Shown here one piece after another: positions 1 to 33,895 of a stretch of 33,895 nt of DNA (the first letter of the stretch is position 1; each line of letters starts with the position of its first letter). A program made the translations under genes and the position numbers. The notes beneath the pieces are model-generated. The model was not told the DNA's origin. It did no database searches and saw only the letters and a list, made by a program, of their open reading frames with translations. The DNA comes from a virus. The stretch lies in IMG/VR virus record IMGVR_UViG_3300023184_003014, positions 1 through 33,895 of that record. The stretch is one strand, 5' to 3'.

Positions 1-1
1 G

Positions 2-319
2 CTGTGTGAACGATATGCTACTCGTTCAAACTGGCGTGGCTACACCTACAACGAAGAAATGCGTGGACAAGCTCTACTTCAACTTAGTCAAATTGGTCTA
101 CAGTTTGACGAATCTAAATCGCAAAATCCCTTTGCTTACTATACCGCTGCGATTACTAATAGTTTTACACGGATTCTTAATCTTGAAAAGAAAAATCAGA
201 ACATCCGAGATGACATTCTTGAAATGAACGGATTGAACCCGTCATGGACTAGACAGAATTCAGGCAAACTGGGTATGGCTGCTATGAGTGGACCAGTTAC
301 TATTACACACCAAGAATAA
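2..319 (+). CDS. 55: T4 gp55-like late-transcription sigma factor (5' end missing)
   Basis: The reading frame is open from the left edge, so only the last 105 residues are present. They contain a sigma region-2-like stretch: an aromatic/Asn-rich segment, then a NPFAYYTAAITNSFTRIL motif followed by LEKKNQN, which is the hallmark of T4-type gp55 (compare NAFAYFTQIIWNAFLRRI in T4). The C-terminus has the Asn-Pro-Ser plus basic tail seen in aquatic gp55 homologues. In T4, gp55 binds host RNA polymerase core and, with gp33 and the gp45 clamp, recognises TATAAATA-type late promoters; octamers of that type occur before late genes in this window. Position next to gp47/gp46 matches the T4 order 55-47-46, except for the intervening radical SAM gene. 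The shorter open frame starting at base 6 is a shadow. The true start lies outside the window. Confidence 0.8.
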   Translation: MCERYATRSNWRGYTYNEEMRGQALLQLSQIGLQFDESKSQNPFAYYTAAITNSFTRILNLEKKNQNIRDDILEMNGLNPSWTRQNSGKLGMAAMSGPVTITHQE

Positions 320-324
320 CCCAC

Positions 325-1851
325 ATGCCAGTCTCAGCTGAAACACTTTGTAACAAACTAAGTTTGAAGTTTGAGCTGGTATGTTTTGTAGATCTAGCTG
401 AAATTGCACATCAACACAGTGCGATATTTTCTTTACTGGAACAGCACCACAAAGAACAATACACACCTGACCAACGACTGGTGTTTTATACTTCACACCG
501 GCCTGATCAAAAATTTATCAACCATCTACAACGAGCTGTGAGTAGTGTGGATGTCAGCAATTTTTTTGTTGTGATTTGCACGCCGTACAATATCTCAAAA
601 GAGTTGCAACACGCCAATCAACAGTACGGACACGATAGTACTGCAATTACGTGGATCTCATTTGATTTAGAACCCACTGCTGGGATTGAATCAGAAAATT
701 TTTATCCGGACAATACAACATGCCCGTTGCCATTTACTTCGTTGTTTGTTGGTGTTGGCGGAACCACAAGTCCTTGTTGTAAATTTAAATTTCCAACAGG
801 TAACATCTACAACAACACACTAACCGAGATATTTCAGAATTCTGCTACCCAACAAATCAAAGATCAAATGCAACAAGGCATCAAGCCAGACGGGTGTAGC
901 ACTTGCTGGCATATTGAAAACTCCAAAGGCACCAGTCTACGACAACATGCAATTGACAAGTTTGGTAAACAGTTAGATCGAGGATGGATAGATGATTTGG
1001 CTATTAGAGATATCACTATAACTCCGTCATCGCTGTGTAACTTTAAATGTAGGATTTGTGGCCCTATTGCAAGTTCTCAAATTGCAGTAGAAGAACTACG
1101 CCACGCTGATACTGGATCTACTGCGACAGAACTTAAACAATTTTTAAAATTTGCTCGTAGTGATCTTGATAAGTCCATTCAAAATTCCTTGTTCGAAATA
1201 CAAAACACCCTTGAATATCTGCATGTACTAGGTGGCGAGCCTTTCATGTTACCCGGGCTTGAAGAATTACTAAACAAAATTATAACATCAGGCAATTCAA
1301 AACACATACAATTAGAATTCAATACCAATGGCAGTATTTGGCCAGCAAGCATTGTTAACCTGTTTGATCAATTCCACAAGGTAGAAATACTGGTAAGCAT
1401 TGACAATACCGGCAGCATGTTTGAAATTGAGCGTGGCGGAACGTGGAAAAATGTTGAGCATCATATAAGACAATTTGCTGCCTTGTCCTCACAAAATGTA
1501 TCAACCAAGTTATGCGTCACAGTAAATATACAAAATTTGCTGTATCTTGATAATTTGGTCAAGTTTGCCGACAATGTTGGAATAGATATAGTTTGGGTAT
1601 ATCTTGAAACTCCCAAACATCTATGCATCGATCATGTTACTCAGACTGTTAAAGATCTAGTGTATCAAAAATATCACAACCATCCTAACTCCGAATTAGC
1701 AGGAATATCTGATCGAGTGCAAAATGCCACAGCAATAGACGGATATGAATTTTTACAGTATACTAATGTGATAGACCAACGTCGAGGACAGGAATTTTTC
1801 AAAAGTCATCAAGAGATATATGTAGCCATGGGCGGACAGATTGATCATTGA
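325..1851 (+). CDS. Radical SAM protein with N-terminal SPASM/twitch-like cysteine region
   Basis: This 508-residue protein carries the radical SAM 4Fe-4S motif CNFKCRIC (C238, C242, C245), followed by a GGEPF-type SAM-binding segment and an NTNGS strand typical of the partial TIM barrel. Upstream of it lies a second cysteine-rich region (C133, the C151-C152 pair, C191 and C194, the last two as GCSTCW) resembling SPASM/twitch auxiliary-cluster domains, but placed before the radical SAM core rather than after it. Such proteins are common in aquatic T4-like phages; substrates are unknown. It would reductively cleave SAM to methionine and a 5'-deoxyadenosyl radical. It starts 5 bp after gp55 with no recognisable Shine-Dalgarno sequence, so it is probably co-transcribed. 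It interrupts the T4 gene order between gp55 and gp47, so it looks like inserted cargo. The family call is secure, the reaction is not. Confidence 0.85.
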   Translation: MPVSAETLCNKLSLKFELVCFVDLAEIAHQHSAIFSLLEQHHKEQYTPDQRLVFYTSHRPDQKFINHLQRAVSSVDVSNFFVVICTPYNISKELQHANQQYGHDSTAITWISFDLEPTAGIESENFYPDNTTCPLPFTSLFVGVGGTTSPCCKFKFPTGNIYNNTLTEIFQNSATQQIKDQMQQGIKPDGCSTCWHIENSKGTSLRQHAIDKFGKQLDRGWIDDLAIRDITITPSSLCNFKCRICGPIASSQIAVEELRHADTGSTATELKQFLKFARSDLDKSIQNSLFEIQNTLEYLHVLGGEPFMLPGLEELLNKIITSGNSKHIQLEFNTNGSIWPASIVNLFDQFHKVEILVSIDNTGSMFEIERGGTWKNVEHHIRQFAALSSQNVSTKLCVTVNIQNLLYLDNLVKFADNVGIDIVWVYLETPKHLCIDHVTQTVKDLVYQKYHNHPNSELAGISDRVQNATAIDGYEFLQYTNVIDQRRGQEFFKSHQEIYVAMGGQIDH

Positions 1852-1875
1852 CTTTGATTTGAGTTGTGTTATACT
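1848..1875 (+). promoter_or_regulatory. Candidate sigma70-type (early) promoter for gp47/gp46
   Basis: TTGACT (1848-1853) and TATACT (1870-1875) are separated by 16 bp. The -35 box overlaps the stop codon of the radical SAM gene. Transcription would start about seven bases after the -10 box, at or next to the ATG at 1882, giving little or no leader. Seen directly: the two hexamers and spacing. Promoter function is inferred. Confidence 0.45.
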
Positions 1876-1881
1876 ACTAAG

Positions 1882-2898
1882 ATGACTAATCTATTCCGTA
1901 AAGCCGCAATCTTCACTGACATCCACTTTGGACTCAAAAGCAATTCAACCCTGCACAATGAAGATTGTTTGGCTTTTGTAAAATGGGCCACTGCCAAAGC
2001 TAAAGAGGAAGGCTGCGAAACTGCTATGTTCCTAGGCGACTGGCACAACAATCGAGCCAGTCTAAACATTGTTACACTTAACTACAGCCTTCGATCACTG
2101 GAGCACTTGAATGCTAATTTTGACCGTGTGTATTTTATACCTGGGAATCACGACCTTTATTATCGCGATAAACGTGATATACAAAGTGTCGAGTGGGCAA
2201 GACATCTACCCAATGTCACTATATGCAACGATTGGTTTCATAGTGGTGATGTTGTTATTGCCCCTTGGCTCTGCGGAGACGATCATAAACGTATTCCAAA
2301 ACTAACCGGCAAGTACATGTTTGGGCACTTTGAACTACCTGGTTATCTAATGAATGCCATGGTAGAGATGCCGGATCATGGCGAAGTGCGCAGAGAAGAC
2401 TTTGAGAATTTTGAACATGTATTCACCGGACACTTCCACAAACGACAGACTAAGAAAAATATTACCTATATCGGTAATGCGTTCCCTCACAATTATGCAG
2501 ATGCTGGTGACGACGAACGAGGACTTACTATACTGGAATGGGGAGCAGCGCCTGCGTTTCATGCTTGGCCTGATCAACCGACGTATAGAGTATACGGACT
2601 TGCAAACCTTATTGATAACGCTCCGGCTCTTCTTAAGCCCAAGATGCATGTGCGTGTTGGACTAGACATTGAGATTTCATACGAAGAAGCCAATTTTATC
2701 AAAGAAACTTTTGTGAAAGACTACAACTTGCGTGAGATGAGTTTGATACCAAACAAAAACTCAGATGTAGACACAGACATGGCGCCTGGCGAAATTAAAT
2801 TTGAGAGTGTGGATCAGATTGTGACAGACCAGCTCACTAACATTGAGTCAGAATTTTACGACAACCGACTACTGCTGAAGATTTATCAAAACTTATGA
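1882..2898 (+). CDS. 47: T4 gp47-like recombination exonuclease subunit (SbcD/Mre11 type)
   Basis: This is a 338-residue metallophosphoesterase. Its motifs occur in the family order: DIH (D13, H15), GDWH, GNHD and GHFH, which together bind two catalytic metals. T4 gp47 (339 aa) has the same length and pairs with gp46 to form the Mre11/Rad50-like nuclease that resects double-strand ends for recombination-dependent replication and degrades host DNA. The overlapping downstream gp46 gene (ATGA junction at 2895-2898) supports a translationally coupled pair. I chose ATG 1882 rather than an in-frame ATG at 1864 because it gives the family-typical N-terminus and follows a candidate promoter. The 30 bp upstream contain no clear Shine-Dalgarno sequence. 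Confidence 0.93.
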   Translation: MTNLFRKAAIFTDIHFGLKSNSTLHNEDCLAFVKWATAKAKEEGCETAMFLGDWHNNRASLNIVTLNYSLRSLEHLNANFDRVYFIPGNHDLYYRDKRDIQSVEWARHLPNVTICNDWFHSGDVVIAPWLCGDDHKRIPKLTGKYMFGHFELPGYLMNAMVEMPDHGEVRREDFENFEHVFTGHFHKRQTKKNITYIGNAFPHNYADAGDDERGLTILEWGAAPAFHAWPDQPTYRVYGLANLIDNAPALLKPKMHVRVGLDIEISYEEANFIKETFVKDYNLREMSLIPNKNSDVDTDMAPGEIKFESVDQIVTDQLTNIESEFYDNRLLLKIYQNL

Positions 2899-4976
2899 TC
2901 CGAATACGCGACCTTACTGTTAAAAACTTTATGAGTGTGGGTGCTGCCACACAGGCTATCAATTTTGATCGCAATGACCTTACGCTTGTGTTAGGTGAAA
3001 ACTTAGACCTAGGAGGCGATGGATCACGCAACGGCACAGGCAAGACCACAATCATCAATGCCTTGAGCTATGCCTTGTATGGCCAGGCTCTATCAAACAT
3101 CCGCAAAGACAACTTAGTAAACAAAACCAATGCCAAACACATGTTGGTCAGTCTAGACTTTCACATCAACGGCACAGATTACAAGATTGAGCGTGGGCGC
3201 AAACCAAACGTGCTTAAATTTTATGTCAACAACGAACACAAAGCCGCAGAAGACGAAGCACAAGGGGATTCGAGAGAGACACAAGACGCCATAGAGCGTG
3301 TTATTGGTATGAGTCATGACATGTTCAAACATGTGCTGGCGCTAAACACATACACAGAACCGTTCCTAAGTTTAAAAGCCAATGACCAACGCACAATCAT
3401 CGAGCAGTTGTTGGGTATTACCTTGCTCAGTGAACGTGCTGACCGCATCAAAGAACTCAACCGTCAGACCAAAGATGCTATCCAGTCTGAAGAGTTTAGA
3501 ATTCGTGCTGTACAAGAAGCCAACAAGCGCATTGAAGAACAAATCGAAAGTTTAAAGCGTAGACAAGTGCTTTGGCAAAAGAAGTACGACAGTGACTTGG
3601 CTTATCTAGTTGGGCAGTATGACGATCTAGCCAAGATTGATATAGAAGTAGAACTGTTGGCTCACAAAGATCTAGCCGTGTGGTCTGCAAGAAAACAACA
3701 ACAAGATGCGTATACTGCTCTTGTTGGTCGACAAACTGCTTGGAAACAAAAACAACACAAAGACATTGGTGAGTTAGAATCAACCTACAACAAACTCAGT
3801 CACATTGATATCACAGCAGAACTACAAGCACATACCAACTTGGCTGCTTACATCCAAAAAGCCAAAGACATTGCAGACTTAGAAAAATACATTGCTCGTT
3901 GTGTGGCAGACGAGGCCAAAGAACAAAAGGTCATCGACAAACTCAAAGCCGAAATTGAAGAGTTAAAAAATCACAAGTGCTATGCTTGCGGGCAAGACTT
4001 CCATGATACCAATCACGAAACAGTATTGGCTGCCAAAGAAAAAGCCTTGCAAGAAGCGGCGCTACAAGCATTGTCTATCAATACTCAGTGGATGGAAAAT
4101 ACAGATGCGTTAACCGCATTAGGCAAGTTGGGCACCAAACCCACAACACACTATGCAACAGAAACAGAAGCTATTCGACATTCTAGTGAGTTGGAAAACA
4201 TTCAACACAAGATTGATGCCAAACGTGCAGAAACAGATCCCTATGCTGAACAGTTGGCAGAACACACACCTGTAGAAGTTGGCGCACAGCCTGTCACACA
4301 TTATGATACTGAAACACAGGCAATTGATCATCGCAGTCGCATGAACACATTGCTAACACAGATCAATAGCAAAGCACAAGAGACTGATCCTTATTCAGAA
4401 CAAATTACCGAAATGCAACAACAGGCATTGCAGATAGTAAGTTATGATGCACTAAACGAACTTACTAGAGTGCAAGATCATCAGGACTTCTTGCTCAAGC
4501 TTCTAACCTCAAAAGATTCGTTTGTGCGCAAGAAGATCATTGACCAGAACTTGAGTTATCTCAACAGTCGCCTCACACACTATTTGGATAGAATTGGGTT
4601 ACCACACACAGTGAAGTTTATGAATGACTTGAGTGTGAGTATTGAAGAACTGGGTCGTGAACTAGACTTTGACAACTTGAGTCGTGGCGAACGCAATCGA
4701 CTCATCCTAAGCATGAGCTGGGCATTCCGTGATGTTTGGGAAAGTTTGTACTCACCCATCAACTTGTTGTTTATTGATGAGATGATTGACAACGGCCTGG
4801 ACACACAAGGTGTAGAGAATGCACTAGGCTTGCTAAAGAAGATGAGTCGCGAACGTCACAAGTCAATCTGGCTAGTGAGTCACAGAGATGAACTCACCAG
4901 CAGGGTAGAGAACATTCTCAAGGTCATCAAAGAAAACGGCTTCACCAGTTACAACACGGATGTAGACTTAGCATGA
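2895..4976 (+). CDS. 46: T4 gp46-like recombination ATPase subunit (SbcC/Rad50 type)
   Basis: This 693-residue SMC-like ATPase has a Walker A motif NGTGKTT (K50) near the N-terminus. Long Glu/Lys/Gln-rich coiled-coil arms follow on each side of a zinc hook CYAC (C362, C365). The C-terminal ATPase half carries the ABC signature LSRGER (596-599 region), Walker B LLFIDE (D628, E629) and a switch histidine in SHRDE. T4 gp46 is 560 aa, so the coils are longer here. With gp47 it forms the phage's end-processing nuclease. The internal segments near residues 410-450 and 475-515 share a THY-x-TET-x-AI-x-H pattern, suggesting a duplication within the coil. The start overlaps the gp47 stop by four bases; its own stop overlaps the next ATG by four bases. 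Confidence 0.95.
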   Translation: MIRIRDLTVKNFMSVGAATQAINFDRNDLTLVLGENLDLGGDGSRNGTGKTTIINALSYALYGQALSNIRKDNLVNKTNAKHMLVSLDFHINGTDYKIERGRKPNVLKFYVNNEHKAAEDEAQGDSRETQDAIERVIGMSHDMFKHVLALNTYTEPFLSLKANDQRTIIEQLLGITLLSERADRIKELNRQTKDAIQSEEFRIRAVQEANKRIEEQIESLKRRQVLWQKKYDSDLAYLVGQYDDLAKIDIEVELLAHKDLAVWSARKQQQDAYTALVGRQTAWKQKQHKDIGELESTYNKLSHIDITAELQAHTNLAAYIQKAKDIADLEKYIARCVADEAKEQKVIDKLKAEIEELKNHKCYACGQDFHDTNHETVLAAKEKALQEAALQALSINTQWMENTDALTALGKLGTKPTTHYATETEAIRHSSELENIQHKIDAKRAETDPYAEQLAEHTPVEVGAQPVTHYDTETQAIDHRSRMNTLLTQINSKAQETDPYSEQITEMQQQALQIVSYDALNELTRVQDHQDFLLKLLTSKDSFVRKKIIDQNLSYLNSRLTHYLDRIGLPHTVKFMNDLSVSIEELGRELDFDNLSRGERNRLILSMSWAFRDVWESLYSPINLLFIDEMIDNGLDTQGVENALGLLKKMSRERHKSIWLVSHRDELTSRVENILKVIKENGFTSYNTDVDLA

Positions 4977-5440
4977 GCTATTTTTCTCAACTTGATTTAT
5001 ACAATGGCAATATGTTTATGCAAGATCATGAATTGATCTCTTTTGCTGAGCAGTACGAGGTCAATGGAATCAACTACATAGGAGATACTCAGTATCTTGA
5101 ATCTGTAGTGGGACGCCATGCGTTGTCCCAATACAAAATGTGTGTATTTGTAGTAAATTCCTTATTTGACTTTGATCAAGTTATTGCTACGTGTAACCAC
5201 GAGATTACTAATCTACCGGCAAACGGATTTTTGTACCTGGCCCTTAATAAATTTCTTGCTATACCTAAATCTCAAGACCAACTGCCTGACAGTTATGATT
5301 CTGCTATATTTCAAGTGATTACCAATGGAGTCAATGCATCACTATTTAGATATTACAATGGGTGCATTGACGGCGGGCAACGTTTTAACTGGGTTCATCC
5401 TATTACTAGATTTATTTTTATTAATGAAAATATTAACTAA
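4973..5440 (+). CDS. Hypothetical protein (155 aa)
   Basis: I do not recognise this protein. It is 155 residues, without a signal peptide, clear membrane segment or cysteine motif. It is rich in aromatic residues and Asn, with alternating hydrophobic stretches (for example YKMCVFVVNSLFDF and GFLYLALNKFLAI) that suggest an alpha/beta fold. Its ATG overlaps the gp46 stop in an ATGA junction, and its 3' end overlaps the next gene by 17 bp, so it is translated as part of the same polycistron. That coupling and a coding-like composition support a real gene. No function is assigned. Confidence 0.6.
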   Translation: MSYFSQLDLYNGNMFMQDHELISFAEQYEVNGINYIGDTQYLESVVGRHALSQYKMCVFVVNSLFDFDQVIATCNHEITNLPANGFLYLALNKFLAIPKSQDQLPDSYDSAIFQVITNGVNASLFRYYNGCIDGGQRFNWVHPITRFIFINENIN

Positions 5441-5933
5441 AATTCCAAATACTGTAAGTCAAGATTATGCAACTGAACAGTTCAATATGTGCCTGTACCC
5501 GTTGCCAGGCAACGTATTAAGCGAAGTAACTCGTAATCTGTTGCCAGGTCTGACAGTATGTTTATTCAGCGGAGGACACCGGCTGCCTTTTGTATCTAAA
5601 TACATAGAACCAAAGATGTTTTCTCACACTAAGGTTACGTGGCAACCACAAACAATATTTGTGGACCCATCAAACACAGATTTGTTATTTTATTCTTTGA
5701 AGAAAATAGCTGCTACTAACATACTAATTTTAAATACAAACATATTCATTCAATACAGGGCCTGGCAACAGATTTCTAAGGACCTTGACGTTTATAAAAA
5801 ATATACCAGTAGAGTGATTGCAAGTTTACCTATTGAGCGATTTGATTTTAATCGCTTAAAATATACTGCCCAAGACATTACTGCGCTGCTCGGAGGTGTT
5901 TTAATTGATAACACTGTAATAATATGCCGATAA
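5424..5933 (+). CDS. Hypothetical protein (169 aa)
   Basis: I do not recognise this protein. The frame is open from 5325, but the first 33 codons overlap the preceding gene and encode an implausible mixture of His/Met and Leu-rich sequence that reads like a false membrane segment. ATG 5424 is preferred because it limits the overlap to 17 bp. The predicted product has hydrophobic beta-strand-like stretches (residues about 28-36, 80-90 and the C-terminal VLIDNTVIICR) and no recognised catalytic motif. It overlaps the following gene by 10 bp. It sits in a run of tightly overlapping genes behind gp46, so co-translation is likely. There is no Shine-Dalgarno sequence in the AT-rich bases before the start. 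Confidence 0.55.
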   Translation: MKILTKIPNTVSQDYATEQFNMCLYPLPGNVLSEVTRNLLPGLTVCLFSGGHRLPFVSKYIEPKMFSHTKVTWQPQTIFVDPSNTDLLFYSLKKIAATNILILNTNIFIQYRAWQQISKDLDVYKKYTSRVIASLPIERFDFNRLKYTAQDITALLGGVLIDNTVIICR

Positions 5934-6682
5934 CAATATTAAGATGGAAATCAGGAGCAGGTGGCGATACTGTGTTAAAAATGTTGTTGGAATCTAACAA
6001 TGTTTACAGTCAAAATCAGTACCTATTGGCCGGCAAGGAGCAAACATTGATTGATTACGAATATGTAAAAAAATTCAAATACGATCAAATTGCAAAGATG
6101 TCACTTATTAATTACAATTTGGTGGATCCAATATTATTGCATCAGCAATTTTTAGAGTTAGAACGCGATGATCCCTCCAAGCATTGGATCTTAAAGAGTC
6201 ATTGTTACATTGAGTTCAGTTACCCTGTTATTGATATTGTAGTTGGTGATGAGTTGGCACCTTTTGTAATCAAGGCAACATTGGCCAAAAACAGTAGGAA
6301 AAAAAATTTAGTACCAGACTATCATCCAAGCGTGTCTGAATTTGATAACCTAGATGATCTTTATAAATTTGACTGTTACAACTATAGTTATGATTTGTTA
6401 AAAAATCAACATGAAGTCAAGACACCATTGTTACTAGAACATATATTAGGTGGATGGGAACAACTGGCAAAATCACTACGGACTATAGATTTGAAACTTA
6501 ACAATTCATGCAAAGAATACTATGAGGCGTGGTTATCTGCCAATCAAATGTATCTACCAAGTAAAATATTTAAAGTTATGTTGCAGGCAAAAAATTGGAA
6601 TTACAATCATCCTGATCTTAGCATTGAAGAAAAATATTGTTTTCTAGTGCTAGCCAATAAAGAGTTTAGTATTCTGTCATGA
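5924..6682 (+). CDS. Hypothetical protein with P-loop-like N-terminus (possible sulfotransferase fold)
   Basis: This is a 252-residue protein. Residues 5-20 (LRWKSGAGGDTVLKML) resemble the first strand and phosphate-binding loop of P-loop proteins, in particular the 5'-phosphosulfate loop of PAPS-dependent sulfotransferases; HWILKSH near residue 90 could be a second core strand. The match is weak: no clear 3'-phosphate binding Arg/Ser strand is seen, so a kinase-like or unrelated fold is possible. It overlaps its neighbours by 10 bp upstream and 4 bp downstream (ATGA at 6679), placing it in one translational unit with the radical SAM-SDR gene. A clear sulfotransferase lies 2.2 kb downstream, which makes the suggestion plausible but does not prove it. 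Confidence 0.5.
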   Translation: MPITILRWKSGAGGDTVLKMLLESNNVYSQNQYLLAGKEQTLIDYEYVKKFKYDQIAKMSLINYNLVDPILLHQQFLELERDDPSKHWILKSHCYIEFSYPVIDIVVGDELAPFVIKATLAKNSRKKNLVPDYHPSVSEFDNLDDLYKFDCYNYSYDLLKNQHEVKTPLLLEHILGGWEQLAKSLRTIDLKLNNSCKEYYEAWLSANQMYLPSKIFKVMLQAKNWNYNHPDLSIEEKYCFLVLANKEFSILS

Positions 6683-8391
6683 AATATTTTAATTATAATA
6701 ATATAGATGAATACCAACTAGAGATTACAACCTATTGTAATGCTGCGTGTCCTCAATGCCCACGCAATAACAACGGTGCCGGGGTTAATCCATATCTCAA
6801 ACTTGAGCATCTATCCAGACACGTGATTGACACTGCGTTTACCAAAGAACTGTGCAATCGACTGCGCCAAGTATTCTTCTGTGGCAGTTACGGCGACCCA
6901 ATCATGCATCCAGACTTCTTGGATATATTGCGTGACTTTAGACAGAAATGCCCCACACTTTGGTTGTACATACACACCAATGGCGGAGCACATGATATAG
7001 AATACTGGACTGAACTGGCAGAGATCATCGGTGGCTACGGACAAGTTGATTTTAACATCGACGGACTTGAAGATACCAATTACTTGTACAGACGCAATAC
7101 AGATTTTAACAAGATTATTAATAATGCCACTGCATATATCAAGGCCGGCGGCCGTGCAGTATGGAACTATATCATATTTGAACACAATCAGCATCAAGTT
7201 AATCAGGCACAACAGTTAAGTGTCAGTCTGGGCTTTCAAGATTTTAAACATCGTGCCACAGGTAGATTTTTAAATCACAATACCATGGAAGAATTTTCAC
7301 AGTGGCCTGTTCAGAATCGGCAAGGGCAAACTGAATATGTTATAAAACCCACAGTTCTGCAACAATACAAAAACAAAAGCATCAGCATACTACCAGATTT
7401 GAAAAAGCAATACCCAGACACCACAGAATACTTTGCCAACACAGAAATATGTTGCGACTCACTGAAAGGCAACAAGGTTGCTATCAATGCCAGCGGACTG
7501 GTGCTGCCGTGTAACATGTTAAACCACAACCTAAGTGACGCTAGATTCCGCGATCAATCTGTGCTGCCATGCAGTCATGATCTAAGCACAGTGGATGGCA
7601 AGAATCAAGTTCAAGAATTTGTTGACAGGCATGGTAGAGATAATTTAAACATTCATTACACCTCGCTAAAACAAATATTTAACAATTCGTTTTGGTCGGA
7701 TCTTGTGGCCAGTTGGAAGTATAATACATTTCCTGAACGATTGTTTGAGTGTGCAATGACATGCGGCAAGAAATTTACCAAAGTATGGGACCAAACAAAA
7801 ATGAACAAAACGTTTTTTATCACCGGCGGAAATCGCGGATTAGGATTGCACCTTAAAGAAAAATTTAGTGGCACTAGCATCAGCCGAGCACAAGGCTACG
7901 ACATCACAAAACATGCCAAAGAAATTGCCGAGATAAGTTTAGACTTTGATGTGTTTGTCAACAATGCATTTGACGGGCCTCCACAAGAAGACTGGGCTAA
8001 CTTTGCACAATCCCAAATTTATTTTGCAGTGTATGACGCTTGGAAAGCTGCCGGCAAAACTGGGCATATTTTTAACATTGGATCAACTGGCAGCAAAAAC
8101 ATTGTTGCTCCTGAACCCAGATTTGAAACCTACAGAGTCAGCAAGGCAGCACTAGAACACGCAAGCCGACAAGGCACACAGGCATTCAAACAAAATCTAG
8201 TGCCATTCAAAACAACACTTATAACCCTGGACCGATTGGATACAGAACTCAGTCGTAGTCGTCCAAACTGGACTGGTAATGGCATTAATTTAACCGACAT
8301 TAGCAATTTTATACAATACGCTATCACAGTGAGTCAAAACACAGTGATAGAAGAGGCAACTTTTTACATTAATTTAGATCACAAGGCATAA
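6679..8391 (+). CDS. Radical SAM - short-chain dehydrogenase/reductase fusion
   Basis: This 570-residue protein has two domains. Residues 1 to about 370 are a radical SAM enzyme with CNAACPQC (C20, C24, C27), a conserved GSYGDP segment, an HTNGG strand and a later cysteine-rich segment (CCDS, LPCNM, LPCSH, CAMTC) resembling a SPASM auxiliary-cluster domain. Residues 375-570 are a Rossmann-fold SDR: TGGNRGLG (382-389) binds NAD(P), NNA follows in the central strand, a serine lies in FNIGSTGS, and the catalytic YRVSK is at Y485/K489. The SDR part is about 196 aa, shorter than classical SDRs (about 250). Methionine 375 begins the SDR exactly like a free-standing protein, so the fusion may have arisen by loss of a stop codon between two genes. 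Substrate unknown. No SD is visible before an internal start at 7801. Confidence 0.85.
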   Translation: MKYFNYNNIDEYQLEITTYCNAACPQCPRNNNGAGVNPYLKLEHLSRHVIDTAFTKELCNRLRQVFFCGSYGDPIMHPDFLDILRDFRQKCPTLWLYIHTNGGAHDIEYWTELAEIIGGYGQVDFNIDGLEDTNYLYRRNTDFNKIINNATAYIKAGGRAVWNYIIFEHNQHQVNQAQQLSVSLGFQDFKHRATGRFLNHNTMEEFSQWPVQNRQGQTEYVIKPTVLQQYKNKSISILPDLKKQYPDTTEYFANTEICCDSLKGNKVAINASGLVLPCNMLNHNLSDARFRDQSVLPCSHDLSTVDGKNQVQEFVDRHGRDNLNIHYTSLKQIFNNSFWSDLVASWKYNTFPERLFECAMTCGKKFTKVWDQTKMNKTFFITGGNRGLGLHLKEKFSGTSISRAQGYDITKHAKEIAEISLDFDVFVNNAFDGPPQEDWANFAQSQIYFAVYDAWKAAGKTGHIFNIGSTGSKNIVAPEPRFETYRVSKAALEHASRQGTQAFKQNLVPFKTTLITLDRLDTELSRSRPNWTGNGINLTDISNFIQYAITVSQNTVIEEATFYINLDHKA

Positions 8392-8423
8392 CTATACAGC
8401 AAGGACAAACCCACTAAAAACAC

Positions 8424-8852
8424 ATGACATGGCTTTATCAAGATACCCCAATTGAGACACTGCCCGAAGAATGTGTTGGATTTGTGTACTGCATCACAAA
8501 TAATCTATCTGGACGCAAGTACATAGGCAAAAAACTAGCGAAGTTTAGCAAAACAACATACAAAACAGTCAAACAAAAGAACGGCATAAAGAAGCGGAAG
8601 AAGATACGATCAAAGATTGACTCAGATTGGAGAGAGTACTACGGGTCAAGCCCAGAATTGACCGCAGATGTAATCAAATTAGGCACCGAAAACTTTACCA
8701 GAGAAATACTTTACTATTGTAAATCAAAATCAGAATGTTCGTACATTGAAGCAAGAGAACAATTCACAAGAAAAGTATTAGAATCAACAGATTATTATAA
8801 CGGACACATACAAGTTCGTGTGCATGGCTCACACATCATCAACAAACTTTGA
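8424..8852 (+). CDS. GIY-YIG domain protein (putative endonuclease)
   Basis: This 142-residue protein has a GIY-YIG-type core: GFVYCITN (residues 19-26) and KYIGKK (33-38) supply the two signature strands. A basic Lys/Arg-rich linker follows (about 39-67), then WREYYGSS, a motif seen in a common family of phage GIY-YIG proteins, and a Glu-containing helix near residues 108-115 that may supply the metal ligand. Related proteins in T4-like phages are homing endonucleases or single-domain nucleases; there is no DNA-binding NUMOD-type extension here, so homing is unproven. It starts 32 bp after the radical SAM-SDR gene and ends one base before the sulfotransferase ATG. An AAGGA sequence lies about 18 bp before the start, too far to be a strong ribosome site. 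Confidence 0.75.
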   Translation: MTWLYQDTPIETLPEECVGFVYCITNNLSGRKYIGKKLAKFSKTTYKTVKQKNGIKKRKKIRSKIDSDWREYYGSSPELTADVIKLGTENFTREILYYCKSKSECSYIEAREQFTRKVLESTDYYNGHIQVRVHGSHIINKL

Positions 8853-8853
8853 T

Positions 8854-9618
8854 ATGATTGATTTAGAAATTCAGAAATTTTATAATTCCGTAAAAGATCC
8901 AAATTGGCCGGTTATTAATAACTATTTTGATTTTATAAATTTACCCAAGCACATACAAGAAGAATGCAACAATCAACACCACTTTCAACAAAGAAAATCT
9001 CAAATAGTAGACTCAAATTTTTGGATCAACTCTTATCAAACCGTTTATCAGTATAAAAATCTAGTTTATCTTCCTGTTGCAAAATGTGCATGTACTTACT
9101 ACATGGAGTTTTTTACTTCAATGGGATGGAAAAATGTATGTCTCAATGAAATCAATCTTGATACTGTTACAATATTTGGAACCATCAGGCATCCAATTGA
9201 ACGTTTTATAAAAGGCATGACTCAATACATTTACCATAGAGATGATCCAAATCATGTTCTACCAGAAGTTATAATAGCAGACTTTCATTCAATACCTTAT
9301 CATCTAACGTATGGAAAATTATTACAAAAAGTAAACTGGATTCCAATGGATATCTTAACTGATGATCAAATCAAAATTTGTCTTATGAAATTGTTTAACA
9401 AGTTTGATTTCAATATACAGATACCACTGAATGATGAGAGAAAAAATTCCTCTCATGTCTATCCAGAAAAACGCATTTTAGAAGATCGTGTTAGAAAATC
9501 TTATTTTGAAAACAAAAAACGACTGTTTGAATTACACAATCTCTATGCTGAAGATCTAAAATTTTTTTATAACCTACTAGACACATTTGATCCAGACTGG
9601 CAACACATAATCAACTGA
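8854..9618 (+). CDS. Sulfotransferase-family protein with shared N-terminal KFY...VKD...WP module
   Basis: This is a 254-residue protein. YLPVAKCACTYY (residues 72-83) matches the 5'-phosphosulfate-binding strand-loop-helix of membrane-type carbohydrate sulfotransferases (consensus like VPKAGCTS). FGTIRHPIERFIKG (about 105-118) matches the 3'-phosphate-binding strand with conserved Arg-x-Pro-x-x-Arg. It is soluble, with no signal or membrane segment, so it would act on a cytoplasmic acceptor using PAPS. Residues 8-42 form a separate module almost certainly homologous to residues 109-143 of the amidinotransferase-like protein at 11094-12233. ATG 8854 is chosen over upstream in-frame ATGs (8818, 8824) because those overlap the GIY-YIG gene and read as non-conserved sequence. 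The gene looks more AT-rich than its neighbours, which may mark a separate origin. Confidence 0.8.
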   Translation: MIDLEIQKFYNSVKDPNWPVINNYFDFINLPKHIQEECNNQHHFQQRKSQIVDSNFWINSYQTVYQYKNLVYLPVAKCACTYYMEFFTSMGWKNVCLNEINLDTVTIFGTIRHPIERFIKGMTQYIYHRDDPNHVLPEVIIADFHSIPYHLTYGKLLQKVNWIPMDILTDDQIKICLMKLFNKFDFNIQIPLNDERKNSSHVYPEKRILEDRVRKSYFENKKRLFELHNLYAEDLKFFYNLLDTFDPDWQHIIN

Positions 9619-9636
9619 ATTTAATCACGACTCTGT

Positions 9637-10015
9637 GCTGAGTGTTTTGACTCAGCCCCATTGAGGAACGGTGCAATACCCGGTCCGGACTTGGGCGTCA
9701 AAGGCAACTGTTAACTTAAGGCAGCAAATGGTTTGGGCTCTGTGAAAAAGCAACCCATGCTCGTAGGATTTAGATCTATTCTGGATCACTAGGGTTCCGT
9801 TGATATGTGAAGCTAGAGTAGGGGGTACCGGTCAACCGCCTCCGTGTGTGCAAACACAATCTCTTTAGAATAGATGACTGGGCTACTCGGATGATGCTCT
9901 CTCATGTTCACCGTGCATACGGTGAATTATGACCAGTTAATCTGGATGATACTAATTCAAAGAAACAGTTAGTTGTTGAGCGATAGCGAAAACAACAGAC
10001 TTGTGCAGCAAGTCT
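9637..10015 (+). ncRNA. Candidate large structured non-coding RNA in convergent gap
   Basis: No credible ORF covers this interval, yet it is dense in potential helices. Seen directly: GCTGAG/CTCAGC (9637-9642 with 9651-9656); ATCTATTCT (9774-9782) pairing over 84 bases with AGAATAGAT (9867-9875), enclosing a G-rich hairpin (GGGGG at about 9819 with CCTCC, apex CGG-TCAA-CCG) and TGTGT-GCAA-ACACA with a GNRA loop; TTCACCGT-GCAT-ACGGTGAA (9907-9926) extended by TCAT/ATGA; CCAG/CTGG (9933-9945); GTTGTT/AACAAC (9972-9996) around a GATA-capped internal stem; AGACTTG/CAAGTCT (9997-10015). The GCAA tetraloop exists only if the plus strand is transcribed. I could not match it to tmRNA, RNase P or group I intron consensus elements. 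It may be a phage ornate RNA of unknown class. Helix content is strong, identity and ends are uncertain. Confidence 0.5.
9997..10015 (-). terminator. Possible terminator of the leftward nucleosidase/APRT operon
   Basis: The perfect 7-bp stem AGACTTG/CAAGTCT with a 5-base loop touches the stop codon of the leftward nucleosidase gene. Read leftward it is followed by GTTGTTTT, a weak U-tract. The same hairpin is also the last helix of the candidate structured RNA, so it may serve either role. Confidence 0.35.
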
Positions 10016-10548
10016 TATAATAAGTTTAACTCTTTGAGCTTGTTGACATAATGCAATTGCCCGTGAGCAACTGATTCACGCCAATCAGTATCAGCTGTGG
10101 CATTGGCTTGATCACTAACATACTTGAAACAAAGAAATTCTACATGATGTTTCTCGCAGGCTTTGGCTATGGCATAGGCTTCCATGTCTACTAGATCTGC
10201 TGGAATGAGCAGTTGTGGATCCATCACAAAGTTATCGCCTGTGCTGCATGTTAATCCGAGTGTGCCAATTGCTATGTCAGTTTCAAATGGTGTTTGTCCT
10301 GGCTCACAACCAAGTCCCGTACAGTTCATGTCTCTTTGTACAAATTGAGTGCATTCGTGCAGTCCAGTACCCACTGTGATACCGCCGGCTGTGCCAAAGT
10401 TAATGATACGTTTAGGTTGATATTTTACAATAAGTTCTGCGGCAGTGACAGCAGCATTGACTTTGCCTGCGCCGGTATAGAACAAATTCATCATGTGACT
10501 GAGGTCAGGTGCTTCTTCCCGGATAGCAATTAGTATAAGATCATTCAT
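10015..10548 (-). CDS. MTA/SAH nucleosidase-like protein (PNP/UDP phosphorylase family)
   Basis: This 177-residue protein has the landmarks of the nucleoside phosphorylase/MTAN family: an N-terminal IAIREEAPDL strand with the catalytic-type Glu, TGAGKVNAA, INFGTAGG (ribose/phosphate region), STGDNFV, VDMEAYAIA (ribose-binding Glu) and a VSDQA segment supplying the base-protonating Asp. It is shorter than E. coli MTAN (232 aa), mainly in the middle, but no key motif is missing. The family hydrolyses methylthioadenosine, S-adenosylhomocysteine and 5'-deoxyadenosine to adenine. Its ATG overlaps the end of the APRT gene by 8 bp, so the two are coupled: the nucleosidase would release adenine and APRT would convert it to AMP. 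This is good contextual support. Plain purine nucleoside phosphorylase is the alternative. Confidence 0.83.
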   Translation of the reverse strand: MNDLILIAIREEAPDLSHMMNLFYTGAGKVNAAVTAAELIVKYQPKRIINFGTAGGITVGTGLHECTQFVQRDMNCTGLGCEPGQTPFETDIAIGTLGLTCSTGDNFVMDPQLLIPADLVDMEAYAIAKACEKHHVEFLCFKYVSDQANATADTDWRESVAHGQLHYVNKLKELNLL

Positions 10549-11065
10549 CTGTATTAACCAGCCCTTCCCACATGATATTGTGTTGAGATAATGCTGTGCC
10601 GCCGGGCAAGTTCTGTAAGTTTATGATCACTGCTGCGGAAATTTTGGTATTAGCCCAGTGACTGCGAATTAGATCTGCGGTGGCCATTATGGTACCACCT
10701 GTAGCCAACAGGTCATCCACAATCAAAGGATTTGATCCAATGACCGCATGTGGGTGCATTTCAATTGTGTCGGTACTGTATTCAGTTTGATATGTGTGTT
10801 GTATGGTGGCACCAGGTAACTTGCCACGTTTGCGTACCAGCACAAGTGGCAAACTCAATTGCCTTGCTACAGGTGCTGCAAACACAAAGCCACGACTTTC
10901 CACAGCAACCAAACTGGAAGCATTATGTTGGTGTGCTTGAAACTCTATCCAGCTACAACAGTAGTCAAATATTTCTGGGTTGGCAAGAATGCCAGTTATG
11001 TCAAAAAAGTTAATGCCGGGCTTGGGCCAGTTGGGCACTACGGGTATGTGGTTCAATATGTTCAT
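10541..11065 (-). CDS. apt: Adenine phosphoribosyltransferase
   Basis: This 174-residue protein has the APRT pattern throughout. The N-terminal WPKPGINFFDITGIL matches the PKPGI-F-D-T segment, VESRGFVFAAPVA contains the ARG-F substrate loop, RKRGKLPG and the YxxEY segment form the flexible hood, and LIVDDLLATGGT is the diagnostic PRPP-binding motif (VDDLLATGGT as in E. coli Apt, 183 aa). It makes AMP from adenine and PRPP in the cytoplasm. It is followed, with 8 bp of overlap, by the nucleosidase that would generate adenine. The start at 11065 gives the standard family N-terminus. The 28 bp separating it from the amidinotransferase-like gene contain no clear Shine-Dalgarno sequence. Confidence 0.93.
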   Translation of the reverse strand: MNILNHIPVVPNWPKPGINFFDITGILANPEIFDYCCSWIEFQAHQHNASSLVAVESRGFVFAAPVARQLSLPLVLVRKRGKLPGATIQHTYQTEYSTDTIEMHPHAVIGSNPLIVDDLLATGGTIMATADLIRSHWANTKISAAVIINLQNLPGGTALSQHNIMWEGLVNTDE

Positions 11066-11093
11066 AAGTTTTAAATTGTGTTAAGTTGTTATT

Positions 11094-12233
11094 CTATCCT
11101 CTTTGCGGAAAAAAATTTTGCCGCATGCCATCGCGATGTAAATCACTAGTTACACAATGTATTCCACCGTCCCAAAAATATCTGTGTCTAAATGGAACAA
11201 TATGTGGAGTGATGCCATATCGGGCAAATGCATCAAACACTGTTTTGTTATAGTTAAACACTAGCACATTTTTAGGATCAACAATCAACATGTTAACATC
11301 AAATACAGTTTCTTCAACATACCCAGTCCAGTGTCCTAACCACTGTTCAACTGTATCAATAACATCCTGATTGTGTTCAAATCCTGGAATCCACCATTTA
11401 CCCTTGTTCTGTTCTTTTAATTTTAAAAATGGTGCAACTTTGGCCCAACTTTGTCCCGGCAAATACACAACTTCCCAATCAGGAAATGTATCTTTGTATG
11501 TTGGTACATCTTTGAGACTTATAATTAATCCTGGTGTAACTGGACAATAAGTTCCATCAGAGTGCCCTTTAGTATTGATAATGTGATTTCTATAATTTGG
11601 AAATTCTTGGGATATGTAAGTTTTGTAGTCATCTTGATCTTGGTCATGCGACTCTGTACCAAAGTACAAGTCTTTACCAATTCTAGAAACCATTGCTCCA
11701 TTGATATTGTAATTATCAACAGTTTTAACGTTGTTGCCTTGTTGTTTGACAAACTCCACAATTTTTTTGTATGGACTTGGGTGATGAAACACATTATCAT
11801 CAATTTTATGAACAGTTTTGCATTCTGTTTGAATGTAGTCTGGAAGTTTTAAAAAATCGTCTACAGTGTTGCAATTAGGCCAAGTTGAGTCTTTGACATT
11901 TAAATAAAATTTTTTAAGTTTGGCATCCATAGTGAGGTTGTCTGTGTAAAAATTATTTCCAATCATAACAGTATGATCTCTAGGACACATTGGCGGAGGT
12001 TGAAACGAACCTTGTATGAATGGTACACTTGGTAAATCAGGACGAAGAATGTCAACTCCAAAACTTTCTAGTTTTTTAATAATGTGCTGATAGTCTTCTT
12101 CGGTCTCTATGGCAATTTTTTCAAATAACGATCGAACATGTGAAACTGTTATCCAAGAATAAAATTCTGGCGGATAACTTTGTCCAACTATGCATACTTT
12201 AAGTGGGTCCCAATGTTGATGTACTGAAAACAT
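11094..12233 (-). CDS. Amidinotransferase-family (pentein fold) protein with altered acidic site
   Basis: This 379-residue protein resembles glycine/inosamine amidinotransferases. It has the PRD motif (84-86), the IGKDLYF strand (185-191), GHSDGTY (H224, D226, equivalent to the HIDAT segment of human AGAT), TPGLI, a middle DVNMLIVDPKNVLV segment like NVLMLDEKRVMV, and the C-terminal nucleophile GGIHC (C360) followed by TSDLHR. However, the FDAAD segment that carries the catalytic acid in AGAT reads INGAM here (177-181), so one or both acids appear replaced by Asn and Met. Residues 109-143 are a module shared with the sulfotransferase at 8854-9618, inserted between the PRD strand and the pentein core. 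The gene begins 1 base after the upstream stop, in the leftward operon. The substrate is unknown; it might transfer or hydrolyse guanidino groups, or be a divergent binder. Confidence 0.8.
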   Translation of the reverse strand: MFSVHQHWDPLKVCIVGQSYPPEFYSWITVSHVRSLFEKIAIETEEDYQHIIKKLESFGVDILRPDLPSVPFIQGSFQPPPMCPRDHTVMIGNNFYTDNLTMDAKLKKFYLNVKDSTWPNCNTVDDFLKLPDYIQTECKTVHKIDDNVFHHPSPYKKIVEFVKQQGNNVKTVDNYNINGAMVSRIGKDLYFGTESHDQDQDDYKTYISQEFPNYRNHIINTKGHSDGTYCPVTPGLIISLKDVPTYKDTFPDWEVVYLPGQSWAKVAPFLKLKEQNKGKWWIPGFEHNQDVIDTVEQWLGHWTGYVEETVFDVNMLIVDPKNVLVFNYNKTVFDAFARYGITPHIVPFRHRYFWDGGIHCVTSDLHRDGMRQNFFPQRG

Positions 12234-12234
12234 A

Positions 12235-12669
12235 TTATTGTAGTGGTCCTAGTATTTCAAATCCTGCCAATGCGTGTTTGTACAAGTGTGCTTGATCCAA
12301 GTACAAATATTCAAAGTTTCGTGCCTTGTAAATAGCACACTCTGTTTGCAGGGTAGCAATACCCAGTCGTTTTTTTGGATTGTGATAATTCCACGCAAAC
12401 TGATAGCACAGGGCATTGCGTTGATCGTACAGTTTGATAATGCTAAACGCAACCAGTTCTTGATTGTCATAGTATCCAATTACGTCTGACTTTAGATCAG
12501 TGTACTGACTGTCAAATATGGGCATGACACTGGCAAATTTCTTGTGCATGCAGTAGTCTCTGTAGATTTTGTTCAATGCTGCGGTGTCTGGATTGCGAAT
12601 GTATTTCCAACTGACAGATTCTTGATAGTTGGTCTCACTCAAGCGTATTCTGGCAAACTGATGTGTCAT
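12235..12669 (-). CDS. GNAT-like protein resembling the arginyl/leucyl-transferase C-terminal fold
   Basis: This is a 144-residue protein. The order of elements fits a small GNAT fold: DVIGYYDNQELVAFSII (paired strands), the YQFAWNYHNPKKRLGIATLQTEC segment and the FEYLYLDQAHLYKHALAGFE segment. The YxPxxRxLxxGTxxxxxEI-like middle and the LYLG-like strand that follows recall the C-terminal domain of arginyl-tRNA-protein transferases rather than a Q/RxxGxG/A acetyl-CoA loop, so the donor may not be acetyl-CoA. Its acceptor is unknown. It overlaps the upstream gene by 4 bp (ATGA) and lies 1 base before the amidinotransferase-like gene. The fold assignment is by eye. Confidence 0.6.
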   Translation of the reverse strand: MTHQFARIRLSETNYQESVSWKYIRNPDTAALNKIYRDYCMHKKFASVMPIFDSQYTDLKSDVIGYYDNQELVAFSIIKLYDQRNALCYQFAWNYHNPKKRLGIATLQTECAIYKARNFEYLYLDQAHLYKHALAGFEILGPLQ

Positions 12670-13166
12670 TGTGGATCTCGACGATGTTGAAACAGCGCAG
12701 TCAAGTATTCCTCTGGCCAGTTGTGATAATAATTTTGTCTGGCTAGCGTTTCAGATTTGGCATTTAACTCACTGAGACTTTGCACCATGGCCAGGGCATA
12801 TGTACCTTGGTTCATGCAAACACCGTTTACCATCTCAACGTCTGAGGGATGATCTTCCAACGCAATCATGTTGGCTTTTAACAAATGCTCAATGTTAACA
12901 TTTTTTATAGTGGCAGCAAATAACTCAACGGGACAAGCCACAGGATTGTACACATAGATTATAACTTCCCACTTGCCCATGCCCCAACGTGCTTGATTCC
13001 GCAAATCAAAATATGGATCCATGCCTATTCGTATGTCATAACTTTTTTTCATGCGTGCTGAGCGTGCGTACGGACAAGGTGGCCAGCCGCCAAGAGCAGT
13101 ATGTGGAACTTCCACAAAGTTCACGATCCATTGCTCTATATCTTGTGTGACGGTTTCTATATCCAT
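12666..13166 (-). CDS. Hypothetical protein with PPCPYAR motif
   Basis: This 166-residue protein has no assigned function. Its N-terminus has a helix ending in EQWIVNFVEV and then GGWPPCPYARSAR, which recalls the W-V-x-x-x-V-x-x-LNLCPFA pattern of DUF1415-type proteins. The middle strand KWEVIIYVYN and the DHPSDVEMVNG segment could also fit that family, but the similarity is weak. There is no signal or membrane segment. The start codon overlaps the stop of the upstream small gene (TAATG), which indicates coupled translation with the baseplate genes; the stop overlaps the GNAT-like gene by 4 bp. I saw this motif style in other aquatic T4-like genomes but cannot confirm it here. Confidence 0.6.
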   Translation of the reverse strand: MDIETVTQDIEQWIVNFVEVPHTALGGWPPCPYARSARMKKSYDIRIGMDPYFDLRNQARWGMGKWEVIIYVYNPVACPVELFAATIKNVNIEHLLKANMIALEDHPSDVEMVNGVCMNQGTYALAMVQSLSELNAKSETLARQNYYHNWPEEYLTALFQHRRDPQ

Positions 13167-13342
13167 TAGAAGAAAGGTAATCCAGATTTTTTGGTAGTTT
13201 CTAAATTTTCTTTGATAAGATTGCTAATTATTTGCCTATCACTGTGACTCAATGCCAGTGCTTGATCATAAGTTAGGCCGCCTCGCATGTACCAACTAAA
13301 TCTAATGGCCTCAGTTTTTATCTGTTGGCATTCTGTTTCCAT
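13166..13342 (-). CDS. 51: Small gp51-like baseplate hub assembly protein
   Basis: This protein is 58 residues from ATG 13342. The recognisable part is RFSWYMRGGLTYDQALALSHSDRQ (split here for reading as RFSWYMRGG and LTYDQALALS), ending in NLETTKKSGLPFF. This resembles the small protein encoded next to gp26 in aquatic T4-likes and often named gp51, a baseplate hub assembly factor. The frame stays open upstream to 13456 but that would overlap gp26 by 76 bp. A TTG at 13354 is the other possible start, and neither site has a clear Shine-Dalgarno sequence. The stop overlaps the start of the next gene (TAATG). The gene name is from context and partial similarity. Confidence 0.55.
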   Translation of the reverse strand: METECQQIKTEAIRFSWYMRGGLTYDQALALSHSDRQIISNLIKENLETTKKSGLPFF

Positions 13343-13380
13343 AGATTCAACCAACTGGTTGATATCATCAGAATTAGAGA

Positions 13381-14220
13381 TTAGGAGGCGTTCCCGAAAA
13401 AACTTGTCATGTCTAACGTAAATGGTTGTTTGTAAGGGTGGGCGCATTCGGCACATGAAATGTCTACAGGTTTTATTTCACTAGACTGTTTGAGATCAAT
13501 CACATAGTCACGCAGTCTATTAAAAATCTTGCTCTCACAGTTGTTGAGGAATTCCAAAATGTAATTGAATTCTGTAACAATAGCATCACTAGTTTGAATT
13601 GTGTGTATACTCTGTGCAATAGTGCGTATGGTAAGATCATTGATGATCTTCATGCTGGCAGTGAGTTGCTTGAGTTTCACAGCGTCTTCGGCAGAATCGT
13701 CATTTACAATTCTCAATGCTTGCTGTTGATCAAACTGTACTTGATTGTTTACATTAATTTCTTTGTAGCTCATTGGTTTGAAGTGAAACTTCAAATTTCC
13801 AAGTTCTAAATTTTTATTGTAATCACCCGGATGAATCATGTCATTGACTGCTCGCAAGTCTAAGGTGACTTCGTCACTATGATTGCAAGCCGGGCATCGA
13901 GTAGTAATATCCATGCCGTGGCCAAAACTGGCAATTCGTATAGCAATCATCACAGCATCAATGTCTTGGCTGGGCATTTGCCATGCATCTTTGATACTGG
14001 GAACACAGCTCTGAATAACAGAAACTACGGCGCTGCCGTTGAACAATGCATCTGGTGTGCGATAGGTGATTTCGTCCACAGCAGTCATGGGCAACACAGG
14101 CAATTCTCCGTTTGGGGGCATGTTTATAGACCCTACAGGATAGAATTTGCCCCCGCTGGGCAATCTTATGTGAATTGCAGGTTGTCTAAAAAATTGACTC
14201 AAAGGGTTTGATTGTAGCAT
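13381..14220 (-). CDS. 26: T4 gp26-like baseplate hub protein
   Basis: This 279-residue protein begins with NPLSQFFRQPAIHIRLPSGG, followed by PPNGELPVLPMTAVDEI and TPDALFNGSAVVSVIQSC; this N-terminus is typical of gp26 homologues in aquatic T4-like phages. Two CxxC pairs are visible, CPACNHSD (about residue 106) and CAECAHPY (about residue 256), suggesting zinc sites. T4 gp26 is 208 aa, so this version is longer at the C-terminus. It acts in assembling the central hub of the baseplate. It has a good GGAG Shine-Dalgarno 8 bases before its ATG. It is divergent from the tape-measure-like gene with only 23 bp between the two start codons. Confidence 0.83.
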   Translation of the reverse strand: MLQSNPLSQFFRQPAIHIRLPSGGKFYPVGSINMPPNGELPVLPMTAVDEITYRTPDALFNGSAVVSVIQSCVPSIKDAWQMPSQDIDAVMIAIRIASFGHGMDITTRCPACNHSDEVTLDLRAVNDMIHPGDYNKNLELGNLKFHFKPMSYKEINVNNQVQFDQQQALRIVNDDSAEDAVKLKQLTASMKIINDLTIRTIAQSIHTIQTSDAIVTEFNYILEFLNNCESKIFNRLRDYVIDLKQSSEIKPVDISCAECAHPYKQPFTLDMTSFFGNAS

Positions 14221-14230
14221 GTTTGTCTCC

Positions 14231-14238
14231 GGTAAATA
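14231..14238 (+). promoter_or_regulatory. Candidate gp55-type late promoter, leaderless for the M15 gene
   Basis: GGTAAATA differs from the T4 late consensus TATAAATA in its first two bases. If its last base is -6, transcription starts at 14244, exactly the A of the ATG. No Shine-Dalgarno sequence is present on this strand. Confidence 0.5.
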
Positions 14239-14243
14239 TAATT

Positions 14244-16562
14244 ATGGCTGAATCACTATCCCCTGAAGAAATCCAACGTGCATTTGATGCGTATAACCAG
14301 GAACTTTTATTAACTGGTAGAGTAACTCGCGAAACAAAAATAGCGTTTGAAGACGCTCAAAAAGGCATAAGAAATTATACGTTTGAGCTGAATAAAAGTT
14401 TAAAAGCATTAGGCAATGCTAGTCTTGGTTTGGGTCAAGCCTTGCTCAAAGGTGAGCAAGGTGCGTCGGTATACAATAACAGTATTAATGCCACAGCAGA
14501 TGCATTAGAATCTTTTTTATCTAAATTTGGTATTTTTGGCAAACTACTTGGCACATTCCTGACTGCTGGATCTAGATACGTTTCTGAAGTTAACAAACAA
14601 AGCGATCAACTTTTTCAAACTTACCAGAAACTCAGTAAAGTAGGTGCAGCCAATGCTAGTGGACTGAGTGGCATTGCGGATACTGTGCAAAAATTTGGAA
14701 TGACGCTGAATGATGCAGATCTTGAAAAATTTACCAGTCTAATTTCAAACAATTCAGATGCATTAGCACGGTTAGGCGGCACTGTAAATCAAGGTGTCAA
14801 GACATTTAGCGATGTAGCAGACGGCATTCACAGAAGTGGATTACAAACTGAATTCCTGCGCATGGGAATGACTGTAGGAGATATCAACACTGGCATGGCC
14901 GGGTATCTCAAAATACAATCGTTAACTGGTGCCACAAACAAGATGACAACAGCACAGCTCACACAAGGAGCAGCTGATTATGTCAAACAATTAGATTTGC
15001 TAACCAAGCTAACTGGTAAATCTGCAGAAACTTTAATTAAAGAACAAGAAGAAGATTTAGCCAACGAACGATATGCATTAGTTCAGAGAGAACTAAAACA
15101 AAAAGCAGCCGAAGGTGATATAGAGGCATTAAAACAAGTAGCCCAGAATGAATTGCTCATGCGTCAAGACATGAGCAAAGAAACTAGAATTGCCATGCAA
15201 AATGCCATTGCTGGCTATGGTGCCAGCAGTGAAGAAGGTGCAAAGCTGATGAGAACTTCAGCAGACGCATTTAACAAGTTGGCATCGGGTACGTTTCAAG
15301 CTACCGATGTAATGGATCTTCTCAAACGTGACAGCAAAGCATATTTGGATCAATTTGGTTCGTTAGGTAAAGCCACAGGCGATTTAAGTAAAACATTCTT
15401 GAGTGTTCAGGATGCCATGAAGTTTGAAGGACTTAAAGGCACAGCAGAAGAACGGATGGCAACAGCAAAAGCCGAACAAGAAGCACAAAAGAAAAATACC
15501 GAAGCAGCAGTAGCCAATCAAGTGGCGCTGCGTCAAGAACAAGTTGAAACTACCAAAGCAGCACAAAATCTCATAACCAAAGGATTGGATCCAGTCACTG
15601 GGGCTATGTCAAAACTGGCTGGAATTACAGAAAAAGTTGCCACATCGTTGCCAGGAACTGGAAAAAATGTAGGAACATCAGGTACTGGTCGTGGAAATGA
15701 GCAAGCTGCTGGAATTCTTGGAACAACTAAAGCAGTTCCAAACGCCGCTCCGGCAGCGTCGGCAGCACCTGCGGCAGCACCTGCGGCAGCACCTGCGGCA
15801 GCACCTGCGGCAGCACCGGCACCGGCACCAAGCTCTGCTCCACCGCCTCCTCCAGCACCAGCACCAGCACCGCCTCCGCCTGCACCTACCGCAGCACCGG
15901 CTGCAACACCAGTTTCGTCAACTCAACCGTCTACTGGTGATCTAGCTAACTTATTAAAATTCACCGGTAACACCGGAAGTAAAAGTAATTTTAATGATCT
16001 AAACGCACAACTAAAACAAGCTGTGATGCAAGCTGGTGCAGAATACAATAAGGTAACTGGTAAAAATCTCATTATAAACAGTGCAAAACGTGATCCCGAA
16101 GACCAAAAAAGACTATATGATGAAACTGTAGCAGCAGGTCGCCCCGGAATAGGGCCTAGTGGTATGGCAGTAGGCAAACCAGGAAATAGTCTACATGAAC
16201 GCGGTATGGCGGTTGATATACAACAAGGCAAAGGCGACCAAGTAGCAATTGATTTGTTAAACAAACAAAACTTGTATCAGAAAGTTCCAAAAGATCCTGT
16301 GCATTTTCAATACGGCGCCAGAGAAGGTGGTGTGCTGTCTGGACCCAAGTCAGGATACACTGTTCAAGCACATGGTGACGAAGCAATGATTCCACTATCG
16401 GGTGGTAGAACTATTCCAGTAGAAATGCCAGCACTCACAGCCAGCATGAATGGACAAATTGGTTTGTTGCAGTTGCAAAGTGAACAAATGGCAGAACTGA
16501 TTGATTTAATGCGCAGCAACAACGGAATCAGTTCAAAGATACTTCAAGCATCCAAGGCCTAA
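14244..16562 (+). CDS. Tape-measure-like virion protein with C-terminal M15 (VanY-like) peptidase
   Basis: This protein is 772 residues from ATG 14244; an in-frame ATG at 14208 would overlap gp26 and is rejected. Residues 1-490 are helical and coiled, with a small hydrophobic segment (FGIFGKLLGTFLTAG, about 89-103) and Ala/Gln/Lys-rich helices, as in tail tape-measure or internal virion proteins. Residues about 499-562 are a Pro/Ala-rich linker. Residues 565-700 match M15 D-Ala-D-Ala carboxypeptidase/endopeptidase: a Ser-x-x-Arg strand with Gln, SLHERGMAVD (H651, D658) and DPVHFQ (H687) supply the zinc and catalytic ligands. A Gly-rich tail follows. It probably cuts peptidoglycan during DNA injection. 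The domain order is clear; the tape-measure name rests on architecture only. Confidence 0.8.
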   Translation: MAESLSPEEIQRAFDAYNQELLLTGRVTRETKIAFEDAQKGIRNYTFELNKSLKALGNASLGLGQALLKGEQGASVYNNSINATADALESFLSKFGIFGKLLGTFLTAGSRYVSEVNKQSDQLFQTYQKLSKVGAANASGLSGIADTVQKFGMTLNDADLEKFTSLISNNSDALARLGGTVNQGVKTFSDVADGIHRSGLQTEFLRMGMTVGDINTGMAGYLKIQSLTGATNKMTTAQLTQGAADYVKQLDLLTKLTGKSAETLIKEQEEDLANERYALVQRELKQKAAEGDIEALKQVAQNELLMRQDMSKETRIAMQNAIAGYGASSEEGAKLMRTSADAFNKLASGTFQATDVMDLLKRDSKAYLDQFGSLGKATGDLSKTFLSVQDAMKFEGLKGTAEERMATAKAEQEAQKKNTEAAVANQVALRQEQVETTKAAQNLITKGLDPVTGAMSKLAGITEKVATSLPGTGKNVGTSGTGRGNEQAAGILGTTKAVPNAAPAASAAPAAAPAAAPAAAPAAAPAPAPSSAPPPPPAPAPAPPPPAPTAAPAATPVSSTQPSTGDLANLLKFTGNTGSKSNFNDLNAQLKQAVMQAGAEYNKVTGKNLIINSAKRDPEDQKRLYDETVAAGRPGIGPSGMAVGKPGNSLHERGMAVDIQQGKGDQVAIDLLNKQNLYQKVPKDPVHFQYGAREGGVLSGPKSGYTVQAHGDEAMIPLSGGRTIPVEMPALTASMNGQIGLLQLQSEQMAELIDLMRSNNGISSKILQASKA
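15761..15820 (+). repeat. 12-bp tandem repeat encoding the Ala-Ala-Pro-Ala linker
   Basis: Five consecutive copies of a 12-bp unit (GGCAGCACCTGC) encode an Ala/Pro linker between the helical region and the M15 peptidase. The last copy is degenerate and runs into a longer Pro/Ala stretch. The units are near-identical at DNA level, indicating slippage-type expansion. Confidence 0.85.
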
Positions 16563-16563
16563 C

Positions 16564-16571
16564 GGTAAATA
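16564..16571 (+). promoter_or_regulatory. Candidate late promoter for portal gene
   Basis: GGTAAATA lies 2 bases after the stop of the M15 gene. With its last base as -6, the start would be at 16577, two bases before the portal ATG, so the mRNA would be nearly leaderless. There is no Shine-Dalgarno sequence. Confidence 0.45.
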
Positions 16572-16578
16572 GTACACT

Positions 16579-18366
16579 ATGGCCGACAACAAAAATTCTG
16601 GTAACAACAAGTCCGGGTGGAAAAAATACTTTAAAGTAGCAGATCTATCTGGGCAAATGAGTCCAATTTCTGGCGGAAGAGATTCTGGCTTACCTGGATA
16701 TGGACGCAACGATGGCAGAACCAATTCTGCCGAAACTGACTTTAGTTTCCGCAACTATGCCAGCCGATTGCCAGAAGTTTACTCTGGCCATCCCAATCGT
16801 ATTGAACGTTACAACCAGTATGAGAGCATGGACACAGACTCAGAAATCAATGCATGTTTGGACATTATTTCAGAGTTCTCTACACAGTTGAATGAACAAA
16901 ATCAAACGCCATTTGAAGTCAAATACAACGATGATCCAACTGATCACGAAGTAGAAATCATTCGCAAGCAGATGCAACAATGGGTCAAGCTGAACAAGCT
17001 GGACCAGCGCATATTCAAACTGTTTCGTAATACAATCAAGTACGGCGATCAGATTTTTGTACGTGATCCAGAATCGTTTGAAATGTACTGGGTAGACATG
17101 AGCAAGGTGTCTCGAGTGATTGTGAATGAATCAGAAGGCAAGCGTCCAGAACAGTACATCATTCGTGACATCAACCCCAACTTTCAAAATCTAACTGTGG
17201 CAGCAAAAACTACCACAGACTTCATGGTAAACCCACCCACTGGTAGCAGTTATCAGCAGGGTGGCGGATACAATGCACCCAACACATCCATGACTGGTAC
17301 CAGCCGTTTCAGCCGCGCTGTGAACGAAACTTGTATTGATGCCAAACACGTAGTACATCTGAGCTTGAACGAAGGTTTAGATTCTTTCTGGCCATTTGGC
17401 AAAAGCATTTTGGAAAACATTTTCAAAGTTTTCAAACAAAAAGAACTGCTAGAAGATGCGCTGTTGATATATCGAGTGCAACGTGCGCCAGAGCGCAGAG
17501 TGTTCAAAATTGACGTGGGCAACATGCCGTCACACTTGGCCATGCAGTTTGTGGAACGTGTAAAAAACGAAATGCACCAGCGTAGAATCCCTAGCTTTGG
17601 CGGTGGTGGACAAAACATCATGGACAGCAGTTATAATCCGCTGTCAATCAACGAAGACTTCTTCTTTCCCACAGGGGCAGACGGACGTGGCTCATCAGTT
17701 GATGTATTGCCAGGTGGACAAAACCTAGGCGAAATTGACGATTTAAAGTATTTTAACAACAAAATGGCTCGCGGTTTGCGTGTGCCATCCAGCTATTTGC
17801 CCACTGGTCCAGACGATTCGGACCGTGTGACCAGTGATGGTAGAGTGGGTACAGCTCTTATTCAAGAGTATCGTTTCAACCAGTATTGCGAACGTTTACA
17901 AGCGTTGATTATGCAAAAACTTGATGATGAATTCAAGATGTTTTTGAAATGGCGCGGATTTAACATTGACTCTGGCTTGTTTGCACTGAAGTTTAATCCC
18001 CCACAAAACTTTGCCAGCTATCGCCAAAGTGAACTGGACAACACTAGAATCACTGCTTTCCAGGCCATGGAACAAATTCCCTACATGAGCAAGCGTTTTA
18101 TGTTGGAACGTTTCTTGGGCCTAAGCGAAGACGAAATACAAAAGAACGAAAAAATGTGGAGAGAAGAGCGCGATACTCCAGAATTGCAAACCACACAAGG
18201 ACAAGATTTACGTTCTATTGGCGTTACTCCTGCTGGCATTGAGTCGGATATTGCTACCGGCGAGGAAATGATGGATCTTGGTGCGCCAGGACAAGAAGTT
18301 GCACCTCCAGGTGGTCAAATGCCACAGCCTGCAACCGGAAGCCTGCCTGCACCGTCGGGCGTATAA
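16579..18366 (+). CDS. 20: T4 gp20-like portal vertex protein
   Basis: This is a 595-residue portal protein. Recognisable T4 gp20 features are the YNQYESMDTDSEINACLDIISE helix region (about residues 76-97), KYGDQIFVRDPES, the IRDINPNF segment, LNEGLDSFWPFGKSILE, IYRVQRAPERRVFKIDVGNMP (split by a short loop) and LKYFNNKMARGLRVPSSYLP. T4 gp20 is 524 aa; the extra length is partly a Gly/Ser-rich loop near 220-240 and a Pro/Gly-rich C-terminal tail. Twelve copies form the ring at one capsid vertex through which DNA is packaged and to which the tail attaches. It heads the head-gene block in the T4 order 20-67-68-21-22-23. Confidence 0.96.
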   Translation: MADNKNSGNNKSGWKKYFKVADLSGQMSPISGGRDSGLPGYGRNDGRTNSAETDFSFRNYASRLPEVYSGHPNRIERYNQYESMDTDSEINACLDIISEFSTQLNEQNQTPFEVKYNDDPTDHEVEIIRKQMQQWVKLNKLDQRIFKLFRNTIKYGDQIFVRDPESFEMYWVDMSKVSRVIVNESEGKRPEQYIIRDINPNFQNLTVAAKTTTDFMVNPPTGSSYQQGGGYNAPNTSMTGTSRFSRAVNETCIDAKHVVHLSLNEGLDSFWPFGKSILENIFKVFKQKELLEDALLIYRVQRAPERRVFKIDVGNMPSHLAMQFVERVKNEMHQRRIPSFGGGGQNIMDSSYNPLSINEDFFFPTGADGRGSSVDVLPGGQNLGEIDDLKYFNNKMARGLRVPSSYLPTGPDDSDRVTSDGRVGTALIQEYRFNQYCERLQALIMQKLDDEFKMFLKWRGFNIDSGLFALKFNPPQNFASYRQSELDNTRITAFQAMEQIPYMSKRFMLERFLGLSEDEIQKNEKMWREERDTPELQTTQGQDLRSIGVTPAGIESDIATGEEMMDLGAPGQEVAPPGGQMPQPATGSLPAPSGV

Positions 18367-18369
18367 ATA
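18362..18369 (+). promoter_or_regulatory. Perfect T4 late promoter octamer TATAAATA
   Basis: The octamer is an exact match to the T4 consensus and overlaps the portal stop codon. With -6 at its last base, the start falls at 18375, the A of the next ATG, so the transcript would be leaderless. The match is exact; a chance occurrence cannot be excluded. Confidence 0.5.
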
Positions 18370-18374
18370 ATATC

Positions 18375-18593
18375 ATGATACTGAACGAGCTCTACGAAAG
18401 ATCCCCATCAGCGTTTCAAGACCTAAGTCAAGACAACACGCAGCCAAAACTTGGCGATCTTCGCAAGACAAAAATCACATTAAAACAGTTGAATAAATTG
18501 CGTAAAATGCAAGACACACGATCATACGAGTACAACGACAAGCTCAAATTGATCCGCAAACAATATGCGCCTCCGGCTCAGCCTGTGGCGTAA
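18375..18593 (+). CDS. Small prohead-core-position protein (gp67-like position)
   Basis: This 72-residue protein lies between the portal and the acidic core protein, where T4 encodes gp67 (80 aa) and gp68. The visible core is RKTKITLKQLNKLRKMQ followed by YEYNDKLKLIRKQY, a basic amphipathic helix, and the end is Pro/Ala-rich. Sequence similarity to T4 gp67, which is acidic, is not evident, so the analogy is positional only. This small gene is a constant neighbour of gp20 in aquatic T4-likes. It has no Shine-Dalgarno sequence and lies directly downstream of a perfect TATAAATA. Confidence 0.7.
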   Translation: MILNELYERSPSAFQDLSQDNTQPKLGDLRKTKITLKQLNKLRKMQDTRSYEYNDKLKLIRKQYAPPAQPVA

Positions 18594-18647
18594 TATTACT
18601 CATTTGTTGCAAAAACACACCATAAACCGCTGAGTTTTTGCCTTTAA

Positions 18648-18655
18648 AGTAAATA
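18648..18655 (+). promoter_or_regulatory. Late promoter with 5'-hairpin leader for the acidic core protein
   Basis: AGTAAATA at this position predicts a start near 18661. The leader then contains TAGATT (18662-18667) pairing with AATCTA (18681-18686), a hairpin beginning at about +2, followed by a strong AGGAG at 18701-18705. Upstream, GCAAAAAC (18609-18616) can pair with GTTTTTGC (18634-18641), a possible attenuator-like hairpin. Confidence 0.5.
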
Positions 18656-18712
18656 TAGGTATAGATTTGCCAGGTTAGCGAATCTACCCAACATACTTAT
18701 AGGAGCTATTAA

Positions 18713-19555
18713 ATGAGCAACAATCGTTTTGAACAACTGATCGAATACGTCATCAATGACGAAACCGCAAAAGCAAAAGAATTATTCCATCAAATAGTGG
18801 TGGAAAAAAGCCGCGCTATCTATGAAGACCTCATGGAAAAAGAAGAAGTAGACGAAGACAACGCTATGGGCGAAGAACCCACAGAAGTTGACACAGACAT
18901 GAGTGAAGACATGGGCGGAAGCCAAGCTGCTGACATGATTGACGACGTTGAAACTGAAGAATCAGGCATGGCAGAAGATGACGAGACTGACGCTGAATTT
19001 GACGACGGCGCAGAAGAAATGGGTCATGACATGACCAGCGATATTGAAGACGAACATGACGGCGAAGGCAATATTGAAAATCGCGTGGTTGATCTTGAAG
19101 ACAAATTAGACGAACTTATGGCTGAATTTGAAGCCATGATGGGCGGCGATGACGGCATGGGCAGCGAAATGGGCGGTATGGATGACACTCCTGACATGTC
19201 TGGTATTGAAGTTCAAGACGACGAGTTTGAAACAGAAAGCCAAATGATGCCAATGGAAGAAGCTATCAGCTTAAAAGCAGCCCCAAAGCCAGTGACTTCT
19301 GAAGAAGGTGGCGTCAACAAGAAGTCCACAGTGGCCGCTAACAGTGGTGCAGCCGGTATGGCCAGCAAGCCAGTTCACACAACTGGTGACACAGCACACG
19401 GTCGTCCAGCACCATCCACAAAAGAATTGATTGGTAGAGTGGGTAATACACCTGCTCAATCAACACAAGGTCTCAAGCCTGCTACCAAGCCAACTAATGG
19501 TCAAGCTGCTGGCGTAAACACAAAGAGTCCATTGCCAGGCGGCCGTAAAGGCTAA
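18713..19555 (+). CDS. Acidic prohead core protein (gp68-like position)
   Basis: This is a 280-residue protein. Residues 1-40 are a basic/helical start (EQLIEYVINDETAKAKELFHQ), residues 40-175 are extremely Asp/Glu/Met/Gly-rich, and the last 95 residues are a Lys/Thr/Gly/Pro-rich, mostly disordered tail. Acidic internal core proteins are assembled around the scaffold and cleaved in T4-like proheads. The gene sits between the portal and the protease, where T4 gp68 lies, but is longer than gp68 (141 aa), so homology is only inferred. It has a strong AGGAG ribosome site at 18701-18705 and its own late-type promoter, suggesting high expression. Its stop is 6 bp before gp21. Confidence 0.75.
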   Translation: MSNNRFEQLIEYVINDETAKAKELFHQIVVEKSRAIYEDLMEKEEVDEDNAMGEEPTEVDTDMSEDMGGSQAADMIDDVETEESGMAEDDETDAEFDDGAEEMGHDMTSDIEDEHDGEGNIENRVVDLEDKLDELMAEFEAMMGGDDGMGSEMGGMDDTPDMSGIEVQDDEFETESQMMPMEEAISLKAAPKPVTSEEGGVNKKSTVAANSGAAGMASKPVHTTGDTAHGRPAPSTKELIGRVGNTPAQSTQGLKPATKPTNGQAAGVNTKSPLPGGRKG

Positions 19556-19561
19556 TTTACC

Positions 19562-20200
19562 ATGGTAACGTATTTACAGGAACATCTTAATTTTAATCAG
19601 GCCAAGATTCGCATCTTGTCTGAAGATAGTCCTGACGGCAAAGGAAAAACACTGTTCATGGAAGGTATATGCATTGAAGGCGGAGTAAAAAACGCCAACG
19701 AACGTGTATACCCTGTGAACGAAATTTCTCGAGCAGTAGATACTATCAACAAACAAATTGTTGAAGGCTACAGTGTAATGGGTGAAGTAGATCACCCAGA
19801 TGATCTCAAAATTAATTTAGATCGTGTGAGTCACATTATTGAAAAAATGTGGATGGACGGACACTGCGGCTATGGAAAATTAAGAATATTACCCACCCCA
19901 ATGGGACAACTGGTCAAGACCATGTTAGACTCGGGTGTAAAACTAGGGGTTTCGAGTCGTGGTTCGGGCAACGTGAACGACGGCAACGGACATGTCAGTG
20001 ACTTTGAAATAGTCACTGTTGATGTTGTTGCTCAACCCAGTGCTCCTCATGCATATCCTAGAGCCATCTATGAAGGACTTCTTAACATGAAGTATGGTCA
20101 TAAAGTTTTAGAAATAGCCAAGGATGCTGGCAAAGACAACAAGGTACAAAGATACTTGAGCGGCGAGATAACTCGTTTGATCAAAGATCTTAAAATATAA
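19562..20200 (+). CDS. 21: T4 gp21-like prohead protease
   Basis: This 212-residue serine protease matches T4 gp21 (212 aa). Motifs are a GICIEGGVKNANERVYP start, GEVDHPDD (catalytic H78), GVSSRGSG (nucleophile among S131/S132) and the ending strand of the FEIVTVDVVAQPSAPHAYP type. The enzyme assembles inside the prohead and cuts gp22, gp23 and core proteins at sites ending in (L/I)-x-E. The ATG lies 7 bp after the previous gene, with no Shine-Dalgarno sequence but no alternative start nearby. The gene order acidic core - protease - scaffold - capsid equals T4. Confidence 0.95.
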   Translation: MVTYLQEHLNFNQAKIRILSEDSPDGKGKTLFMEGICIEGGVKNANERVYPVNEISRAVDTINKQIVEGYSVMGEVDHPDDLKINLDRVSHIIEKMWMDGHCGYGKLRILPTPMGQLVKTMLDSGVKLGVSSRGSGNVNDGNGHVSDFEIVTVDVVAQPSAPHAYPRAIYEGLLNMKYGHKVLEIAKDAGKDNKVQRYLSGEITRLIKDLKI

Positions 20201-20209
20201 GGAGAGACT

Positions 20210-21298
20210 ATGTTAGATAGTTTAAAACCATTTCTAGATAGCGAACTGATCAACGAGGAAACTCGCAGTGCTATCAGTGAAGCGTGGGAAACCCAAATCA
20301 CTGAAGCACGTGAACAGGTTCGTGTAGAGCTCCGCGAGGAATTTGCACAACGCTATGAACACGACAAGACAGTGATGGTAGAAGCCTTAGACAAAATGGT
20401 AACAGAAGGTCTCGCAGGAGAATTGGCTCAAGTTATTGCTGAAAAGCAATCACTGGCCGAAGACCGCGTCAAATTCCAAACCAGCATGAAAGAATCAGCC
20501 ACAAAGTTCAACAGCTTTATGGTTACCAAACTTGCTGAAGAAATTGGCGAACTGCGCAAAGACCGCAAGATGCACTCCGAAGGAATCAATAAACTTGAGA
20601 ACTTTGTGGTGCATGCATTGGCACGTGAAATTCAAGAATTCTCACAAGACAAACGTGACGTGGTGGAAACCAAGGTACGTTTGGTACGTGAAGCACGTGG
20701 CAAACTTGAACAACTCAAATCACGATTCGTAAAAGAATCCGCTGAGAAGATGAGTCAAGCTGTTAGCAAGCATCTCAAGGCCGAACTCACACAATTGCAC
20801 GAAGACATCAAAGTTGCTCGCGAGAACAATTTTGGTCGTCGTATTTTTGAAGCATACGCAGCAGAATTTGGAGCAACTCACTTAAATGAGAACGCTGAAG
20901 TTCGTAAACTGCAAACTATGGTTGCTGCAAAGAATCGTCAATTGGGCGAAGCCATCAAACTCAGCCAGAAAGCAAAAGTTCTAGTTGAGTCAAAAGAACG
21001 CGAAATACGAATGATTCGTGAAACCAATGAGCGTGACAGCACATTGGATGAACTGCTACGTCCCTTAAACAAGGAAAAGCAAGAAGTCATGCGTAATTTG
21101 CTCGAAAGTGTCCAAACTACCCGTTTGAAAAACGCATTCGAAAAGTATCTACCAGCTGTACTAGCTGATAACAAACCAACAAGTAGCCGTAAAGTGATTG
21201 TTGAGAGTGTGTCTGAAGTAACTGGTGATAAATCTGCCCGTAGCCCCGAAGAAGACCGTTCCAACGTGATCGACATCAAGCGCCTGGCAGGGCTCTAA
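20210..21298 (+). CDS. 22: T4 gp22-like prohead scaffolding protein
   Basis: This 362-residue protein is almost entirely charged helix with heptad-like Glu/Lys/Leu/Ala patterns, as expected for the coiled-coil scaffold gp22 (269 aa in T4). The position between gp21 and gp23, and a GGAGAG ribosome site just before the ATG, support the call. Several (L/I)-x-E triplets are potential gp21 cleavage sites. It shapes the capsid interior and is degraded during maturation. The helical composition is seen; the homology is mainly from synteny. Confidence 0.88.
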   Translation: MLDSLKPFLDSELINEETRSAISEAWETQITEAREQVRVELREEFAQRYEHDKTVMVEALDKMVTEGLAGELAQVIAEKQSLAEDRVKFQTSMKESATKFNSFMVTKLAEEIGELRKDRKMHSEGINKLENFVVHALAREIQEFSQDKRDVVETKVRLVREARGKLEQLKSRFVKESAEKMSQAVSKHLKAELTQLHEDIKVARENNFGRRIFEAYAAEFGATHLNENAEVRKLQTMVAAKNRQLGEAIKLSQKAKVLVESKEREIRMIRETNERDSTLDELLRPLNKEKQEVMRNLLESVQTTRLKNAFEKYLPAVLADNKPTSSRKVIVESVSEVTGDKSARSPEEDRSNVIDIKRLAGL

Positions 21299-21319
21299 AA
21301 ACATAATAAGGAGACTTAA

Positions 21320-22531
21320 ATGTCACAAAATCTATTAGAATCTCGTTGGGACGATACCAAAGAAGCCCTTCTTGAAGGACTCAAAGGTAGCAAGCGTAAC
21401 AACATGAGTGTGATCTTAGAAAACACTCGCAAGTACTTGAAAGAAAACGCAACAGGCGGCTCAACCGGTAGTGGCAACATTGCTACACTGAATCGCGTTA
21501 TTCTTCCAGTTATCCGTCGCGTGATGCCAACTGTTATTGCTAACGAGTTGGTTGGTGTTCAGCCTATGACTGGCCCAGTTGGTCAAATTCACACCTTGCG
21601 TGTGCGTTACGCCAACACCATGAACGACAACTCAGCAGCCGCTACTAGCACCGCTGCTGGCCAAGAAGCATTGAGCCCATTCTTGATTGCTCAGGCTTAT
21701 TCTTCAGCAAGCTCAGTGAGTGCTGGTGTGGTTAGCCCAACCCAGAACATCTACACTGGTGCTAACACAGCAGTGTTAGAAGGCTCCGGCGGTCGTCAGA
21801 TCTCCGTGCAGATCCTGAAACAAGCTGTTGAAGCTAAGACACGTAAGTTGCAAGCTCGTTGGACATTTGAAGCTGCTCAAGACGCACAAGCCATGCATGG
21901 TATTGACGTTGAAGCAGAGATCATGGCTGCTCTTGCACAAGAGATTACAGCTGAGATTGACCAAGAAATCTTGTTGAGTCTGCGTTCATTGGCCACAACT
22001 GAATTCACATACAACCAAGCTACTGTTTCAGGTACAGCTACATTCGTTGGTGACGAACACGCCGCTTTGGCAGTGTTGATCAACCGTGTTGCTAACTTGA
22101 TCGCTCAGCGTACACGTCGTGGCGCTGGTAACTACGCTGTTGTGAGTTCAGCTGCGTTGACAGTGTTGCAAAGTGCAACAACTTCAGCTTTTGCTCGTAC
22201 CACAGAAGGCACCTTCGAAGCACCTACAAACACCAAGTTTGTTGGTACATTGAACGGTTCTATGAGAGTGTTTGTTGACAGCTATGCCAGCGATACAACT
22301 CCAGTTCTGGTTGGCTACAAAGGCTCTTCAGAAGCTGACGCTCCTGCATTCTACTGCCCATACATTCCTTTGATGAGCAGTGGCGTTGTGTTGGATCCAA
22401 CAACCTTTGAACCAGTGGTGTCATTCATGACACGTTATGGTTTCATCGAGTTGACCAACACCGCAAGTTCATTCGGCAATGCCGGTGACTATGTTGGCGA
22501 GATTGCCGTTTCGAATTTGAGTTTCAGCTAA
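21320..22531 (+). CDS. 23: T4 gp23-like major capsid protein
   Basis: This 403-residue protein has the gp23 signature NRVILPVIRRVMPTVIANEL followed by VGVQPMTGPVGQIHTLRVRY, and later LEAKTRKLQARWTFE-type and AMHGIDVEAEIMAAL segments. Length is between T4 gp23 (521 aa) and other aquatic gp23 proteins; the insertion domain of T4 is missing. A gp21-type cleavage site, L-K-E at 40-42, lies before a Gly/Ser/Thr-rich stretch, so the mature protein would begin at residue 43. A strong AAGGAG (21308-21313) is spaced 6 bp from the ATG, and the gene is followed by a strong terminator, both consistent with very high expression. Confidence 0.97.
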   Translation: MSQNLLESRWDDTKEALLEGLKGSKRNNMSVILENTRKYLKENATGGSTGSGNIATLNRVILPVIRRVMPTVIANELVGVQPMTGPVGQIHTLRVRYANTMNDNSAAATSTAAGQEALSPFLIAQAYSSASSVSAGVVSPTQNIYTGANTAVLEGSGGRQISVQILKQAVEAKTRKLQARWTFEAAQDAQAMHGIDVEAEIMAALAQEITAEIDQEILLSLRSLATTEFTYNQATVSGTATFVGDEHAALAVLINRVANLIAQRTRRGAGNYAVVSSAALTVLQSATTSAFARTTEGTFEAPTNTKFVGTLNGSMRVFVDSYASDTTPVLVGYKGSSEADAPAFYCPYIPLMSSGVVLDPTTFEPVVSFMTRYGFIELTNTASSFGNAGDYVGEIAVSNLSFS

Positions 22532-22556
22532 TCTTCGATTGGTATTTTACCAAATC

Positions 22557-22582
22557 AAAAAAGGGCCGCAAGGCCCTTTTTT
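22557..22582 (+). terminator. Rho-independent terminator of the head-gene block
   Basis: An 11-bp perfect stem, AAAAAAGGGCC paired with GGCCCTTTTTT, is closed by a GCAA tetraloop and includes the T-run. It lies 26 bp after the gp23 stop. Confidence 0.95.
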
Positions 22583-22613
22583 GTTGGCTGTAATTTTTAA
22601 CAATATATAAAAG

Positions 22614-23633
22614 ATGTTAGAACATTACTGGGACCGAGATTGGGATTCTGCAATCAGCCATAGATCTCAATTTGAATATCTTGACCAACACACATTGTCA
22701 AATCAACTGATATTTTTTGACGATGCACACCTGCAACTCAATCATGGATGTGACCGTGCAGTCAGCATGATAACACAGGCAGTGGCAGCCACAGGAAGAT
22801 TTCCTGTGCTGTGCTTGGACGGAAATCCTCACCCAGCAGAACGCTATTACCGTGAACTGTGTGAACACTTGGATCCAACGTCTTTTTTTGTTTTTCATCC
22901 TGACATACGAAAAGAAGTCAGTGACGAATTTGCGAACATGGCTCCGTGGCCCAGTTGGTTGTTTTATCAGCAGAAGAATAAAGATTTTCAACTGGGTCAG
23001 CCTAAACAATATAGAGTTGGATTTTTATCTGGCAGTTCAAGATATCACAGAATCAAATTGTTTCGTGACATCCATCCATACATTACTAGACGAGACGTAG
23101 TGGTTATCAACAAGATTGGTGACTTTCATCACAGTGTGCCAAAACACAAACTAACATCTGAAGAAATGGAAATCTGGTGGCAAGAATTGCCTTATAGCAG
23201 CCGGCCAGAATTTTATGATTACACTGGATCAGGCAACACTCCGCCGGACAACATGGGCAGTAACAATCATGTGGCCTACACAGCCTGCGTAAACATCACA
23301 GGTGAAACATGCAATGATTACCAAGTGTTGTTGAGTGAGAAAACTTGGAAAGCATATCAAAGCCAATGCCTTGTGATAAACTTTGGACCAAGCCAAACCA
23401 CAACAACTTTAAAAAGTTTTGGATTTGAAATTTGGGACCAGTTTGATCAAGTTGGCTCACATTCTTATAAAACTCAGTTGATCATGGCAATGCTGCAGAG
23501 AGATGATATTGAGCATTTGTATTATCAACACCTTCCAATGATACAACACAATTTTGAATTGTTCAACAGCAAGGTTCTCTTGGAAAAAATAGCTGAGCCT
23601 GCACTAAACAAATTGAAAAACTTGTTAGCATGA
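22614..23633 (+). CDS. Glycosyltransferase-like protein (fucosyltransferase/exostosin-type C-terminus)
   Basis: This is a 339-residue protein. The C-terminal part has the pattern SEKTWKAYQSQCLVINFGPSQTTTTLKSFGF, divided here as SEKTWKAYQSQ and LKSFGF, then a late SHSYKT. This resembles the (S/T)EK-xxK-xxxxxxxPI-x-FG...LKxLGF-F-DxSYD motif of GT10/GT47-like phage proteins. The N-terminal half is not recognised. The gene lies just after the gp23 terminator, preceded by TATATAAA 3 bases before the ATG, which may be a poor late promoter. It overlaps the next, similar gene by four bases. The sugar donor and acceptor are unknown; virion or surface glycan modification would fit the late position. 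Confidence 0.65.
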   Translation: MLEHYWDRDWDSAISHRSQFEYLDQHTLSNQLIFFDDAHLQLNHGCDRAVSMITQAVAATGRFPVLCLDGNPHPAERYYRELCEHLDPTSFFVFHPDIRKEVSDEFANMAPWPSWLFYQQKNKDFQLGQPKQYRVGFLSGSSRYHRIKLFRDIHPYITRRDVVVINKIGDFHHSVPKHKLTSEEMEIWWQELPYSSRPEFYDYTGSGNTPPDNMGSNNHVAYTACVNITGETCNDYQVLLSEKTWKAYQSQCLVINFGPSQTTTTLKSFGFEIWDQFDQVGSHSYKTQLIMAMLQRDDIEHLYYQHLPMIQHNFELFNSKVLLEKIAEPALNKLKNLLA

Positions 23634-24754
23634 ATATTGTACAATGGTTGTATGCAGATCCTGCTGATGGTCCAAGCCAGCCGTTAATAAGCATCTTGCA
23701 ACGTCAGTTTCCAACTGCAACACTGTGCTCAGACTTTAAACAGATTCTGAATAACATCAACACCTGGCCGGGTAAACATGTGGTACTGATGCTGCCAAGG
23801 CAAGATGGAACTATTCCACTAGAACAATCAAAGAAAATTTGGCAGAACGAGTTGCATATTTTTTGTGAAAAAAAGATTGAATGTGTGTTGTTTGTTACAG
23901 AAATTTTCAACATAAACGATTCGTTTGACTGGATTTGTTTGATACCTAACCTGTTGATAGTCACACCATGTCAACATAATTTTGGAAAAAATAATTATCC
24001 TTGGATAACTTGGCAACATTGGTTGCATGATGCAGCTGATTCATACAAACAACCTGCTCTGCTTGAGCATGTGGATAAGTTTGACCCAACTACAACCAAG
24101 CCCATGTTGTTTGATGTACTACTGGGCGGAGAGCGACCGTATAGAACTTTGATACACAATTGGATTGAACAAGACTCTGTGTTGTCGTCAAAAACAATCA
24201 TGACCTATTACGGTGTGGAGACTGCTCGTCCTAAGTTTATCTATGAGCCAGATATGATTGTGCCAGAAACAAGAAATTTTCACAGTGGCGCACATTGTTT
24301 TTTTAACGGTGTTGAAATTCGCATAAGTTCGGTGCCACCGGTATCTGTCTATAACCAATGTGCATATAGTCTGGTTACTGAAACATCAGCAGAACAAGAT
24401 TTTGTGTTCTTTACAGAAAAAATTGCCCGAGTGATGATTTGCCAACGATTGTTTATTGTGTTATCTAGCTATCGATATTTGCACTTTTTGAGAGAAGCTG
24501 GATTTCAAACATTTGGCAATATCATTAACGAAAGTTATGATTTAGAAGTTGATGATCATCGTCGATGGAGAATGGCATTTGAACAAATGCAGCAGTTGGC
24601 CCGTAGAGATCAGCAAGAAATACTACAACTGATTGATCCTATAGTTATGCACAATCGACAGGTGTTGTTGACCACGGACTGGCATGATAAAATGTCAACC
24701 CAAGTCAGCCAAGTGCTTGAAGCACGACTTGAGTTAAATTTTAAACCAGCTTAG
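23630..24754 (+). CDS. Second glycosyltransferase-like protein, related to its upstream neighbour
   Basis: This 374-residue protein has the same C-terminal pattern as the gene before it: FFTEKIARVMICQRLFIVLSSYRYLHFLREAGFQTFGNIINESYD, whose landmarks are TEK, LREAGF, TF and ESYD. These match the fucosyltransferase/exostosin-like family better than the first copy does. The N-terminal half differs. Starting in an ATGA overlap, it is a translationally coupled pair with the previous gene. Its 3' end overlaps the convergent GT9-like gene by 21 bp, so the two cannot both be fully transcribed without antisense contact. Function in glycan synthesis is an inference. Confidence 0.65.
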   Translation: MNIVQWLYADPADGPSQPLISILQRQFPTATLCSDFKQILNNINTWPGKHVVLMLPRQDGTIPLEQSKKIWQNELHIFCEKKIECVLFVTEIFNINDSFDWICLIPNLLIVTPCQHNFGKNNYPWITWQHWLHDAADSYKQPALLEHVDKFDPTTTKPMLFDVLLGGERPYRTLIHNWIEQDSVLSSKTIMTYYGVETARPKFIYEPDMIVPETRNFHSGAHCFFNGVEIRISSVPPVSVYNQCAYSLVTETSAEQDFVFFTEKIARVMICQRLFIVLSSYRYLHFLREAGFQTFGNIINESYDLEVDDHRRWRMAFEQMQQLARRDQQEILQLIDPIVMHNRQVLLTTDWHDKMSTQVSQVLEARLELNFKPA

Positions 24755-25885
24755 ATACTTTTCAATTTTCTTAATCACTGGTTGCCAGTCACCAAATGTT
24801 TCTTGACGGAACAGTCGTGCAGTGGTATACCAAGGCGAACTGTCTGTATTTTGCATCCAACGCCAGCAAGTACCATATAGATTTAACGGCATCCACAGCG
24901 GACGGCCCAATGCTCCTGCCAGGTGCGCAGCAGCAGTGTCCACAGAAATTACCAAGTCAAGATGATGCATTAATGCGGCGCTGTCTGCAAAACTTGCAAT
25001 AGTTCCAGGATAGCAAGTTACTCCTGCTGCTTGCATGATTGCGCTTTCTTCGTCTGATGCATCCACCTGCAGACTGATCCATTCATGCTCGGGATGATTA
25101 CTAACAAACTCTGCCATTACATCAACAGGCATACTCTTGTGTTGATTGATCCAGGAGTCTTTTCTTCCTGACCAGGCAATGCCAATACGCATGCGATTTT
25201 TAGGCCCAAGACGCTTGGCCCAGTCTGCAACTTTTTCATTATCAACCGTGATGTATTGCAAGTGATGTTGAAGTTGACTGACTCCGATGTTGAGTATTCT
25301 GGGCACACTCATCATGCTGACCCAGTAGTCAAAATTCCCAATATCTTCGTTGTCAGATGTCACACTTAGTATTGACTCTGGAGTATTAATCAGCAATGGC
25401 TTGATGCTAGAAGTCACATGTATTCTTAGCTTGGCTCCTAGATCCTGCAACGGCCCGCAAAATCTCAAAAACTGTATCTGATCTCCAAGCCCCTGTTCAC
25501 CTACTACTAGCAGTGTCTTGCCTTTTAAATCTTGACCGTTCCACTCTGGCACAGACAGTTTTGGTTTGGTGCCAGCCAAGTGCTCGTATCTCCAGCGACT
25601 TTCGTACAGTGGCCATCCTTTAGCATAGTCACCAATGGCTAGATATGCTACCCCTAGATTGAATTCGGAAGTGACGTTAGTAGGATCTAAAATCCTGGCA
25701 TGCTCTAAAAACGGTATTGACCGTGCTGGTTGCCCGCACTCTCTCAATACATTGCCATAATTGTTCCATGCACTTGGTGAATCAGGGTCGTCAACAAATG
25801 CCTGTGCATAGCATTTAAGGGCTTCTAGCGGACGGTGTTGGGCTCTAAGTTCGTTGCCTTGAGCAATCAAAAGGTCAGTGTTCAT
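24734..25885 (-). CDS. TPR - glycosyltransferase family 9-like protein
   Basis: This 383-residue protein has two parts. Residues 1-105 carry tetratricopeptide repeats (for example ALKCYAQAFVDDPDSPSAWNN and the next NYGNVLRECGQP and LEHARILDPTN helices). Residues about 120-383 contain VGEQGLGDQIQFLRF, GIAWSGRKDS and ISVDTAAAHLAGALGRPLW, the last being the GT9/heptosyltransferase C-terminal donor-binding pattern, followed by WRWM and a PWYTTARLFRQ segment. This combination is common in aquatic phages and bacteria. It probably transfers a sugar onto a polysaccharide or protein. It is transcribed against the flow of the surrounding late genes, with its own late-type octamer and a start that would be leaderless. 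Confidence 0.83.
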   Translation of the reverse strand: MNTDLLIAQGNELRAQHRPLEALKCYAQAFVDDPDSPSAWNNYGNVLRECGQPARSIPFLEHARILDPTNVTSEFNLGVAYLAIGDYAKGWPLYESRWRYEHLAGTKPKLSVPEWNGQDLKGKTLLVVGEQGLGDQIQFLRFCGPLQDLGAKLRIHVTSSIKPLLINTPESILSVTSDNEDIGNFDYWVSMMSVPRILNIGVSQLQHHLQYITVDNEKVADWAKRLGPKNRMRIGIAWSGRKDSWINQHKSMPVDVMAEFVSNHPEHEWISLQVDASDEESAIMQAAGVTCYPGTIASFADSAALMHHLDLVISVDTAAAHLAGALGRPLWMPLNLYGTCWRWMQNTDSSPWYTTARLFRQETFGDWQPVIKKIEKYLSWFKI

Positions 25886-25890
25886 GGTGG

Positions 25891-25898
25891 TATTTAAG
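25891..25898 (-). promoter_or_regulatory. Candidate leaderless late promoter for the GT9-like gene
   Basis: Read leftward, the sequence is CTTAAATA; with its last base as -6, transcription would start at 25885, the A of the ATG. There is no Shine-Dalgarno sequence (only CCACC before the ATG). It agrees with the T4 late octamer at 6 of 8 positions. Confidence 0.4.
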
Positions 25899-25925
25899 CT
25901 GCATTCAACACCATTTTACTTTTTT

Positions 25926-25933
25926 CATAAATA
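25926..25933 (+). promoter_or_regulatory. Late promoter CATAAATA with hairpin leader for the 26019 gene
   Basis: CATAAATA matches T4 late consensus at 7 of 8 positions and the NATAAATA form known from cyanophage S-PM2. The predicted start is about 25939, and AACGC (25940-25944) pairs with GCGTT (25951-25955) at the very 5' end of the mRNA. The 80-base leader ends in AAGGAG (26006-26011), spaced 7 bases from the ATG. Confidence 0.6.
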
Positions 25934-26018
25934 CTTGTCAACGCAAATCGGCGTTTTATGCAGCTCACCACTGCGTAGCAGCTAGAACCTGCATCGGGCT
26001 TCTATAAGGAGAAATCAA

Positions 26019-26855
26019 ATGGGAAGAGCTCTTAAAATTCAAAAAACAAATATTGGCGCAGGTACAACTGTTGCCGGATCACCACCAGTTACCACATACA
26101 ATCAAAACGTATTGACAGACGCTGGTTATCCAAATTTTGGATCATTAACCAATCCAGTATACAACTCACCAGTTCAAACTCTTGACTCATCTCAGTACTT
26201 GGGTGTGGTTGGCGGAATATTTACTACCAGTACTCCAAGTGCAACAAATCCAGAAATTTACTGTTTGGTTAATATTACATTAGCTAACGGCACTTCTACA
26301 TACGATATTGCTAATGAATACGGAGGTCGTATTATCCGTCAAAAAGGTTCACACAAGTTCCTGGTTGCATACACATACGCAAGCACTGCTGACGAAGACA
26401 TGGTTGTTGGACAAGCATACCAAATTTCTTCTCTTGGTACCACCAATTGGCAAGCATGTGGTGCACCAAACGGCGCCGCGGTAGGCGATATTTTTACTGT
26501 TACTGCTATCGGTTCAGGCACTGGCACAGCCTACCCAGTGGGACAATGTGTGTTGTCAAACACAGCTACGCCAGCGGCAGGATACATGAGTATAAGTTAT
26601 TCAGTAGGCGACAGTTCTGCTGTATACGCCAGTTACATCACCAACAAATGGGTGCGTGACTGGAACGGCATGACTTATGGCAATTACAGCAACAGTAATC
26701 TTGGTACTAACAACCAAAGTAACGAAAACTTCTATCCAACCAACTTCTTCACAGACGAAGGCACAGTTACATGGTCCGGCGCAGAAGTTATTGCAGGTGC
26801 TCAAGCACAAAATGGCACATTGCAGTTGGCTCAAATTAATAACGTTACATCTTAA
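26019..26855 (+). CDS. Virion-type protein with marine-phage GQAYxIxSLGTTxW motif
   Basis: This 278-residue protein is Gly/Thr/Asn/Ser-rich with no signal peptide. Residues about 128-165 contain GQAYQISSLGTTNW and a GDIFTVTAIGSGTGTA end, a motif that recurs in structural and fibre proteins of aquatic phages (form G-x-Y-x-I-x-S-x-GTTDFT-x-IGA). The C-terminal part (FYPTNFFTDEGTVTW, then AQAQNGTLQL) is repetitive beta-sheet-like. It has its own late-type promoter, 5'-hairpin leader and a strong AAGGAG, and so is likely abundant. A role as head or tail decoration, or fibre accessory, is plausible; no specific T4 gene is matched. Confidence 0.65.
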   Translation: MGRALKIQKTNIGAGTTVAGSPPVTTYNQNVLTDAGYPNFGSLTNPVYNSPVQTLDSSQYLGVVGGIFTTSTPSATNPEIYCLVNITLANGTSTYDIANEYGGRIIRQKGSHKFLVAYTYASTADEDMVVGQAYQISSLGTTNWQACGAPNGAAVGDIFTVTAIGSGTGTAYPVGQCVLSNTATPAAGYMSISYSVGDSSAVYASYITNKWVRDWNGMTYGNYSNSNLGTNNQSNENFYPTNFFTDEGTVTWSGAEVIAGAQAQNGTLQLAQINNVTS

Positions 26856-26873
26856 TTAGATTTGTATCCAACG

Positions 26874-26903
26874 TCCTCCTTGCTAACTACAAGGAGGATT
26901 TTT
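26874..26903 (+). promoter_or_regulatory. Hairpin that is terminator-like and hides the next Shine-Dalgarno site
   Basis: TCCTCCTTG (26874-26882) pairs perfectly (9 bp) with CAAGGAGGA (26890-26898), with a 7-base loop CTAACTA and a TTTTT run (26899-26903) directly before ATG 26904. The 3' arm includes the AAGGAGG ribosome site for the DUF115-like gene. It may end the upstream transcript, block translation of the downstream gene, or both. Confidence 0.7.
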
Positions 26904-27476
26904 ATGAGTGTAGCATTTGTTTGTGGCAACGGGGTCAGCCGAAAAGATATAGATTTGTCTAAATTAAAATTGCAAGGATCCATCTACGGCTGCAATGCAA
27001 TGTACAGAGAGTTTGAACCAGACTGCTTGATTGCTACAGATCGTGCTATTTCTGAACAGATACAAAAGTCTGGCTACAGCAAAACTCATAGATTTTACAC
27101 TCGTAAACCTCTAGCGGCACTTGGTGCTTTGTCGCTGCCAAAAAAATACTATGGCAACAGCTCAGGGCCTAATGCTATTGCACTTGCAGCACTAGATGGG
27201 CACGAAACTATCTATCTGCTGGGATTTGATATGGGCCCAACTGTGAATGCCAAGTTCAACAACTTGTACGCTGGATCAGAATTTTACAAACCAATTGACG
27301 CTGCTCCTACTTACACTGGCAATTGGATTCGACAGATTGCTGCCATTGCTGATGACTTTCCCAAAGTCACATTCATTAGAGTACTCGGGTCTACAACGGC
27401 CAAGATTGCAGATTTTGACAAATTAAAAAATTTTCAACACATAACAATTGACAAATTTTGCACTGCAATGATGTAA
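26904..27476 (+). CDS. DUF115-like / glycosyltransferase-29-like hypothetical protein
   Basis: This 190-residue protein starts MSVAFVCGNGVSRKDIDLSK, and has YGCNAMYREFEPDCLIATD and GFDMG segments with a Gly-rich N-terminal turn (CGNGVSR). These resemble DUF115 (MptE-like) proteins and the SiaT-like family that begin with a nucleotide-sugar binding G-N-G-x-S motif. I chose ATG 26904 instead of 26862, because a strong AAGGAGG lies 6 bases upstream, although that site is folded into a hairpin. It lies between a virion-type gene and the fibre. A role in fibre or surface glycosylation is a guess. Confidence 0.6.
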   Translation: MSVAFVCGNGVSRKDIDLSKLKLQGSIYGCNAMYREFEPDCLIATDRAISEQIQKSGYSKTHRFYTRKPLAALGALSLPKKYYGNSSGPNAIALAALDGHETIYLLGFDMGPTVNAKFNNLYAGSEFYKPIDAAPTYTGNWIRQIAAIADDFPKVTFIRVLGSTTAKIADFDKLKNFQHITIDKFCTAMM

Positions 27477-27515
27477 AGTTCTTTGTCTTTGGCAAAATTT
27501 TAACAAGCCAATCAT

Positions 27516-27523
27516 GGTAAATA
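27516..27523 (+). promoter_or_regulatory. Candidate late promoter for the giant fibre gene
   Basis: GGTAAATA predicts a start at about 27529 and a 13-base leader (AGAGACTATATCC) without a good Shine-Dalgarno sequence before ATG 27542. Confidence 0.5.
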
Positions 27524-27541
27524 TGTTTAGAGACTATATCC

Positions 27542-30500
27542 ATGACACAACAAATAATTGATACTGGCGCACAACCCGATGACGGGCAAGGCGATCCGTT
27601 ACGAACAGCTTTCAGTTATACAAACGATAATTTCACTGAAATCTATCAAGCCGGCCCAGTAGGCAGCAATGTACGCATTGCCAATAATACCATAACCACC
27701 ACTGTTATCAACAGTGATTTGGTATTGAGCCCGTCGGGTATTGGCAAAATTCAAGTCAACAATAATGTATTGCCGCGATCGGATGATGTGTATGAGCTTG
27801 GCTCATCAACCCAGCGATTCAATGCCATTTATCTGGGCACTGGTGGGCTTAACTCCAATGGTATAATCACCACAACTGGCAACATCAGTGCTGGATACTT
27901 TATTGGTGACGGTAGCTTATTGACCGGTATAACAGCAAATGCTGGTAGCAAGTTGTCAAACGGCACCAGCAATATCAACATTCCGTCATCAGGATCTAAC
28001 ATTTTAGTTTCAGTGTCAGGAACTGCAAATGTTGTAACTTTTTCTAACACTGGCGCATACATTATTGGCACAGTTAGTGCCACCGGCAATATAAGTGGTG
28101 ATTATATTTTAGGTAACGGTGCGTTACTGACCGGACTCAATCTCAATTATTCAAATGCCAACGTTGCAGCATACTTGCCAACATACACAGGCAACCTAGT
28201 ATCACTGACAGGCCCAATTATTACTACTGCTAATATTACAGGTGGCAATGTTGCAACTGGTAATGTACGAGCTGGAAACATAGTTTCTAGCGGCATAGTT
28301 AGTGCTACTGGAAACATTACTGGCAGATACTTCATTGGTGATGGTAGTCAACTGACCAATTTACCGGTAAGCAATTATTCAAATGCCAACGTTGCAGCAT
28401 ACTTGCCAACATACACCGGTAGCTTGGCATCACTGACAGGCCCAGTTATTACCACAGCCAATGTAACTGGTGGTAATTTACAAACTTCTGGAACAATTAG
28501 TGCTACTGGTAATATCACTGGTGGTAACGTTGCTACTGGTAGAGTCAATGCCGGTAATATCACAGTAAGTGGCCCGGTATCAGCTACTGGCAATATCACA
28601 GGCAGTTACTTCATTGGTAACGGCTCACAATTAACTGGAATTGTTACCAACTACTCAAATGCCAATGTGGCTGCCTACTTGCCCACGTATACAGGCAGTC
28701 TAGCATCATTGACAGGTCCTGTTATTACCACAGCCAATGTTGTTGGTAGTAATATTTTGACCACTGGTGTAATATCAACTGCTGGCAATATCACAGGTGG
28801 TAACATTGCTACTGGTAGAGTTAATGCCGGCAACGTTACTGTTAGCGGCCCAATTTCTGCAACTGGCAATGTAACCGGTAGTTACTTTATTGGTGATGGC
28901 AGTCAATTAACCAACTTACCAGCTGGCAATTATTCAAATGCCAATGTAGCCGCCTACTTGCCCACATACACCGGTAGTCTAGCATCACTAACAGGTCCCG
29001 TAATTACTACCAACAACATTGCTGGCAGTAGTTTGTCTATTGTTGGTAACATAACTGGTGGCAATGTTGATACTGGTAGAGTCAATGCCGGCAACGTCAC
29101 TGTAAGTGGTCCTGTATCGGCCACTGGCAATATTACAGGCAGTTACTTCATTGGTGATGGTAGCTTACTAACCAACTTACCAGCTGGCAATTATTCAAAT
29201 GCCAACGTTGCCTCATACTTGCCAACGTATACTGGTAGTTTAGATTCACTAACTGGTCCTGTTGTTACCACAGGCAACATCACTGGTGGCAATTTAAGAA
29301 CAGCAGGTGCAATTAGTTCAACTGGTAATATCACCAGTGGTAATGTTGATACTGGTAGAGTCAATGCCGGTAACGTCACTGTAAGTGGTCCTGTATTGGC
29401 CACTGGCAATATTACAGGCAGTTACTTCATTGGTAACGGCTCACAACTTACTGGTATTGCTGCAAATTATTCAAATGCCAATGTAGCCGCTTACTTGCCC
29501 ACATACACAGGCAGTCTAGCATCACTGACTGGTCCAGTTATTACCACAAGTAGTATTGCAGGTAGTAGTTTGTCTATTGTTGGCAATGTCACTGGCGGCA
29601 ATGTTGACACTGGTAGAGTCAATGCCGGTAACGTCACTGTAAGTGGTCCTGTCTCTGCAACTGGCAATATAACAGGTAGCTACTTTATTGGTGATGGTAG
29701 CTTACTAACCAACTTACCAGCTGGCAATTATTCAAATGCCAATGTGGCTGCTTATTTGCCCACTTATACCGGTAGTTTAGATTCACTAACTGGACTGGTT
29801 ACTACTACTGCTAATGTCACTGGTGGCAACTTAAAAACTAGTGGCACAATCAGTGCCACTGGTAATATTACTGGCGGCAATGTTGCTACTGGCACTATAA
29901 ATTCAGGCAATATATTAAGCAGTGGAGCTATATCAGCCACTGGCAACATCACTGGCAGTACGATCACTAGTGGTAACATTTTACCGGCAGCCAATGTAAC
30001 ATATGATCTAGGCACATCAACGCAGCGATGGAAAGATTTGTGGTTGAGCAACAGCACAATTTATTTGGGTGATGCTCGAATTTCAGCCAATGCTACAGCC
30101 GTCGTTGTTACTAATCCTGCAGGCGGAAATACTGTTCTTCAAGGCACACCAGGCAATAATACTGTTTTAAGTAATATAGTTTCTGCGTCAGGAAATATCA
30201 CAGGCGGCAACGTTACTACTACTGGACTGCTGTCAGTCACTGGCAACATAACTGGTGGTAATTTAGATATTGGAAGAATCAATGCTGGCAACATTACTGT
30301 AAGTGGTCCGTTGTCAACTACTGGGAATGTAACTGGTAGTTACTTTATTGGTGACGGTAGTTTACTAACCAACTTACCGGCTGGCAATTATTCAAATGCC
30401 AATGTTGCTTTGTACTTGCCAACATACACTGGTAGTTTGCCATCGTTAACTGGCGCAGTTATAACAACCGCCAATGTGATTGGCGGAAATGTAAAAACCA

Positions 30501-33500
30501 CTGGCACAATCAGTGCTACTGGAAATATCACCGGCGGTAACGTTGATACTGGAAATGTCACAGCTGGCAATGTCAGTGCATTTGGCAATATTACAGGCAG
30601 TTACTTCCTTGGTGACGGTAGTTTACTAACCAACTTACCGGCTGGCAATTATTCAAATGCCAATGTTGCTTCTTACTTGCCAACATACACTGGTAGTTTG
30701 CCATCGTTAACCGGACCGGTTATTACATTAAGCAATATCACTGGTAGCAATCTAAGAACATCAGGCTCAATTACTGCCACTGGAAATATCACTGGTAACA
30801 ATGTTGACACCAATACAGTTATTGCAAATGCTGTTTTATCAGCCGGTATAATTTCAACTGCAGGTAACGTTGTTGCTGCTAACATTGTTGCTGCTAGAGT
30901 AAATGCAACTACTCTCACTGCTAGTGCTAATGTTATTGCTGGCAATGTGACCACTATTGGTTTGATATCGGCAACAGGCAATATTAATGGTGGTAATTTC
31001 AATGCACCAGGCGGATCGTTTACTGGGTTTACTATCAGTGTCAACGGAACAGTCACTGGCGGCAATTTAACCACACTTGGAATTGTATCAGCATTTGGTA
31101 ATATCACCGGCGGCAACATAGATACTGGCAACATTCATGCTGGTAACGTAATTTCAAATGCTGCCATAACAGCCATTGGCAACATATACACCAGTCAATA
31201 TTTCATTGGTAACGGTGCATTTATAACTGGGCTGGCCACCTACTCAAATGCCAATGTGGCTGCATTCTTGCCCACATACACAGGCAACTTGGTATCGCTA
31301 ACAGGCCCTGTTATCACAACAGCCAACATTGTTGGTGCCAATATCACTGCCAGTGGCATGATATCTGCTGCTGGAACCATAACATCTGCTGCCAACATTA
31401 CTGGCAGCAATTTAATAACTTCTGGATTGATAACTGCTACAGGAAACTTAACTGCTGGCAATTTGATCACCAATGGTCTAGCATCCATAACAGGCAATAT
31501 CACTAGCGGCAATGTACTGACTGCTGGGCAAGTATCAGCAACAGGTAACATTACAGGCAGTAACATTCGAGCGTCGGGTGCTATTAGTGCGTCCGGCAGT
31601 ATCACAACTGACGGTAGTCTCACATTAGGAAACACTGGCAAAATAAATTTTGGTACAACTGGATCAAACATTTACCTGGTCAATTTAAGCCCAACCACAC
31701 TGTTGATCAATGCTGAAAAAGTAGATTTCACTGGCAGCGAAGTAACAGCAGCCAGCATTACTGGCGGTAATGTTAATGCTCCTAACAATCTCAATGCTGG
31801 AAATGTTTTAGCCAATGGTATAATTTCAACCACTGGAAACTTGTATGCTTCAAATCTTCAACTGTCTGGATCTTTTGCAGTAGCAAGTTTGAATTCTGCT
31901 GGTAATATCAACGCTGGCAATTTACGAACAACTGGACAAGTAACTGCCACAGGCAATGTAGCTGGTGGGAACATATTAACCAATGGATTAGTATCAGCAG
32001 CTGGAAATGTCACTGGCAACTACTTCATTGGTAATGGCTCATTGCTTACTGGTATTGTGGTGTCTGGCGGCACGTCAATTGACAACGGCACATCAAATGT
32101 CAAAGTTGGTGCACCTAACTCCAATGTTACAATTGGAGTTAGTGCTGTTGGCAATGTAGCAGTATTTTCGCCCACTGGACTCAGCGTACTTGGAAATGTT
32201 GCTGGCACATTCTTGTTGGGCAACGGTGCATTCATAACCGGCGTGGCCAAAGCAACTTCAGCAGACAGTGTGGCCAACGGAACTAGTAATGTAAACATTC
32301 CAACAATCAACGGCAACGTAACAGTTGGAGTAGCTGGCACTAGTAACATTGCAGTTTTCTCCACACGCGGACTTAGTGTACTTGGCAACGTAACTGGCAA
32401 TTACATATTAGGTAACGGTGCATTTATCACTGGCCTACCAGCTGGATATAGCAATGCAGATGTTGCCAACTACATGCCAACCTACTCGGGTAACTTGCCA
32501 AATTTAACTGGATTGGTTTCTACCACAGGCAATGTTTCTGGCAACTATATTTTAGGTAACGGTGCGTTTATCACTGGCCTACCAGCTGGATATAGCAATG
32601 CAGATGTTGCCAACTACATGCCAACCTACTCGGGTAACTTGCCAAATTTAACTGGATTGGTTTCTACCACAGGCAATGTTTCTGGCAACTATATTTTAGG
32701 TAATGGTGCCTTGTTGACCGGAGTGATTACTTCAGTTGCTAATATCAACAACGGCACATCAAATATCAATATTGCCACGTCAGGCGGCAACATCACGGTC
32801 GACGTCGGCGGCACATCAAATGTAGTGGTGTTTGCTACATCGGGCGAATATGTAACTGGTTTGCTAAGTGTAAGTGGCAATATCATAGGCGGTAATTTAC
32901 TAACCAATGGATCAATTAGTGCAACTGCTAACATAATCAGTGGTAATCTTTTAACATCGGGATTGATCAGTTCAACTGGCAATGTTATAGGTGGTAATTT
33001 ACTAACCAGTGGTCTAATCAGTTCTACAGGCAATATTGTAGCATCAAATTTTGTTGGTAATTTAATCCCACCTCCAGGAGGCGTAGTAAGCACCACTGGA
33101 AACATTTCTGGTGGTAATGTTTTAACATCAGGATTTGTTTCAGCAGCCGGCAATGTTACCGGCAACTACTTCATTGGTAACGGCAGCCAATTGACTGGTG
33201 TAACAGCTTCTAGTGTAAATGCCAATGCTTTAGTTGGCAATACATTAAGTTCAAATGTACTGTATTCAAGTTTGACTTCTGTTGGCACGCTTGGAAATTT
33301 AAGCGTAACTGGCAACATAGATGCAGGTAACTTACGAACAACTGGACTTGTAACTTCAACTGGTAACATAATTGGTGGTAATGTTCTAACTGCTGGATTA
33401 GTAAGTGCAACTGGTAATGCTACCGCTGGAAATGTTTTAACTGCTGGACTTGTATCGGCAACTGCCAATATAACTGGTGGTAATGTTCTAACTGCTGGAT

Positions 33501-33895
33501 TAGTAAGTGCAACTGGTAATGCTACTGCTGGCAATTTCTTAACTGCTGGACTTGTATCGGCAACTGCCAATATAACTGGTGGTAATGTTCTAACTGCTGG
33601 ATTAGTAAGTGCAACTGGTAATGCTACTGCTGGCAATTTCTTAACAGCCGGATTGATCTCTGCAACTGCCAATATAACTGGTGGTAATGTTCTAACTGCT
33701 GGATTAGTAAGTGCAACTGGTAATGCTACTGCTGGCAATTTCTTAACAGCCGGATTGATCTCTGCAACTGGTAATGCTACTGCTGGCAATTTCTTAACAG
33801 CCGGATTGATCTCTGCAACCGGTAATGCTACTGCTGGCAATTTCTTAACAGCCGGATTGATCTCTGCAACTGGTAATGCTACTGCTGGCAATTTC
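27542..33895 (+). CDS. Giant repetitive tail fibre-like protein (3' end missing)
   Basis: The frame runs from ATG 27542 to the right edge without a stop in the stretches I translated, giving at least 2118 codons. The N-terminus (IDTGAQPDDGQGDPLRTAF, then YTNDNFTEIY) matches the N-terminal segment of many aquatic phage fibres (form TG-x-x-PNDG-GDPLRTAF-x-x-x-N-NF-E). A YELGSSTQRF motif near residue 85 and YDLGTSTQRWKDLWL near residue 820 resemble those seen before S74-type chaperone ends. The body is made of (S/A)TGNITGGN-type repeats, Gly/Asn/Thr/Ser-rich, forming likely beta-helical trimer shafts, with a larger module (NYSNANVAAYLPTYTG) recurring every 262-278 bp. It probably binds host receptors. 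The antisense strand is also open because of the repeats. The chaperone/C-terminus is beyond the window. Confidence 0.85.
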   Translation, partial: MTQQIIDTGAQPDDGQGDPLRTAFSYTNDNFTEIYQAGPVGSNVRIANNTITTTVINSDLVLSPSGIGKIQVNNNVLPRSDDVYELGSSTQRFNAIYLGTGGLNSNGIITTTGNISAGYFIGDGSLLTGITANAGSKLSNGTSNINIPSSGSNILVSVSGTANVVTFSNTGAYIIGTVSATGNISGDYILGNGALLTGLNLNYSNANVAAYLPTYTGNLVSLTGPIITTANITGGNVATGNVRAGNIVSSGIVSATGNITGRYFIGDGSQLTNLPVSNYSNANVAAYLPTYTGSLASLTGPVITTANVTGGNLQTSGTISATGNITGGNVATGRVNAGNITVSGPVSATGNITGSYFIGNGSQLTGIVTNYSNANVAAYLPTYTGSLASLTGPVITTANVVGSNILTTGVISTAGNITGGNIATGRVNAGNVTVSGPISATGNVTGSYFIGDGSQLTNLPAGNYSNANVAAYLPTYTGSLASLTGPVITTNNIAGSSLSIVGNITGGNVDTGRVNAGNVTVSGPVSATGNITGSYFIGDGSLLTNLPAGNYSNANVASYLPTYTGSLDSLTGPVVTTGNITGGNLRTAGAISSTGNITSGNVDTGRVNAGNVTVSGPVLATGNITGSYFIGNGSQLTGIAANYSNANVAAYLPTYTGSLASLTGPVITTSSIAGSSLSIVGNVTGGNVDTGRVNAGNVTVSGPVSATGNITGSYFIGDGSLLTNLPAGNYSNANVAAYLPTYTGSLDSLTGLVTTTANVTGGNLKTSGTISATGNITGGNVATGTINSGNILSSGAISATGNITGSTITSGNILPAANVTYDLGTSTQRWKDLWLSNSTIYLGDARISANATAVVVTNPAGGNTVLQGTPGNNTVLSNIVSASGNITGGNVTTTGLLSVTGNITGGNLDIGRINAGNITVSGPLSTTGNVTGSYFIGDGSLLTNLPAGNYSNANVALYLPTYTGSLPSLTGAVITTANVIGGNVKTTGTISATGNITGGNVDTGNVTAGNVSAFGNITGSYFLGDGSLLTNLPAGNYSNANVASYLPTYTGSLPSLTGPVITLSNITGSNLRTSGSITATGNITGNNVDTNTVIANAVLSAGIISTAGNVVAANIVAARVNATTLTASANVIAGNVTTIGLISATGNINGGNFNAPGGSFTGFTISVNGTVTGGNLTTLGIVSAFGNITGGNIDTGNIHAGNVISNAAITAIGNIYTSQYFIGNGAFITGLATYSNANVAAFLPTYTGNLVSLTGPVITTANIVGANITASGMISAAGTITSAANITGSNLITSGLITATGNLTAGNLITNGLASITGNITSGNVLTAGQVSATGNITGSNIRASGAISASGSITTDGSLTLGNTGKINFGTTGSNIYLVNLSPTTLLINAEKVDFTGSEVTAASITGGNVNAPNNLNAGNVLANGIISTTGNLYASNLQLSGSFAVASLNSAGNINAGNLRTTGQVTATGNVAGGNILTNGLVSAAGNVTGNYFIGNGSLLTGIVVSGGTSIDNGTSNVKVGAPNSNVTIGVSAVGNVAVFSPTGLSVLGNVAGTFLLGNGAFITGVAKATSADSVANGTSNVNIPTINGNVTVGVAGTSNIAVFSTRGLSVLGNVTGNYILGNGAFITGLPAGYSNADVANYMPTYSGNLPNLTGLVSTTGNVSGNYILGNGAFITGLPAGYSNADVANYMPTYSGNLPNLTGLVSTTGNVSGNYILGNGALLTGVITSVANINNGTSNINIATSGGNITVDVGGTSNVVVFATSGEYVTGLLSVSGNIIGGNLLTNGSISATANIISGNLLTSGLISSTGNVIGGNLLTSGLISSTGNIVASNFVGNLIPPPGGVVSTTGNISGGNVLTSGFVSAAGNVTGNYFIGNGSQLTGVTASSVNANALVGNTLSSNVLYSSLTSVGTLGNLSVTGNIDAGNLRTTGLVTSTGNIIGGNVLTAGLVSATGNATAGNVLTAGLVSATANITGGNVLTAGLVSATGNATAGNFLTAGLVSATANITGGNVLTAGLVSATGNATAGNFLTAGLISATANITGGNVLTAGLVSATGNATAGNFLTAGLISATGNATAGNFLTAGLISATGNATAGNFLTAGLISATGNATAGNF
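28142..30715 (+). repeat. Array of 262-278 bp modules in the fibre gene
   Basis: The codon block for NYSNANVAAYLPTYTG recurs at about 28145, 28373, 28651, 28926, 29191, 29464, 29726, 30384 and 30648, with a further copy near 31237. Neighbouring copies are usually 262-278 bp apart (about 88-93 codons); the first interval is 228 bp and one gap of 658 bp holds a YDLGTSTQRW segment. Units are diverged but align in frame. Confidence 0.85.
32411..32698 (+). repeat. Recent 144-bp (48-codon) tandem duplication in the fibre gene
   Basis: Bases 32423-32559 (137 bp) are identical to 32567-32703 at an offset of 144 bp. Outside this segment the copies diverge, as expected for a recent in-frame duplication or gene conversion. 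Confidence 0.92.
33308..33895 (+). repeat. 51-bp (17-codon) minisatellite array at the right edge
   Basis: About 11.5 consecutive 51-bp units encode 17-residue repeats of the form TGNATAGNFLTAGLISA. The first copies are diverged and alternate with TANITGGNVLTAGLVSA; the last units are nearly identical and continue past the window edge. No unit breaks the frame. Confidence 0.93.

Follow-up and report, generated by a model that had tools for sequence, protein, structure and literature searches.

What does a hairpin do that lies between two genes, looks like the terminator of the first and buries the ribosome site of the second? The question is raised by a 33,895-nucleotide stretch of viral DNA (the window; IMG/VR record IMGVR_UViG_3300023184_003014), where a first-pass annotation had described a terminator-like hairpin hiding a Shine–Dalgarno (SD) site. 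The hairpin is real and far from a chance arrangement, and the first-pass interpretation of it holds in part. It occupies 26874–26898 with T5 behind it and the ATG of the next gene, P0001, at 26904. On the plus strand, positions 26874–26906 read TCCTCCTTG-CTAACTA-CAAGGAGGA-TTTTT-ATG. The 5′ arm TCCTCCTTG (26874–26882) is an anti-SD arm, complementary to the SD AAGGAGG contained in the 3′ arm CAAGGAGGA (26890–26898), and between them is a 7-nt loop, CTAACTA (26883–26889; family consensus nTANNTA), within which TAACTA (26884–26889) is a candidate weak −10 box of a late promoter. The T5 tract (26899–26903; T5–T8 in nearly all relatives) forms both a terminator-like U-tract and the spacer from SD to ATG.

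The stem comprises 9 perfect pairs, or 10 with a G26873–T26899 wobble, and has the make-up of an intrinsic terminator, with 5 G–C pairs and T5–T8 directly after. The isolated hairpin has a folding energy of −15.2 kcal/mol, and the fold of the surrounding 121-nt region has a z of −2.26, equal stability being reached in 3 of 200 shuffles; dinucleotide shuffling of the 51-nt intergenic sequence yields a perfect stem of at least 9 pairs at a frequency of 5e-5. It tops the list of terminator-like hairpins for 16500–33895 and is the single significant match in the window to our family model, R1. As R1 matches once per genome in 10 relatives, a repeated genome-wide element is ruled out. No Rfam family reaches its gathering score over the hairpin (RsaOG is sub-threshold, at 25.4 bits against a cut-off of 50), and a 161-bp DNA query against annotated phages finds only short stretches of partial similarity, in Campylobacter and Staphylococcus phages, none spanning most of the query.

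The window derives from a T4-like phage, as seen from its portal and major capsid matches; among annotated phages the capsid protein is nearest to those of large phages, Phosso and PA5oct among them, and several relatives' contigs are ~340 kb long. Upstream of the hairpin is P0002 (26019–26855, plus strand, 278 aa), ending 48 nt before the P0001 ATG. A late-type promoter box, CATAAATA (25926–25933, plus strand), heads this operon, and ~6 nt after it begins the freshwater-2 RNA (RF02980; 25939–26021, plus strand, by Rfam match), the leader of P0002, which also precedes P0002 in the relatives tested. In relatives, each of the 102 distinct sequences upstream of P0002 keeps the TAAATA core of the box ahead of freshwater-2 and the gene. 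The hairpin is a second conserved cis-element in a freshwater-2-led operon, though a separate RNA of other structure ~0.85 kb downstream of the leader. P0002 had been called a virion gene, a label that no result here supports: the protein has no match among annotated phages and no confident PHROG, and its structure model is poor, with fold matches that carry no meaning. A P0002–P0001 translational fusion or stop readthrough is ruled out, the frame between the genes not being conserved (114, 44 and 39 across the three frames).

P0001 (26904–27476, plus strand, 190 aa) has a confident model (pLDDT 93.6). A plain Foldseek search returned nothing at E ≤ 0.001, and a second structural look found Maf glycosyltransferase (5mu5, Z 12.8) and the CstII sialyltransferase (Z 10.7); in sequence there are weak matches to PF01973 and CST-I. 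Because of the Maf and CstII matches, the DUF115-like label given at first pass holds at the level of the fold, and P0001 is a predicted glycosyltransferase-like protein. The next gene is a repeat-rich, possibly fibre-like ORF of at least 2118 aa (27542–33895), open at the contig end; as this ORF is preceded by a separate TAAATA at 27518, the unit between the hairpin and that promoter probably consists of P0001 alone. Elsewhere, a near-symmetric terminator-like hairpin, AAAAAAGGGCC..GGCCCTTTTTT (22556–22583), usable on both strands, stands right after the major capsid gene. Beyond the capsid gene are three ORFs (22614–25885), of which the minus-strand ORF matches TPR and glycosyltransferase family 9, so that sugar-related genes may cluster here.

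A first pattern scan, a biased set, found the same hairpin before the same gene at 23 loci besides that of the window (24 in all). Relatives were also collected by protein searches alone, with P0002 and with P0001, giving sets blind to the hairpin; gene calls in relatives are simple longest-ORF calls, and all relative counts are limited by kinship among the sequences. In these blind sets the hairpin is present at 135 of 135 distinct P0002 3′ ends and at 132 of 134 distinct P0001 starts, the two exceptions being distant marine multi-domain proteins. Its arms are diverse in sequence (TCCTCCTTG/CAAGGAGGA, TCCTCCCAG/CTGGGAGGA, TCCCCACA/TGTGGGGA, TCCCTGCAG/CTGTGGGGA). Over 48 distinct sequences, 98.5% of stem cells are paired against 86.6% in shuffles, 56 cells show two-sided changes against 15.5, and the covariation score is 0.438 against 0.197, none of 500 shuffles being as high on any of the three measures. 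Two-sided change occurs at six stem pairs, pairing in slid controls stays near 50%, and the protein tree implies as many as 22 changes at a stem position. The compensatory changes in the 5′ arm that the first-pass annotation had proposed to look for are therefore many, and the counterexample it had named, AAGGAGG kept with its complementary arm lost, is found in no standalone relative.

As the arms vary widely and yet pair and covary, this comparison demonstrates selection on the stem as an RNA structure. With paired mutations seen over 130 or more relatives, the hairpin is shared by a sizeable group of T4-like phages from fresh water. That it is a functionless inverted repeat arisen by chance, for which its short length alone speaks, has a negligible probability and is refuted by the covariation and the universal retention. 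Occlusion of the SD by the stem, of whatever strength, should follow from the structure.

The stem is also retained where there is less to hide. Across 196 members the SD is GGAGG in 113, GGGGG in 15 and GGGG in 58, with stem and T-run kept regardless. In seven relatives only 13 of 2320 gene starts have a T-run of at least five before the ATG, and all six hairpin genes seen among those starts do. One phage, represented by three sequences identical here (L203, L204 and L205), has lost P0001 and kept the hairpin with T7; its stem is longer (−20.9 kcal/mol, against −15.2 kcal/mol in the window), its loop is CCTGC, and TANNTA has gone along with P0001. Conversely, in L092 a P0001 relative stands behind a different gene, with hairpin and loop kept. 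These cases, one each way, fit a terminator that belongs to P0002 and a loop that belongs to P0001. Because hairpin and T-run outlast the loss of P0001, albeit in a single event, a terminator role is pointed to, and the hairpin is likely to act as the terminator of the P0002 transcript. It could be no more than that, with the SD overlap a mere economy of space exerting no translational control; the hairpin's survival after gene loss and the retention of the stem over weakened SDs agree with this, but the loop motif is tied to P0001 and in no standalone relative found is the SD left outside the stem, making so simple a function improbable. By raw counts (45/46 against 0/126), a stronger loop core strikingly goes with a weaker SD, as a balance of dosage would have it; these counts reduce to 2–7 independent pairs, however, and are not significant.

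Beyond the first-pass description, the comparison brings out an invariant loop with a likeness to late promoters. All 200 distinct hairpins have the loop nTANNTA; this set includes members found by pattern, though no search pattern specified the loop. The closing pair of the 7-nt loop is conserved. The cores are TACATA (104), TAAGTA (38), TAACTA (24), TATATA (16), TAAATA (10) and TAATTA (8), each at most one mismatch from TAAATA. Double mismatches number 0 against 42 expected were the two positions independent, a deficit inflated by relatedness, yet the core changes ~30 times on the tree. The window's own loop, CTAACTA, has neither the exact T4 late promoter TATAAATA nor a TAAATA core.

A gp55-like late sigma relative is encoded in all seven relatives examined for it (the window itself is a fragment), and the TAAATA promoters that accompany such a sigma in T4 are present in relatives as well. 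In seven relatives, TAAATA before the ATG clusters at 4–7 nt (150 genes) and at 15–24 nt (144 genes). Enrichment at 4–7 nt is 15.7-fold for TAAATA, 6.9 for TAAGTA, 3.8 for TAACTA, 2.5 for TACATA (5 cases) and 2.2 for both TATATA and TAATTA, so the six most enriched variants are the six loop cores; TAGATA (0.7) is not enriched, nor are most changes at positions 1, 2, 5 and 6. TACATA, the commonest loop core, resembles a promoter only weakly: in one genome the intergenic fraction of TACATA is not above that of control hexamers, and it is none of the 15 one-mismatch variants among orthologous promoters. The loop box, 15–16 nt before the ATG, sits at the edge of the late-box cluster at 16–24 nt, and a promoter there would consequently give a leader of only ~9–10 nt. 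SD hairpins around TAAATA at other genes number 18 against 3.8 expected at a score of 16, and 8 against 0.5 at a score of 20; with one control hexamer set, strong hairpins are also somewhat in excess. Individual cases in relatives, in which an exact TAAATA is enclosed by a hairpin with its 3′ arm extending into the SD region, an arrangement also seen in T4 gene e, belong to the gene starts G003:C1:93787 and 214031, G001:C1:42982, G009:C1:62141 and G002:C1:335953 (0-based).

A late promoter within the loop is contested on account of TACATA, an unproven promoter variant; given the weak promoter likeness of TACATA and the scarcity of exact TAAATA among the loops, we give such a promoter about even odds, and a terminator is the more likely of the two functions. 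Our main reading, to which we assign a probability of roughly 45%, is that a ~31-bp element combines a terminator for P0002, a lock on the SD and a weak in-loop late promoter for P0001. This single-copy element would divide the late gene P0002, with its own promoter at 25926, from the glycosyltransferase-like P0001. Transcripts reading in from P0002 would fold the hairpin, and the U-tract would probably stop many of them just before the P0001 ATG. In read-through RNA the stem would cover the SD, allowing only poor translation of P0001. In a third and least certain step, the nTANNTA loop DNA would serve as a weak late −10 box for RNA polymerase carrying the gp55-like sigma. Transcription might then start ~6 nt past the box, inside the 3′ arm (~26895), a spacing taken from the T4 convention and the 5-nt peak of TAAATA before the ATG. 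The resulting short-leader mRNA, AGGAUUUUUAUG, would lack the 5′ arm and have its SD free, and the expected outcome is low late expression of P0001 independent of P0002 transcripts.

A simpler scheme, possible but rather unlikely, retains the terminator and the SD lock and dispenses with the promoter: P0001 would be made only from a minority of read-through RNA, the stem being opened by breathing or by ribosomes and the loop being kept for folding or termination. It covers the structure, the T-run and the gene-loss case, and accords with the unproven standing of TACATA as a promoter. The hairpin, moreover, starts ~12–18 nt past the P0002 stop, within a zone where translation is reported to be able to lower termination (PMC4824070). 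This scheme leaves unexplained the 200 of 200 TANNTA loops, their six cores matching promoter tolerance, and the loss of TANNTA alongside P0001. The loop might instead be recognized by a protein or RNA, of phage or host origin, acting as a gate on the SD or on termination, which we regard as unlikely. T4 gp43, which binds its operator hairpin with the loop UAAC (PMC3014915), provides the precedent; an invariant UA..UA in a 7-nt loop, the conserved closing pair and the disappearance of TANNTA with P0001 would all suit such a site. The permitted middle bases, however, track promoter tolerance, and there is no sign of a wider regulon, the element occurring once in each of 10 relatives' genomes. 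The element resembles the gp43 operator in being a conserved-loop hairpin near a ribosome site, with UAAC also in the window's loop, and differs from it in having no polymerase gene downstream, an nUANNUA loop and a terminator-like U-tract.

The closest known systems are the SD-hiding hairpins of T4 e, soc and I-TevI (PMC3014915, PMC2988022). In the leader hairpins of e, soc, 49 and I-TevI the SD is in the stem, and for e and I-TevI late promoters lie in the region encoding the 5′ arm. Common to the e/I-TevI type and the present element are a T4-like phage whose late sigma is of the gp55 type, an SD in a stable stem (here with compensatory change) and a candidate late box within the hairpin, such that late RNA would be without the 5′ arm. 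Here, in contrast, the geometry of a U-tract terminator immediately precedes the ATG, and the box, located in the loop, usually departs from consensus by one base. Because the upstream P0002 transcript is itself late, unlike the e/I-TevI case, dosage rather than timing is suggested. Retention after loss of the downstream gene and the T5–T8 tract are shared with intrinsic (Rho-independent) terminators, whereas the 3′ arm serving as SD and the U-tract as spacer of the next gene are not; the conserved 7-nt loop also departs from the 4-nt loop usual in T4 terminators. The most fitting class for the element is T4-type hairpin control (gene e/I-TevI type), in a variant form that is combined with an intrinsic terminator.

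If the main reading is true, these phages accommodate a transcription stop, promoter and translation lock within ~31 bp and set the ratio of two adjacent late proteins without a trans-acting regulator. More broadly, and more tentatively, one such segment may serve at once as terminator and as the next gene's late promoter, ribosome site and lock, its loop shaped by sigma recognition and its stem by RNA folding, and be retained in a single copy to divide the operon throughout a sizeable group of T4-like phages from fresh water. Retention of the stem despite SD weakening or gene loss, and the freshwater-2 RNA and late promoter heading the same operon, likewise go beyond the first-pass description. 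As at least 130 natural variants vary stem, SD and loop separately, the division of labour is directly testable.

One further observation concerns TAAATA itself, which ends 4–7 nt before the ATG at 150 of 2320 gene starts in seven relatives (G001–G006 and G009) and, in the window, 5–7 nt before four genes, the portal gene included (14233, 16566 and 18364 on the plus strand; 25896 on the minus strand). Such closeness of box and ATG hints that leaderless late mRNAs may be numerous in these phages.
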